Positions 1-46,425 of a DNA stretch of 46,425 nucleotides are shown here, one piece after another; positions within the stretch are counted from its first letter, which is position 1, and each line of letters starts with the position of its first letter. The notes under the pieces are model-generated. The model made no database searches and was not told the DNA's origin. It worked only from the letters and a program-made list of their open reading frames with translations. The stretch lies in the IMG/VR virus record IMGVR_UViG_3300042450_001601, positions 1 through 46,425 of that record. One strand, given 5' to 3'. The position numbers and the translations under genes are program-made. The DNA is from a virus.

Positions 1-345
1 TTTAAAAATACTGTTGGTACTCTTAAAAAAATGGGGGTTGAGAATGCTGTACATAGAGCAAAGGAGTTAGGTAAATTACCTAAAGCAAAAAAACGACACG
101 GTAAATTAAGACAACGTCTATCTGAAAAAGATAGTATTGAAGAACAACGAAAACAAGAAATGGTTAAAATGGTTGAAGATATTCTAGCAAAAAAAAATAA
201 TAGAGATAGCGATATTTTAAAAAAAGATAGTGATAATAGTGTTAGTAAAATTTTAATTAAGAATCTACAATCAATTAAAAAATTAGCAGATAAGGAAGGG
301 ATCAGTATTAATAAATTAATTAATGTTTTAAAATCAGGTGAATAA
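1..345 (+). CDS. Hypothetical protein, 5' end outside window
   Basis: The frame is open from base 1; an internal ATG lies at 31, but codons before it read through without a stop, so the gene probably begins upstream of the window. The visible part is strongly basic in its first third (KAKKRHGKLRQRL) and then helical and Lys/Asp rich, ending in ISINKLINVLKSGE. I recognise no family. The stop overlaps the start of the next gene (338) by a few bases, indicating translational coupling in one plus-strand operon that runs to 2085. Confidence 0.6.
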   Translation, partial: FKNTVGTLKKMGVENAVHRAKELGKLPKAKKRHGKLRQRLSEKDSIEEQRKQEMVKMVEDILAKKNNRDSDILKKDSDNSVSKILIKNLQSIKKLADKEGISINKLINVLKSGE

Positions 346-808
346 AGATTTATACGGACATATGGTTCCACTACCCGAAGATGTTATTGTCTATTTAGGA
401 CAATGTTTTGATTCTGCACATGGAGCTGATGAAAATACCGAAGGGTATAAAAGAAATAAAGATTTAAGGGACACTAAAGAAGTGACCTACCAACAACTTA
501 AACGAATGAAGAATTGGTTTGATGAGTTTAACGGACACGAAAACGAATTACCTCACATTTTAAATGGTGGACATTATGTTAAGGGGTGGGTTAATAATAC
601 TTTAGATTCTATGAGAGATAATGTTCAGAATACAAAACAAAATAAATCGGTAGTGTTACCTAATCAATTCATTCAACCGCATGAAAAAAATGGTATAAAC
701 GATATGAATAGACCAAGTAAAAGTCATAAAACAAGTATTGGTGACTACGACTTACAAGTCACTGAAAGTTTAAAAAGAATAAACGAAATAATAAAAAAAA
801 TAATATAA
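338..808 (+). CDS. Hypothetical protein
   Basis: A 156-residue soluble protein with no signal peptide or membrane segment. The N-terminal two thirds look globular (PLPEDVIVYLGQCFDSAHGA, then an aromatic/acidic stretch NWFDEFNGHENELPHILNGG). The last third is polar and probably flexible. It overlaps the preceding gene by 8 bases and is followed after one base by the next ATG, so it is clearly operonic. No function can be assigned from sequence. The position in a short-gene operon of a T4-like phage suggests a head, neck or accessory virion role, but this is only inference. Confidence 0.65.
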   Translation: MNKDLYGHMVPLPEDVIVYLGQCFDSAHGADENTEGYKRNKDLRDTKEVTYQQLKRMKNWFDEFNGHENELPHILNGGHYVKGWVNNTLDSMRDNVQNTKQNKSVVLPNQFIQPHEKNGINDMNRPSKSHKTSIGDYDLQVTESLKRINEIIKKII

Positions 809-809
809 C

Positions 810-1106
810 ATGGCAACATCAGAACCTTTAGATTTTTCTCAACCGAAAAATGACTTAACGTCAATCGCTGAAATGGAAAGAGCAAAGCTTATTCCTAAGA
901 ATGATTATAAAAAAACGGCTTTTGAATACTCCTCAGTTAACCCTGACGCTATCGCCAATGGTGATGCTCAAGGTAAAGGTACTGGAGGTGATTTAGATGT
1001 TTATAATCAAAATGCCGGAGCAATCCAAGATATTCTCGAAAGAAAGGCGGAAACCGTAGTTAACGAATATCAAGCTAACAAACCATATACAACACCAAGT
1101 GCATAA
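810..1106 (+). CDS. Small hypothetical protein, Gly/Asn/Ala-rich
   Basis: A 98-residue hydrophilic protein with a central Gly-rich stretch (ANGDAQGKGTGGDLDVYNQN) and a helical C-terminal third. It has no signal peptide and no recognisable domain. The start follows the previous stop after one base, and its stop overlaps the next start in a TAATG arrangement. It is a real gene by spacing and codon phase, but unidentified. Confidence 0.55.
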   Translation: MATSEPLDFSQPKNDLTSIAEMERAKLIPKNDYKKTAFEYSSVNPDAIANGDAQGKGTGGDLDVYNQNAGAIQDILERKAETVVNEYQANKPYTTPSA

Positions 1107-1510
1107 TGAAACTTTACAACATAACAAAATCCCTTATTTTAGAAGTAGCATCGATTGATTCTATCATTCATGCTATTAAAAAAAGACACAAAATTGTAAT
1201 TTATTACGATGGTGATGAACCAGGGGGTAGAGGTTTAAGAGAAATTGAACCAGTTTGTTTCGGATATAGTAAATCAGATAATCCTGTTTTACGAGCGTGG
1301 GATAGTGAAGGGTCTTCCCATACTTCATATAAAGGGGAACAACCTCTTCCAGGGTGGAGATTATTTAGAATTGATAAAATTCTATCTTTTAAACCATCGG
1401 GAGAACACTTCCACGAACCGAGACCCAATTATAACCCAAATGGGGATAGAAGTATGAATAGGGTGATGATAAATGTTACCTTTGATAATGATGTAGAACA
1501 AACCGCTTAG
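1106..1510 (+). CDS. WYL-like domain protein
   Basis: A 134-residue protein resembling a single WYL-type SH3-like fold. A first helix (IDSIIHAIKKRHKIVIYY) leads into REIEPVCFGYSKSDNPVLRAW, the analogue of the family's 'R.veP..l' and 'wyL.a' strands, followed by GWRLFRIDKILSF, the analogue of the 'R.FrldRI' strand. WYL domains are ligand-sensing modules often found in transcription regulators and defence proteins. Here there is no HTH, so it would act alone or with a partner. The N-terminus MKLYNITKSLILE resembles the short cleavable leaders of other proteins in this window (see findings). It overlaps the stop of the preceding gene. Confidence 0.55.
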   Translation: MKLYNITKSLILEVASIDSIIHAIKKRHKIVIYYDGDEPGGRGLREIEPVCFGYSKSDNPVLRAWDSEGSSHTSYKGEQPLPGWRLFRIDKILSFKPSGEHFHEPRPNYNPNGDRSMNRVMINVTFDNDVEQTA

Positions 1511-1512
1511 AT

Positions 1513-2085
1513 ATGACAACAGACAATGAATTAATTCAAAAATTAATGGCCTCCAAAAGAATTATGGAGAAACATAACCAAATGCCGAGAAATGGTACAC
1601 AAGGGGATGTCCTAACATCACCAATGGTGGAAGAATTCACAACCCCAGAAGCAAAATATAATTTGCCTTCAGATATGTTACAAGAAAGTAATATACAAAT
1701 GAACAACTCAAGACCTCAGGGATCAACTAAAGATAGGATTATGTCATCAAAATTACCTGATGAGATTAAAATGTTGATGATTGAACATCCAATTCAACAA
1801 CCAGATTCCATGGGAGGGCCTACATTATCAAATGATTTGATTGAGAAAGCTTCAAGATTAATGAATAAAGGTAATGGTGAATCAATAAAACAACAAGTAA
1901 CCCAATCTCAACCATCTGTTAGTAACGATTCATTACGACAAATGATGAGAGAAGTTGTTTCAGAAGTTTTATCTGAAAATGGACTATTAGTTGAATCGGT
2001 TGGTAAATCAAATGATATTTTCTCATTTAGAGTTGGTAAACACATCTTTGAAGGAAAAGTGACTAAGATTAAAAAGGTTCAATAA
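1513..2085 (+). CDS. Hypothetical protein, possible virion component
   Basis: A 190-residue polar, low-complexity protein rich in Gln, Asn, Ser and Met. It has a helical segment near residues 135-155 (SLRQMMREVVSEVLSENG) and a short beta-rich C-terminal module (FSFRVGKHIFEGKVTKIKKV). There is no signal peptide or known domain. It is the last gene of the left-hand operon and is directly followed by a strong terminator. The extended, mostly disordered body with a folded tail would suit a structural or scaffold-binding protein, but that is a guess. Confidence 0.55.
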   Translation: MTTDNELIQKLMASKRIMEKHNQMPRNGTQGDVLTSPMVEEFTTPEAKYNLPSDMLQESNIQMNNSRPQGSTKDRIMSSKLPDEIKMLMIEHPIQQPDSMGGPTLSNDLIEKASRLMNKGNGESIKQQVTQSQPSVSNDSLRQMMREVVSEVLSENGLLVESVGKSNDIFSFRVGKHIFEGKVTKIKKVQ

Positions 2086-2105
2086 TTATAAGAATATTGT
2101 AGGAT

Positions 2106-2131
2106 CCCTCACTTAACGGTGGGGGTTTTTT
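2106..2131 (+). terminator. Rho-independent terminator
   Basis: A 7-bp stem (CCCTCAC with GTGGGGG, one G-T pair) around a 6-base loop, followed by six T. It lies 20 bases after the 1513-2085 stop and ends the left-hand operon. Confidence 0.8.
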
Positions 2132-2164
2132 ATGTATAATAGTTTCCTTTTGATAATACTGGAC

Positions 2165-2171
2165 TATTTAT
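2165..2171 (+). promoter_or_regulatory. TATTTAT box before the homing endonuclease
   Basis: TATTTAT ends only 4 bases before the ATG at 2176, so a T4-like -10 to +1 distance would give a nearly leaderless mRNA. Confidence 0.5.
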
Positions 2172-2175
2172 TATT

Positions 2176-3105
2176 ATGGATGAAAAAACAAGAAAAAAAA
2201 TCATTTCTGAATATAAGAAAGGTAAAAGCAGTTTGGATATTGTTAAAATAGTTAAACTATCAAAACCAACAATTCTTAAAGTATTAAATGAAAATGGGTT
2301 AGTTAGAAAAAGAGATAGGTGTTCTAAACTAAAAATTGACAAAATTAATAACAATTATGTTATTATACGAACTTGCCCTAAGTGTCGTAACTTAATAGAA
2401 ACAAAATCTAAAGATAAGACAATCGCGTGTAGAAATCACCTAACTAAGATTTCCAAATCTTCGTTATGTAAACCTTGTTCTCTTGAATTACAGAAAGGCG
2501 AGGGGAATTCCTTTTATGGTAAAAAACATAGTGAGACAACAATTAATAAAATATCTACATCAAGGAAGGGTAAAGGAATGGGAAATAGTAACTCAATGTC
2601 AAATCCTGTATGGAGAAAAAAATCGTCAGATAATTTAAAAAAGAAATGGGCTAGTGGTGAATTAGAAGAAACCCGTAAACTAATGTCCGAACATATGAAA
2701 AAAACAAGAAGGTTGGGTAAAATTAAATCTGGAATTACCTCAAGAAAAGAAAAAGAAATAATAGAGTTTTTAAAAGAATATAATATTCAGTCTATACAAT
2801 CATATAGGGTTGATACTAAAATATGTGACATTTACATACCATCCCTTAATTTAATTATTGAGTATTTTGGAGACTATTGGCATTGTAATCCAAACAAATA
2901 CCCTGAAGATTATTTTAATAAGAAAAAGGGTATGTCCGCTAAAGAAATATGGGATTACGATAAAAATAAGATTGATTTAATACTAAGTTATGGTTATAAT
3001 TTAGAAGTGGTTTGGGAAAATGAACTCAAACACGACAATAAAAAAATTATAACAATTTTAGAAAAACATGACACAAAAAACAAATTCGCCCCTGAACGGT
3101 CGTGA
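2176..3105 (+). CDS. Homing endonuclease, NUMOD3 plus Vsr/EDxHD-like nuclease
   Basis: A 309-residue protein in three parts. Residues 1-45 look like a helix-turn-helix (SSLDIVKIVKLSKPTILKVL). A middle part has zinc-finger-like Cys pairs (CPKC, CKPC) and NUMOD3-type DNA-binding motifs (GEGNSFYGKKHSETTINKIS). The C-terminal nuclease domain resembles Vsr and the EDxHD homing enzymes, with CDIYIPSLNLIIEYFGDYWH as the core strand pair and active-site D/E/H, and a distal WDYDKNKIDLILSYGY. Such enzymes spread their own gene by cutting DNA that lacks it. It sits between a terminator and a glycosyltransferase gene, and its last 38 bases overlap that gene's true start, as expected of an insertion next to a target gene. 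Confidence 0.8.
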   Translation: MDEKTRKKIISEYKKGKSSLDIVKIVKLSKPTILKVLNENGLVRKRDRCSKLKIDKINNNYVIIRTCPKCRNLIETKSKDKTIACRNHLTKISKSSLCKPCSLELQKGEGNSFYGKKHSETTINKISTSRKGKGMGNSNSMSNPVWRKKSSDNLKKKWASGELEETRKLMSEHMKKTRRLGKIKSGITSRKEKEIIEFLKEYNIQSIQSYRVDTKICDIYIPSLNLIIEYFGDYWHCNPNKYPEDYFNKKKGMSAKEIWDYDKNKIDLILSYGYNLEVVWENELKHDNKKIITILEKHDTKNKFAPERS

Positions 3106-4324
3106 AAAGATACGAGTACTAGTACTCCCGTCTGACCGGTCAGGGGTAGGTTAAGGAAAATTCCGTTCAGTTGACCCCCACGTAATGTTACAAAACATGT
3201 ATAATGATGATTTTCATGTAAACATTGATTACGAACCAAAATTAAACGATCCTAACTATTGGAAAGACTATCAGATAGTTCATATCCATAGAAATATTGG
3301 TCAAACTTATGAACAAACACCACAATTACTTAAAGATTTAAAATCAATGGGGATTGTTACGATTGTGGATATTGATGATTATTGGTTACCAACAATGGAA
3401 CATCCAATTTATAGGATTATCGTTCAAGATAAAATTAATGAGAAAATTGTTGCAAACTTAAAAGAGGCTAGTTTTGTTACAACAACCACGGAACTATTCG
3501 CCAATGAAATTCGTAAGGTTAATAAAAATGTGATTGTTTTACCGAACGCTATTGATCCTAATGAAGGTCAGTTCAGAACTAAAACAGAACCGGCTGATAA
3601 AATTAGAGTTGGATGGTTAGGGGGGTCTTCTCACCTACATGATTTAAAATTATTAGATGGATTTGTTTCTAAGATTGGTAAAGAACTTAATGACAAAATA
3701 CAATATGTTTTATGTGGGTTTGACACTAGAGGGTCTGTAACGGAGATTAATAGACAAACGGGTGAAAAAACTCAAAGGCCTATTAAACCAGAAGAAACTG
3801 TTTGGAAGAAATATGAAGAAATCTTTACAGATAATTATAGAATTATTGATGATAACTATAAAAAACACCTAATGGAATTTAAAGAAGGTGATTTATCGAG
3901 TAGTATTCATCTACCGTATCAACGAGTTTGGACTAAACCTGTTTCGTCATACGCTATGAATTACTCTAAATTTGACATCTCATTGGCTCCTATTAAGAAT
4001 CACATTTTTAATAGAATGAAATCTCAACTTAAAGTTATTGAGGCTGGGTTTCATAAGAAAGCTATAATCGCTTCTGAAGTAGGCCCATATACTATCGATC
4101 TTAAACATTGTTTAAAGAATGGTGAGTTTGTTGATGGTAACGCAATGTTGGTACAGGAGAATAGAAATCACGGTGATTGGGCTAAGTTTATTAAAAAATT
4201 GGTAACGAACCCTAATTTAATTGCTGATATGGGGGAACGTCTTTATGAAACGGTTAAAGACACGTATGACCTTAGGGTGGTAACAAAAACTAGAAGCGAA
4301 TTTTACAAATCTTTAATTAAATAA
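3068..4324 (+). CDS. GT-B (GT4-like) glycosyltransferase with in-frame TAA near the start
   Basis: The open frame from 3185 lacks the first beta strand of a GT-B glycosyltransferase. The missing part lies upstream in the same frame: the ATG at 3068 gives REKIRVLVLPSDRSGVG, then TAA at 3152-3154, then GKFRSVDPHV leading directly into the ATG at 3185. The rest is typical: HIHRNIGQTYEQ, DIDDYW, NVIVLPNAIDP, and the second Rossmann domain beginning KIRVGWLGGSSHLHDL. No ribosome-binding site precedes 3185. The role would be sugar transfer from a nucleotide-sugar, together with the glycosyltransferases downstream. The TAA may be a mutation or sequencing error, be read through, or be bypassed (see findings). 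If unsuppressed, this is a damaged gene. Confidence 0.75.
3089..3146 (+). other. Long hairpin with internal palindrome at the start of the glycosyltransferase gene
   Basis: CCCCTGAACGGTC (3089-3101) pairs with GACCGGTCAGGGG (3134-3146) at 12 of 13 positions. The loop holds a perfect 14-base palindrome GAGTACTAGTACTC (3114-3127). The stretch is much more GC-rich than its surroundings and ends 5 bases before an in-frame TAA (3152). Confidence 0.65.
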
Positions 4325-4328
4325 TAAA

Positions 4329-5030
4329 ATGATAAAAATACCTATTACAAAAATTTTGTTTCTTGACATAGAAACTGTTGGTGGTTGTAAAGATTATGAA
4401 AGTTGTAAAACAAATAATCCACAAGTTGCTGAGCAATTCATCAAATACATCGATTGGTTTCAAAAAAGATTTCCTGAGGACTCTCAGTTATCTCTAGATG
4501 AGATTTTTGCTAAAAGAACCGCTCTCGTACCTGAGTTTGCTAAAATAGTTTGTGTTAGTGTTGCTTTTGTTATGGACAATGGGGAGATTAAAAGACAAAC
4601 ATTCTCAAATGATGATGAAAAACAATTATTAAAAGATTGTCAAACATTACTTAATCGTTGTGGAAAATTAGATTTTTATTTATGTGGGCATAATCTTAAG
4701 AATTTTGATATTCCTATGTTAGCAAAACGTATGATTGTTAACGGATTATTACCTCCGTCAATCCTACCATCATACGATACCAAACCGTGGGAGATTAAAG
4801 CTATTGATACCAAAGAGATTTGGCAATACGGATCATACACATCAATTGGATCATTAGATTTGATGTGTTCTTGTATGGATGTTCCTTCACCAAAAAATGG
4901 AGAAGTGACCGGGGATAAAGTTCACGATGCCTATTGGAATAGAAATATGTTAAAAGAAATCTCGGAATACTGTGAACGAGATGTTGATGTATTAATCGAT
5001 GTTATTAAAAAATTAAAAGAGTTACAATGA
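4329..5030 (+). CDS. PolB-related 3'-5' exonuclease (DnaQ superfamily)
   Basis: A 233-residue protein with the three DEDD exonuclease motifs: ExoI FLDIET (Asp13, Glu15), ExoII GHNLKNFDIP near residue 125, and ExoIII YCERDVDVL near residue 215 with Tyr four residues before the catalytic Asp (DEDDy type). The length and arrangement fit the stand-alone 'predicted exonuclease related to PolB' family rather than a polymerase fragment. It probably removes 3' nucleotides in replication or repair. It starts 4 bases after the glycosyltransferase stop and overlaps the dUTPase start by 4 bases. Confidence 0.8.
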   Translation: MIKIPITKILFLDIETVGGCKDYESCKTNNPQVAEQFIKYIDWFQKRFPEDSQLSLDEIFAKRTALVPEFAKIVCVSVAFVMDNGEIKRQTFSNDDEKQLLKDCQTLLNRCGKLDFYLCGHNLKNFDIPMLAKRMIVNGLLPPSILPSYDTKPWEIKAIDTKEIWQYGSYTSIGSLDLMCSCMDVPSPKNGEVTGDKVHDAYWNRNMLKEISEYCERDVDVLIDVIKKLKELQ

Positions 5031-5620
5031 AAGATTTAGATTTATTAAAAAGTCAAGCCGAACAATTACAAGATTTTATCGATCAATTTGATGATGATGA
5101 TTTGAATTATGATAACATTTTTGAGGAATCAGGTCTTGACCTTAAATTATTGGAAAGTGAAATGGAAAACCATGTGACAAAATTAGATTTGGGGTACGTT
5201 AAGTTAAATTCTGATGCGACTGACCCTAAATACAATTACGATACTGACTCTGGGTTTGATTTACATTCAATTGAGGAAGTTGTTATTTCAGCATTCGGTA
5301 GAGTGTTGGTTCCAACAGGTATATCATTCGACATTAAGGATGGGTATGAAATTCAAGTTAGATCAAAAAGTGGTTTGGCGATTAATCAGGGTTTGATGGT
5401 GTTAAATTCTCCTGGTACTGTGGATAATGGTTATTCCGGGGAAGTTAAGGTAATTGTATTTAACACTAACAGTCATCCTGTAACAATTACAAAAGGTATG
5501 AAAATAGGACAAGCAGTCCTTTGTCCTGTGGTTAACGGTAAATGGGTGAACTTAGTTCAGAAAAATAAAATAAACGAAAAAGACAGAGGAGACAATGGGT
5601 TTGGGTCAACCGGAATTTAA
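5027..5620 (+). CDS. dut: dUTPase (trimeric type)
   Basis: All five dUTPase motifs are present: TDSGFDLHS (1), RSKSGLA (2), GTVDNGYSGEVKV (3, with the catalytic Asp), KGMKIGQAVL (4) and the Gly-rich C-terminal arm DRGDNGFGSTGI (5). The enzyme hydrolyses dUTP to dUMP and keeps uracil out of phage DNA. At 197 residues it is longer than the usual ~150 because of an acidic helical N-terminal extension of about 50 residues (FDDDDLNYDNIFEESG), whose job is unknown. The C-terminal motif 5 codons overlap the start and ribosome-binding site of the next gene. Confidence 0.93.
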   Translation: MKDLDLLKSQAEQLQDFIDQFDDDDLNYDNIFEESGLDLKLLESEMENHVTKLDLGYVKLNSDATDPKYNYDTDSGFDLHSIEEVVISAFGRVLVPTGISFDIKDGYEIQVRSKSGLAINQGLMVLNSPGTVDNGYSGEVKVIVFNTNSHPVTITKGMKIGQAVLCPVVNGKWVNLVQKNKINEKDRGDNGFGSTGI

Positions 5621-6263
5621 AATATATACTTACAGTACTGATATTAAAAATTCAGTTTTTAAACAATTAACAACTCAATTAGATGTTGAGGTATTACCAA
5701 TATTAACAGAATGGAGATGGGATTTTTATCCCAAATCATTATCATTGTATGAGACATTAAAAAATGTTGACGGTGAAACTATTGTATTGGTGTGTGATGC
5801 TTATGATGTATTACCTATTAATGGTATAACTAATGATATTTTATTACAAAAAATAATTAGTGAATTTGATTTAGATAAAATCACATTTAACGCAGAAAAA
5901 AATTGTTATCCTAACACTAGTTTAGAGAAGTATTACCCTAATGTTGGTTCAATATGGAAATATTTAAACGCTGGTTTATATGTTGGTAAAGTTAAGAATA
6001 TCATTAGAATGGTTGAATCGGCTCTACCAAAAATGATGGGAGTAATTGACCAAGAAATATTTTCAATCATGTATTTGAATAATGATTTAAATATTGAAAT
6101 AGATTATACTTGTAAAGTATTTCAAACATTATATATGATTGAAGACAATGATTTAACCATAGATAATGATAAAATAATTAATAATAAAACCGGTGGTACA
6201 CCCTTACTTCTTCATGGAAACGGGAAATCACCACTTAACAAATTTTTAACCTATGACGAATAA
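5595..6263 (+). CDS. Glycosyltransferase, PLOD/procollagen-galactosyltransferase-like GT domain
   Basis: A 222-residue GT-A type domain. It shows IVLVCDAYDVLPI (donor/metal DxxD region), ITFNAEKNCYP, YLNAGLYVGKVKNI, a DQEIFS element and LLHGNGKSP. These follow the order seen in the lysyl-hydroxylase GT and procollagen galactosyltransferase-like families common in large phages. The start at 5595 overlaps dut by 26 bases and has a clear AGGAG Shine-Dalgarno seven bases upstream, rare in this window. It probably glycosylates a protein or glycan acceptor in concert with the neighbouring transferases. Confidence 0.75.
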   Translation: MGLGQPEFKIYTYSTDIKNSVFKQLTTQLDVEVLPILTEWRWDFYPKSLSLYETLKNVDGETIVLVCDAYDVLPINGITNDILLQKIISEFDLDKITFNAEKNCYPNTSLEKYYPNVGSIWKYLNAGLYVGKVKNIIRMVESALPKMMGVIDQEIFSIMYLNNDLNIEIDYTCKVFQTLYMIEDNDLTIDNDKIINNKTGGTPLLLHGNGKSPLNKFLTYDE

Positions 6264-6858
6264 TACTGAATTATGTGATTATTTTTTTAAATATCACTCA
6301 GACAAATGTCCTCAAGTAGGACATTCTTACTCACCACATTATTATGAACTTTTAAAAGACGGTAAAGAAACATATTTAAATGTTCTGGAAATTGGAATTG
6401 GTAATAATGAATTAATGAAACCGTTATATGGTGAAAGATATATTGTTGGTGGGAGTTTAAAGGCGTTTAACGATTTTTTCATTAACGCAAACATTTATGG
6501 ACTTGATATTAGAGAGGATGTTTTATTTTCTGAGAAACGAATTAAATGTTTTTACACTGACCAATCAAATTCCGAAGAATTAGTTAAATCAATTAATGTA
6601 ATAAAAAAAAGTTCAAATGATGAAGATTTAGAATTTGATTTAATAATTGATGATGGTAGTCATATTTTTGACCATATGGTTCTAACTTTTAGAACTTTAG
6701 GTAAATATTTGAAACATAATGGGATATACATTATAGAAGACATAAAAAGGTTTGAATTAGATTTATTCCTTAACATGGAAATTTCGGGGTTTGAAATGAT
6801 TAAAATTCATCGTGGTAACACAGGTCAAGATGATTTTATTGCCTATAGAAAAAAATAA
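6253..6858 (+). CDS. Class I SAM-dependent methyltransferase-like protein
   Basis: A 201-residue protein with a Rossmann-like core: VLEIGIGNNE (SAM-binding loop), NIYGLDIRED (second strand, acidic end), FDLIIDDGSHIFDH (motif like the Methyltransf_24/cephalosporin-hydroxylase group) and GIYIIEDI. It overlaps the preceding glycosyltransferase by 11 bases. In a glycosyltransferase cluster the likely substrate is a sugar, but this is inferred from context only. Confidence 0.7.
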   Translation: MTNNTELCDYFFKYHSDKCPQVGHSYSPHYYELLKDGKETYLNVLEIGIGNNELMKPLYGERYIVGGSLKAFNDFFINANIYGLDIREDVLFSEKRIKCFYTDQSNSEELVKSINVIKKSSNDEDLEFDLIIDDGSHIFDHMVLTFRTLGKYLKHNGIYIIEDIKRFELDLFLNMEISGFEMIKIHRGNTGQDDFIAYRKK

Positions 6859-6865
6859 ATTAAGT

Positions 6866-7408
6866 ATGTTTTTAAATATAATAACCCCATGCTCAAGGCC
6901 TGAAAATTTATTAAAAATTTCAGAGTCAATTAACATACCCGAAGAAAATTATAGATGGATTGTTGTATGTGATTCAGATTCATTACCTAATGAAGAATTA
7001 ATCCCTAAAAATTGTGAGATATATCATTACAAAGATTTAGAAAGTATTTCAGGTAATTCACAAAGAAATCACGCTTTGAATATGATTGATAACGGGTTTA
7101 TTTATTTTAACGATGACGACACTTTGATACACCCAGAATTATGGGTGTATATTAAAGATTTAGAAAATGATTTTATATCTTTCATACAATTAAATAAAAA
7201 TGGGAATTTAAGGTTATTAGGAAATTTTATTAATATTGGTTATATTGATAGTCACAACTTCATAGTTAATCGAAAAATAGTTGGTGAATCACGATTTATA
7301 ATTAACAAATACGACGCCGATGGTTATTTTGCGGTCGAATGTTTTAATAAGTCAAAAAATAGTTTTTACATCAATAAACCACTCTCAATATATAATCTTT
7401 TAAGATGA
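6866..7408 (+). CDS. GT-A family glycosyltransferase (short)
   Basis: Reading from ATG 6866 gives a standard GT-A start (MFLNIITPCSRPENL). A longer frame from 6812 would overlap the methyltransferase by 47 bases and add only non-homologous residues, so 6866 is preferred. The protein of about 180 residues has the nucleotide-binding strand WIVVCDSDS and the metal-binding motif IYFNDDDTLIHPE. It appears to be a minimal catalytic domain without the usual C-terminal extension. It overlaps the next start by 4 bases. Confidence 0.7.
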   Translation: MFLNIITPCSRPENLLKISESINIPEENYRWIVVCDSDSLPNEELIPKNCEIYHYKDLESISGNSQRNHALNMIDNGFIYFNDDDTLIHPELWVYIKDLENDFISFIQLNKNGNLRLLGNFINIGYIDSHNFIVNRKIVGESRFIINKYDADGYFAVECFNKSKNSFYINKPLSIYNLLR

Positions 7409-8916
7409 TTACAATAATATATTCCACTCATAAAGATTCAGAATTTAATAAGAAATTTAAACAACATTTATTACAAACTGTTGGGGTTCCTAATCCTCAA
7501 ATATTAGAATACGAAAATCACAACCAATACTCATTATCTGAACTCTATAATTCAGGTATAACCGAATCAATATACGATATAATAGTTTGTTGTCATAATG
7601 ATATTAAACTTGAAAAAAACTGGGGAAAAAAACTATTAAAAGATTTTTCAGATAATGTTGATTATGGTATCATAGGTAAAGCTGGGTCCTGTTATTTTCC
7701 CGAATCAGGGGTTTATTGGGAAAGAATGACACAAACTATGGTTGGTCAAGTTTATCACCACCCAGAAGGGAATAAAAAATGGGTAAACAATTATTCAGCT
7801 AAATTACCGTATTTAATACCCGTAGTAACAATCGATGGACTTTTTATTTCTTTTGATAAAACAAAAATTAAACATGGGTTTGATGAAACAATCGGTCGTT
7901 TCCATTTTTACGATCATTTATTTTGTTTACCAAATTATTTAGATGGAGTTAAAATTGGCGTCACATCTTCATTCGAAATTACACACCAATCTGTTGGTCA
8001 ACCAAACCAAGAGTTTTGGGAAAGTAAGGATAAGTTTTTAGAAAAATGGGGGAAAAATTTACCATTAGATTTATTACCGACTAACGTATATGCTCCTGAA
8101 ATTAATGAAAAACCATTAAAAAACATTGGTAAAGTTGCGATAATAATACCGACTAAAGGTAAAGTTGAAATGTTATTTCAATGTATTGAATCTTTTTATG
8201 ATTATTGTAACCCCGAATTATTCCATATTTTTATTGCAGACACTGGATCGACCGATGATGAAAAAGACGATATAAAAACTCACATAACCTTACATAATAA
8301 TATTTCATTAATTGAATACGATTATTATAATTTCTCTAAGATAAACAACGATATGGTAAATAATCATGTTACCAAAGATTATGAATTCTTATTATTTTGT
8401 AATAACGATATTAAATTATTAAACAATGTTGTCTACGGAATGTTAAAAATTATGAAGGAAAACCCTAGGTCGGGAACTGTCGGTTGTCGATTACATTTTG
8501 GAGATAATACCATCCAACATGGTGGAGTGTTTGCCGGAGTTAATAAAACGGGTCAATTTGTTTTAACTCATAATAATTTAAAATCATATTATAATTTTCC
8601 CACATCATTTAAAAAGGTATTCGGAAATACTGGAGCACTTATGATGATCAGAAAAAAAGTTTTTGAGAAATGTGGGGGGTTCAATGAAAAATATACAACC
8701 TGTTTTGAGGATGTAGAATTAAATGCTCAATGTCGTTTATTAGGGTTTGAGAACTATTTTGACGGTAGTTTAGTATCTTATCATCTTGAGAGTCAATCTA
8801 GAGGTAAAGATGAGGATAATACGAAAGGAGAGTCGATTGATTATAGAGAAACATTATTACCGTTTATTTCTCAAAATTTCAATAGACTACGTGAACATAT
8901 TGTAAATATCAACTAA
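7405..8916 (+). CDS. Two-domain glycosyltransferase (GT2 C-terminal domain)
   Basis: A 503-residue protein. Residues 1-220 form a GT-A-like domain (MITIIYSTHKDSEFNKKF; YDIIVCCHNDIKLEKNW), similar in layout to the StrF-like glycosyltransferase group. Residues 240-480 form a second, classical GT2 domain (VAIIIPTKGKVEMLFQCIES; IADTGSTDDEKDD; FLLFCNNDIKLL; FGNTGALMMIRKKVFEKCGG; CFEDVELNAQCRLLGF, like rhamnosyltransferases). Two active sites on one chain would allow two sequential sugar additions. It ends the first glycosyltransferase run. Confidence 0.8.
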   Translation: MITIIYSTHKDSEFNKKFKQHLLQTVGVPNPQILEYENHNQYSLSELYNSGITESIYDIIVCCHNDIKLEKNWGKKLLKDFSDNVDYGIIGKAGSCYFPESGVYWERMTQTMVGQVYHHPEGNKKWVNNYSAKLPYLIPVVTIDGLFISFDKTKIKHGFDETIGRFHFYDHLFCLPNYLDGVKIGVTSSFEITHQSVGQPNQEFWESKDKFLEKWGKNLPLDLLPTNVYAPEINEKPLKNIGKVAIIIPTKGKVEMLFQCIESFYDYCNPELFHIFIADTGSTDDEKDDIKTHITLHNNISLIEYDYYNFSKINNDMVNNHVTKDYEFLLFCNNDIKLLNNVVYGMLKIMKENPRSGTVGCRLHFGDNTIQHGGVFAGVNKTGQFVLTHNNLKSYYNFPTSFKKVFGNTGALMMIRKKVFEKCGGFNEKYTTCFEDVELNAQCRLLGFENYFDGSLVSYHLESQSRGKDEDNTKGESIDYRETLLPFISQNFNRLREHIVNIN

Positions 8917-8973
8917 CAACACTGATTAGTTTACATTATAATAATTTGACATAAATTTTAATTAAAAAGTATT

Positions 8974-9708
8974 ATGATACAAAAAAACAAACCAAGTAAG
9001 AATCAACCTACTGATGAGTCAAAAAAGAATGTGAATAGGAAGGAGTTGATTATGGAAATTGTTAAGAAAAAAACTAAAGAGAAATTTTTAACTCTAAATC
9101 AAAAAAAATATTATGATACATTAATCTCAAGTGAAATAACCGTTTGTTCAGGCCCGGCGGGTGTTGGTAAAAGTTATATTACAATGAAAGCCGCTATTGA
9201 TTTAATTGCGGATCCATCATCACCTTATGAAAAAATTATTATTGTTAGACCCGCTGTTGAAGCTGAAGAAAAATTAGGTTCATTACCGGGGAATGTTGAG
9301 GAGAAATTGGATCCTTATATTTTCCCATCATACTATTTAATGAATAAAATTATCGGTAAAGAAGCTAGAGAAAAATTAAAAGAAATTGATGTTATTGAGG
9401 TTTTCGCTTTAGCTTATATGAGAGGTATGAATATCGATAATTCGATTCTTATTTTTGAGGAAGGTCAGAACTCATCACCAAGTCAAATGAAACTATTATT
9501 AACCCGAATAGGATTTAATAGTAAATTTTTTATTTCAGGGGATGTTGAACAATCTGATAAATATAAAAACAAAACCCAAAGTGGATTATGGGATGCAATT
9601 GAAAAATTTAGGGACGGTGGAGACATATCTGTTTTTGAATTTAAAGATAAGAATGATATTGTTAGAAATAAGTTGATAACTAAAATTTTAGAAAAATACG
9701 AAGAGTAA
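8974..9708 (+). CDS. phoH: PhoH-like ATPase
   Basis: A 244-residue P-loop protein with Walker A GPAGVGKS (residues 60-67), VRPAVEAEEKLGSLPGN (typical PhoH conserved block), Walker B SILIFEEGQNSSPSQMK and sensor ISGDVEQSDK. PhoH-like proteins are frequent in large and marine phages; their role is uncertain (RNA/nucleotide metabolism). The first ~40 residues are basic and poorly conserved; a second ATG at 9052 would remove 26 of them. It lies 57 bases after the glycosyltransferase stop and overlaps the start of the next gene by one base. Confidence 0.88.
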   Translation: MIQKNKPSKNQPTDESKKNVNRKELIMEIVKKKTKEKFLTLNQKKYYDTLISSEITVCSGPAGVGKSYITMKAAIDLIADPSSPYEKIIIVRPAVEAEEKLGSLPGNVEEKLDPYIFPSYYLMNKIIGKEAREKLKEIDVIEVFALAYMRGMNIDNSILIFEEGQNSSPSQMKLLLTRIGFNSKFFISGDVEQSDKYKNKTQSGLWDAIEKFRDGGDISVFEFKDKNDIVRNKLITKILEKYEE

Positions 9709-10310
9709 TGAGAATTGGAATTGAAATTAATGGTGTATTGAGAAATACAATCGGAAAGATTGAACAAACCTATCAAAAGTATATGATAGATAAAACAGAT
9801 GGTCTTGAAAATGAAGAATCGTTTGAATATGGTATGACATTACCTGTTGATAGTTTAACATTAAAAGATCATTTTAAATTCCAAAATGATGAAGAGTTAT
9901 TTTCATTTTTATATGAGGAATTCCCTATGGAAATTTTTGGTCATTCACAATCTTCCGAATATTCAACGTTTAACGATTTAAATGAAGTTTATATTAATTT
10001 ACGAGACAATCACGATTTAATGATAGTTTCGGATGAAATTGGTAAATCTAAACCCGCGTCTTTATTCTTCATATCTAAGTTTGGGTGTCAGTTAGAAAAA
10101 ATAAAATTTTACAGTAATTACACAATTAATTCTATGTGGAATGAAATTGACCTTTTACTTACGGCAAATCCTGCTTTATTATTAGATCATCCTTCAGATA
10201 AAATTATGATTAAATATGAAACTGAATATAATAAGGACATAAACGTTTCCCACTCAATAAAGTCACTTAAAGAGTTGGAAAATAAACTAAAAGATATAAC
10301 AAAATGTTAA
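9708..10310 (+). CDS. HAD-like protein with altered nucleophile motif
   Basis: A 200-residue protein starting MRIGIEINGVLRNTIGKI, which lines up with HAD motif I (DxDGVLrdt) but has Glu in place of the nucleophilic Asp. LMIVSDEIGKSKPASLFFIS resembles HAD motifs II/III, and LLTANPALLLDHPSDKIMI could be motif IV. A HAD without the nucleophilic Asp would be weak or inactive as a phosphatase, so a binding role is possible. It is coupled to phoH by a one-base overlap and to the next gene by a 7-base overlap. Confidence 0.5.
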   Translation: MRIGIEINGVLRNTIGKIEQTYQKYMIDKTDGLENEESFEYGMTLPVDSLTLKDHFKFQNDEELFSFLYEEFPMEIFGHSQSSEYSTFNDLNEVYINLRDNHDLMIVSDEIGKSKPASLFFISKFGCQLEKIKFYSNYTINSMWNEIDLLLTANPALLLDHPSDKIMIKYETEYNKDINVSHSIKSLKELENKLKDITKC

Positions 10311-10573
10311 AAATACTCGGAGAACATTATTACTTAGATTTAGATAAAATCGAAGAATTTACAAATGTACCACCCCCCGAAGACTTTAGTGGTATTTCGG
10401 AAAACCATATAAGTGTTGTTAAATACGATATGGTTAAAATGCTTGTTGAGATTTTAATGACTGAAGATAGTCAGATTGACGAGACATTAGGAATGAGAAG
10501 TACTGAAGTGTCAATACCATTTAAACTATCCTTTAATAGCTTACTAAATAAAAAATTAATAAACAAATACTAA
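10304..10573 (+). CDS. Small hypothetical protein
   Basis: An 89-residue soluble protein with a Pro cluster (NVPPPEDFSG) and a helix KYDMVKMLVEILM. No family is recognised. It is embedded between the HAD-like gene and a glycosyltransferase, with overlap on one side and a 4-base gap on the other, so it is probably a real operon member. Confidence 0.5.
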   Translation: MLKILGEHYYLDLDKIEEFTNVPPPEDFSGISENHISVVKYDMVKMLVEILMTEDSQIDETLGMRSTEVSIPFKLSFNSLLNKKLINKY

Positions 10574-10577
10574 TAAT

Positions 10578-11636
10578 ATGACTCAAGAACAAATTACGAA
10601 AGTTGAAAAATCAATTCAAAATTTAAAAGATAAAAATTCTAAAATTTTTCTTTTAGTTCAAGATACTAAAGGTCACGCTAAAGCGTCAATCGCTTATAGT
10701 TACCGTTTAGGAATAACCTTATCAAAACAAGGGTATAATTTAATTATCTTACATGAGAAATCAGATTATACAGGAGTTTCGGAATGGTTAGGTTCCGAAT
10801 ATATGGAATTACCTCATCAATCAATTGAAGGTCAGAATTTAGAAGTTTCTCCTGAAGATTTCATTATTATACCTGAACTTTATGGATTCGTTATGAGTCA
10901 AATAACAAAATTACCTTGTGGTAAAATTGTGTTATGTCAATCATATGACCATATGTTAGAAACATTACAACCAGGTCAAACTTGGTCTCAATTAGGGTTT
11001 CACAAATGTATTACAACATCTGAATTCCAAAAAGAATACATCTCAAACGTTATGAGAGGGGTTTCTATTGATATCATACCTCCATATATTTCTGAGGATT
11101 TCAAAGCTCAGACATTACCGCCAAAACCAATGATTGCGATTCACTCTAGAGAACAAAGAGACACAGCAAACATCATTAAAAATTTCTACATTAAATTCCC
11201 ACAATATAGATGGATCACATTTAGAGACATGAGAGGGATTACAGAAAAAGAATTCTCAAACGCATTACAAGACTGTTTTCTTTCAGTATGGGTTGATGAA
11301 ACAAGTTCTTTTGGAACATTCCCACTTGAATCAATGAAGTCAAATGTCCCAGTATTAGGGTTAGTTCCTAATCTTGTTCCAACATGGATGAATGAGGATA
11401 ATGGTCTTTGGATTAATAATAAAAATCAAATTGTTGACTTTATCGCAGATTTCTTACAAAATTGGTTAGAAGATAATGTTAATGAAAAAATATACGAATC
11501 TATGTCACTAACATCTAGTGAAACGATTAGTAAATCTGATTTCGAAGAAAAAGTAATTACACTTTTTGACGGATTCCTTCAAACAAGATTAAACTCATTT
11601 GAAGAACAATTAAATAAACTAGAACCAGCAGAATAA
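10578..11636 (+). CDS. GT-B-like glycosyltransferase
   Basis: A 352-residue protein of GT-B shape: N-terminal Rossmann domain (SKIFLLVQDTKGHAKASIAY, then IVLCQSYDHMLETL), linker, and C-terminal domain starting KPMIAIHSREQRDTANII. The last part contains SFGTFPLESMKSNVPVLGL, the analogue of the GT4 donor-binding 'E..a.G.Pvv' element, where Gly is replaced by Ser-Asn. It is one of two GT-B proteins in the window and is followed 21 bases later by a GT2 gene. Confidence 0.7.
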   Translation: MTQEQITKVEKSIQNLKDKNSKIFLLVQDTKGHAKASIAYSYRLGITLSKQGYNLIILHEKSDYTGVSEWLGSEYMELPHQSIEGQNLEVSPEDFIIIPELYGFVMSQITKLPCGKIVLCQSYDHMLETLQPGQTWSQLGFHKCITTSEFQKEYISNVMRGVSIDIIPPYISEDFKAQTLPPKPMIAIHSREQRDTANIIKNFYIKFPQYRWITFRDMRGITEKEFSNALQDCFLSVWVDETSSFGTFPLESMKSNVPVLGLVPNLVPTWMNEDNGLWINNKNQIVDFIADFLQNWLEDNVNEKIYESMSLTSSETISKSDFEEKVITLFDGFLQTRLNSFEEQLNKLEPAE

Positions 11637-11657
11637 AAAACAAAAAAATCACATACT

Positions 11658-12461
11658 ATGGAAAAATTTGATGTATCAGTAATATTACCAATTAAATCAT
11701 CTAAAACAAACGGATTTGCGGAATATTTCGAAAAAGCAATCACCTCTCTTAAAAATCAAACAAAAACAATCAAAGAATTAATTATTGTTCATACAGATGA
11801 AACATCTTTAGTTGAGTTTTTAAATGATTTTGATTTTGGGGATTTAAGTGTTAATAAAATCGTATGGACAAAAGAACCTAATTTCTCGGAGCAAGTGAAT
11901 TATGGTGTTAGATCATCAGAATCTAAATGGGTTTCATTATTTGAATTTGATGATGAATACTCTAACATTTGGTTTAAAAATGTGGAAAAATATTCAATCT
12001 CTTATCCTGAAGTTGACGCTTTCTTACCTATCGTTATCGACACAGATGAAAAAGGTCAATTTGCTGGATTCACTAACGAAGCAACTTTTGCTTTAAATAT
12101 TGCTGAGGAAATGGGGGTCTTAAGTAATGATACTCTCCAAACATACCAAAATTTCCAAATTTCAGGAATGGTAATTAAAAAATCATCATTTGTTGATTAC
12201 GGATTATTAAAACCATCTTTTAGATTAACATTTGGTTATGAATTCTTTTTAAGAATGACTCATAATTCAGTTAAAGTTATGTCAATTCCTAAGATTGGAT
12301 ATAAACACATCAATTTACGTGAGGGGTCTATATTTTGGAACTATAAGAATGGTAATGATATATTAACTGACGATGAAGTTAGATTTTGGGTTGAATCAGC
12401 AAAAAAAGAATATTTCTTTATTAATGACAGATCAATAAATTATGAACCACAGTCAGTTTAA
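11658..12461 (+). CDS. GT2-like glycosyltransferase
   Basis: A 267-residue protein with a GT2 opening (FDVSVILPIKSSKTNGFAEY), TIKELIIVHTDETS in place of the usual D-G-S strand, and SKWVSLFEFDDEYSNIWF, a DD motif in the position of the metal-binding DxD. RLTFGYEFFLRMTHNSVKV resembles the acceptor-side ED region. Divergence at the DxD makes activity less certain. Its stop overlaps the ATG of the sigma factor gene by one base. Confidence 0.65.
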   Translation: MEKFDVSVILPIKSSKTNGFAEYFEKAITSLKNQTKTIKELIIVHTDETSLVEFLNDFDFGDLSVNKIVWTKEPNFSEQVNYGVRSSESKWVSLFEFDDEYSNIWFKNVEKYSISYPEVDAFLPIVIDTDEKGQFAGFTNEATFALNIAEEMGVLSNDTLQTYQNFQISGMVIKKSSFVDYGLLKPSFRLTFGYEFFLRMTHNSVKVMSIPKIGYKHINLREGSIFWNYKNGNDILTDDEVRFWVESAKKEYFFINDRSINYEPQSV

Positions 12462-13210
12462 TGAGCGAAATTACAATTTCACCAGACACAACCGATGGTG
12501 AATTAAAAAAGAAAGGTAGGAAACCAAAACAAGCTAACTATTTTGATGTTCGAGAAGAATTGGCTGTGGTGAGATTCCTATCAACGGATTCGTCGGATGA
12601 AAAAAATAAGATATATAATGAGTTTTTAAGAGAACCATTAGATAAGATGATTTCCTCAATTATTAGAAGGTATAAATTGTATCGTAAAGATATGGATTTC
12701 ATTGATATCCACACCGACACACATTCTTTTCTAATGACAAAGATTGATAAATTTAAACCAGCTAAAGAAAAAAAGGCTTATTCATATTTTGGAACCATTT
12801 GTAAGAACTATCTAATGGGTCAAATTATTAAAGATCAAAAAGAGACCAACCGAAAAATATCATATGAGGACATATCATCAAGTATTGAGAATAGTCCTCA
12901 ATTTTCGTATCAAATTGATGGTGATAGTGTTGATTCACAACAAGTTATTAAAAACTTCTTAATGGAGTTAGAAAAATTCTTAAATGAAGAAAATTTAAAT
13001 GAAAACGAAATTAAACTGGGTCATGCATTGTATGATTTGTTTAATGATTATGAAAATATTTTTATCGGAACATCAAATAATAAATTTAATAAAAATATAA
13101 TACTTTTATCGTTAAGAGAAATGACGAACTTATCAACAAAAGAAATACGTAGTTCTATGAAAAAATATAGAATAATCTATGTTAATCTTGTTGAAAAAAT
13201 GTCTAAATAA
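12461..13210 (+). CDS. 55: T4 gp55-like late-transcription sigma factor
   Basis: A 249-residue protein related to T4 gp55 and minimal sigma70-family factors. The hallmark is KIDKFKPAKEKKAYSYFGTI followed by CKNYLMGQIIKDQKETNRKI, the region-2-like core that binds the polymerase clamp and the -10 DNA. The N-terminus is a basic tail (KKKGRKPKQAN). The C-terminal half (LSLREMTNLSTKEIRSSM) has a helix-turn-helix look. It would direct host RNA polymerase to late promoters, here probably the TATTTAT box. It is longer than T4 gp55 (185 residues). Confidence 0.8.
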   Translation: MSEITISPDTTDGELKKKGRKPKQANYFDVREELAVVRFLSTDSSDEKNKIYNEFLREPLDKMISSIIRRYKLYRKDMDFIDIHTDTHSFLMTKIDKFKPAKEKKAYSYFGTICKNYLMGQIIKDQKETNRKISYEDISSSIENSPQFSYQIDGDSVDSQQVIKNFLMELEKFLNEENLNENEIKLGHALYDLFNDYENIFIGTSNNKFNKNIILLSLREMTNLSTKEIRSSMKKYRIIYVNLVEKMSK

Positions 13211-13224
13211 AAAAAAAGGTTAAA

Positions 13225-13231
13225 TATTTAT
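13225..13231 (+). promoter_or_regulatory. TATTTAT box opening the baseplate operon
   Basis: The motif ends 4 bases before ATG 13236 and sits directly after the sigma factor gene, where the gene content changes from accessory to virion genes. Confidence 0.55.
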
Positions 13232-13235
13232 TGTA

Positions 13236-13607
13236 ATGGGAAGACCAAAAAAAAAAGAGATTAACTTAACGAAAGAATCTATTCTTTCTTTATTACAAGA
13301 AATCTACAATGAACTTGTGGAACAACGAAATACTGCTATTAGAATACAAAACAAAATGTTAGCAATGATGAAGGAACCTGAGGATATGACTCTCATTGGT
13401 CCTGTTATTGAAAAACAACAAAAAATAATCAACGATTGTGTTGAAAAGAAATTATCCTTGTCCAAATTACAATCATCAATTTGGGAAAAATCAAGTTCAT
13501 CCACTGAATCCTTTTCTATTGCGGATTTAGATATGGATGACGATGTTATTCAAAATTTAATTGAGAAGGATATTGCTAAAGACGATACATATAAAATGAA
13601 AAAATAA
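13236..13607 (+). CDS. Hypothetical coiled-coil protein
   Basis: A 123-residue, highly charged, mostly helical protein. It has an AT-hook-like N-terminus (MGRPKKKE), a long helix (ILSLLQEIYNELVEQRNTAI) and an acidic C-terminus (SIADLDMDDDVIQNLIEKDI). It is the first gene of the baseplate operon and is followed 2 bases later by the 631-residue protein. It could be a late-transcription partner of the sigma factor (T4 gp33 is similar in size) or a baseplate assembly factor. Neither is supported by a motif. Confidence 0.55.
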   Translation: MGRPKKKEINLTKESILSLLQEIYNELVEQRNTAIRIQNKMLAMMKEPEDMTLIGPVIEKQQKIINDCVEKKLSLSKLQSSIWEKSSSSTESFSIADLDMDDDVIQNLIEKDIAKDDTYKMKK

Positions 13608-13609
13608 TT

Positions 13610-15505
13610 ATGGCATCATTAGACCTTAGTTCCGATTACGAGGAGATACAAAAGAAGATTTCCGCAACTAAAACGTATTCCGAGTTAAAAAAACAATACG
13701 CTGAGACAAAAAAGAAAAATGGTGAGACCTTTGAAAAAAAGAAGTCTGACGTTACCACTAGGCTTGATGAAGCCAAAAAAGAAGCAAAACGTTATCAAAA
13801 ACAAATTAAAACTCAATTCGAAGAATTATTAGATTTAACTAAATTAACTGGTGGTAAGGGTAACACAACCAAATATGTTAAGAAATTGTTATTACAATCC
13901 TTAAAAAATATTGAACCAAAATTATTTGAAATTTTAACCGAAGAGTCTTTAAATGCTGTCGGTTGTGATCAACAACAGACATTTAATAGTCAAACCCTTT
14001 ATATTAAAGTGTCATCTATTGATATCGGAAACCTTCTAAAAGTAGATCCGACTAATAATCTTGGTAAAGTATTATATGAAAAAGACCTAATATTGATTCA
14101 ACAATACCCTTTTTCTTTAAATAAGGAATTATTCAGACGTATTGAAAGTGGTCAACCTTATTCGGTTGATAATGGTCAGTTATATATAGGACAATCTGGT
14201 CAAGATCTTTTTGATATACAATTTGTTGAAACAGACAGTTTAGGTCAAACAGGGCCTTGGTATAAAGTAACATTACCTAATAGATTTAATAACGTTAATA
14301 AAGTTGGTGAATTTATGGTTGACTATTATAAAACAATTAAAATTGTTGATTATCACAATATAATGTCTTCAATAATGAATGCGTTATCAGGAGCAATATC
14401 TATACAAGCAAATATCGGTCAGTCACAAGCCGGTGATGAATCAAAATTCGAAATAATAATACGAAGAATTTTGGGTCTTTGTTTTGATAATAAAGCCGAA
14501 ATTGATGTTAGTGGTATCGCTAAAGTTTCTGAATTAGACGGTGTTGACGACTCATTCTTTGAATTTACCGAAATTGACTTGAGAAATATTGATTTAAAGG
14601 TTAATAATATTAAAAATGGTGTTGTTGAATATGAAAATTGTGATAACATTAAATTACCTGTAGATTCTTTATCAGTTTTAAATTCATTAAACAATTTGTT
14701 ACATATTCCTGATGGTGACTTGGTGGATGCCGCAGACAAATTAACTAAATCATTAATAGATAATCCTGAATGGACTGGATTAAACATAAATGTGGAAGCC
14801 GCTATTGACACAAACTTCATTAAATTACTAACTCAAGGGTTGATTTCGTCAATTTTAACCCCAAAAATATTACTACCAATTTTTACCATGTTACAATCCT
14901 TAGGTCAAAGTTATAACATTAACTCTTACATGGATTTTGTTAAAGCCTTTAAAAGTTACGTTATTAACTTAACATCGAGAATTGGGTCATTATTTGTATT
15001 TGAATTATTTCAATTAATTAAAAAAGACATTAAAAACTTAATAAAACCTGTCATTGTTGATATTAATCTTGAAAAAAAACATAAACAAATTGTTATGATT
15101 ATGAAATTAGTTTCATTATTATTAATTGTTGGTAAATTAATCATGGATTGGAAAAAATGTAAAAGTATTGTTGATGAGTTATTAGCATTGTTAAAAATTG
15201 CAACCACTAAACCAAGCGTTGGTGGAATACCCCTTCCATTATTATTAGCCGCAGAATTACTAGACGGATATTCAGAATCAAGAGCGTTTCTTGGAACCAT
15301 TGAAGAAATGCAGAAATTGGGGATTCCAACAGGAGCTATGCCGGATGGTAGTCCTAATTTAGATCTTTTAAGTAAATTTGCTCAAATGAGATCTATGGCT
15401 AATGAAGATGCGGAAAATGGTAAATTAACAGTCGGAATACCACAATTAGCAATGTTACCTTCAGGTTTCACGATGCCAAGAAAAGCGGGTGGTAAAAAAT
15501 TATAA
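13610..15505 (+). CDS. Large virion protein, probably baseplate/tail
   Basis: A 631-residue protein. The first ~90 residues form a charged coiled coil (KKSDVTTRLDEAKKEAKRYQ). The middle is beta-rich. Residues ~410-540 carry hydrophobic helices, including KQIVMIMKLVSLLLIVGKLI, which could be a membrane-interacting segment. The C-terminus is Gly/Pro/Leu-rich (GGIPLPLLLAAELLDGYSES; GIPQLAMLPSGFTMPRKAGG). It lies immediately upstream of the gp5-like gene in one operon, which suggests a baseplate or tail-tip component. I do not recognise a named family. Confidence 0.6.
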   Translation: MASLDLSSDYEEIQKKISATKTYSELKKQYAETKKKNGETFEKKKSDVTTRLDEAKKEAKRYQKQIKTQFEELLDLTKLTGGKGNTTKYVKKLLLQSLKNIEPKLFEILTEESLNAVGCDQQQTFNSQTLYIKVSSIDIGNLLKVDPTNNLGKVLYEKDLILIQQYPFSLNKELFRRIESGQPYSVDNGQLYIGQSGQDLFDIQFVETDSLGQTGPWYKVTLPNRFNNVNKVGEFMVDYYKTIKIVDYHNIMSSIMNALSGAISIQANIGQSQAGDESKFEIIIRRILGLCFDNKAEIDVSGIAKVSELDGVDDSFFEFTEIDLRNIDLKVNNIKNGVVEYENCDNIKLPVDSLSVLNSLNNLLHIPDGDLVDAADKLTKSLIDNPEWTGLNINVEAAIDTNFIKLLTQGLISSILTPKILLPIFTMLQSLGQSYNINSYMDFVKAFKSYVINLTSRIGSLFVFELFQLIKKDIKNLIKPVIVDINLEKKHKQIVMIMKLVSLLLIVGKLIMDWKKCKSIVDELLALLKIATTKPSVGGIPLPLLLAAELLDGYSESRAFLGTIEEMQKLGIPTGAMPDGSPNLDLLSKFAQMRSMANEDAENGKLTVGIPQLAMLPSGFTMPRKAGGKKL

Positions 15506-15507
15506 TT

Positions 15508-15732
15508 ATGGTAAAAAATAACACAACTGAAAAAGCTTTAAATATTATTAAAGATTATAAATCACATTCAAATAAAGATTTAATCTTTGTTATGGACATT
15601 ATTGAAAAAGATTTTAATGTTACTAAAGAATCGTTACTTAAGTTAACCCATCATTTAGATAAGTTAGAATTGACTTATGATACAATACTAAAAGAATTAG
15701 AATCAAGAACAAAACATGTCGGTAATAAATAG
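15508..15732 (+). CDS. Small hypothetical helical protein
   Basis: A 74-residue helical protein (EKALNIIKDYKSHSNKDLIF, ESLLKLTHHLDKLELTYDTI). It is placed 2 bases after the 631-residue gene and overlaps the start of the gp5-like gene by 17 bases. The conserved operon position suggests a small baseplate chaperone or linker, without direct evidence. Confidence 0.5.
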   Translation: MVKNNTTEKALNIIKDYKSHSNKDLIFVMDIIEKDFNVTKESLLKLTHHLDKLELTYDTILKELESRTKHVGNK

Positions 15733-17293
15733 AGATCAAATAATATTTCCGGGTACGGTCTACGATGACCAAGACCCAATGATGTTGGGTAGACTTAGAG
15801 TTATACCTGAGGGGAAAGATTATAGTGCTATGATTAAAAGTGTCCCTAACTTTGATGAAGAGACGGATAAGTGGTCAAGCAAAGATCCTCTTATATTTTT
15901 ACCTTTACTACCGTTTTTTATAAGTCAAACTCCTAGAGAAAAAGAATATGTACATATAATATACCAAGATAAAAATTTTCCATTAGAGAATAAATTTTAC
16001 GTACAAGGTCCATTTTCAGCTCCAACAGAAACTCGTCAGGAGGATTATCAAGGTATGAAAAAATTCCTTTCATCCGGAGATAGAATTAAAGATAAAAGAA
16101 GTATTAGGAATATTGATGGGACATATCGATACGATGGGAGTAAAGGTGTTTTTCCAGAACCTGGGGATAACTCCCTTTTAGGTCGAGGAAGTGCGGATGT
16201 TATTGTTAAAGAAAATGAGGTTTTGATAAGAGCCGGTAAAACTAAAACATTAAATAGGGACATTTTTCCTGAAGGGAATAACCTAAGATCCTTTTTACAA
16301 TTATCTAATTTTACTCAAACAAAAGTTTTGGGAGAATCTAAATACGAAACTAAGTTAGAGGAAATCGTCGCTGTAGTTAAAAAAATGGTTATTTGGAATA
16401 TTGATAATCTTGAAAATAAATTTGACAATTTTAATGGTTCGGTTGGGTTATACACTATATTACCAACGTCAGATATTGTAAATACTAAGAACTTTAAACC
16501 CAGTACTATAGATAAATTATCTGTTGGTACAAATTATTCAGGACCATTAGAGGAAATTAAATTCACTAATGAATCTTTTGATAATGTGGTTTTTTTAATT
16601 AATAAATTTATCTCAGGTTTGTTCAATGGTTATCTTGACATAAAAGGATACACCGTTAATAATCAACAAAATGTTTCTAACGATTCGTTCCCATTTATTG
16701 TAACCCCATCAAAGTTAACGTATAACACGGGTATTAAATTTTCAGAATCAACATCAACTAATGATGTTGCTGAATTAGCAAATTATGTTAGGTTTCATAG
16801 TAACATTACATTAACCCCTGGTAAAACAACTAATGGGTTTTTCTTGGTGTCGGAGAACAAAAATGGAACACCCTTATTAGGGCCTCAATCTAAACTTAAT
16901 AGGGAGAAAATAACTCCAGTTACTTTTAATAATGATACAATCAGTTATAGTATATTGGGAGGGGAAAGAATTTATCTATTATCTCAAGACCCAAAATTAC
17001 CAAGTTCTAAAGGGTCTATTGATATTCAACAAACATTATACGGTATCCCACAGGATAAATTTATTGGTAGTAAAAATAGTATTGAGAATTTGACATACTC
17101 TACGGTACGTGGTGATGAGTTAATGATTCTACTTAGAAAGATATTTTCATTTATTAAAGGTCATGTACATCCAACCTCTTCTATGCCTCCTGTTCCTATA
17201 TCTTCAGGTAATGGTCAGACCACAACAGAGATCGATGAGATACTCGCTAATGCTGAAAATTCCATCTTAAATAAAAATATCCGAATTAATTGA
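15716..17293 (+). CDS. gp5-like baseplate protein with N-terminal OB-fold
   Basis: A 525-residue protein that begins like the OB-fold of T4 gp5 and related spike proteins: FPGTVYDDQDPMMLGRLRVI, then DPLIFLPLLPFFISQTPREK, EYVHIIYQDKN and NKFYVQGPFS. No lysozyme domain is present, unlike T4 gp5. The C-terminal part has GDELMILLRKIFSFIKGHVH followed by PTSSMPPVPIS, a motif typical of baseplate proteins in large myoviruses. It probably forms part of the central hub or spike. Its last stop abuts a TATTTAT box. Confidence 0.7.
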   Translation: MSVINRDQIIFPGTVYDDQDPMMLGRLRVIPEGKDYSAMIKSVPNFDEETDKWSSKDPLIFLPLLPFFISQTPREKEYVHIIYQDKNFPLENKFYVQGPFSAPTETRQEDYQGMKKFLSSGDRIKDKRSIRNIDGTYRYDGSKGVFPEPGDNSLLGRGSADVIVKENEVLIRAGKTKTLNRDIFPEGNNLRSFLQLSNFTQTKVLGESKYETKLEEIVAVVKKMVIWNIDNLENKFDNFNGSVGLYTILPTSDIVNTKNFKPSTIDKLSVGTNYSGPLEEIKFTNESFDNVVFLINKFISGLFNGYLDIKGYTVNNQQNVSNDSFPFIVTPSKLTYNTGIKFSESTSTNDVAELANYVRFHSNITLTPGKTTNGFFLVSENKNGTPLLGPQSKLNREKITPVTFNNDTISYSILGGERIYLLSQDPKLPSSKGSIDIQQTLYGIPQDKFIGSKNSIENLTYSTVRGDELMILLRKIFSFIKGHVHPTSSMPPVPISSGNGQTTTEIDEILANAENSILNKNIRIN

Positions 17294-17300
17294 TATTTAT
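17294..17300 (+). promoter_or_regulatory. TATTTAT box before the 17316 virion gene
   Basis: It starts at the base after the preceding stop codon; 15 bases separate it from ATG 17316. Confidence 0.6.
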
Positions 17301-17315
17301 TGAATAAAGTATTCA

Positions 17316-18782
17316 ATGTCAATTAACAATTCGTATTTCAGTAAAAATAACACGATAGTATCTAATAGTTTTACCAACACTGGGAGAAACCCTGTAACGG
17401 AACTATTTTACGGCTCTTTGGCGACGTCTCAGTTTCCAAATGGGTATAGTCGTTTCATTTTTGATTTAGATCTTTCTTTATTAAAAGAAAAGGTTTTTGG
17501 TGGTACTATCAGTACCACTTGCCCCGACACAACTAAACATACATTAAGGATGACTAATACGTCATGGTTTAATAATGAACTGTTAAACACAAAAACGTCT
17601 CAGGCAAGAATGAGAGCAACCTCATTTGACTTAATCTTATTTAGAATTCCATACATCAATGACGATCCGTCAACACCACAAGAGTGGGATGAAGGGGTTG
17701 GTTATGACTTTGCGGATTTAATCTATGACTATAGCGACTTTGATAAGAACTTCTCTGACAGACCATCCAATTGGATTCAAACAACCACTATTGGAGTTTG
17801 GACTGAACCAGGGATATATGACAACACGAATATGGGAACTGTTCCGTATAGTGGATTAACTATTGTTGATGTGCAACATTTTGAGTTTGGTGATGAAAAT
17901 ATTAGTTTTGACATGACCGATGAAATTAATAACATATTAAACGGTAGTTTAACTAATGTTTCTGGATGGGGAATTGCTTATAAACCTCAAATTGAAAATA
18001 TAGTCGGAGTAAGTGATGCGTATGAGGTACAATTCTTCACAAGACATACTCAAACATTCTACGAACCATTTTTAGAAACCAATTATAACGATTTAATTGA
18101 CGATGATAGAAATCTCTTCACATTAGGTCACGTTAATAGACTTTATCTTTATCTATACGACAATGGTCAACCTATTAATTTGGATTACTTACCAAGTGTA
18201 ACAATATTGGATGCGTCTGGTAGTCAAATCCCAGGGTTAATTGGTTTAACAACTTGTCAAAAAACTAAAGGAGTTTACGAAGTGGTAATACCACCATTAT
18301 CTGGGTATAAAACACCTTGTACTTTTTCAGATCAATGGAATGGATTAAGTTTAAACGGATTTTCAATCCCATCCATAACTAATGACTTTACGTTATATCC
18401 ATATAAAAACTCAATCCAAATAGGAACAACATCTTCTGACCCTAAATTATACGGATTTGATTTTTACGGTATTAAACAAGACGAGAAAATTTTAAATACA
18501 GATATTAGAAAAGTTGGGGTGATAATCAAACAAGCGTATAGTACTCAAAAGCTATTACAAAAAGTCGATTCTTATTATCGAATTTATGTTAGAGAGGGTC
18601 AAACTGAAGTACAAGTACAAGATTGGACAAAAATAAATAGGACACCAAATGAGTATTTTTTCATGTTTGACACTAGAGATAAAATCCCAAATGAATACTT
18701 TATCGATATTAAAGTTGAGAGCTCAGGTGAGGTGAATACCTATAAAAGACAAATAAAGTTTCAAATAGTAAATACTAAATAA
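17316..18782 (+). CDS. Putative virion structural protein
   Basis: A 488-residue, beta-rich, Asn/Thr/Tyr-rich protein with no signal peptide. The first half (residues ~40-230) looks like a DNRLRE-type or jelly-roll module: YSRFIFDLDLSLLKEKV, HTLRMTNTSWFN, SFDLILFRIPYINDDPSTPQ, EWDEGVGYDF. The second half (HVNRLYLYLYDNGQPINLDY onward) is Ig-like beta sandwich. The composition and the position after the gp5-like gene suggest a tail or baseplate-peripheral protein, possibly with carbohydrate binding. No named family is certain. Confidence 0.6.
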   Translation: MSINNSYFSKNNTIVSNSFTNTGRNPVTELFYGSLATSQFPNGYSRFIFDLDLSLLKEKVFGGTISTTCPDTTKHTLRMTNTSWFNNELLNTKTSQARMRATSFDLILFRIPYINDDPSTPQEWDEGVGYDFADLIYDYSDFDKNFSDRPSNWIQTTTIGVWTEPGIYDNTNMGTVPYSGLTIVDVQHFEFGDENISFDMTDEINNILNGSLTNVSGWGIAYKPQIENIVGVSDAYEVQFFTRHTQTFYEPFLETNYNDLIDDDRNLFTLGHVNRLYLYLYDNGQPINLDYLPSVTILDASGSQIPGLIGLTTCQKTKGVYEVVIPPLSGYKTPCTFSDQWNGLSLNGFSIPSITNDFTLYPYKNSIQIGTTSSDPKLYGFDFYGIKQDEKILNTDIRKVGVIIKQAYSTQKLLQKVDSYYRIYVREGQTEVQVQDWTKINRTPNEYFFMFDTRDKIPNEYFIDIKVESSGEVNTYKRQIKFQIVNTK

Positions 18783-18793
18783 AAAAATAAAAC

Positions 18794-18800
18794 TATTTAT
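18794..18800 (+). promoter_or_regulatory. TATTTAT box before the 18817 gene
   Basis: The box is followed by a G-free, A-rich 16-base leader up to ATG 18817. Confidence 0.6.
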
Positions 18801-18816
18801 ATAAAAACAAATTAAA

Positions 18817-19431
18817 ATGGAAAATTATATTATAAATGAATGTATTACTAATAATGTCCACATTCTTTCTTCGTCAGGGTTAACTTCGGGTGCCACAATA
18901 GAGTTTGATATTAACGAGGCTCGATTTTGTGGTACTGTTGGGGCAGTAACAGGGAGCGGCGAAACTCCAAACATATCCTTCATTCAACTATACGACGATT
19001 CTTGCGCGTGTTTAAGTGGTATTACAATATTAGATGAAACTTTAAATTTTAAATTTATACGATGTGGCACATTAGAAGAGATTTCTATCGAAGCTACTAA
19101 CTTTTGTAATGATTTTGGATTACCCACAACAGGTATTACTTATGAAATACGATTTGGTGCTGAAACACCATTTTGCGGCACTTTTGAAGGGTTAAGTTCA
19201 ACGGGAGTAACAAATTATTCATTCGTTTCAGGACCCTTTTCACTTTGTGAAGATTGTGGACAAGAACCACCTATAAGTGCGGGTACAGAATATAACGTAT
19301 GTGTTATCGATTGTAGTGGTAACACAGTATCAATAAGTCCCCCACACCCTACTTGGACAAATGAACAAGGTAAAGCAGTAGTTCTATTAGACGCAATCGT
19401 TTTAGGGGGGATGAACGGATTAAATAATTAA
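18817..19431 (+). CDS. Cys-rich virion-type protein
   Basis: A 204-residue beta-rich protein with no signal peptide. About a dozen cysteines are spread through it. The element FCGT occurs twice (ARFCGTVGAV and PFCGTFEGLS), suggesting an internal duplication. The C-terminal segment SPPHPTWTNEQGKAVVLLDA is more conserved-looking than the rest. It has its own TATTTAT box and lies among tail genes. The function is unknown; a surface-exposed tail component is plausible. Confidence 0.55.
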   Translation: MENYIINECITNNVHILSSSGLTSGATIEFDINEARFCGTVGAVTGSGETPNISFIQLYDDSCACLSGITILDETLNFKFIRCGTLEEISIEATNFCNDFGLPTTGITYEIRFGAETPFCGTFEGLSSTGVTNYSFVSGPFSLCEDCGQEPPISAGTEYNVCVIDCSGNTVSISPPHPTWTNEQGKAVVLLDAIVLGGMNGLNN

Positions 19432-19437
19432 ATAATT

Positions 19438-19444
19438 TATTTAT
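19438..19444 (+). promoter_or_regulatory. TATTTAT box before the 19450 gene
   Basis: Only 5 bases separate the box from ATG 19450, again implying a very short leader. Confidence 0.5.
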
Positions 19445-19449
19445 ATAAT

Positions 19450-19761
19450 ATGAAAAAAATTATTAAACTAACTGAATCTGATTTAAACAGACTTGTTAAA
19501 AGAATCATTAACGAAGAAGAATTCGATGATGAAATTGGTAAACCTAAGTTTACTGTGGAACCACATGTAAGAATAACACCAAGAGAAAAAGATATCGAAG
19601 GGTTATTCGGAAAATATAGTAACCAAATTCCTGCGGATATCTTACGTTATATGAGAAAAAATCCTCAGTTGGTTATGGACAGATTGTCAGTTATCTATGG
19701 TAAAAAGTTTTTAGACTATGCTGATAATGCGTATAAGAAAAATAATAAATACGATTTTTAA
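19450..19761 (+). CDS. Small protein with cleavable-looking N-terminal leader
   Basis: A 103-residue protein whose N-terminus reads LTESDLNRLVKRIINE from residue 7. It resembles the leaders of the minus-strand 21812 and 22633 proteins and ends in Ile-Asn-Glu, the type of site cut by T4 gp21 proteases ((I/L)xE). The remainder is a compact basic/aromatic module (FGKYSNQIPADILRYMRKNP). A head-internal protein is the working guess. Confidence 0.5.
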   Translation: MKKIIKLTESDLNRLVKRIINEEEFDDEIGKPKFTVEPHVRITPREKDIEGLFGKYSNQIPADILRYMRKNPQLVMDRLSVIYGKKFLDYADNAYKKNNKYDF

Positions 19762-19763
19762 TC

Positions 19764-19790
19764 ATTATCTTCCGTAAACGATAATTTTTA
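19764..19790 (+). terminator. Weak terminator-like hairpin
   Basis: ATTATC (19764-19769) pairs with GATAAT (19780-19785), followed by a T-rich run. It lies just after the 19761 stop and directly before a host-type promoter. Confidence 0.4.
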
Positions 19791-19792
19791 TT

Positions 19793-19800
19793 TATCTTTG
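19793..19800 (+). promoter_or_regulatory. Bacteroidota-type -7 element (TAnnTTTG)
   Basis: TATCTTTG matches the Bacteroidota primary-sigma -7 consensus and lies 18 bases before ATG 19819. No clear -33 TTG element is seen at the expected distance. Confidence 0.5.
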
Positions 19801-19818
19801 TCTTAAGTTAAAAACGAT

Positions 19819-20259
19819 ATGAGAAAAATGTTTAAAAGATTGTATGTTAAATGGATTATTTGGTCTAGATATAAAGGACTTAAAAATGTTGAGGAACTAA
19901 CCGATAGCCAACGAATTTGTTTGGGTATTTGTAGATCTTTAATAAACCACCCGAATTCAAAATTCCTTATCGCTCCTCTATCAGGTGAGCGTTATATTAA
20001 AAATACTGTACTAAGATTGTTTGTCGTACTTGACGATAGACATATTAGTGTAACTAACCATGTGTACCATTATGATGTAATATTACACGATAGAGAATGG
20101 GACAGATTAGTTAGAATGTATGACAGTAGAACTGAGAAAATACGACAAGAATATAAAGAAGAGGTTAAATCCCAAATTAAACATTCTCTACGATCAATCT
20201 TAGATAGAGTGGATTCATCTGAAGGATTCCCTCAAGACACTCTTGATGAAACTCCTTAA
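19819..20259 (+). CDS. Hypothetical protein with host-type promoter
   Basis: A 146-residue basic protein (MRKMFKRLYVKWIIWSRYKG) with a globular middle (FLIAPLSGERYIKNTVLRLF, VLDDRHISVTNHVYHYDVIL) and a charged helical end. No family is recognised. It is preceded by a TAnnTTTG element instead of a TATTTAT box, so it may be an early gene. Its 3' end overlaps the 3' end of the convergent minus-strand gene by 45 bases. Confidence 0.55.
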   Translation: MRKMFKRLYVKWIIWSRYKGLKNVEELTDSQRICLGICRSLINHPNSKFLIAPLSGERYIKNTVLRLFVVLDDRHISVTNHVYHYDVILHDREWDRLVRMYDSRTEKIRQEYKEEVKSQIKHSLRSILDRVDSSEGFPQDTLDETP

Positions 20260-20880
20260 TGAATTATTTTCAACAGGTGTTATTTCAATCCACTCATTAA
20301 CAGTGTGAACATCGTGTTCAGGTGTATTGTAAGACCCATCAGGATTTTTTTCCCAAACACCGACAACTTTTTTAATATTATTTTTTAATGTTTTTTGTTT
20401 TTTCTTGTGATTAAATTCGGTATTAACAAACTCTTGAAACGGCCCTAAATGTTGTTTTTTCCATTTTTTTAATCCAATCTCCATAGGACCATTATATAAT
20501 CCAGAGGTTATTGTTGTACCAGCCTCTTTAATTGGAACCATTTTAACCCCTTCACCAGGTGTTTGATTAATATTATTACCATCATCATCACTCGATGTTA
20601 AATTCGGATGTTTTTTCAAATAATCAGACTCTTTCTTGGCTTTACGTTCAATCTTTTTAATTTGTTTCTTTGTTTCATCCATTTTGCCGTCATAACTATC
20701 ATACGATAACATTGCATCATTATCTTTCGATACGGGTGTATTAAATGGTTGCAAAGCCGACTTATCGAACTCTTTTGTCCCTGGTTGCATTGGGCCAATA
20801 TACGATCCTCTACCACCACCATCATTTGTCGCCTCTGAAACGATCTTTTGTTTTACCTTATTTATAATATCTCTTAACAT
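20215..20880 (-). CDS. Hypothetical, probable virion protein with short leader
   Basis: A 221-residue hydrophilic protein. The N-terminus MLRDIINKVKQKIVSE is a short amphipathic helix ending in Val-Ser-Glu followed by ATNDGGGRGSYIGP, resembling a prohead-protease site and a Gly-rich mature start. The middle is Lys-rich and coiled (ETKKQIKKIERKAKKESDYL). A Gly-Pro element recurs (SYIGPMQPGTKEFDK and LYNGPMEIGLKKWKK), suggesting an internal duplication. The C-terminus LRSFIKSVLRE resembles the N-terminal leader. It is transcribed from the palindromic box at 20899-20910. Confidence 0.5.
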   Translation of the reverse strand: MLRDIINKVKQKIVSEATNDGGGRGSYIGPMQPGTKEFDKSALQPFNTPVSKDNDAMLSYDSYDGKMDETKKQIKKIERKAKKESDYLKKHPNLTSSDDDGNNINQTPGEGVKMVPIKEAGTTITSGLYNGPMEIGLKKWKKQHLGPFQEFVNTEFNHKKKQKTLKNNIKKVVGVWEKNPDGSYNTPEHDVHTVNEWIEITPVENNSLRSFIKSVLRESFR

Positions 20881-20898
20881 TGTGAAAATTATTTCTTA

Positions 20899-20910
20899 TA
20901 TTTATAAATA
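20899..20910. promoter_or_regulatory. Bidirectional TATTTAT box (TATTTATAAATA)
   Basis: This perfect 12-base palindrome provides a TATTTAT box to both divergent genes: 20 bases before ATG 20926 on the plus strand and 23 bases before the minus-strand start at 20880. Confidence 0.6.
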
Positions 20911-20925
20911 CATTAAACTATTAAA

Positions 20926-21162
20926 ATGGAAGAACAAAAAATATTTGGAAAATTATTTAACTCAATACCATTATTGAGTGAAGATCATTTAGATGTATTA
21001 TTACAAACAATGGATAAGGATTCATCACTATACGTTCTAATCCAAGCTGTAAAATATGGACACGAATCGGGCGTTTATTCATTGGGTGAATCTGAAGTAA
21101 TCTCAAAGTGTATTAGAATATTGTCTAAAATCGAGGAAGGTACTGAAGACAAATCTTTATAA
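20926..21162 (+). CDS. Small hypothetical protein
   Basis: A 78-residue helical, acidic protein (LFNSIPLLSEDHLDVLLQTM; ESEVISKCIRILSKIEEG). No family is recognised. It has its own box and is followed by a bidirectional terminator, so it forms a single-gene unit. Confidence 0.5.
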   Translation: MEEQKIFGKLFNSIPLLSEDHLDVLLQTMDKDSSLYVLIQAVKYGHESGVYSLGESEVISKCIRILSKIEEGTEDKSL

Positions 21163-21167
21163 TAAAA

Positions 21168-21198
21168 AAATCGATAAAGATATTATCCTTATCGATTT
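21168..21198. terminator. Bidirectional terminator
   Basis: A 10-bp perfect stem, AAATCGATAA with TTATCGATTT, has an 11-base loop with A-rich and T-rich flanks. It separates the convergent genes ending at 21162 (+) and 21219 (-). Confidence 0.7.
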
Positions 21199-21218
21199 AT
21201 TTGTATAATTTAAATTAA

Positions 21219-21812
21219 TTAAAGTAAATCATTATTCCCCATTGGAGGTGATGATGCTGTTGTTGATGTTACCCCAACACCCGCTGGAGTTGTTGATCCA
21301 CCCGCTGGAGTTGTTGATCCACCCGCTGGAGCTGTTGATCCACCACCCGGTATCGATGATTGTTTAGAAAGAGCTGACTTAACAGCTGCGGCTGTTTTAG
21401 GACCCCATTTACCATCCTCAACTAATCCTGATTGGTATTTTTTATTTAAAGCCTTTTGAATCTCCATTACTTTATTAATTGGGATAACAGGAGTAGCTAC
21501 AGGAGCAGCTACAGGAGCAGCTACAGGTGCTGGTGTTGCCGCAGCTACAGGTGATGCTGGTGCTGGCGATGCTGCTACAGATGGTGATGCAGCTACAGGT
21601 GTTGGTGTTGCTGCTGCGACTTGTGCTTGAGCAACAAGTTCAGGTTGTTTAAACCCAGCTACAGCCCCTTTAATTCTATTTCCAAACCCCGGTTTCTCTT
21701 CTTTCGGATCCGTTACGGGTGGTATCACTGGTGACGCAGCCACTTTCGCTTGTTCATGTAACCCTAATATTTTTTCTCTTTCACTTTCAGTGATTGTTAA
21801 TCTATTTTTCAT
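21219..21812 (-). CDS. Peptidoglycan-binding-domain protein with Ala/Pro linker
   Basis: A 197-residue protein in four parts: a short leader TITESEREKILGLHE; a low-complexity linker rich in Ala, Pro, Val and Thr (residues ~65-110); a peptidoglycan_binding_1-like domain (VMEIQKALNKKYQSGLVEDG, then KWGPKTAAAVKSAL, the D-G-xxGpxT pattern); and a C-terminal GGST(A/T)PA triplicate. No catalytic domain and no classical signal peptide. It follows the 22633 gene by 11 bases. It could be a virion protein that holds cell wall during entry, or a lysis accessory. Confidence 0.65.
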   Translation of the reverse strand: MKNRLTITESEREKILGLHEQAKVAASPVIPPVTDPKEEKPGFGNRIKGAVAGFKQPELVAQAQVAAATPTPVAASPSVAASPAPASPVAAATPAPVAAPVAAPVATPVIPINKVMEIQKALNKKYQSGLVEDGKWGPKTAAAVKSALSKQSSIPGGGSTAPAGGSTTPAGGSTTPAGVGVTSTTASSPPMGNNDLL

Positions 21813-21823
21813 AATGTTTTTAA

Positions 21824-22633
21824 TTATTGTAATTTAGCTAAGATTGCGTCATAATCAGCATTAGTTAATTTACCCGTTGGGGTAGCAACACCAATTGAAG
21901 TTTGAATTTCTTTATTAAGAGCTGGAACTATTGATGGTTTTTTGTATGTAGATGTCAATTTACCACCAACTTTATTTGGAAATTCCGTTTGACATGTAAA
22001 CGGCACCCATTCTTCATTAGTTGGACTGCCATCATCCCTTAATTGAATATCTCTCGATTGTTTTGTCCCATCCCCCCAATATCTAAAAGTATCGCTTATG
22101 TAGTAATTTTTCCCTGTAACTTTATCCTGACGAAGATCAAGACCATTTAAACACGGAAACTTTCCTAATTTCTCCATAGTTTCCATAGAGTTTTGTTCGT
22201 AATTCGGATCTGGCGCTGGAGTTACGGGTTTGGGAAATAGTTTATTACAAAATGGTTTCAAGTATTTTGTTTCTAAATTCTCATTATTATATAAATCACC
22301 CTTACCAATCACTTTGAATTTACCTGTTATGCAATTATAATTAAGAATTCCAATCGCCGCTCCCATAAATATTTTATCAGTTAATATAAAATTCTTATCA
22401 CTCGATTCATAAAATTTTGTATTTTTAGGAATTTTAAGGGTGCTAGGATGAGCGATCCTAACATCGTTAGGGTGTGTTTCATTCGTTAAAAAATATTCAG
22501 ATCCAAGACTTATTGAATCATTGGTTTGTTCTGAAATAACATTCAGATATTGTCGTTTAGTTGATTCTTTATGAAGATTTAAAATCCTAGTCGATTCTTC
22601 TTCATTTAAAAAATATAATTTTTTCATATTCAT
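21824..22633 (-). CDS. Hypothetical protein with leader like its neighbour
   Basis: A 269-residue protein starting with FLNEEESTRILNLHKEST, which parallels ITESEREKILGLHE of the next gene. VISE follows at about residues 32-35, a possible prohead-protease site. The body is beta-rich. The C-terminus (VPALNKEIQTSIGVATPTGK, then LTNADYDAILAKL) looks like a degenerate peptidoglycan-binding module with the D-G loop changed. Two starts are possible: M1 at 22633 or M3 at 22627. No enzyme motif is visible. Confidence 0.5.
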   Translation of the reverse strand: MNMKKLYFLNEEESTRILNLHKESTKRQYLNVISEQTNDSISLGSEYFLTNETHPNDVRIAHPSTLKIPKNTKFYESSDKNFILTDKIFMGAAIGILNYNCITGKFKVIGKGDLYNNENLETKYLKPFCNKLFPKPVTPAPDPNYEQNSMETMEKLGKFPCLNGLDLRQDKVTGKNYYISDTFRYWGDGTKQSRDIQLRDDGSPTNEEWVPFTCQTEFPNKVGGKLTSTYKKPSIVPALNKEIQTSIGVATPTGKLTNADYDAILAKLQ

Positions 22634-22646
22634 TTCTGTTTAATAT

Positions 22647-22653
22647 ATAAATA
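22647..22653 (-). promoter_or_regulatory. TATTTAT box for the 22633/21812 pair
   Basis: The minus-strand box lies 13 bases before the 22633 start. It is preceded by a run of T and A tracts (22657-22673) that may form a bent upstream element. Confidence 0.55.
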
Positions 22654-22708
22654 TCCTTTTTTTTAAAAAAAAATAACACATACAATTAATAATGAATATA
22701 TTTATACT

Positions 22709-22849
22709 GTGATTAAAGGAAACGATTCAGATACAATTAATTACAATGGGTTAGAACGAAACAATCCTAACTTATCGGGTGGAATGGAAGACGATTTAGA
22801 TACAACGTCCACCCTCTTTTATTATCTTAATAGATTTAAATGTCCGTGA
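22709..22849 (+). CDS. Possible small ORF (46 codons, GTG start)
   Basis: A GTG-started frame encodes a polar peptide (SDTINYNGLERNNPNLSGGM, then a C-terminal LFYYLNRFKCP). It fills the only sizeable gap between minus-strand genes, and its 3' end overlaps the convergent adhesin gene by 28 bases. No box, ribosome-binding site or family supports it, so it may be chance. Confidence 0.2.
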   Translation: MIKGNDSDTINYNGLERNNPNLSGGMEDDLDTTSTLFYYLNRFKCP

Positions 22850-23394
22850 GTTTGAATTCTTCTATCATCACTATAGATTCCAAACTCCATCTTCCATATA
22901 TAAACCCCATCTTGACATTTTTTTCCACCATATGTACCATTCCATCTGGCTGAGGTATCATGTGATTCCCATAGAATTTCACCCCACCTATTAAAAATCA
23001 AAAAGGTAAAATCAGTAATATCTATACCATCTGTGATTACAGGATAGAAATATTGATTATATTCATCATTGTCAGGTGTGAATGTATTAGGAACCCAATA
23101 CACCATTTCCTCACAAAAAATAACAACAACACTATAACTTTGGGTATCAGACGGACAATCCCCATTGACGGAATAACCTGTTACTGATATATCATATGTC
23201 CCAGCAACTGACCAATCCATAGTTAACTCGTCCACTAAATAGTGATCACCATTAACTACCCAATCAAAATTCATAGGTATTTGTGAATTAATCGAATATG
23301 TATAAGACACAGATTCCCCCTCACATATCTCAATGACTTGTTGAGAATATGTGAAGAAACCTGTTAAAAATAATATTGTTAAAATTAATTTCAT
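22822..23394 (-). CDS. Exported protein with gliding-motility/T9SS type B sorting domain
   Basis: A 190-residue protein. The Sec signal peptide is KLILTILFLTGFFTYSQ. Residues ~22-92 form a PKD/Ig-like domain (ICEGESVSYTYSI; WSVAGTYDISVTGY). Residues ~97-190 match the gliding-motility-associated C-terminal (CHU_C) domain: WVPNTFTPDNDEYNQYFYPV, FTFLIFNRWGEILWESHD, WNGTYGGKKCQDGVYIWKME. In Bacteroidota this domain sends proteins through the T9SS and attaches them to the surface in a SprF-dependent way. It is the last gene of a four-gene cassette; the preceding stop and this ATG are separated by one base. Confidence 0.85.
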   Translation of the reverse strand: MKLILTILFLTGFFTYSQQVIEICEGESVSYTYSINSQIPMNFDWVVNGDHYLVDELTMDWSVAGTYDISVTGYSVNGDCPSDTQSYSVVVIFCEEMVYWVPNTFTPDNDEYNQYFYPVITDGIDITDFTFLIFNRWGEILWESHDTSARWNGTYGGKKCQDGVYIWKMEFGIYSDDRRIQTHGHLNLLR

Positions 23395-23395
23395 T

Positions 23396-23959
23396 TTAAT
23401 TATGTTGTATCGGAGATAGTGTTAGAATTGGTGTTACTGTAACTGATGTAGTTGTTGTGAACGTACAACCAGACGATGTAACAGTATAAGTTAATGTAAA
23501 TGTTCCTACACCTGATGTGGTAGGACAAAATTGATTACCGACAACCCCAGTCCCTGTAAATACTCCACCAATTGGTGTTCCTACTAAAGTAACACACGCA
23601 GCACCAGTACAGAAAGGCCCGATAGGGGTAATCGTTGGAAGTACTTGGTATATTAAAACATTTAATGTTACGGGAGTACTTAAACATCCACTAGCACTTG
23701 AAGCAACAACACTTACACCATTACTTATTAACCCAGGAGCAGCTGTCGACCAATCCACAACTATTGAATTCGTTGTTTGTCCGGCAGTTATTACACCAGG
23801 TGAAGCAATTGTCCATGTATATGTATACCCCGCACCTAAAGATGGTACCGTATATGTCGATCCATTTGTTTGATAACAAACTGTGTCAGGATTTACTGTT
23901 GATTGAGAATATCCGACTAAGGATATTAATGATAGGACTAAGATTAATAATTTTTTCAT
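23396..23959 (-). CDS. Exported PKD/Ig-like repeat protein
   Basis: A 187-residue protein with signal peptide KKLLILVLSLISLVGYSQ and a PKD-like domain (VCYQTNGSTYTVPSLGAGYT, NSIVVDWSTAAPG, SVVASSASGCLSTP). A second Bacteroidota Ig-like module follows (PFCTGAACVTLVGTP; GVFTGTGVVGNQFCP). There is no T9SS sorting domain; the chain ends ILTLSPIQHN. In Bacteroidota such domains normally lie inside one long adhesin that ends in a CHU_C domain. Here that domain is encoded by the next ORF. Confidence 0.75.
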   Translation of the reverse strand: MKKLLILVLSLISLVGYSQSTVNPDTVCYQTNGSTYTVPSLGAGYTYTWTIASPGVITAGQTTNSIVVDWSTAAPGLISNGVSVVASSASGCLSTPVTLNVLIYQVLPTITPIGPFCTGAACVTLVGTPIGGVFTGTGVVGNQFCPTTSGVGTFTLTYTVTSSGCTFTTTTSVTVTPILTLSPIQHN

Positions 23960-23971
23960 GACTTTTTATTT

Positions 23972-25258
23972 TTAATTATGGATTATGTTGCCAACAACTA
24001 TTGGACTTGGGTTTATGATCGTTACTGTCGCAGTTGATACACATCCAGATCCGTCTGTTACTGTAACTGTGTACGTACCTGATGGTAGATTTGTTGCTGT
24101 TTGTGTTGTTTGAATTGGTGATGTATTCCATGAATATGTATAAGGTGCGATTCCGTTCGGTACCGCAGTTGCTGTTCCATTGGTACCATTATTACAAGTG
24201 GGGTTTGTAAAAGTTGCTGTAGATGTGCAACAATTTAAAACAGCACCAAAACTATAATTAGGATCACCCAAACAAGCAACACTTGTCCAAGATCCCGTCT
24301 CACCATCAGCAGTTGTATTAATGGAAATGTTTAAGTTAGTTCCCGACGCACAGTTTGGTTTTGTTTTAATTGTCCAACAAAATGTCCAAGTACATGCCCC
24401 TGAAGAGTTATTATCCCCATAGTTATTACCTGCTGTACCTCCTGAATAATTATAATAAAATCCAGGACCTGTGATAGTACTAGTGGCTGAACTTGTATTA
24501 CTATTATACCATGTCCACGTACCACTACCTGAACATGAAGATGCGGGTACCTTTGTTAATGTTGTTAAATCCCAACCATTACCAAATGTCGGAATAATAC
24601 CATGTAACCAATTGGCGGATACTTGTGTATATGTTGTTATCGTATAACAAAATGTTACTGACTGATTAGGTAAATAAGCTCCGTTTATGGGGGATGGTGT
24701 TGATGTAAGACTTGAGGTTTGTAAACAATTATTACAATCGTTTGTACTATTAACGGACATGTTAAAATTACCTGACCCTCCTGAAGTCATTCCACTAACT
24801 TGTATGTAGTATGTTGTTCCAGGAATTAATGGTTGGAAAGTTACGCTATTATTACCAGCAACTGTTCCATTATTATCACAGTTAACCCCTGAGAGAGTTG
24901 AACAATTTGTTCCGATCCATAATGTTATTGATGGACTTTGTAATACAGGAGAGGAACCTGGTGTTATATTTATATTGACTTGAGTTCCTGAAGCCACGAA
25001 TTTATACCACACATCTAATGCGGGTGAGGGTTGATTACCCCCCGTTTGACAACCCAATAAATAGGTATAAGGAGATGGTGATGTCGCATTTATTGTGGTA
25101 CCCACCACATTAACAAAAGAACCAACACCACTTGGACATGCCGAGGGTGTTGGTAATGTTCCTAGATTCTGAGCTCCACCACAATCATCGTTTGCTGGTT
25201 GAGCAAGAGTTAATATTGAATTTAAAATAAAGGATAATACTATTATTAATTTTTTCAT
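23972..25258 (-). CDS. Exported SprB-repeat protein
   Basis: A 428-residue protein. Signal peptide [19 protein letters not shown]; then a PPC-like domain ([46 protein letters not shown]) and a Trp/Cys-rich middle ([28 protein letters not shown]). At residues ~345-415 a SprB-type repeat follows ([46 protein letters not shown]). SprB is the mobile cell-surface adhesin of gliding flavobacteria. There is no C-terminal sorting domain. The ATG overlaps the previous stop (ATGA), so translation is coupled to the 1309-residue protein. Confidence 0.8.
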
Positions 25259-28200
25259 TTCATTATTTTTTCCACAGAACCATCTGTGTATGTTACAACC
25301 ACAATTCCCCTATAGTTTTCATTTACCTCTTGTCCAAGTAAATTTACCATAGATGATATTATTTTACCACCGATTCTATTATCGATAGAAATCATATTAT
25401 ATGTTACTGAATTACCGTCATAGTCTGTCTGAGTTAATTGGTAATAATTTATATCATCCGAGTAGTCTAAATCAAAATACCCGTATGTGTTAATAATATT
25501 TGAATTACCAGCTCCATTAACAAATTGTAACTCTAACCATTCGACAGATCCATTTCTATATATCCCTCTCTCTAATGTGAAATAATCACTGTTCACTTCA
25601 GATGCGGTTTTCCATTCTAATGAATTACCATCAACTGTATTGTGACCCGTAAATGATATTAAACTAATAGGTAATGAAACTGGAGTTGATACTCTAATTT
25701 GGAATGTTCCAGTATTGTCCCCGCTATAATCCCACACTCTAATCCATATAGTTTCACCTGCAGTTCTACCAGTCACCTCTATATATGACATTGAATTTAC
25801 TGATGAACTATCATCATTGTATGTTATATATGTTAATGCTGAAGAGGTACCAGAGTATATCTCTATAACAACATCTGTTAATACCAATGCCGATGTTCTG
25901 ATTTGAAAAGTCCCACCAGAAGGTACAACGACTTTATACCAAACATCACCACCATAATAAGATGGTCCTGTTGGTGTTGGTGCGGTTGTGGATGATGTTG
26001 CTCCGTCATTAGTTCCTGTTATATATGTATCGTTAACAACCAATGTAATTGCTCCTGATGCGTTATCATTTGAGGGTGGTTGAGTTGGTGTTGTTATACA
26101 GATAATGAATGTCCCTCTAGACCCAACTGTCGCAGCATAACTATAAACCCTAACATAATACACATCACCAATAGTTAAATCTGTAAATAAAACTGTTTCT
26201 GGTGATGATGAATAATCATCGACAGCACCCATAGATACTAATGAACTCGTATACCCCTCAACAACTAAATCATTCATAGTCCCTCTAGTCACTGTCATGG
26301 TTAAATTAGTAGCCGTTGCTGTGAATTTATACCATACATCATCATCAGATGTACCAGTCGTTGATGAGAGTGTTTGAGTGGCACCAATACTCGTACCCGT
26401 TGTTGTAGTTGTACAAGTGGTACTCGAATTAATCGTTAAAGATATCGCCCCATCACTATTATCATTTGGCATCAATGTGGTGAATGATGAACCAATCCAT
26501 GTTGAATAAGTTGAGCTACCACAATTTGAACGAACCCAATAATAATATAATGTCGAACCAATTAAACTACTTAAATTGGTTGTTACCACACCTGAACCGA
26601 CAGATCCTGTTGGTGTTGTTGTACCATCGGGAGCGGTTGATGAAGTTGATAAATAATAATCATATCCACCCGATGGTGATGACGATGATGCCGTCCATGA
26701 AATAGTTGCAGTCGTAGTTGTAATCGACGAAGAAACTAATAATGTTGGTTCAGTGCAACTAGGTGATGGTTTAATCACAACATTGTCCATATACATATTA
26801 TAACCATATTCAGAATGGAATTTAAACGCCACATATAAAGTTGCGATATTTCCAGCTCCCGCAGGTAATGTTATTGTTTTTTTGGACCATTCACCCGTAG
26901 CTGAAGCCGAACTTACTTGTCTCGGATAAAAAGTTGATGATGTCCATGTGGTTCCGTTAGTTGACCATTCGACTCTCACCCCTTCATTTAAATATGTTCC
27001 AGTGTTAAATGAACTACCATTATTTTGGTACCAATAAAATTCAACATCAACACTTGCAGTTCCTGTAGTGACGACAGCCGGAGTAATTAATCTTTCTTCT
27101 GAACCACTACTCCCACCTACACTACTATATGAATTGTATTTCACAAAATGAGTACCTTCTTGAGGTGACGCGGCAGTACTAGCGGATGATGTAACATATG
27201 AAATTTTAGTTGCCGATTGGACCGCAGCAATAGATGTTGACCAACACGAAGGTATCGTAGCGGCATTAAATAATTGAGTATATGTTAATGCGACTGACGC
27301 ACATGATGTTGTGAATGTATATGTTGACGACGCAACACTCGAACCACACGCATTTTTAGCTATCACTTTCCATGAATGACTTGTTGACGATGTTAATGTA
27401 GATGGTGTATACGAATTGGTTAATACGTTTGCTGTCGGACTTCCAGGTAATGTTGTTCCGATATACACATCATAACTTGTAGATCCAGCAACTGCGACCC
27501 AAGTTAATGTTGGAGTTAAGCTTACCCCCGTCGATGCTGTAGTTGGAGAGGATAACGTAGGTGTTGCAGGAACTGCACTAATAACAATTGCTGCTGACGA
27601 CGCACTACCCCAACAACCACCTGATGTATATTGAGATCTTATATAATATGTTCCTGATGTTGTTGCAACATATGTACTTGCAAAACTTGTAGTTGCAACT
27701 CCTGTACTCGTTGTTTGCCAATACCATGTTTCCCCAGCAGGTGCCGAACCATTTGCCGTTAACGTCACACCAGGAGATATACATTGTGGTGAATTTGTTG
27801 TCGGTATGCCGGGTGTTGATGGAGAACCAACTATTGTGATTGTAACTTCATTTGAAACCGTAGCTGACCCACAAGTAGGTGTTGATGTACATACTAAATA
27901 ATACGTACCAACCGTTGTGAAATCTGTACCTAATGGTGTATATGAAGATGAGGTTCCTGTCACGTTTGTTATCGCTCCACCTGAAATTGATCGTCTACCC
28001 CATTGTCTTGCGGTGATTGTTCCTCCCCCCGTTTCAACAACAGATACAGATGTTCCATTACTACCTAAACATATTGATTGGGTAGTACTTGATGAAACTA
28101 CTACGGCAGATAGATTAACACCCACATTTCCTGACACCGCAACATTTTTAGTTGTTGCACTCGTACTAACCAATGTTATGTTTCCTGATGGTGTTCCTGT

Positions 28201-29154
28201 TGATGCTGTAGATTGTAATCTGACATATATTGTTGTTGACGCAATTGTACCGGCAGCACCTATCACTAACGCTGACGAACTTGTACCAATACTACTTGCA
28301 AAGGTAGAACTTGTTGACACTTCGAACCCAACTGGGGGTGTTATTGTTATACCAGCTAACATATTAGTTCCCGTTACTGTAAAGTTTTGAATACTAGACG
28401 CAGTACCTGAACACGATGAAAACGCCGATAATGTAGAAACCGATGGCGTTATAATTGGAGATCTCCTCCAACTAAAGGTTGTTCCTGAAGCAGGTTTTGA
28501 AGTACTAACATAATTTACGGTTGAGTTATTCGCAGAACCGGCGGATGTATTATTAAGCCAACCCGTACTACCGGTTTTAGTTCTGTTATTAAAATCTGTA
28601 GCCGCAGAACCTCTTAAACCTACTTGAATAACTGATGATGTGGATGTCCCCGTATTTGACCCATATATTATATCTATAGCATTAGTTGTCTCATATAATC
28701 TAATTTGACAGTTCATGGCGTCTGCTTGCCACGCTGAACCAGTCCATCTATCAACACTTGACCATTGACAAACATATATTCTATTTGGTGATGTTCCCAA
28801 AACTTCTGATCTACATATTGATCTCAAATCAAACGCAAAAGCTGAAATAGCAAGGTTTGTACCCCCTGATGACAATGGTGTATATTGAGTTGTTGATGGG
28901 GCATTAGACCCTAATACAAGAAAACCATTTGTACTTGGTCTTGCCACAGTATATCCAGTTCCATTATAAGTAAATGTAAACGGTATTGTAAAACTATAAT
29001 TTGCGTTATCTGTTTGAGTAGCATTGTGTGCGGTACCACTGGTGATGGCGGTATAAGTTCCAGTACTTTGTGAAAATGTGTAGTTGGTTGCAACTTGTGA
29101 GTGGGACAAACCAAATGCCCATAAAAAAGTGATAATAAATAGTATTTTTTTCAT
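25255..29154 (-). CDS. Giant exported adhesin-like protein with T9SS type A sorting domain
   Basis: The ATG at 29154 is preferred over 29184 because it places MKK directly before the signal peptide [19 protein letters not shown], giving ~1299 residues. It has a beta-sandwich ([20 protein letters not shown]), Bacteroidota Ig repeats, FN3-like domains ([20 protein letters not shown]), a MAM/cleaved-adhesin-like sandwich ([20 protein letters not shown]) and two PPC-like domains ([22 protein letters not shown]). The C-terminus is a type A T9SS signal: [40 protein letters not shown] and [17 protein letters not shown]. It is Thr/Ser-rich and probably surface-exposed. Confidence 0.85.
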
Positions 29155-29169
29155 GACATGTATTTTACT

Positions 29170-29176
29170 ATAAATA
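29170..29176 (-). promoter_or_regulatory. TATTTAT box for the T9SS cassette
   Basis: It lies 15 bases before the 29154 start and is the only box for the four-gene unit. This places the host-like genes under the phage's own late-type control. Confidence 0.6.
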
Positions 29177-29267
29177 TACATCAATAAAACAATAATATAA
29201 TGAAAAAACTATATGAATGTATAAATACCCCCTTCTAGTTATTATTTATGAATAATTGATAGATAAA

Positions 29268-29954
29268 CTATAGTATCTTATTAGACTTTCTTATGTTTTC
29301 TTCCCCCCACATAGGTTGAAGGTTATCTAAACACCAACATTCCATAAAATTACTATCCCCCATTTCAGAAATATTAAACGATGAAATGGGTCTAATGTGA
29401 TCAACATGCCACTCACCATAGTTGTCCCACGTCATACCCTCAGTGAATTGAACCTCTAAATGGTTTATTAATTGTTCAGGTGTGTATTTTAATACATCAA
29501 AATAATGTTTGTTCTTTTCTACATTACTCTCCTTTAATACCTGATATATTGCAGTTCTGAAATAAGAGATTAATTTATAGGTGGGGTTAGTGTCTCTAAG
29601 ATGTTGTTGATAATCTCGTTTTGTTTTTCTGATTTTATCTATGTTTTTTTCTCTCCATTTTTTTTGATACTCGTTTAGGTGGTTCCTATTTTCTTCAGAC
29701 CATTTTTTGTGGTTTTCACTTTTTCGTTCCTTCGTTTCGGGTTTTGAATTGTATTTTTTCATCGCAACTTCTCTACCACCAATATTTCTTCTACCTGATG
29801 GACCCATCTTAACACCGTTCTCTTTTAGTATTCTTAATATTTGTTGCTTGTTTAATCCTAATTTTTCTGATATTGTTTGACTCCCAATCAAATCCTCGTT
29901 ATACATCTTAAGAATAACATCTATTTCTTTTTGTGATGGAATATATTTCTTCAT
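29268..29954 (-). CDS. HNH homing endonuclease
   Basis: The start at 29954 (MKKYIPSQKEIDVILKMYNE) is preferred over 29981 because the extra residues overlap the promoter box. The N-terminal ~55 residues carry a helix-turn-helix (SQTISEKLGLNKQQILRILK), followed by a long basic coiled segment. The C-terminal nuclease shows GEWHVDHIRPISSFNIS and WCLDNLQPMWGEENIRKSNK, the HNH core (His-Asp-His, Asn, Asn-Lys). It is a free-standing mobile gene just downstream of the major capsid gene. Confidence 0.85.
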   Translation of the reverse strand: MKKYIPSQKEIDVILKMYNEDLIGSQTISEKLGLNKQQILRILKENGVKMGPSGRRNIGGREVAMKKYNSKPETKERKSENHKKWSEENRNHLNEYQKKWREKNIDKIRKTKRDYQQHLRDTNPTYKLISYFRTAIYQVLKESNVEKNKHYFDVLKYTPEQLINHLEVQFTEGMTWDNYGEWHVDHIRPISSFNISEMGDSNFMECWCLDNLQPMWGEENIRKSNKIL

Positions 29955-29958
29955 AATT

Positions 29959-29965
29959 ATAAATA
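29959..29965 (-). promoter_or_regulatory. TATTTAT box before the HNH gene
   Basis: Only 4 bases separate it from the ATG at 29954, the same tight spacing as at the other free-standing homing gene. Confidence 0.5.
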
Positions 29966-30011
29966 TACAACATTCTACCAAAAAATCAATTGTTATTTAA
30001 TTTAAATAAAA

Positions 30012-30035
30012 AAAGGGACAATAAATTGCCCCTTT
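30012..30035 (-). terminator. Terminator after the major capsid gene
   Basis: AAAGGGACAA and TTGCCCCTTT form a 10-bp stem (one G-T pair) with a 4-base loop. On the minus strand it is followed by a T-rich run. It lies 26 bases after the capsid stop. Confidence 0.75.
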
Positions 30036-30060
30036 TGAGTGTAATACTTTAAGATTTTGA

Positions 30061-31950
30061 TTATCTCAATTCTCTTAAATCGAATGTTCTAACACCATCA
30101 ACGGTAATGCGGCCATAAAACCTGTTGTTCACCATTTTTTTCGCGTATCTTGTCATTATACCTTTAATCGGTGTAAAGTTGAACGGATTGTACATTGTAG
30201 GTGTTAATTGTAATGGTACGTATGGTGCGTAGATGTAACCTGTGTCTAACAATGACGTTCCTTTGTGTCCAATCAAAACTTGGTTTGGTGGGAAGTAAGG
30301 GTCACGGAAAACTTGGTAACGACCAGCTAATGTTCCAACTCTTTCAATACCCATGTTATATTGGTCTTGTTCAGGAGAAGCATTAGATACGTGGAAGTAT
30401 TCTAAATCGTCAAAGATAGCAGAAACCTCAGAAGAAACAACGATCCAGTTAGCCCCACCTCTTAAAGTAGATTTGTGGATTTGTGCTGACAACTGATTGA
30501 TTGCTGTAATCAATGTTTGATTCCAATCTTTTTGAGTGTAGTTAGTTGTAGCAGAAATTCTTCTCCAACCATTGTAATCCCAACGTAAGTTCCATGCTGC
30601 ACCTTTACGTAAATCTCTAAGGATTTCACGATCGATTTCAGCAGCAACTTGTTCAGACAATAAAGCTGTTAATTCAGCTTCAGCATCGATGTTATGGAAT
30701 GCACTAACATCTTGAGCTAACTCAGGAGACCATTGTGCTCTTAATTTTCTTTCAGTAACAGATACTGTAACAGAATCCAATTCGAAAGAAACCTCACCGA
30801 TTTTATCTTCGAATTCCATTTCTTTGTAACGTCTGAATACTGCTGTAAATGCAGTAGGATCAACATCAGCACCAAGAGTAGTTCCTGTGTAACCATCTAA
30901 AGTAGAAGAACCACAATCAGCACATGCTGGACATGATAAATCAACTTCTAAATAGATACAACCTGTTGGTGAACAGATGTCATTGTATTGACCACCATTA
31001 CCATTAGATGGCCATGTTGTTTGAGCCATACTGTTTAATCCTGATACAATTCCTTGACCGTATTGTTGAGTAACAACTCTGAACAATAATGAATTTGGTT
31101 GGTGAGCCGCGTTAAAAGCGTTTTGACATTCAGTTGACGCAGTACTTGCAGACCATGTAGAGTCATTATAAGCTCCGTTAGCGAAAATTCTTAAATCAGA
31201 TAAGAAAGTTTCAGAATCATATTCGTTACCATCAGGTCCGATTAATTTTCCTGTACCTACATTTGCAAATCCACACATTTTAATAATTACTTTTCTAACG
31301 TTTTGGTCGTTTAATTCACCATCTAAGTCAGCTAAAGCACCATTACTCCAAACTTGGATATCTGTACCAACAGTAACTGCTGACCATTGTCCTTTAGAGT
31401 AATCGAATAAACCTGGAGGGTCTAATTGTCCTTCATTTCCTTCATAAAATAAATCGTAAAGATTTTTCTTACCGTAAGTTGAAGAAGTACCATAACCAAC
31501 ACCAGCTTGTCCTTGTGCTGCAGTTAAACCATCAACCGCACCGATTGGTCCGTAATGTTCACCTGATGTACCATCGTAATCATTAGCTGGTGTTTGAGCA
31601 GTTCCTCCATCATACCCTTGAATTTTAGGTACGAAGTAGAACAATTTACCGATAGGTAAGTTCATTGCTTGTACAGATACGATTTCATTCGCTAATAATT
31701 TAGAGAATACACGTCTAACGATAGGGAAAACTACAGTTTCAAATGAACCTGAAGAACCTTCTGAAGTCGCTTCGTTTATTAAGTGAGACGCTTGATTCTC
31801 ATATAACTGAGCTACGTTCTCTTTTAGGTGACCTTTAAGGCCTTCTAGGAATCCTAATTTATCCCATTTGTTAATAGTATCTTCTTTAATAACTTTAAGG
31901 TGTTTTAACCCTATGTTACCAACAAGACCTGATTCTAATAATGCTCCCAT
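30061..31950 (-). CDS. 23: Major capsid protein (gp23-like)
   Basis: A 629-residue protein of the T4 gp23 family. The N-terminal ~60 residues form a helical propeptide ending HLINE, followed by ATSEGSSGSF, a prohead-protease site like T4's cleavage after Glu65. Then come VVFPIVRRVFSKLLANEIVS and VQAMNLPIGKLFYFVPKIQG, the gp23 N-arm pattern ('vR...p.lia.divgvqpm..ptG'). The C-terminal part has ISATTNYTQKDWNQTLITAI and WIVVSSEVSAIFDDLEYF. It is about 100 residues longer than T4 gp23, including a Cys-rich insertion (LSCPACADCGSS). It ends the head operon; the leader is A/C-rich with no Shine-Dalgarno. Confidence 0.9.
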   Translation of the reverse strand: MGALLESGLVGNIGLKHLKVIKEDTINKWDKLGFLEGLKGHLKENVAQLYENQASHLINEATSEGSSGSFETVVFPIVRRVFSKLLANEIVSVQAMNLPIGKLFYFVPKIQGYDGGTAQTPANDYDGTSGEHYGPIGAVDGLTAAQGQAGVGYGTSSTYGKKNLYDLFYEGNEGQLDPPGLFDYSKGQWSAVTVGTDIQVWSNGALADLDGELNDQNVRKVIIKMCGFANVGTGKLIGPDGNEYDSETFLSDLRIFANGAYNDSTWSASTASTECQNAFNAAHQPNSLLFRVVTQQYGQGIVSGLNSMAQTTWPSNGNGGQYNDICSPTGCIYLEVDLSCPACADCGSSTLDGYTGTTLGADVDPTAFTAVFRRYKEMEFEDKIGEVSFELDSVTVSVTERKLRAQWSPELAQDVSAFHNIDAEAELTALLSEQVAAEIDREILRDLRKGAAWNLRWDYNGWRRISATTNYTQKDWNQTLITAINQLSAQIHKSTLRGGANWIVVSSEVSAIFDDLEYFHVSNASPEQDQYNMGIERVGTLAGRYQVFRDPYFPPNQVLIGHKGTSLLDTGYIYAPYVPLQLTPTMYNPFNFTPIKGIMTRYAKKMVNNRFYGRITVDGVRTFDLRELR

Positions 31951-31991
31951 TTTAATTTGTTTTTGTTTTGTTTTTTGTTTATTTTTATTTT

Positions 31992-33476
31992 TTATTTCAT
32001 TTTAGACATTAAGTCTTTCATTCTAAGGAATTGAGGATTTTCATAAGTTTTGTTCTCAATTAAGTTAATTGCTGAACCTGTCGTTGGAGCGTTTTCAATT
32101 TTACGTTCAAATGACTCATTCATTGATTGACTTGTTGTAGGTAAAAGTTCGTCTTTAATGGTTTTGTACAGACCCTTAGATTCTTTGATTGATTCTACAC
32201 CGTCGAATCTTCTTAATATATTGATTTTTTCTTGTTTTGATGTTGAGTGTTCAGTGAACAAACGTGTAGCGTACGCTAGGTTTGAGTTGAAGACTGCAAC
32301 TTCATTCAATTTATTTCTGAAGATATTTAACGCTTTTCTGTATTCTTCGTTCTTTTCTCTAAGAATGTGTAATTCTCTTGTCTCGCTTTCTTTAAGTGCT
32401 ATATTAAATGCTGATCCAGTTCTTGGTTTTGGTAAACCACCTTTTCGACCTGCTCTACTACCAGCTCCTAATGTGCGAACACCTTCTTTGGTTTCTTCTT
32501 TTTTAACTATACTGTTTTTTGGGTTACGAGCCGCTTGTTCTTTATATTCAAATTTAGCTTTACCCGTTCCAACAGATCTTGAACCTAGTTTCATTTTTGT
32601 TTTAAAACCTGTTCCTTGATTTGGATTTTTAGAGTAAGTTTTTACGTTAGGGCCTTTTCCCATTCCAACACCTTTCGGTTTGATGGTTCTTTTACTTAAT
32701 TTAGATTCGTACATATCTCCAAAATCTTCTTCTTCTTCATCAAAGTCTTCTTCTTCTTCGTCATCAAAGTCTTCTTCTTCTTCTTCGTCATCAAATTCAA
32801 TTTCGTACATAACTTCAGTGTCATCATCTTCTTCTTCAGTGTCTGTATCTCCAAAAATTTCTTTAACGATAGTATCGATATCATCGTCATCTTCGAACAT
32901 TTCTTCTGAATCATCATTCATGTTGAATTCTTCTTCTTCGTACATTTCTTTATCTAAACCCTCATAATATTGGTCATCTTCTTCTTCATCCATTTGTCCT
33001 TCAGGATTAAAATCATCATCACTCCACTCGTCTTCGTCACTTTCACCAACAATCATATATTCTTTGTTTGCTTCAGTATCCTTAAGATTAATATTACCCC
33101 CAGCATCTTTTGTTACTACGATATTATCTTCAGGCCCCATCAATTGGAATACACGAAGAACTTCTTCGTCTGATTGTGTTGTTAGGTCAATAGGTTCTTC
33201 TATGTCGTCATCTTCCATGTAACCCATGTCGTCATCTTCCGTATCGTCTTCCTCCGAGTCGTTATCAACATCCGCACCCATGTCACCCATGTCTACATCT
33301 GCATCGTCTTCAATCTCATCTTCAGACTCTTGTTCAAATAGAGATTCTTTTACCAATTCTTTGATTTCTTGCGACATTGTTGAAGCAAGTATTCCTTTTG
33401 CGTTTTCAGCAACCGCTTCTTCCAAATTTTTCATTTGGATGATTGCCTCTTCTACTAATGATTTTTCTTTTGCCAT
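31992..33476 (-). CDS. 22: Prohead scaffold/core protein (gp22-like), extremely acidic
   Basis: A 494-residue protein directly upstream of the capsid gene, where T4 has gene 22. A short helical N-terminus (SLVEEAIIQMKNLEEAVAEN) is followed by about 230 residues that are largely Asp/Glu (for example FDDEEEEEDFDDEEEEDFDE). Next is a Lys/Gly-rich basic linker and then a helical C-terminal part (LREKNEEYRKALNIFRNKLN; LPTTSQSMNESFERKIENAP) of the type seen in T4-like core proteins. Several (I/L)xE sites could be cut by the prohead protease. The family link rests mainly on synteny and architecture. Confidence 0.75.
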   Translation of the reverse strand: MAKEKSLVEEAIIQMKNLEEAVAENAKGILASTMSQEIKELVKESLFEQESEDEIEDDADVDMGDMGADVDNDSEEDDTEDDDMGYMEDDDIEEPIDLTTQSDEEVLRVFQLMGPEDNIVVTKDAGGNINLKDTEANKEYMIVGESDEDEWSDDDFNPEGQMDEEEDDQYYEGLDKEMYEEEEFNMNDDSEEMFEDDDDIDTIVKEIFGDTDTEEEDDDTEVMYEIEFDDEEEEEDFDDEEEEDFDEEEEDFGDMYESKLSKRTIKPKGVGMGKGPNVKTYSKNPNQGTGFKTKMKLGSRSVGTGKAKFEYKEQAARNPKNSIVKKEETKEGVRTLGAGSRAGRKGGLPKPRTGSAFNIALKESETRELHILREKNEEYRKALNIFRNKLNEVAVFNSNLAYATRLFTEHSTSKQEKINILRRFDGVESIKESKGLYKTIKDELLPTTSQSMNESFERKIENAPTTGSAINLIENKTYENPQFLRMKDLMSKMK

Positions 33477-33499
33477 TGTTAGTTTTATTATTTTTATAT

Positions 33500-33506
33500 A
33501 TAAATA
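33500..33506 (-). promoter_or_regulatory. TATTTAT box for scaffold and capsid genes
   Basis: It lies 23 bases before the scaffold start. The capsid gene has no box of its own and probably shares this transcript. Confidence 0.6.
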
Positions 33507-33596
33507 CTATCAAATGCGAAAAAAGTTTAAATTTAAACTAATTCGTATTGATTCACTTATTCCTTAATAAATACTACCTATTTGGTAAAAAATAAA

Positions 33597-33621
33597 AAAG
33601 GAGACCTTTTGGGTCTCCTTT
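33597..33621. terminator. Bidirectional terminator between protease and scaffold units
   Basis: A perfect 10-bp stem, AAAGGAGACC with GGTCTCCTTT, has a 5-base loop with A-rich left and T-rich right flanks. On the minus strand it ends the protease transcript. Confidence 0.8.
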
Positions 33622-33643
33622 TAATTTATTTTTTAATTTTAAT

Positions 33644-33859
33644 TTACTCAATCACTTCATCAATTTTACTTTCCGAAATCGCTGTAATCCTCCAATTTTG
33701 GGTGTAAGCCTCAAAAATCTTAGTTACTTTAGCTTCTACGTCTGTTGGCGTATAACCATTAACTAATTTTTCTTCTCTTAATTTTTTTACTTTTCCTGTC
33801 TCAGAATCAACTGAATCGACTGTAATTTTTGCTACGAAATATTTTTCTCCTTGTTCCAT
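33644..33859 (-). CDS. DUF4494-like small protein
   Basis: A 71-residue protein: KYFVAKITVDSVDSETGKVK, then LREEKLVNGYTPTDVEAKVT and a final WRITAISESKIDEVI. This matches the layout of the DUF4494 family, common in Bacteroidota (Y/W-F-x-x-K strand, 'E.yLV.a.s.teAE..i' helix, 'f.v.aI.k' strand). The function is unknown. It follows the protease gene by 13 bases and precedes the terminator, so it is co-expressed with head maturation. Confidence 0.6.
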   Translation of the reverse strand: MEQGEKYFVAKITVDSVDSETGKVKKLREEKLVNGYTPTDVEAKVTKIFEAYTQNWRITAISESKIDEVIE

Positions 33860-33872
33860 ATATAATTTTTTT

Positions 33873-34598
33873 TTATCTGTTTCCCAAATAATCGTTCAAT
33901 TTTTTCATTAAGTCAAGCGATTTATTTCCAGATTCACCAACATGTCTATCTATTGACGTTCTTTTTTCTTCTTCAATATTCTCTTCAAAATTATTTTTAT
34001 CTTCTTTATTTAAGAAAAGGTAAGCACCTGGTGTTGATGGTGAAGAAACTAAATCGAAACAAATTAATTCATAATCTCCTTGTACTTCATTCTGTTCACC
34101 AACCTTTTTTAAAGAACCCACACCTCTTGATGAGATACCTAATGTTACCCCTTGTCTTAAATAATTTGCTGCGATATCTCCTTTAGTTGAAACAATTCCT
34201 CTTTCGTGGAACCCTGGACTTGTTAACAATTTTATTTTACCCATTAAGGTCGGCCCTTCCCACCAAACCTCGGTTATCATATGAGACACTCTATCCAAAT
34301 CGATTAATGAAGACTCGGGATGATTTAACTCAGATAAAGAAGTTCCTTTTTGAATTAATTTTTTATAATTTTCAGCTTCTCTTTTAAGAATTTCTTCTGG
34401 GTATACTCTTCCGTTTCTATTAGGGGTGTCGTATTTTTGTAAGACCGCATAAAACTCAAATGGTTTAGAATGATCTAATGTATTCGCTGATTCTAGTATA
34501 TAAGAATTTTGTTCACTTTTTGGTGAAATGTATCCAGCATCGTACTCAATAAGAATCCCCCTCCCCGATTCTCCGGGTTTTATAATTTTTAAATCCAT
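33873..34598 (-). CDS. 21: Prohead core protease (gp21-like, S78-type)
   Basis: A 241-residue protein with ISPKSEQNSYILES (possibly a self-cleavage zone), KYDTPNRNGRVYPEEIL, the catalytic His in LSELNHPESS (His93), VSHMITEVWW, and the catalytic Ser in GVTLGISSRGVGSL (Ser156/157), followed by LICFDLVSSPSTPGAY. This is the T4 gp21/herpesvirus-assemblin-like serine protease fold. It would cleave scaffold, capsid and internal proteins after (I/L)xE during head maturation. The position between portal and scaffold matches T4. Confidence 0.9.
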   Translation of the reverse strand: MDLKIIKPGESGRGILIEYDAGYISPKSEQNSYILESANTLDHSKPFEFYAVLQKYDTPNRNGRVYPEEILKREAENYKKLIQKGTSLSELNHPESSLIDLDRVSHMITEVWWEGPTLMGKIKLLTSPGFHERGIVSTKGDIAANYLRQGVTLGISSRGVGSLKKVGEQNEVQGDYELICFDLVSSPSTPGAYLFLNKEDKNNFEENIEEEKRTSIDRHVGESGNKSLDLMKKLNDYLGNR

Positions 34599-34612
34599 CT
34601 TTTATTTTAATT

Positions 34613-34619
34613 ATAAATA
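34613..34619 (-). promoter_or_regulatory. TATTTAT box for the protease unit
   Basis: It lies 14 bases before the 34598 start and immediately downstream of the 156-residue gene's stop. Confidence 0.6.
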
Positions 34620-35090
34620 TTAAAGATCGGCCATTTGTTCCACCATTTCTGTTCTTTTGCCCTTTTTAGTTAAATAAAAATTGAAATATTCGTTTTCATT
34701 AAAATTTTGTTGTAGGATATCTTTTGTTATTTTTTTAAGTGAATCACGTAATCTCATTGATTTAAAATCTATTTCTTGGTCTTTTAAAAAGAAATTAATT
34801 TCTAAGTTTAAAAAAGATTTTTTCCCTGTTGTTAATCCACTTGATCGTAAATCCAGATCTACAATAAAACCTTCTTCAAATATATTTCTATCTATACTAC
34901 TATGAACGATGTGTTTTATTGACCTACTTAGATTTAAAACCACTCTGTTCCAATTCTCTGAGTCTTTTATTGGTTCTACCCATGTTTGAAGGTTTAAGTA
35001 AAGGGATTTAAACTCAATTGAGTCTACTGTACCATATACCACTTTTGTTGATTTAAATCCAAGGATTTGTGAGGTTTTCCCCTTTTTCAT
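34620..35090 (-). CDS. Hypothetical head-block protein
   Basis: A 156-residue protein: KVVYGTVDSIEFKSLYLNLQ, TWVEPIKDSENWNRVVLNLS, IVDLDLRSSGLTTGKKSFLN, LEINFFLKDQEIDF. The alternating pattern suggests an alpha/beta fold. No family is recognised. It sits between portal and protease, where T4 carries the small core genes 67 and 68, but it does not resemble them in composition (it is not strongly acidic). Confidence 0.55.
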   Translation of the reverse strand: MKKGKTSQILGFKSTKVVYGTVDSIEFKSLYLNLQTWVEPIKDSENWNRVVLNLSRSIKHIVHSSIDRNIFEEGFIVDLDLRSSGLTTGKKSFLNLEINFFLKDQEIDFKSMRLRDSLKKITKDILQQNFNENEYFNFYLTKKGKRTEMVEQMADL

Positions 35091-35131
35091 TAATTTCCAT
35101 ATTTTATTAGTTTATTTTCCTAAAAAATAGG

Positions 35132-35139
35132 TATATTTG
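35132..35139 (+). promoter_or_regulatory. Bacteroidota-type -7 element for phage rpsU
   Basis: TATATTTG matches TAnnTTTG and lies 44 bases before the rpsU ATG. No good -33 element is seen. It directly abuts a minus-strand TATTTAT box (35141-35147). Confidence 0.5.
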
Positions 35140-35140
35140 T

Positions 35141-35147
35141 ATAAATA
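35141..35147 (-). promoter_or_regulatory. Possible TATTTAT box for the 35090 gene
   Basis: It reads TATTTATAC on the minus strand, but 50 bases before the start, farther than the other examples, so the assignment is weaker. Confidence 0.35.
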
Positions 35148-35183
35148 GTCAAAAAAAATAAAAGGTAGGGGTATTTCTAATAT

Positions 35184-35375
35184 ATGTTAATAATTAAAGT
35201 TGAGAAGGGTAATATCGATAGAGCCCTAAAAATGTACAAAAGTAAAGTCATTAAAACCAGACAAATGTCTGAGTTAAACAAACGTAAAACATTCATTAAA
35301 CCATCTGAAGATTATAGATCTATGATGGATAATGCTAAGTATGTTCAGGAAAAGTATAAATCTAATGAAGATTAA
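35184..35375 (+). CDS. rpsU: Phage-encoded ribosomal protein bS21
   Basis: A 63-residue basic protein matching Bacteroidota bS21 over its full length: MLIIKVEKGNIDRALKMYKS, TRQMSELNKRKTFIKPSEDY, AKYVQEKYK. Tyr53 corresponds to the C-terminal Tyr (Tyr54 by my recollection of the Flavobacterium numbering) that contacts the anti-Shine-Dalgarno region of 16S rRNA. It is the only plus-strand gene in the head block. The leader has an AGGTAGGGG purine stretch 12 bases before ATG, a Shine-Dalgarno-like sequence with long spacing. It probably replaces or competes with host bS21. The 3' end overlaps the convergent gene by 4 bases. Confidence 0.88.
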   Translation: MLIIKVEKGNIDRALKMYKSKVIKTRQMSELNKRKTFIKPSEDYRSMMDNAKYVQEKYKSNED

Positions 35376-36088
35376 AGATTTTCTTTAAGGTTTTTTAATT
35401 TGAAGTAAGATAATTTATCATACTTTTCTAATTCAACCTTTTCAATAGTTTCGTTTATTCTATCTAATGTGTTAAAATCAGAACCTCTTTGTAAATTCTT
35501 TAGTTTTACAATTATATCATTTTTAATTGTGTCAAAATCTTCTTTTAATATAGAATCATCTGTAGATAAGAATTTTATTACTTCTCTTTTTTCAGACTCA
35601 TTTAAACCATCAATATAATTTGTAATTGTTTTGTTGGCAACACTTACCATTGTGTTTAACGGTAGTTTAATAATTTCTTTACTAATTGGGGTGGGAACCA
35701 TTAAAGATTCTTTAATCAATTTTTTACTTTTGATTTTAGACTCAATAGTTAATACATCGGTTGAAAATAGTCCATCAACGGTTTCGTATAGGTTTTCTGA
35801 CTTAACATTGTTCACCCAAGTCTTTAAATTATTTAAATCGGAAGGTTTAATTTTGTTAATAGAATTTTCATACATAGTAACACACTCGTATATGTAGTCA
35901 TTAACTGTATTCTCGTTTAAACCTTTTTTAGAACTTAATTCATCGTACAAATAAAATATTTTACTAATATTTTTATTTTCCAATACTAATTTTTTAAAAT
36001 TCTTTAATTCACCTTTAAAAGTGTCATTAGAATACGATTCTAATAACACTTTTTCTATCTTAGATTTTAATATACCAAACTTAACCAT
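35372..36088 (-). CDS. Hypothetical helical head-block protein
   Basis: A 238-residue, almost entirely helical, Lys/Glu/Asn-rich protein. Its N-terminus (KFGILKSKIEKVLLE) resembles the short leaders of other proteins here and ends in Leu-Leu-Glu, a possible prohead-protease site. The remainder has repeated charged helices (KFLSTDDSILKEDFDTIKND; LDRINETIEKVELEKYDKLS). The position after the portal and the helical composition suggest a prohead core component, similar in place to T4 gp67/gp68, but no homology is visible. Confidence 0.5.
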   Translation of the reverse strand: MVKFGILKSKIEKVLLESYSNDTFKGELKNFKKLVLENKNISKIFYLYDELSSKKGLNENTVNDYIYECVTMYENSINKIKPSDLNNLKTWVNNVKSENLYETVDGLFSTDVLTIESKIKSKKLIKESLMVPTPISKEIIKLPLNTMVSVANKTITNYIDGLNESEKREVIKFLSTDDSILKEDFDTIKNDIIVKLKNLQRGSDFNTLDRINETIEKVELEKYDKLSYFKLKNLKENL

Positions 36089-36102
36089 TTTCTTTTTTTA
36101 TT

Positions 36103-36109
36103 ATAAATA
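36103..36109 (-). promoter_or_regulatory. TATTTAT box before the 36088 gene
   Basis: It lies 14 bases before the 36088 start, next to the portal stop codon. Confidence 0.6.
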
Positions 36110-39100
36110 TCAATCTTTTAGAAGTTTACTCAATTGATCCTCCATTTCTCCTAAAGAATTTTTTCCTTTGGATAAATCAATGTATGAATCTTCGTCAGTT
36201 AATGAGTTTGATTCTAATAGAATTTTTAAGTTATCTCGTTTAAATGATTCTGGTGTCATTCCCGCATCTCCTCCTGGTTCAGGTCCTGGAGGTGGTGGTG
36301 GAGCCATTGATTCTCCTCCTCCCATATCACCGCCTGGAGGTGGTGGTGGAGCTCCTGCTCCCGCATTTGCTGTCGATCCTGATTTATTACCATACAATTT
36401 ATCAACATTATCAAAGATACCGGAATGAGTGATGATTGTTGCTGTGTTAGTCAACTCTGCTCCAACCGCTTTCTCAATACGTTGTTGTTGTAAATCAAGT
36501 TTAATTTCTTCGTCTGAGAATCCTAAAATATGTTTTTTAGCCCATGATACCGATACTGGAGCAATTCCTTCAATACCCGCAACAGCGTCTTTATATAATA
36601 AAATCTTCTCTTTCCACAAATCAACTTTTAATAAATCTGCTTGAGAAGATGGATTTGTTAGACCTAACGTAAAGTTTGATAACTCGTCCTCAAACCCTAA
36701 TAGGAATAAGTGAATAATCGCAATCTTATTCATTTCAGCAATCATACATTTTTGAATTCTATTAATAGTTCTTGCGAAACGTATATCCATTAATGATAAA
36801 TCTTTCCCACCACCAACAGGTTCTTCAAAACCTAAGAAAGCTTTAGGTACACGTAGAGCGGTTAACAATTTCTTTTGAATATATTCAATATCCGCAATTT
36901 CAGATAAATTGGTTGCTCCCGGTAATGTCTCAATTGGTGATGCTTGAGCTGGATCACGAACAGGTATAAAGTAATCTTGGTCAACAGCCATTTGATTGAA
37001 ACGTAAATCTACATTACCTGTTTTTGAATCTACAACTTGATCTCTTTTAAATTTGTTCGCCACACGTTGTACATATGCCTCAACGTCTTTGTCATCCATA
37101 TTACCAACAAAAACTTTAAATACTCTTCTTTCTGGAGCTCTTGATGTTCTATAGATTAACATCGCATCTTCAGATAACAATAACTGTTTCCAAATACGTC
37201 TCGCTTTTTCTAACATAGAAGTTCCGTATGGAAGTTTTCTATCATCACCTAATAATCTAAAGTGGGCAATTTCCCATGAATTAAATTCCATGTCTTTAAC
37301 CTTCCACTTAAATCTCAGACCTTTATTTTCAACTGGTTCATCAATGTTTTGTTTTGCTGCTTGGGACGCGACACCTCTCTCCAAACGTTCAATTTCAATG
37401 TTCGGTAGTTGTTGACATCCAATAATACCTTTTTCAGAGTCTAATTTTAAATAAACGAAATTATCCCCATATTTACAGTTGGACAAAAACACTCCAGAAG
37501 TCCTTGAAAATGAACCATTTACGTCCTTACCTAACACCGGAAAGTTATGTCTATCGTGTTCTCCGTTAGGGCCAACAGCCTCTAAACAATAGACATCTGA
37601 TGTTTCATTTAATTTAACAACAGAAACAACTTTATGGTTTAATAAGGTTTTTTCTTTTGTTTTACCTAAATAAATCGATTTTGCTTTTATATAGTCTTTA
37701 TCTAAAATAAGGATTGGTTTAATCGACAAAACAAAATCAAAATAATTTTGATTTGTTTTTCTAAAAATAACTTTATTCAGTGTGGTTGAATTAATTGATT
37801 TACGTATATCTTTCCTTAAAGTATAATTTTCTTTAAAAAAATTAAGAAAGTCCTCGTCATTTTTTAATAATTCTGATAATTTATTAATTCCGACATAATT
37901 TTCAGAATTTATAATTAAATTTGATACGTATTCTAAACAAGCATCACTAATTTCAATAGTCATGCGTTTTTTAGTTTTTTCTATAAATTCTTTAGACCCC
38001 CAATTATTCAACATTTTTTCAGAACGAATTTCATTATGTTCTGTATGTAAAACACTATTGTTATATTGTTCAAAATATTTAGGATATATTCCTGACATTT
38101 CCTTAGATAGTCGTTCTCTTCTTTTATCTGACCTTAAATACTTATCAATACCGTCCATTCTTTTTTTAACAACTTCTGGTGACCCCAATATTTTATCAAA
38201 ATGTTCTACATGTAGTTTAAAATGGTCTGAATGTGTTAATCTAATTAAATTATTAGGGGTATTATTTAATTTATTAAAATCATTGTGATGTGTATCAAAT
38301 TGACAACCAATAGATTTTTCATAGTCTAAATCCCTAACACACTCATGTGCAACTAAAGAATGTGTAAATTTATATTTAGTGGAATTAGGGTTATACACTT
38401 TTTCATATCCCACGATACAATCTTTTTTCTTTTCACTTTTTCTACTATAAAACGGCATCAAAGATTGACCTTCAGTTAAATTGTCAGCTCTTTTATATGA
38501 CCCATCTCTAAGCATATATTCATGATCGGGTGTTGTGTCAATATACGTTCCGTCATCTAATGTGACTCTTATTAGTTCACTATCCTTTCTAGTTAAGTCG
38601 CACCATATAATTTTACTAGGGACAATTGACTTTGTTCCGTCTTGTATTGCGTAAGACCATATCTCTTCATTGTTTTTTATTCTATCAGACAATTCTTTAA
38701 TAGTTATCTCGGTACCATCTAATAATGGTATCATACTATCTTCTCTAATAGGGGTATTTCTCACCCACATAGGTAAGTTTGTATTAACATCCATAACGTT
38801 ATTAAACAAATCCGCCAATATTGATTTGATTCTTTTTGATTCAGAATATATTTGTAACATATATCCGTTCTCATCGACCGTTGTTGATTCTTCTCCATAA
38901 ATGTCTAATGCTGCGGATATTTCTGGAGTATACTCCATACTTTCATAATCGTAAAACGACGCCAATCTTGTTGGTTCATAATAAACCGATTGGGTATACA
39001 TATTACTTTCAATCTTTGTCCACTGATTTGCTAAGTAATATGTTTGTTGAGCTTGTAATAACTCTTTATCGTATTCTTGTTTAGATGTTGTTTTTAATAA

Positions 39101-39214
39101 GTCTTTTCTATCAAACTTATATGTTGGGTAATCTTGGTTTAATAAGGCGTTTGGGCCAAATGCGTGTGATAACCTCTGCCAAACCGTTAAATTTCCGTTG
39201 TCTCTATTTTCCAT
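36110..39214 (-). CDS. 20: Portal protein (gp20-like) interrupted by an intein
   Basis: A 1034-residue open frame; without the insert the portal would be ~609 residues (T4 gp20 has 524). N-extein (1-154): YESMEYTPEISAALDIYGEE, NTNLPMWVRNT. C-extein from Cys580: CKYGDNFVYLKLD, MEFNSWEIAHFRLLGDDRKL, PYGTSMLEKARRIWKQLLLS, APERRVFKVFVGN, EPVGGGKDLSLMDIRFARTI, all typical of gp20. The C-terminus has a Pro/Gly-rich stretch (GAGAPPPPPGGDMGGGESMA) unusual for portals. The portal forms the dodecameric DNA channel of the head and should need splicing to work. Confidence 0.9.
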   Translation of the reverse strand: MENRDNGNLTVWQRLSHAFGPNALLNQDYPTYKFDRKDLLKTTSKQEYDKELLQAQQTYYLANQWTKIESNMYTQSVYYEPTRLASFYDYESMEYTPEISAALDIYGEESTTVDENGYMLQIYSESKRIKSILADLFNNVMDVNTNLPMWVRNTPIREDSMIPLLDGTEITIKELSDRIKNNEEIWSYAIQDGTKSIVPSKIIWCDLTRKDSELIRVTLDDGTYIDTTPDHEYMLRDGSYKRADNLTEGQSLMPFYSRKSEKKKDCIVGYEKVYNPNSTKYKFTHSLVAHECVRDLDYEKSIGCQFDTHHNDFNKLNNTPNNLIRLTHSDHFKLHVEHFDKILGSPEVVKKRMDGIDKYLRSDKRRERLSKEMSGIYPKYFEQYNNSVLHTEHNEIRSEKMLNNWGSKEFIEKTKKRMTIEISDACLEYVSNLIINSENYVGINKLSELLKNDEDFLNFFKENYTLRKDIRKSINSTTLNKVIFRKTNQNYFDFVLSIKPILILDKDYIKAKSIYLGKTKEKTLLNHKVVSVVKLNETSDVYCLEAVGPNGEHDRHNFPVLGKDVNGSFSRTSGVFLSNCKYGDNFVYLKLDSEKGIIGCQQLPNIEIERLERGVASQAAKQNIDEPVENKGLRFKWKVKDMEFNSWEIAHFRLLGDDRKLPYGTSMLEKARRIWKQLLLSEDAMLIYRTSRAPERRVFKVFVGNMDDKDVEAYVQRVANKFKRDQVVDSKTGNVDLRFNQMAVDQDYFIPVRDPAQASPIETLPGATNLSEIADIEYIQKKLLTALRVPKAFLGFEEPVGGGKDLSLMDIRFARTINRIQKCMIAEMNKIAIIHLFLLGFEDELSNFTLGLTNPSSQADLLKVDLWKEKILLYKDAVAGIEGIAPVSVSWAKKHILGFSDEEIKLDLQQQRIEKAVGAELTNTATIITHSGIFDNVDKLYGNKSGSTANAGAGAPPPPPGGDMGGGESMAPPPPPGPEPGGDAGMTPESFKRDNLKILLESNSLTDEDSYIDLSKGKNSLGEMEDQLSKLLKD
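37478..38752 (-). mobile_element. Intein with HNH endonuclease in the portal gene
   Basis: Codons 155-579 of the portal frame (about 425 residues). Block A-like start PIREDSMIPLLDGTEITIKE; block B-like TYIDTTPDHEYMLRDG; HNH core near residues 308-336 (DTHHNDFNKLNNTPNNLIRL, then SDHFKLHVEH); block F-like VYCLEAVGPN...RHNFPV; C-terminal end GVFLSN followed by Cys580. Removing it joins RNT to CKYGDNF, as expected for gp20 homologues. The first residue appears to be Pro (or the preceding Thr), not Cys or Ser, and the penultimate His is Ser, so the splicing mechanism is atypical. The N-terminal edge is uncertain by a few residues. Confidence 0.85.
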
Positions 39215-39238
39215 ATGAATATTTTAATTCTATTTAAG

Positions 39239-39245
39239 ATAAATA
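39239..39245 (-). promoter_or_regulatory. TATTTAT box for the portal gene
   Basis: It lies 24 bases before the 39214 start, within an AT-only leader. Confidence 0.6.
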
Positions 39246-39326
39246 TATGAAAGATCCAAAGTAACTGAATGGTTCTATTTTTTTTACCTATTCAATTTCC
39301 TTCAATTATAAATCGTTCAGAATTAG

Positions 39327-40094
39327 TTAAGATGATGGATTTGTTGTTATAACTGTTGTATCTAGATCTCTTACGTAAATTCTTAATGGAGATGGTCTAT
39401 CTGCTCCAGAGACATACGCGCCGGTTTGTCTACTACCACATCTAATTAAATTACCACTAAAATTACATACAGACATTACATAATATGAATATATGGTACC
39501 AGGTGTTAATCCATTTATAATAAAATCGGCTCTATATGTGGCAGAACTAGCGTCAGAATCCCCATTTATTCTAAACCAACCATTATCTGGTGTAGTTGTT
39601 GATCCTGTTGTTGTGTTTAAACCTATCATTTGAACAGCAGCACTATTAGAAAATAAAATATCAGCATCAAATATAATTTCAACAATACCACTTGTTGGTG
39701 CTGTAAATGTTATTTTAGCATATCTATTAGTTGCGTCTGAATTACAGTTAATAGCTGTAAAAACTGTTGAACTTGCAACAGTATGTGTTGCAAGTGTTGA
39801 AGCGGTTAATTCGGTTATGGCGAGAAGTTTACCATTATTTATTCCGCCACCATTATAAGTTGTTGCCGAGATTGTATTGGCCGTTAACCCATTTGTAAAA
39901 ATAGTAGCCCCACTTACGGTTCCACCGGTAAAGTCGCCACTTAATGCCATTAAATTCCATACTGTAGTATATTGATACGTATTACCATTTGAGGTGTTAG
40001 TGTATCTATCACCAGCAACTGCGGTGTGAGTTGGTGCCCCAGTTCCTGTTGCGACTGTTAATCCTTGATCGGTTTTTGTATATATTATCGCCAT
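39327..40094 (-). CDS. Tail-fibre-like/virion surface protein
   Basis: A 255-residue protein. The N-terminal part has the 'GDRYTNTSNGNTYQYTTVWN' type of small beta module. Residues ~53-85 (GDFTGGTVSGATIF, TNGLTANTISATTY) are nearly the same as a block in the 1873-residue fibre, so the two share an assembly or attachment module. The C-terminal ~150 residues form a C1q/TNF-like or jelly-roll beta sandwich (RYAKITFTAPTSGIVEIIFD; YSYYVMSVCNFSG). It probably belongs to the tail-fibre assembly. Confidence 0.65.
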   Translation of the reverse strand: MAIIYTKTDQGLTVATGTGAPTHTAVAGDRYTNTSNGNTYQYTTVWNLMALSGDFTGGTVSGATIFTNGLTANTISATTYNGGGINNGKLLAITELTASTLATHTVASSTVFTAINCNSDATNRYAKITFTAPTSGIVEIIFDADILFSNSAAVQMIGLNTTTGSTTTPDNGWFRINGDSDASSATYRADFIINGLTPGTIYSYYVMSVCNFSGNLIRCGSRQTGAYVSGADRPSPLRIYVRDLDTTVITTNPSS

Positions 40095-40097
40095 CTT

Positions 40098-40421
40098 CTA
40101 ATTATTTATTAATTCTGTGCATATTATTTTTACTTGATTAACGATTAGTCTATCTTCAGAACTCATTTCAGAAACGAGTAAACATGTTACCTCATCATTA
40201 TCGCCTTGTATATCTAATCTATTTACATCAGAGGTATATACTACATATACCAATGGGTTTTTTTGGGTTAAACAAAATATCTCAAGTTCCAAGAATGAAA
40301 TTTGTTGTTCTTTAGTTAATTCAAATATAAATCTTGGTGTAACCTCAATTTCATTGTTTTCTGGTATAATCATCAGAGCTTGATCTGAATGTCTATATAT
40401 TATTTGTTTAACATTTTCCAT
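40098..40421 (-). CDS. Small hypothetical protein in the fibre operon
   Basis: A 107-residue alpha/beta protein (KQIIYRHSDQALMIIPENNE; FIFELTKEQQISFLELEIFC). It is placed between the two fibre genes and has its own box 9 bases upstream. It could be a fibre chaperone or connector; no family is recognised. Confidence 0.55.
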   Translation of the reverse strand: MENVKQIIYRHSDQALMIIPENNEIEVTPRFIFELTKEQQISFLELEIFCLTQKNPLVYVVYTSDVNRLDIQGDNDEVTCLLVSEMSSEDRLIVNQVKIICTELINN

Positions 40422-40425
40422 AATT

Positions 40426-43400
40426 TTATAATAAATAAGTTGTATCTTCTAACATCGTACCCCCCACTAAAATATTTGGAGAATATGCTGTCCCATATGT
40501 TGTATCGGTAAATGTGTTTGAAATTCTAAATCCAACCGCACAATTATCGATTACCGAATAAACTTCAACGTCTTGAGCTGTCCCCGTATTTGATATTATT
40601 TGTATTGGAGCTAATCCATTTGCAACCTTTAAATATGCCTGATTAATTAATTGTATTTTACCTCCCGTTGCCGTTTTTCTTAATAATCCCGATTTAGAAT
40701 CTGATACCGCACATAACAATTTACCACCACTTTGTTGGTATGTACCACCAGAGATTAATAATGTTGGTGTACTAGTTGCTGATTCTGTGGTAGATCTTAA
40801 TAATTGTATTGTCCCACTTTTATTATTTAACGTACCTGTTATATCCGCCGATTTATTGATATGTGAAAATATACCATACACGTTAATCGTTCCAGCACAA
40901 CTAGATATGTTTCCAAAATTAGTTTTATATAAATTTAATGTTGATGTTGCGTCAACAGAAATAAAGGGTACAGATGAATAAGTAGTGTATGAAGGTCCTA
41001 TTACATTATCTAATATATCTAAAGTTGCTGAATTTGTTAGAGTTATGTTTCCAATACCATTAATACCTGAAACTATCGACGCCATACCCGTTGCTACCAC
41101 TTTTGCATTAGAAACAGATATACTAGTTGTAACAGTTGCAACTGTAGTTGAAACACCCAGAAAAATTGATGTTCCTCCAACCACCGTTATATTACCGTAA
41201 ACCACACCATTAAATGTACAAATTCCTTGTACAGATACAGTTCCTAATATTTTACCATTAAATGTTTGTAACAAATCCGTATTACTTGAACCCAATGAGT
41301 GAGCAGTACCCGTAACGGTACTATTAACTACACCTCCACTACTTTGTATTGAAAGATTCCCCGTTATTCTACCACTTGTAAATAAATATCCGCTAGAAAC
41401 TGAAGAAAACGCTGTTATCGAAGTTGGACAAATTAAATCACCATCAAAAAATATAGTAGCGAATCTTAGTCTAATACCACTCAAAAGTCCATAATAATTA
41501 CCCTTTATGGTAGATACTCCACCACTTTCAATATCCGCAATTGACCCAAAATTCGCTAAGAAACTATCACATAATAAATATAATGAATCAAATTTTGAAC
41601 TACCATTTTGATTACAATCTATTTGATATCCAGTACCACTACTCGAATATGTTGTTGGATTTAAAAATACTTTTACAACTGAACTCCCATTTATAGATAA
41701 AAATTTACTTGATGCGGATGTTCCGTATAAAAAACCACCTTTAAATACTATTGGTACTACAGGACTAGTAGGTGATAACAATACTCCTGAGAATGATATG
41801 GTTGAAGTTTGAGCATTTATAAAAAAACCTTGTTTAAACCAATTAGAAACCCATACAAAATTACCGTTCAGAATAAGTTCATAAATAGTCCACCAAGTTG
41901 TAGTAATAGTGGCTGATGCTGTACATAATTGACTTAATACAATTGTGTTGGATGTCTTACTAACAACCACTGAATTATATGGGATGCCAGTACCAGTAAT
42001 AAATTGTCCTATAACAATATTAGCCGTAGAACTTACTGATGTTAATGTCGCACTACCATTTGCAGTGGTTGAGGTAACCGTTCCCGTATTAGTTATGTCT
42101 GATAATGCGTATTCTACTGTTAAGTATGGTGTGTTAATATTTCCTCGACCTGTTGAATTAGTCCCATTAATTGAATCAACATAAATTTTATTAGCTTGTG
42201 GTGAAGAACTCGCTGGTAAATTTTGATAAGTTGTTGCCGATATTGTTGTAGCACTAACCGAATTCATCAATGTATTACCAGTAACTGTTAAATCTCCATT
42301 GACTGTTAAACCAGATACACTATCAAACGATGCTGATATGTTAGGTTGTCCTTGATTTTGTTCTATAGTAAATGTATTTGTTGTTGGAGAATATGTATAT
42401 CCAGTGACATACGTATCAAGACTTGTAAATGCACTTAGTGGGGTGTATTCAACATCACCATTTGATGAATTTCTACTTAAAATTTCCGTATTTGAATTAT
42501 TAAGTGTTGGTACATAATTTAAGTTTAAATAAGGAACATAAACCGTATCATTTGTTGAACCTGTAATATTTTGTCCACCTAACACCACACTTCTATCTCC
42601 ACCAACAACTGAATTGGTTGAATGGATAAATGATGTATTACCGCTGGCGATTGCGTTATAACCAGCAGAATGGGAATACGAACCAATAGATGTCGTACTA
42701 TAACCTTCGGAGTGTGATGAAATTCCAATTGATTTTGTTAAAAACCCTTCAGAGTGTGAACTTTGACCGATAGAAGTTGTTCCTTGTCCTTCGGCGTGAC
42801 TATTATCGCCCGTCGATATATTTCCAGTTCCTTCAGAGTGAGAACCCGTACCTAAGACTATTGTCGCCCACGAGCTACTTAAATTAGTATAATCTGCAAC
42901 ATAACTACCAGTGGTAATCGTGACATTATCTAATTGTATTGTAAAGTTTGGAGCTGAATATGAAATTGTATTATAAGTGTATAAATTATTATCTAATATG
43001 ACTTCACCCCCACCCAAAGTAAATTGAGAGGTGTAATCAACATTATTCGATATGGTTATTAACCCAGCAACTACTGAGGATACTGGAAACGCTCTCCAAC
43101 CTGATTGTGTACCATAACCTTCAGCGTGGCTGTAATTTCCAAATGTTGTTGTTGATCCACCTTCAGCGTGGCTCTGATTTCCATATGTTGATGATCCATA
43201 ACCTTCTGAGTGACTATAATCCCCATAAGCGTATGAATTATATCCTTCGGAGTGTGATGATACCCCATATGATACCGTTCCCGTTCCTTCTGAGTGTGAA
43301 TAATTACCAAACGCTTTAGTACCATCTCCGGCGGAGTGGGTACCATTCCCTAAGGTAGTGGTCGCTAATGGACTATTTAAATTTAAGAAATCAGCAACAT

Positions 43401-46047
43401 ATGTTCCAGTATTGACGTTAGCATCATTTAATTGAATTGTAAAATTTGGTGAACTGAACGCAATTGTGTTATATCCGTATTGAGTGTTATCTAATATAAC
43501 AATATTACTATTAAATATAGAAGTGTAATCTACGTTATCTGATATAGTTATTAAACCGGACACTACTGATGTAACAGTAAATCCCCTCCAACCGGAAATA
43601 GTTAAATTACCTTCTGAGTGGGAATAATTACCGATAGCTTGAGTACTAGTACCTTCACTATGTGAATAATCACCAATTGCTGTTGTTATATAACCTTCTG
43701 AGTGTGAACTATTACCTATAGTTTCACCACCATATCCTTCTGCGTGTGAATTAATTCCAGATGCGATTGTACTATTACCTTCTGCGTGAGAATTAGCTCC
43801 AATTGTTTGAGAACCAAATCCTTCTGTGTGACTATATTGACCGTCTGCCGTTGTTTGGTTACCTTCAGCATGTGAATATGATACAGATGCTATTGTTGAA
43901 TAACCTTCGGAATGGGAATGATCTCCGGAGGATCTAGTATTATTACCTTCTGCATGGGAAGCGTCTCCTGTGGCTTGAGTCGAAAACCCTTCTGCATGTG
44001 ACCCATAACCAGACGCTAACGTAATATCACCACCCGTTTCGGAAAAATCACCTAATGCTTTAGTACCATTACCTGTTGCATGGGCACCAGTTCCAGCAAT
44101 AAAATTAGCTAATGGACTATTTAAATTTGAGAAATCAGCTACATATGTTCCAGAATTAACTGTAGTATCATCTAATTGAATTGTGAAATCTGGGGAAGTA
44201 AATGCAATGGCATTATATGTATACACTCGAGTATCTAATAATACTTCACCACTATTAAATATAGAAGAGTAATCTACGTTATCTGATATAGTTATTAAAC
44301 CTGCCACTACTGATGTTACAGTAAATGCTCGCCACCCGGCTGTCGTTAAAGTACCTTCAGCGTGAGAAGTTAGTCCAATTGCTCGAGTTCTGTCACCTTC
44401 AGCATGAGAATAATCGCCAATTGCCGTTGTAGTAGCACCTTCTGCGTGTGAAGAGTACCCTGCTGATATTGTTCCGTAACCTTCAGTGTGAGAATAATTA
44501 CCAATAGCTTGAGTACTAATACCTTCTGCGTGTGACGCTTGACCAGCAGCTACTGTGTCACCACCTTCTGTGTGAGAACCATATCCTGGGGATACATTAC
44601 CGTCACCTTCAGCGTGGGAATATGGTCCACCATACACTTGATCACCAGTCCAATTGAGAGGGTTTAGATTTATGTTTCCGACAACCGCGGTTGTAGTTGT
44701 TATACTAGTATCTATTAATAAAATTTCAGTTTCGGTTCCATTAAACGATGTTGAGTCAATTATTAATGTGATTGTTGCGTAACTATTATCATACGCCAAA
44801 TCATTAAGATATAAATAATTTCCTGAAGGATAATCGGTTGATACATCACCATAGGATCCATCTAATGTAACTAAACCAGCCGATACTAATATTGCTAAAT
44901 ATCCATTATCCCCACCGGTTTTAGTACTATAACCTTCAGCATGTGATGCATAACCAGATGCTACGGTAGTGTCACCTTCTGCGTGACTATATTGACCTAC
45001 TGTTGTTGTACTAGCACCTTCTGCGTGTGAATAATCACCACTAGCTATTGTAGCAGCACCTTCTGTGTGTGAATGACCACCATATGCTAAAGTAACTTTA
45101 CCTTCTGCGTGTGAATATGAACCAGATGCGATGGTACCTTCACCTTCTGCGTGTGAATAATCCGCAACTGCTGTTGTGATATTACCTTCAGCATGTGATG
45201 ATTTTCCAGATGCTGTTGTACTAGTACCTTCTGCGTGAGAATTATTTCCAATAGCTACGGTATTGTCACCTTCGGCGTGTGAATAACTACCAGATGCAAT
45301 TGTACCAACGCCTTCTGCGTGTGATCCAATCGCTAATGCCGTTGTACTAGTACCTTCTGCATGTGAATAATCACCGGACGCTAATGTTAGAAGCCCTTGT
45401 GATGTTGAACCTATAGTTGTTGCACTTGTTTGAGCCCCCCACGCCGTAGAATCATCCCCCAGAGCTAAAGTTTGATTACCCCAAGCAACTGACCTATCCC
45501 CCGTAGAGTCTAACCCCGTACTATTAATCGCTTTAATTGATGCGGTTCCTGTAGTTCCTGATGTCCAATACGTGTCTGAAACTATTGGTAAATTTTGATA
45601 AGTTGTTGCCGATATTGTAGTAGCACTAACCGAATTCATTAAAGTATTTCCTGTCACAGTTAAATCACCGTTAACGGTTAATCCTGTTACAGAATCAATA
45701 GTTGCGGTTAAATCAGGTTGACCGTTGTTTTGATTAATTGTAAAAACATTTGTATTGTAACTAAAACCTGTAACATATGTGTCAGGATCTATTGGTAAAT
45801 TTTGATAAGTTGTTGCCGAGATTGTATTCGCAGTTAGACCACTTTGGAATATTGTATCTCCCGTCACGGTTCCCCCGCTTAATGGTAAAAAAAATGAATT
45901 TTCTAAAATATAATCTTTTAAATCATCTATTTTAGTTTCACTAGTTGTTCCTGTTGGGTTTATATAACTAACAAAAGGGACAATATCGGTTACAGTGTAA
46001 CCTGTATGACCAATATATGGAAGTTGAGATATTTTTACGTTTGACAT
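40426..46047 (-). CDS. Giant tail fibre with SHAEG beta-roll repeats
   Basis: An 1873-residue protein with no signal peptide. Residues 1-180: attachment region (KISQLPYIGHTGYTVTDIVP; GGTVTGDTIFQSGLTANTIS; LTVNGDLTVTGNTLMNSVSA). Residues ~181-1160: about 45 copies of a 14-residue repeat with core SH(A/S/T)EG and spacer like xxTxASGxY, similar in periodicity to the YadA-head left-handed beta-roll. The run is broken by four ~90-residue inserts. Residues ~1200-1290: second LTVNGDLTVTGN block. Residues ~1300-1873: beta-helix-like C-terminal domain (INTPYLTVEYALSDI; LSIQSSGGVVNSTVTGTAHS), which may bind or cleave a host glycan. No S74 autochaperone is seen. Confidence 0.8.
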   Translation of the reverse strand: MSNVKISQLPYIGHTGYTVTDIVPFVSYINPTGTTSETKIDDLKDYILENSFFLPLSGGTVTGDTIFQSGLTANTISATTYQNLPIDPDTYVTGFSYNTNVFTINQNNGQPDLTATIDSVTGLTVNGDLTVTGNTLMNSVSATTISATTYQNLPIVSDTYWTSGTTGTASIKAINSTGLDSTGDRSVAWGNQTLALGDDSTAWGAQTSATTIGSTSQGLLTLASGDYSHAEGTSTTALAIGSHAEGVGTIASGSYSHAEGDNTVAIGNNSHAEGTSTTASGKSSHAEGNITTAVADYSHAEGEGTIASGSYSHAEGKVTLAYGGHSHTEGAATIASGDYSHAEGASTTTVGQYSHAEGDTTVASGYASHAEGYSTKTGGDNGYLAILVSAGLVTLDGSYGDVSTDYPSGNYLYLNDLAYDNSYATITLIIDSTSFNGTETEILLIDTSITTTTAVVGNINLNPLNWTGDQVYGGPYSHAEGDGNVSPGYGSHTEGGDTVAAGQASHAEGISTQAIGNYSHTEGYGTISAGYSSHAEGATTTAIGDYSHAEGDRTRAIGLTSHAEGTLTTAGWRAFTVTSVVAGLITISDNVDYSSIFNSGEVLLDTRVYTYNAIAFTSPDFTIQLDDTTVNSGTYVADFSNLNSPLANFIAGTGAHATGNGTKALGDFSETGGDITLASGYGSHAEGFSTQATGDASHAEGNNTRSSGDHSHSEGYSTIASVSYSHAEGNQTTADGQYSHTEGFGSQTIGANSHAEGNSTIASGINSHAEGYGGETIGNSSHSEGYITTAIGDYSHSEGTSTQAIGNYSHSEGNLTISGWRGFTVTSVVSGLITISDNVDYTSIFNSNIVILDNTQYGYNTIAFSSPNFTIQLNDANVNTGTYVADFLNLNSPLATTTLGNGTHSAGDGTKAFGNYSHSEGTGTVSYGVSSHSEGYNSYAYGDYSHSEGYGSSTYGNQSHAEGGSTTTFGNYSHAEGYGTQSGWRAFPVSSVVAGLITISNNVDYTSQFTLGGGEVILDNNLYTYNTISYSAPNFTIQLDNVTITTGSYVADYTNLSSSWATIVLGTGSHSEGTGNISTGDNSHAEGQGTTSIGQSSHSEGFLTKSIGISSHSEGYSTTSIGSYSHSAGYNAIASGNTSFIHSTNSVVGGDRSVVLGGQNITGSTNDTVYVPYLNLNYVPTLNNSNTEILSRNSSNGDVEYTPLSAFTSLDTYVTGYTYSPTTNTFTIEQNQGQPNISASFDSVSGLTVNGDLTVTGNTLMNSVSATTISATTYQNLPASSSPQANKIYVDSINGTNSTGRGNINTPYLTVEYALSDITNTGTVTSTTANGSATLTSVSSTANIVIGQFITGTGIPYNSVVVSKTSNTIVLSQLCTASATITTTWWTIYELILNGNFVWVSNWFKQGFFINAQTSTISFSGVLLSPTSPVVPIVFKGGFLYGTSASSKFLSINGSSVVKVFLNPTTYSSSGTGYQIDCNQNGSSKFDSLYLLCDSFLANFGSIADIESGGVSTIKGNYYGLLSGIRLRFATIFFDGDLICPTSITAFSSVSSGYLFTSGRITGNLSIQSSGGVVNSTVTGTAHSLGSSNTDLLQTFNGKILGTVSVQGICTFNGVVYGNITVVGGTSIFLGVSTTVATVTTSISVSNAKVVATGMASIVSGINGIGNITLTNSATLDILDNVIGPSYTTYSSVPFISVDATSTLNLYKTNFGNISSCAGTINVYGIFSHINKSADITGTLNNKSGTIQLLRSTTESATSTPTLLISGGTYQQSGGKLLCAVSDSKSGLLRKTATGGKIQLINQAYLKVANGLAPIQIISNTGTAQDVEVYSVIDNCAVGFRISNTFTDTTYGTAYSPNILVGGTMLEDTTYLL
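40431..40437 (-). promoter_or_regulatory. TATTTAT box before the 40421 gene
   Basis: It lies 9 bases before the start and overlaps the last codons of the giant fibre gene. Confidence 0.5.
42570..45510 (-). repeat. 42-bp coding repeat array (SHAEG units) with four insert domains
   Basis: About 45 units of 14 codons. Three inserts (around 44040-44345, 43310-43600 and 42830-43105) are near-copies at DNA level and begin with GWRAF/GWRGF followed by SVVAGLITIS and later FTIQLDD, GTYVADF. A fourth, divergent insert lies at about 44630-44920. Confidence 0.8.
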
Positions 46048-46066
46048 TTTATTTTTTTTTCTATTA

Positions 46067-46073
46067 ATAAATA
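46067..46073 (-). promoter_or_regulatory. TATTTAT box for the giant fibre gene
   Basis: It lies 19 bases before the 46047 start, just after the stop of the Thr-Pro-repeat gene. Confidence 0.6.
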
Positions 46074-46075
46074 GT

Positions 46076-46425
46076 TTATAGTATTATAATTTTCGACCCA
46101 TCTGCTTGTAATACAAAAAATCCGTCTCCTTGTAATAAGAAACTAGTTGTATCTGTAGGGGTTGGAGTTATCGTTGGGGTTATTGTTGGAGTAGGGGTTA
46201 TCGTTTCAGTTGGTGTAATACTTGGAGTAGGGGTTATTGTTTCAGTTGGAGTTATTGTTGGAGTTATTGTTGGAGTTATTGTTGGAGTTGGTGTAATAGT
46301 TGGCGTGGGTGTAATTGTTTCAGTTGGAGTTATTGTTGGAGTAGGAGTTACGGTTGGGGTTACGGTATTAGTTGGTGTTATTGTTGGGGTTACGGTATTA
46401 GTTGGCGTTATTGTTGGGGTCGGTA
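46076..46425 (-). CDS. Thr-Pro-repeat protein, 3' end only
   Basis: The frame is open to the window edge on the minus strand, and the stop complement is at 46076-46078. About 80 residues of imperfect TPTITPT / TPTETITPT / TPTNTVTPT repeats lead into a C-terminal tail [20 protein letters not shown] followed by SKIIIL. The low-complexity Thr-Pro stalk ending in a short beta module suggests a virion fibre or spacer protein. The 5' part is outside the window. Confidence 0.7.

Follow-up and report, generated by a model that had tools for sequence, protein, structure and literature searches.

Homing-element-borne interruptions in a phage glycosyltransferase gene as likely sites of short ribosomal hops

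Interrupted alleles of a phage glycosyltransferase (GT) gene carry, near their 5′ end, a stop-led gap of 2-10 nt between matched codons, and we consider it likely (probability about 0.86) that ribosomes cross this gap by programmed hopping of a short-gap, T4-gene-60-like kind, driven by a 5′ hairpin and borne by a homing element. This reading is inferred from sequence alone: our evidence is entirely comparative and includes no protein, ribosome profiling or cDNA/RNA data. What the comparison does show is a mobile cassette, rules that the gaps obey, matched codons around them, an RNA structure under selection, and purifying constraint in each half of the gene. Phage ribosome hopping with a known purpose has previously rested on T4 gene 60 alone, whose many signals are hard to disentangle; relative to it, a short-gap, mobile, multi-allele family in aquatic bacterial viruses is probably new, again by inference.

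The interrupted gene and its relatives

The window, that is, the whole stretch of 46,425 bases analysed here, is a virus record that encodes a T4-like portal and a gp23-like head protein. On its plus strand, a GT frame opens at ATG 3068-3070 (translation MTQKTNSPLNGREKIRVLVLPSDRSGVG), and the first part of this frame (3068-3151) comprises 28 codons, a replacement 5′ end that comes from the cassette, the last of which is the putative take-off codon GGT (Gly, 3149-3151). The gap to be bypassed is the TAA itself (3152-3154), read from the sequence, with a stop at this place recurring in independent contigs, and the predicted landing codon is GGA (Gly, 3155-3157), the frame then running on as GKFRSVDPHV. 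The second part (3158-4324) is the GT body, with 388 codons past the landing codon and a stop at 4322-4324; it is intact in all alleles and matches the phrog_7162 glycosyltransferase in a profile search (6.6e-46), and no relative with a solved structure was found by sequence. Gene finders would miss or truncate such genes; for the window, they would give a 379-aa protein from ATG 3185.

The initial annotation had described a frame from ATG 3068 that is broken by a single TAA and continues in the same frame with GKFRSVDPHV, had placed that stop between glycine codons (GGT-TAA-GGA), and had proposed a Gly-to-Gly hop that adds nothing to the protein. The sequence confirms the first two claims. 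Chance or a sequencing error can be rejected, as many unrelated metagenomes yielded the same architecture, in about 50 distinct alleles all told. Alignment of homologues favours the third claim: GVG-KFRS is contiguous, with no residue at the position of the TAA. Indeed, most GT homologues are uninterrupted (..VLVLPSDKTGVG-KFRSVDPH..) and have SGVG-KFRS as one continuous stretch, so that a hop is predicted to yield the very protein that is normally made. The hop is thus supported, with the fused protein itself remaining an inference without measurement.

The homologues come from a scan of viral contigs, which returned 80 GT loci, and from pattern scans and endonuclease searches that added further interrupted alleles. 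The resulting set has 52 alleles in the main table (two of them from one contig) and one additional allele with a 10-nt gap. Many of these are related, and their counts are not counts of independent events; tree-based counts are given for this reason. The main pattern scans demanded a stop after GV(G/S), which makes the stop rule, and the absence of other arrangements, partly a matter of construction. A profile search with the homing-endonuclease gene (HEG), which is free of that requirement, returned the same picture together with uninterrupted GTs.

The minority of homologues that are interrupted share exactly one point of interruption. The take-off codon is in all of them the last codon of GV(G/S) and reads GGY or AGY, a position at which uninterrupted alleles also have GGA, GGG and TCN. 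A stop follows it directly in every case (TGA in 26, TAA in 24 and TAG in 2 alleles of the main table). Counted from the first base of the stop, the gap measures 3 nt in 31 of 53 alleles, 2, 5 or 8 nt in five alleles each, 4 nt in three, 9 nt in two, and 6 and 10 nt in one each. When it measures 2 nt, the stop overlaps the landing codon. The length is not a multiple of 3 in 19 of the 53; nonetheless, the GT frame always begins at the landing codon, after which the consensus is [K/Y/F/H/S][F/Y]R[S]. The GT tree implies 14 or more changes in gap length and 11 or more in gap length modulo 3. The longest gap, in L190, L193 and L243, consists of TGAATTTAAA between GGC and GGA, and these alleles have a perfect arm pair in the preceding stem (CCAACTCCAG:CTGGAGTTGG).

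These lengths bear on allele-specific ordinary recoding, in which the stop would be read through where the gap is in frame and a frameshift would occur where it is not. In the window, readthrough of the 3-nt gap, which weak stop contexts could permit, would stay in frame at the cost of an added X-Gly; in the 2-nt alleles, the frame would likewise be recovered by a -1 slip, with one additional Leu. This explanation is, however, very unlikely. It requires unrelated mechanisms for gaps of 2, 4, 5, 8 and 10 nt as against 3, 6 and 9 nt, and it leaves unexplained why Gly is matched with Gly, and Ser with Ser, before the GT body. Stop reassignment was rejected as well, since each of TAA, TGA and TAG is found at the gap and also terminates genes of the window. 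With gaps of 2, 4, 5, 8 or 10 nt, the GT can be obtained solely by a codon-to-codon jump; it is these gaps, together with the alleles that have Ser at both codons, that most strengthen the hop reading.

Take-off and landing codons were compared on their first two bases, and a shared tRNA is inferred from that. A Gly take-off codon is followed by a GGN landing codon in 42 of 42 alleles (GGT to GGA in the window), and a Ser take-off codon (AGY) by AGN in 10 of 11. Two alleles count against the hop reading: L250, one of these 10, which lands on AGA from AGC, and L213 (AGT-TAA-GGC), the only clear mismatch, which may have drifted from Gly to Ser or may be a hybrid of element and recipient; its lower stem (3896-3964 and following) is weaker too. 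The class of the take-off codon switched at least five times on the tree, and across four independent, well-supported comparisons the landing class changes with it in an average of 3.7, while in none does it move the other way, four being too few for a claim of significance. The matching could partly reflect descent, as a single GV(G/S) position is the source of both codons, or perhaps a preference of the HEG for its target codon. Because of these possibilities, matching alone is no proof of selection, and we give more weight to the out-of-frame gaps. No phage tRNA that might supply the hop was found within the window, which is a partial genome.

Cultured representatives were not found: a search of INPHARED gave only GTs of less than 60% identity, and the one match examined, in megaphage LR756501, is uninterrupted. 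A scan of genome contigs gave a single match, in an actinobacterium, which was left outside the analysis.

A homing cassette that ends at the landing codon

Directly upstream of the GT, as the initial annotation had stated, lies a homing-endonuclease-like gene (2176-3105, plus strand; 309 aa; NUMOD3, 1.4e-6; PHROG homing endonuclease, 2e-8) that overlaps the GT start by 38 nt. Its product has an HTH-like N terminus, zinc-ribbon-like cysteines, NUMOD3 and a conserved C-terminal domain, which in our reading of the sequence might be a Vsr/EDxHD-type nuclease. That claim can be refined, as the HEG and the rewritten 5′ end of the GT form one cassette.

The interruption travels with the HEG as a cassette of about 1 kb, including the rewritten GT 5′ end and ending exactly at the landing codon. 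This is shown most directly by L029 and L028, which are 97% identical upstream and 95% downstream and differ by one block of about 1,034 bp (the endonuclease, a new 28-codon 5′ end and the gap) that replaces 110 bp, with homology restarting precisely at the landing codon. The block ends at the same place in the pairs L031/L038 and L041/L044. Patchy presence of the HEG in near-identical phages, by which a homing cassette is recognized, is seen in L029 and L028. The GT-body tree calls for no fewer than 13 gains or losses of the interruption on well-supported branches, and the nearest relatives of the window, L001 and L003 (highest identity 88%), are uninterrupted.

The old start of the gene can survive on the other side of the insertion. 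In L242, the unambiguous case, it is kept as a stub (MKKLKVLVVPSDRTGVSYF) followed by the HEG, and L229 and L230 are likewise stubbed, which places the insertion at the junction of GV(G/S) and xF. In the window, a stretch just before the HEG start (2141-2170, plus strand) resembles ..PSDKTGV and is probably a degenerate left remnant of the original GT 5′ end, an assignment that is tentative here; similar stretches precede the HEG in many interrupted alleles.

The HEG is full-length in 32 of the 52 tabulated alleles, a remnant in 10 and absent in nine, with the context missing for one; the stop-containing state is thus kept in 19 alleles with a decayed or absent HEG. It is likely, by inference and without cutting data, that the gap shields the element's carrier gene from being cut again by the endonuclease. 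Four uninterrupted GTs (L001, L002, L009 and L059) depart from the GVG that is nearly invariant at the insertion site, with GVS or GCG in its place; without cutting data it is merely suggestive that such alleles, which lack the element, might be resistant to cutting.

A shorter endonuclease lineage (about 250 aa) lies directly before uninterrupted GTs of the same family (L201, L204, L206, L208, L209, L214, L216, L223, L227 and L235), and a hop is therefore not an inevitable companion of every such endonuclease. How these phages escape self-cutting is something for which we have no explanation at hand. The genomic neighbourhood of the GT appears to differ in L133, where a secreted PKD-domain protein with a type IX secretion C-terminal tail (1724-2884) is encoded just before the cassette; such a tail in a phage gene may hint at Bacteroidota hosts.

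A selected RNA hairpin and purifying selection around the stop

The initial annotation had also pointed to a 13-bp hairpin with a 14-base palindrome just before the stop, and this holds with one mismatch: CCCCTGAaCGGTC pairs with GACCgGTCAGGGG and encloses the palindrome GAGTACTAGTACTC. None of 200 synonymous recodings is as stable (z = -4.4). On the plus strand, the 5′ arms of the conserved stem lie at 3088-3101 (3088-3095, GCCCCTGA; 3097-3101, CGGTC) and the 3′ arms at 3134-3147 (3134-3138, GACCG; 3140-3147, TCAGGGGT), ending 1 nt before the take-off codon. Between them, an inner hairpin (GAGTA-CTAG-TACTC, 3114-3127) corresponds to a helix that is 89% paired, with two-sided changes, in 13 relatives. 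A covariance model built from 13 alleles, the window excluded, located the unseen window hairpin at 3076-3151 (E 1.7e-7), the match closing exactly with the take-off codon, and gave one convincing site per phage record. None of its extra matches was a convincing second hop site in the same phages: some fell on the reverse strand of this hairpin or on left remnants of the GT start, and the others were weak. No Rfam family was convincing either, the S15 leader reaching 23 bits against a cutoff of 39.5 and neisseria_FSE 19.1 against 50.

Every one of the 51 interrupted alleles tested has a stem-loop before the take-off codon, whereas not one of 29 uninterrupted homologues does. Over the 72 nt up to the take-off codon, the mean z against synonymous recodings is -4.52 (mean energy -29.3) in the former and +0.51 (-7.0) in the latter. 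The lower stem connects positions of about -66/-52 with -13/-4 and stops 0-4 nt short of the take-off codon, with arms that differ between alleles (for example, GCCCCTGA:TCAGGGGT in the window, CTGACCCCAGTT:AACTGGGGTCAG in L237, CAACGCCC:GGGCGTTG in L041 and CCCCCGTT:AACGGGGG in L257).

That the structure is selected is shown by how the arms change. The third base of the codon preceding GGN is paired in 50 of 51 alleles, in all four Watson-Crick types, and wobble positions show compensatory changes, such as CG/UA/GC/AU at one pair, without a single break. In the gapless set of 13 alleles, two-sided changes occur at 8 pairs, against 4.2 in shuffles, and sliding the arms by 1-3 columns lowers pairing from 88% to 29-47%. 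Arms score 16.29 with their own partners and 13.85 ± 0.21 when permuted (0 of 2,000 permutations as high). No selected structure was detected downstream, in the gap and the next 60 nt (mean z +0.46), and a take-off stem-loop containing the stop and gap is absent in interrupted alleles.

The same hairpin could be taken as the signal of a tiny RNA excision, in which the gap would be removed from the RNA rather than skipped by the ribosome. A strong 5′ hairpin and a mobile-element setting would suit RNA processing too, and DNA data alone cannot separate the two. We nevertheless regard excision as very unlikely: bacterial machinery is not known to excise 5-13 nt beside a hairpin, the wobble-type matches (GGC to GGT, GGT to GGA and AGC to AGT) suit codon-anticodon pairing better than repeat-based excision, and a stop right after the take-off codon in every allele would be purposeless for splicing.

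Purifying selection acts on both sides of the stop, as sequence comparison shows: among interrupted alleles, pN/pS is 0.29 over the 16 codons before it and 0.32 over the 21 codons after it, and those same 16 codons give 1.40 in the +1 frame. The 16-codon core peptide is about equally conserved in uninterrupted alleles (0.26). The N-terminal extension varies freely (pN/pS 0.90), with no conserved KKYK, and a special peptide signal in it found no support, as no constraint was seen.

Decay of the gene, with the GT broken by the homing element and dead, is all but excluded by this. HEG insertions do disrupt genes, but a pN/pS of 0.32 just past the stop argues against a dead one, and the downstream frames are all intact, for about 380 codons or to the contig end. 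No frameshifts or stops accumulating with divergence were seen in the GT bodies of interrupted alleles. Moreover, the stop and hairpin outlast loss of the HEG, and recurrent, rule-bound gaps are unlike random damage.

A further possibility is a split gene, in which the stop terminates a short peptide and translation of the GT body begins anew downstream. An in-frame ATG does lie 10 codons past the landing codon in many alleles, the window included (3185), but it is missing in many others. In L023 and L041, there is no ATG, GTG or TTG in the first 100 codons past the landing site, which leaves no start for separate initiation of a complete GT in these two, and in other alleles the first possible start comes only at codon 50-90. 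A late start would lose the N-terminal strand and a glycine motif that are nearly invariant in uninterrupted homologues, and splitting would make out-of-frame gaps and codon matching pointless; we therefore hold it to be very unlikely. The start regions are A-rich and have no obvious Shine-Dalgarno sequence.

The proposed hop and known systems

Under the hopping model, the homing element would insert into a phage GT gene and replace its first codons with a rewritten 5′ end that closes with a Gly (or Ser) codon and a stop-led gap of 2-10 nt. The ribosome would pause with its peptidyl-tRNA paired to the take-off codon and its A site occupied by the stop, and at this point the 3′ arm of the stem would sit inside the upstream mRNA channel, so that just the upper hairpin can form. 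The peptidyl-tRNA would then release, the mRNA slide, and the tRNA pair again at the first matching Gly or Ser codon, with the hairpin closing behind the ribosome both to drive and to limit the forward slide. Translation would resume to give the same SGVG-KFRS protein as in uninterrupted phages. The lower arm (about 7-12 bp) is comparable in length to the slide (gap plus 3 nt, 5-13 nt) and so fits the geometry of such a motor. We infer, rather than observe, the hop and its efficiency, the hairpin's role as motor and the protection from cutting. The host is unknown, and an Escherichia coli ribosome might not reproduce the hop.

The closest precedent, T4 gene 60, is bypassed next to the homing endonuclease mobA (PMC5009743, PMC3014915, PMC2988022, PMC11194080), and in its model the 5′ stem has its top part paired outside the exit channel beforehand, the completion of pairing after release acting as a 'motor' (PMC5009743). 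Both systems have matched codons with a stop immediately behind the take-off one, a 5′ stem-loop that is proposed to push the ribosome forward, an upstream homing endonuclease, a gap that probably blocks re-cutting and a gap-free product, the last inferred here. Unlike gene 60, with its 50-nt gap and GGA codons, the GT family has gaps of 2-10 nt that are often in frame, GGY or AGY codons with tRNA-Ser versions, and neither a take-off stem-loop over the stop nor a recognizable counterpart of the gene 60 nascent signal (KKYK, about 25-30 residues before the P site). It is also a mobile family of about 50 alleles rather than one gene, and its cassette rewrites the 5′ end. The analogy with gene 60, drawn in the initial annotation from the 5′ structure, the flanking codons and the homing gene, held for these; the 50-nt gap and the take-off stem-loop of gene 60 have no equivalent here, and KKYK is not conserved.

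Other systems share single features. The byp elements of Magnusiomyces capitatus mitochondria (81 inserts spread over many genes, apparently without regard to mRNA context; PMC5009743) are likewise many short inserts skipped in translation, with loosely matched flanking codons, but they are read by yeast mitochondrial ribosomes, whereas our alleles belong to one phage gene family and have a stop codon and, close by, a strong hairpin. Synthetic 'stop hops' in E. coli, in which laboratory constructs have nine nucleotides read as one amino acid (PMC5009743), have exactly the arrangement of the window, with matched codons around a stop. No natural in-frame stop hop was known to a 2016 review, and short matched-codon counterparts had long been presumed (PMC5009743). 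Free-standing HNH and GIY-YIG homing endonucleases of T4-like phages also lie beside their targets and spread among relatives (PMC2988022); unlike them, the HEG of the GT family brings a replacement 5′ coding end and a hop signal. The open-access literature searched, which leaves out most subscription papers and preprints, contained no description of this family.

A bolder reading, towards which we lean by a narrow margin when it is taken as a whole, is that these are widespread mobile elements that carry their own minimal hopping signal, the hairpin alone, without a gene-60-type peptide or take-off stem-loop, driving hops over 2-10 nt in any frame and with tRNA-Gly or tRNA-Ser. If true, this would be the first natural family of short hops, in-frame stop-hops included, and a long-expected but undocumented process would become directly testable. 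About 50 natural versions vary in distance, frame, stop codon and tRNA while keeping the hairpin and matched codons, so that the rules of hopping could be read by comparison, and the family points to the 5′ stem-loop 'motor' as the core of hopping. It would also show how a selfish gene can break a host gene, supply a rewritten start and stay harmless through translation.

The phage in the window carries a second kind of homing element, an in-frame intein in its 1034-residue T4-like portal protein (PF07230; 36113-39214, minus strand), with PF14890 over residues 162-546 and an HNH endonuclease (PHROG) at 251-338. Further GT-like and methyltransferase genes (PLOD GT-like, methyltransferase and GT2) lie at 5595-8916, after the GT, exonuclease and dUTPase genes.

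Follow-up and report, generated by a model that had tools for sequence, protein, structure and literature searches.

The Cryophage genome encodes T9SS type A cargo, which was proposed to use the host system (PMC7468147), and in crAss-like phages ORFs with BACON repeats carry T9SS sorting domains near head genes (PMC6949934). Type B substrates depend on carriers of the PorP/SprF family in limiting supply, and one such carrier can be shared by orphan type B substrates (PMC12618676; PMC12635249). The SprC-SprD-SprB-SprF gliding operon of Flavobacterium johnsoniae has, like the phage locus described here, secreted partners upstream of a type B protein, in that case an adhesin with SprB repeats. 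Bacteroidota type V pili and chaperone-usher pili are built by donor-strand assembly, in which the terminal strand of one subunit completes the next. For donor-strand assembly the precedent we draw on is PMC4789730.

The window, by which we mean the whole stretch of DNA analysed (46,425 nucleotides), is a 46-kb virus record, and its recognised gp23, portal and prohead protease identify it as a T4-like phage. We consider the chances somewhat better than even that three proteins encoded in it, a tip (A), an adaptor (B) and a base (C), form a small strand-donated fibre on the surface of the infected Bacteroidota cell, with a base that leaves through the host T9SS and is anchored by a PorP/SprF protein of the host. 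The model is built on observed features, namely gene content, C-terminal tags, gene order, fusions, homology and the phages' having no carrier gene.

The four-gene locus and its proteins

Four consecutive, co-oriented ORFs at 22822-29154 on the minus strand encode P4, A, B and C, in this order. All four proteins have N-termini of the Sec type that end in x-[SA]-Q, as is typical of Bacteroidota (signal peptides were judged by eye and with a simple rule), and the four minus-strand genes with Sec signal peptides listed in the earlier note are thus real. That note also took them for true phage genes, with which the viral carriers agree: gp23 was found in 16 of the 19 carrier records, 14 of them over cut-off. 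A chimeric join of host DNA at the locus was rejected, as the same four genes lie close to gp23 on a 281-kb contig from a separate metagenome. In the window gp23 is at 30061-31950 by profile match, and the protease and portal are recognised too, placing head genes on that side; on the other side PHROGs recognise none of the supposed tail genes, so that of the proposed position between tail and head genes only the head side stands.

Two TATTTATA boxes lie upstream of P4, at 29169-29176 and 29220-29227 on the minus strand (span 29169..29227). Of 43 genes, 16 have TATTTAT in sense in the 80 nt before them, against a mean of 2.2 in mononucleotide shuffles; among the 16 are P4, the cassette's first gene, and many virion genes. 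The count of TATTTAT over the whole window is not above chance. Over the same upstream distance A, B and C have no such box in sense, and the box that the locus had been said to share with virion genes is therefore shared by P4 and not by the other three. Because a box precedes P4 and none precedes A, B or C, which nearly abut, P4-A-B-C is likely to be one transcript.

P4 (25255..29154, minus, ATG at 29154) is an adhesin-like signal-peptide protein of 1299 aa. The type A T9SS sorting domain attributed to it was not recovered, since TIGR04183 gives no match in P4 even at E<=10. Over its last 164 aa P4 shares 38% identity with a second phage protein, which has the same short type-A-like NLLGQ... 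tail, and "type A" is, from the sequence, a resemblance only, with the tail below the profile threshold. The N-terminal part of P4 (window 28361-28960) has 47-64% DNA identity between the window and L005 and the rest is far less diverged; strong divergence of this part is as expected of a binding tip.

A (23972..25258, minus), the proposed distal tip, is a 428-aa signal-peptide protein ending in the tag VGNIIHN (23975..23995, minus). It is the SprB-repeat protein of the earlier description, having one PF13573 repeat (24122..24220, minus; 32.9 bits, cut-off 28), which matches phrog_26672, annotated as a virion structural protein. B (23396..23959, minus), the proposed adaptor, is a 187-aa signal-peptide protein with two Ig-like domains, ending in LSPIQHN (tag at 23399..23419, minus). 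Its PKD_6 match (4.3e-9; 23663..23893, minus) fits the expected PKD/Ig protein and starts at profile position 10 of 82, with the first strand missing. A fold search with B returned general Ig-fold matches only; its second domain matches All3314 (PDB 7b5h; 1.2e-6), which we take to be part of a cyanobacterial contractile injection system. C (22822..23394, minus), the proposed base, is a 190-aa signal-peptide protein with an N-terminal PKD-like domain and a CHU_C, or T9SS type B, sorting domain (22840..23094, minus). This last domain, also predicted earlier, matches both PF13585 (CHU_C; 5.4e-13) and TIGR04131 (4.3e-11, 42.8 bits against a cut-off of 35, profile 3-85 of 85) over cut-off. The Sec signal peptide of C, MKLILTILFLTGFFTYSQ..., is conserved among relatives by eye and simple rule, and the N-terminal domains of B and C are homologous (hhalign 93.5%, E 2.4e-7). 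PHROGs hold no family for B, C or P4.

Elsewhere in the window, an in-frame intein containing an HNH endonuclease sits in the portal gene (36110-39214, minus) at about residues 158-546 (TIGR01445, HNH PHROGs), and beside the portal and head genes a 1,873-aa protein (40426-46047, minus) has stretches resembling trimeric autotransporter adhesins. A start motif like MKKIILTESQLxxII is common to many phage genes around the cassette in L018, L055 and L074, and perhaps also present at window 21824-22633; it may serve to target internal head proteins to the capsid.

The cassette in other phages and in bacteria

In IMG/VR, 160 related stretches were confirmed by profile search; once near-identical copies had been removed, these gave 66 non-redundant viral B genes. 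All 66 end in [ILV]xH[ND], mostly LSPIQHN. A tagged A is directly upstream in 61 of the 62 testable cases, and a CHU_C gene directly downstream in at least 57 of 62, a lower bound in that the distance rule missed the C gene in L066. By gene order and tags, the last three genes, A, B and C, are a conserved phage cassette. The P, I and H of the PIxH[ND] tag are invariant across 41 diverse B proteins. Of the 227 ORFs in the viral loci for which a signal peptide is predicted, 99 bear the tag. Another 27 tagged ORFs have no predicted signal peptide; 26 of these proved on inspection to be A or B members with missed or truncated starts and the remaining one a chance match, the only such hit among about 1,480 other ORFs. 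In the phage collection no cultured phage has the cassette, all matches being uncultured records.

Apart from the window and its 281-kb relative, where the cassette adjoins gp23, phages carry it far from that gene; since adjacency to virion genes is confined to the window's lineage, late expression is at best suggested for that lineage. When the window is compared with L005, P4-A-B-C forms a high-identity island in diverged flanking DNA. Values of dS are 0.12-0.28 for A, B and C versus 0.71 for gp23, and dN/dS of the three genes is 0.10-0.19, which together with the island suggests that P4-A-B-C is swapped between phages as a unit under purifying selection. On phage contig L008, genes for a subtilisin-like protein (3876-5528, minus) and a CUB/GEVED protein (5635-7851, plus), both with type-A-like C-termini, adjoin the A-B-C cassette, which has HD tags.

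A is the most variable part of the cassette, its body varying among phages with the tag constant. In the 642-kb phage LR756502 a CHU_C protein of 1,670 aa has an N-terminus with 65% identity to the window's A. The tip domain of many A proteins is also the N-terminus of a large host SprB-repeat CHU_C adhesin, so a phage would display a host-like tip; of 119 genomes from the class, 34 have relatives of this domain, mostly one each. Large adhesins of this kind, with an A-like N-terminal tip, were seen at L340 3667-8079, L341 3139-7557 and L342 2043-7187.

Chromosomal relatives of B sit in A-B-C operons whose A and B tags are matched (HN/HN, HD/HD, TPTN/TPTN). The A/B tags read NHY/QHF in L095 and IHN/QHN in L098, both beside guaA, YHQ/YHY in L099, YHD/FHD in L303, L327 and L329, and FHN/FHN in L328, with PorP/SprF following in L327 and L328. 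A different yet again common end, LTPTN/ITPTN, is found in L300, and L302 is a mixed case (3606-5674, minus) in which tags IQHRN and IQHKD surround a chromosomal protein with a type-A-like, not CHU_C, ending. The tag is rare, a true tagged C-terminus being present in only 5 of the 21 loci fetched from a PI[YF]H[ND]-stop search, in four genomes. That it is frequent as a peptide across Bacteroidota genomes was rejected, matches to the PI[YF]H[ND]-stop DNA pattern in 149 genomes being about as numerous as those to the reversed control. The idea that the terminal HN is intein-like was also dropped: A and B have no splicing-domain match, and nothing follows the N.

In a tree of B, all viral sequences form one clade (SH-aLRT 98) next to L095, and the fused proteins described below all lie on one branch within it (support 92); long bacterial branches and an L327 row cut at the wrong domain make the bacterial order in this tree unsure. 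Given a viral clade beside bacterial B and the nesting of the fusions, the split, tagged form appears to be older, and phages of this clade seem to have acquired it a single time and fused it a single time.

Fused chains and the proposed fibre

One phage clade, with the 634-kb phage LR745206 among its members, has A, B and C joined in single chains of about 650-820 aa. Most of these retain a [GS]PI-like segment at both junctions, and none of 19 has H[ND] at either. As read from sequence, this fusion and the LR756502 protein are Rosetta-stone links of A to the CHU_C base. Matches to PKD_6 start at profile positions 6, 8, 10, 10, 13 and 13 in split B and C, compared with 2, 4 and 5 in fused chains and 1-5 in ordinary tandem host proteins; in fused L219 the match begins at PIVVGPI, a segment that corresponds to the terminal part of the window's A. 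The N-terminal PKD_6 domains of split B and C thus appear to be without their first strand, and in fused chains the tag would correspond to it. With only 6 residues between its mature start and first cysteine, C would have no room for this strand in cis.

AlphaFold predicts the body of B well (mean pLDDT 91) and shows the tag behind it as a coil. The residues equivalent to the tag in a fused chain form beta-bridges at both junctions, in a single-chain model of modest confidence, with pLDDT averaging 60 overall and about 70-90 around the junctions, in which we infer the bridge partner: since both models contain the upstream domain, the tag-equivalent segment probably pairs with the downstream domain. 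Sequence profiles and single-chain models agree with an acceptor domain that would lack its first strand.

A carrier encoded by the phages themselves was rejected, PorP/SprF (PF11751) being found in none of 19 viral records. Each of two host genomes has 3-6 copies. As the phages encode no PorP/SprF, C would have to use a host carrier. We infer the following route. A, B, C and P4 would cross the inner membrane by Sec, and the host T9SS would take C across the outer membrane by way of its type B (CHU_C) domain, leaving it bound to a host carrier of the PorP/SprF family. B would join C and A would join B, the [GS]xIxH[ND] end of each supplying the missing first beta-strand of the next N-terminal PKD_6 domain, in the order tip-adaptor-base with A as the distal tip. 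The displayed tip may alter how the infected cell adheres or glides, in part perhaps because host adhesin carriers would be occupied. Its use to the phage might be attachment to new hosts, aggregation, exclusion of other phages (a block on superinfection) or interference with gliding.

As an alternative, the tag could act as a minimal C-terminal signal of a new kind, for sorting or retention, with A and B being independent T9SS substrates read by the host carrier and not subunits of a fibre. The terminal residues are among the most conserved, stand at the very C-terminus and are the same in A and B of an operon, and A and B, which have no sorting domain, require some route across the outer membrane. 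Such a signal would not, however, lead one to expect a phage clade that has lost the tags and joined A, B and C into one chain, nor that the strand which the tag resembles should be missing from B and C, and we think it unlikely, at roughly one chance in five.

The proteins might also be parts of the virion, either decoration or tail-associated Ig-like proteins, having T9SS-type folds without secretion. Ig-like domains are common on virions, the genes of the window are near gp23 and under the same box, and the SprB repeat of A matches a virion structural family. Against this, every part in every relative has a signal peptide, which makes incorporation into virions less likely; the type B domain is complete, chromosomal operons built alike have PorP/SprF, and other phages carry the cassette far from gp23, so that we give this reading a small chance, about half that of a sorting signal. 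Still more improbable, to our minds, is that host adhesin genes are recent passive passengers with no role in infection: their bacterial ancestry is clear, but a single viral clade spanning dozens of diverged phages, together with purifying selection (dN/dS 0.10-0.19), a fixed gene order and exchange of the cassette as a unit, disfavours it.

Returning to the strand-donated fibre, a more general form of the model is slightly short of an even bet: Sec-exported Ig/PKD subunits would carry a tag that completes the next subunit, only the last would need a sorting domain, and Bacteroidota phages would have taken up this kit, giving a minimal host-tipped fibre on host carriers. If true, this is an undescribed assembly principle for T9SS surface proteins, and phages build a multi-part adhesive structure on the infected cell using the entire host route of secretion and anchoring. 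The tag of about seven residues would then be a testable rule for which Bacteroidota surface proteins assemble together, and natural minimal T9SS fibres, of three proteins each under 450 aa, could replace the giant gliding adhesins that are hard to study.

Comparison with known systems

Cryophage resembles the cassette in encoding proteins with T9SS sorting signals and differs in that these are single type A proteins (endoglucanase, glycoside hydrolase, PA14); the part of that report cited here mentions no type B domain, A-B-C cassette or C-terminal tags (PMC7468147). The crAss-like BACON ORFs are like the window in being T9SS-sorted and near head genes, but have their BACON repeats in one chain, with no three-gene cassette or tags in the part of the report cited (PMC6949934). 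Unlike SprC-SprD-SprB-SprF, the phage cassette has no SprF, and C has 190 aa, compared with more than 6,000 there. The SprC and SprD of relatives have no tag, and SprC itself has a CHU_C-like end, unlike A and B. The identification of A and B as SprC and SprD was rejected by their C-termini, Flavobacterium SprC and SprD being without the tag.

The bacterial L327 and L328 operons share with the cassette its order, matched tags, PKD_6 N-terminal domains and a CHU_C domain on the last protein; they differ in being chromosomal, in their larger A and B and in having PorP/SprF next. The C-terminal region of the solved grappling hook protein GhpA of Aureispira (PDB 9flp) matches C at 8.4e-8, and GhpA is a bacterial single chain of 5,898 aa, unlike the three-protein phage cassette. 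By analogy with donor-strand pili, a strand of one subunit would complete the next in the proposed joining of A, B and C; the phage parts differ from donor-strand pilins in that they would undergo no lipoprotein processing and that the C-terminal strand is proposed to lie on a T9SS-linked Ig/PKD protein. In the literature searched we found no description of the tag or of a type B three-part tag-bearing cassette. Phage-encoded T9SS cargo has already been published, and it is the type B, three-part, tagged form that appears to be new.

Follow-up and report, generated by a model that had tools for sequence, protein, structure and literature searches.

By comparing the leader of a phage rpsU gene with the leaders of its viral relatives and of host genes we could show that the phage leaders do not carry the extended Shine–Dalgarno (SD) sequence which is used by Flavobacteriales hosts for the autoregulation of bS21, an observation which is apparently new. 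The gene lies in a stretch of viral DNA of 46,425 nucleotides (IMG/VR record IMGVR_UViG_3300042450_001601), in the following called the window. The gene is real and mostly known, and the new and useful part is the regulatory contrast with the host rpsU, the meaning of which depends on the host. This contrast suggests that the virus copy escapes the host brake. A search of titles and abstracts, with most subscription journals and all preprints outside its reach, found no published analysis of a phage rpsU leader. The gene and its surroundings are organized as follows:

35184–35375, + strand: rpsU, phage bS21 of 63 aa, Tyr53 corresponding to Tyr54 of F. johnsoniae (open reading frame, Pfam profile, alignment)
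34620–35090, - strand: CNdiv, conserved protein of 156 aa, function not assigned, divergent neighbour of rpsU
35372–36088, - strand: CNconv, conserved helical protein, function not assigned, convergent with rpsU
33873–34598, - strand: prohead protease (PF03420)
36110–39214, - strand: T4-like portal protein with intein (profile matches)
30061–31950, - strand: major capsid protein (PF07068)

The reading frame of rpsU is intact and clean from its ATG start, and the bS21 profile PF01165 matches the product with an E-value of 1.6e-10 and 40.9 bits (cut-off 27), which bears out the preliminary description of a full-length bS21 gene; the NCBIfam model TIGR00030 scores 28.8 bits, marginally below its cut-off of 28.95. 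In the alignment with chain 7jil_z of the F. johnsoniae ribosome Tyr53 falls on Tyr54, and this position is aromatic in 98% of 66 phage bS21 proteins (Y 71, H 24, F 3). The tyrosine had been described as C-terminal; its correspondence to the host residue holds, but it is residue 53 of 63 and not the C-terminus. Likewise, the protein had been called close to the Bacteroidota form. It is of the Bacteroidota type with the aromatic residue that caps the anti-SD, but residues 20–27 read SKVIKTRQ where hosts have [KR]KF[DE]KTG[TV], and this block is phage-specific: at host positions 21–28 the 66 phage proteins have S21 in 98% and I24, R/K27 and Q/L28 in 100% each. The proposed phylogeny against host bS21 also separates the two, as the 66 phage rows form a single clade with support 100/100 apart from the 130 host rows, and the window bS21 does not group with host bS21, in a tree which is built on 64 alignment columns only and in which the Flavobacterium-like hosts are represented by 20 of their 54 distinct proteins. 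Purifying selection on the phage protein is clear, since pairs whose amino acid identity is 90% or more differ at 18.7% of the 4-fold sites. We infer that the window bS21 would enter 30S subunits, and a bS21 with Tyr53 would probably keep the anti-SD hidden. The bS21 of a different phage has been found incorporated into E. coli ribosomes (Mizuno 2019, cited in PMC9723584).

Both the gene and its position are as reported for phages predicted to infect Bacteroidetes (Chen et al. 2022, PMC9723584), whose bS21 is encoded antisense within the portal/protease/capsid block and is likewise aromatic at position 54. In the window, too, rpsU is flanked by two hypothetical genes and runs antisense to them within a portal, prohead protease and major capsid protein block; the start of CNdiv is divergent and 93 nt upstream, and the stop codons of rpsU and of the convergent CNconv overlap by 4 bp. 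Chen et al. call the neighbour of bS21 bS21_CN, and their phages, TerL clades a–e, have genomes of about 300 kb; the window is a fragment of 46 kb. Among the ribosomal proteins encoded by viruses bS21 is reported to be the most frequent (PMC9723584; PMC9976891). Other viral bS21 (Mizuno et al. 2019) is likewise encoded by phages, with a different host group and different gene surroundings. The structural block is T4-like, with an intein-containing portal gene, prohead protease, DUF4494, a scaffold-like gene and the major capsid protein, and includes homologues of portal Gp20, protease S77 and capsid protein Gp23.

With the T4-like myoviruses the window has in common the Gp20-type portal, the gp21-type protease and the gp23-type capsid protein. 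It differs from them in the portal intein, a T9SS-tagged protein, the antisense rpsU and the use of TATTTAT instead of the T4 late motif TATAAATA. The intein in the portal gene (36110–39214, - strand) shows HNH-endonuclease-like matches.

Relatives were fetched as 80 viral bS21 loci, 80 prohead-protease loci, 31 loci from a host-bS21 query and 80 CNdiv loci. In the protease set, which is not selected for bS21, both neighbours are found in 73 of 80 loci and bS21 lies antisense between CNdiv and CNconv in 73/73, as it does in 78/78 of the loci found with bS21. The CNdiv query gave 80 loci with bS21 in 78, one ambiguous case and one case without bS21, L500 (positions 1380–1520), which is the sole one among the CNdiv loci with sufficient flank that has no bS21 and which retains the CNdiv promoter boxes described below. 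For CNdiv itself the comparison to PDB structures gave no relative at E ≤ 0.001, the best re-scored Z of 7.8 being in the chance range, and INPHARED gave no match; a single viral protein, itself uncharacterised, is related in structure (E 1.3e-10), and a weak RpbA match was seen in 2 of 39 CNdiv members (E 0.0089). L418, L426 and L427 belong to another T4-like lineage, in which protease and bS21 share a strand and CNdiv and CNconv have no match in these stretches; in L418 and L426 bS21 has a long N-terminus and the capsid protein is also encoded on its strand. One locus listed as viral, L398, has a context resembling a host chromosome and TGAGA in its leader, the genes there presumably being, as judged from the translations, rpsU, a tyrosine recombinase-like gene and an hpf-like gene.

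SD pairing was calculated between the last 25 nt before the start codon and the 16S tail, and an extended SD was defined as pairing below -13 kcal/mol. For the tail we used what we take to be the anti-SD sequence; a search for it in the available genomes did not find it, and the complementarity of 11–13 bp which host rpsU leaders show to it supports this sequence. In the window one element of the leader is concerned:

35163–35171, + strand: SD-like AGGTAGGGG of the rpsU leader, not conserved; it pairs weakly and with a bulge (-8.9 kcal/mol), and its end is 12 nt away from the ATG

The preliminary description had counted this element as the SD of rpsU. It is present and the second strongest among the 46 genes of the window, but it does not reach the -13 kcal/mol of an extended SD, random or shuffled 25-mers pair as strongly in about 4% of cases, and the stretch differs even among near relatives of the window. 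An extended SD is found in 0 of 72 distinct phage rpsU leaders, in 0 of 58 distinct leaders of the more distant sample based on CNdiv (derived from 78 bS21-bearing loci among the 80 CNdiv loci) and in 0 of 27 clusters after clustering of the phages at 80% protein identity. The mean of the 72 leaders is -1.8 kcal/mol, and pairing of -7 kcal/mol or better occurs in 7/72 (the window and six others) vs. 4/72 in a mock window, the CNdiv-based sample giving 2/58 both in the leaders and in the mock. Flavobacterium-like host rpsU leaders, used as positive control, have a mean of -19.6 kcal/mol and are below -13 kcal/mol in 80/80 cases (78/78 distinct leaders, the number used in one comparison).

The host rpsU is autoregulated through its extended SD, which is read by ribosomes lacking bS21; such ribosomes start translation more quickly on rpsU mRNA and more slowly on mRNAs without an SD (McNutt et al. 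2023, PMC9976891). The phage gene shares with this system the Tyr54-equivalent bS21 and a lineage with hidden anti-SD; the defining extended SD is missing from every phage leader examined (72 + 58 distinct). In the main text of Chen et al. (2022) no analysis of SD or promoter sequences of phage rpsU was found, nor was one of the phage rpsU leader found in McNutt et al. (2023), who include a passage speculating on phages.

The mismatch profile of 71 close phage pairs gives no sign of an SD being preserved: positions -25 to -11 change at 0.11–0.14 per site, which comes near the rate of 4-fold sites (0.187), and positions -35 to -26 at 0.02–0.04 per site. As the phage bS21 proteins form an old separate clade, the SD was perhaps never present rather than lost. 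An alternative anti-SD core gave no signal. Diversifying selection was considered for a hypervariable stretch of 5 nt at the SD position (57/110 in the window clade vs. 60/330 at 4-fold sites), but the stretch had been picked post hoc after inspection and the signal was gone when all clades were profiled. A GATATTTGTAATAT-like stretch directly 5′ of the rpsU ATG occurs in the window (35170–35183) and in L399, L400 and L413, that is across distant clades. For a huge-phage bS21 (L397, LR756501.1, 735 kb) the leader, AAAGGAGG, is strongly SD-like (-12.1 kcal/mol) and in this respect unlike those of the group of the window.

The scarcity of SD sequences is not restricted to rpsU. In the window only 3 of 46 genes have a pairing of -7 kcal/mol or better vs. 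13 of 46 in a mock window, so SD sequences are avoided, as the preliminary description had noticed for most phage genes. Further, 0 of 382 leaders in the structural block of the relatives (major capsid protein, scaffold, DUF4494, protease, CNdiv, CNconv, portal) reach this value. For this set, as for the 67 of 72 rpsU leaders used alongside it, only distinct leaders preceded by 90 nt or more were taken, portal contributing only 4. These numbers, together with the drift of the leader stretch near the 4-fold rate, are in favour of mere ribosome maintenance, in which the phage copy would supplement bS21 after host synthesis stops, with no feedback logic, the rpsU leader being plain because phage leaders generally have no SD. 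This view leaves the fixed phage-specific hinge signature unexplained, and we regard it as unlikely.

It had also been suggested that the phage bS21 shifts SD-dependent translation towards a few SD-bearing phage genes. The three strongest SD-like sites of the window do precede rpsU, 5595 and 15508, but the latter two are located inside the upstream coding sequence. The AGGAG before 5595, which had been taken for an SD, falls within the upstream dUTPase reading frame (5027–5620) in codons for R-G-D-N-G, presumably motif V of the dUTPases. In the phage records AAGGAGGT-N4..12-ATG, examined for SD-bearing genes elsewhere in phages, is about as frequent as its reversed control. As such sites are less frequent in the window than in the mock, lie in coding sequence in two of three cases and are not conserved in the relatives, the proposed targets are not supported. 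In addition, a bS21 of the Tyr54 type should hide the anti-SD and not expose it, which is the reverse of the target idea, and we consider this explanation extremely improbable.

Concerning transcription, the following elements of the window are relevant:

35132–35139, + strand: TATATTTG, host sigma-A-like -7 box in rpsU direction
35147–35154, - strand: AGTCAAAA (TTTTGACT on the - strand), -33 box of the divergent CNdiv promoter, kept in L500 (without bS21)
35122–35129, - strand: TATTTTTT on the - strand, -7 box of the CNdiv promoter, exactly 20 nt from TTTG
36103–36109, - strand: TATTTAT, late-promoter-like motif before CNconv
34613–34619, - strand: TATTTAT, late-promoter-like motif before the protease gene
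12461–13210, + strand: possible late sigma factor, weak (TIGR02937 E 9.8e-5, below cut-off; phrog_234 E 0.008)

TATATTTG fits the host sigma-A -7 consensus TAHHTTTG (PMC6847099) and differs from the TATTTAT of the structural neighbours, in agreement with the host-type promoter of the preliminary description. In the group of the window TAHHTTTG precedes rpsU in 28/67 cases vs. 4.5 expected, as compared to none of the structural genes apart from CNdiv, which has 4/69 (5.8 expected); here and in the following the expectations are from resampled sequences, and related sequences are not independent. All 72 intergenic regions were usable for the count of -33 and -7 boxes. A candidate -33 box of rpsU, TTT[AG]-N17, is present in 41/72 (1.6 expected), but the case for the GTTTAT which supplies it is weakened because L500, which has no bS21, retains its complement. 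AGTCAAAA as an rpsU element was for the same reason reassigned to the CNdiv promoter. The latter has the pattern TTTG-N20-TANNTTT with a spacing of exactly 20 nt in 54/72 intergenic regions vs. 0.5 expected, and in 29/55 of those of the distant group; on inspection L500 has it as well. The patterns are kept in 20/27 clusters for CNdiv and in 15/27 for rpsU. CNdiv is, as judged from these boxes, under a putative host-type promoter in both branches.

In the window TATATTTG sits between both CNdiv boxes on the opposite strand. With rpsU antisense between two genes and its promoter overlapping that of CNdiv, rpsU transcription might mainly tune CNdiv or CNconv, and the interlocked divergent promoters as well as the convergent overlap with CNconv would fit this. 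The clear purifying selection on the bS21 protein argues against it, and such a positional role appears very improbable to us.

Among the words upstream of the window genes TATTTAT(A) shows the highest enrichment (17/46 upstream regions vs. 2.8 expected); often followed by TAAAA, it is a strong late-promoter-like motif of this phage group. In the relatives TATTTAT is found before scaffold in 52/52, protease in 68/72 and CNconv in 67/68 cases and is not enriched before rpsU (6/67, 6.0 expected) or CNdiv (4/69, 4.8 expected). A late promoter shared by the rpsU genes of the window clade was rejected, as TATTTAT occurs within the last 45 nt in only 4/72 (5.2 expected). In the distant clade, on the contrary, it lies close to the rpsU ATG in 49/55 distinct intergenic regions (2.6 expected). 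With a late-type motif in the distant clade and a host-type box in that of the window, rpsU appears to be under different promoter classes in the two branches.

These data also bear on the proposal of Chen et al. (2022, PMC9723584) that phage bS21 substitutes into host ribosomes late in infection. The resulting specialised ribosomes, with the 16S-anchoring part of bS21 kept and the N-terminal helix and hinge changed, would then prefer phage mRNAs late. The fixed phage-specific block at host positions 21–28 is consistent with this proposal, as are the bS21 transcripts seen alongside late and structural genes (PMC9723584) and the TATTTAT before rpsU of the distant clade; the window clade, without the late motif, speaks against it. 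We consider this proposal doubtful, though a serious candidate. Early action of the phage copy, as suggested in the preliminary description, is a conjecture, beside which stand the transcripts seen with late genes and the late-type motif of the distant clade.

How the leader is to be interpreted depends on the host. Extended SDs are by no means general: in a sample drawn evenly from the whole class (119 genomes, 115 with bS21; 116 of 118 leaders usable, L320 and L379 being dropped as they have no ATG) only 19/116 rpsU leaders have one, a scarcity expected from the lineage pattern in McNutt et al. (2023, PMC9976891). Only for 17 of the 72 phage bS21 proteins does the best-scoring host bS21 have an extended-SD leader, and the window protein scores equally best with a Flavobacterium that has an extended SD and with a host that has none. 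The product of the region 22822–23394 (- strand) carries a sorting domain of T9SS type B (TIGR04131 42.8 bits vs. 35, PF13585 49.3 vs. 27) and might be exported by the type IX system of the host. This domain and the assignments of Chen et al. favour a T9SS-bearing, often Flavobacteriia-like host. With the extended SD rare in the class, escape from the feedback is a step which we infer and which would hold for a host with such a leader.

Our best reading, which is tentative and falls somewhat short of probable, is that the phage bS21 is a replacement which is free of feedback and leaves the anti-SD hidden. In this view a T4-like phage infecting a Bacteroidota host would make its own bS21, which would replace or supplement the host bS21 on the 30S subunit. 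The equivalent of Tyr53 would keep the 16S 3′ tail sequestered, so that the ribosomes would be SD-blind and replete with bS21, as the SD-less phage mRNAs would need. Because the phage rpsU mRNA has no extended SD, which in many Flavobacteriales imposes the negative feedback on the host rpsU, synthesis of the phage bS21 would not be throttled once the ribosomes are full, and ribosome occupancy by phage bS21 may shut off the host rpsU. A more far-reaching version, which we judge quite unlikely, is that the feedback itself is hijacked. Tyr54-type phage bS21 made from an SD-less mRNA would fill the ribosomes and remove the bS21-less ones; as these alone translate the host rpsU well, their removal would stop host bS21 synthesis, which would thereby switch itself off while the ribosome pool is converted. 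CNdiv, divergent from rpsU and nearly always next to it, may take part in the exchange speculated on by McNutt et al.

In Flavobacteriales the level of bS21 decides whether the SD is visible to the ribosomes, and the host rpsU is reportedly the one gene that exploits this. A phage family that keeps bS21 without the regulatory leader lends itself to a simple and sharp test, and the promoter comparison points to promoter switching inside one phage family, one gene having a late-type promoter in one branch and a host-type promoter in the other.
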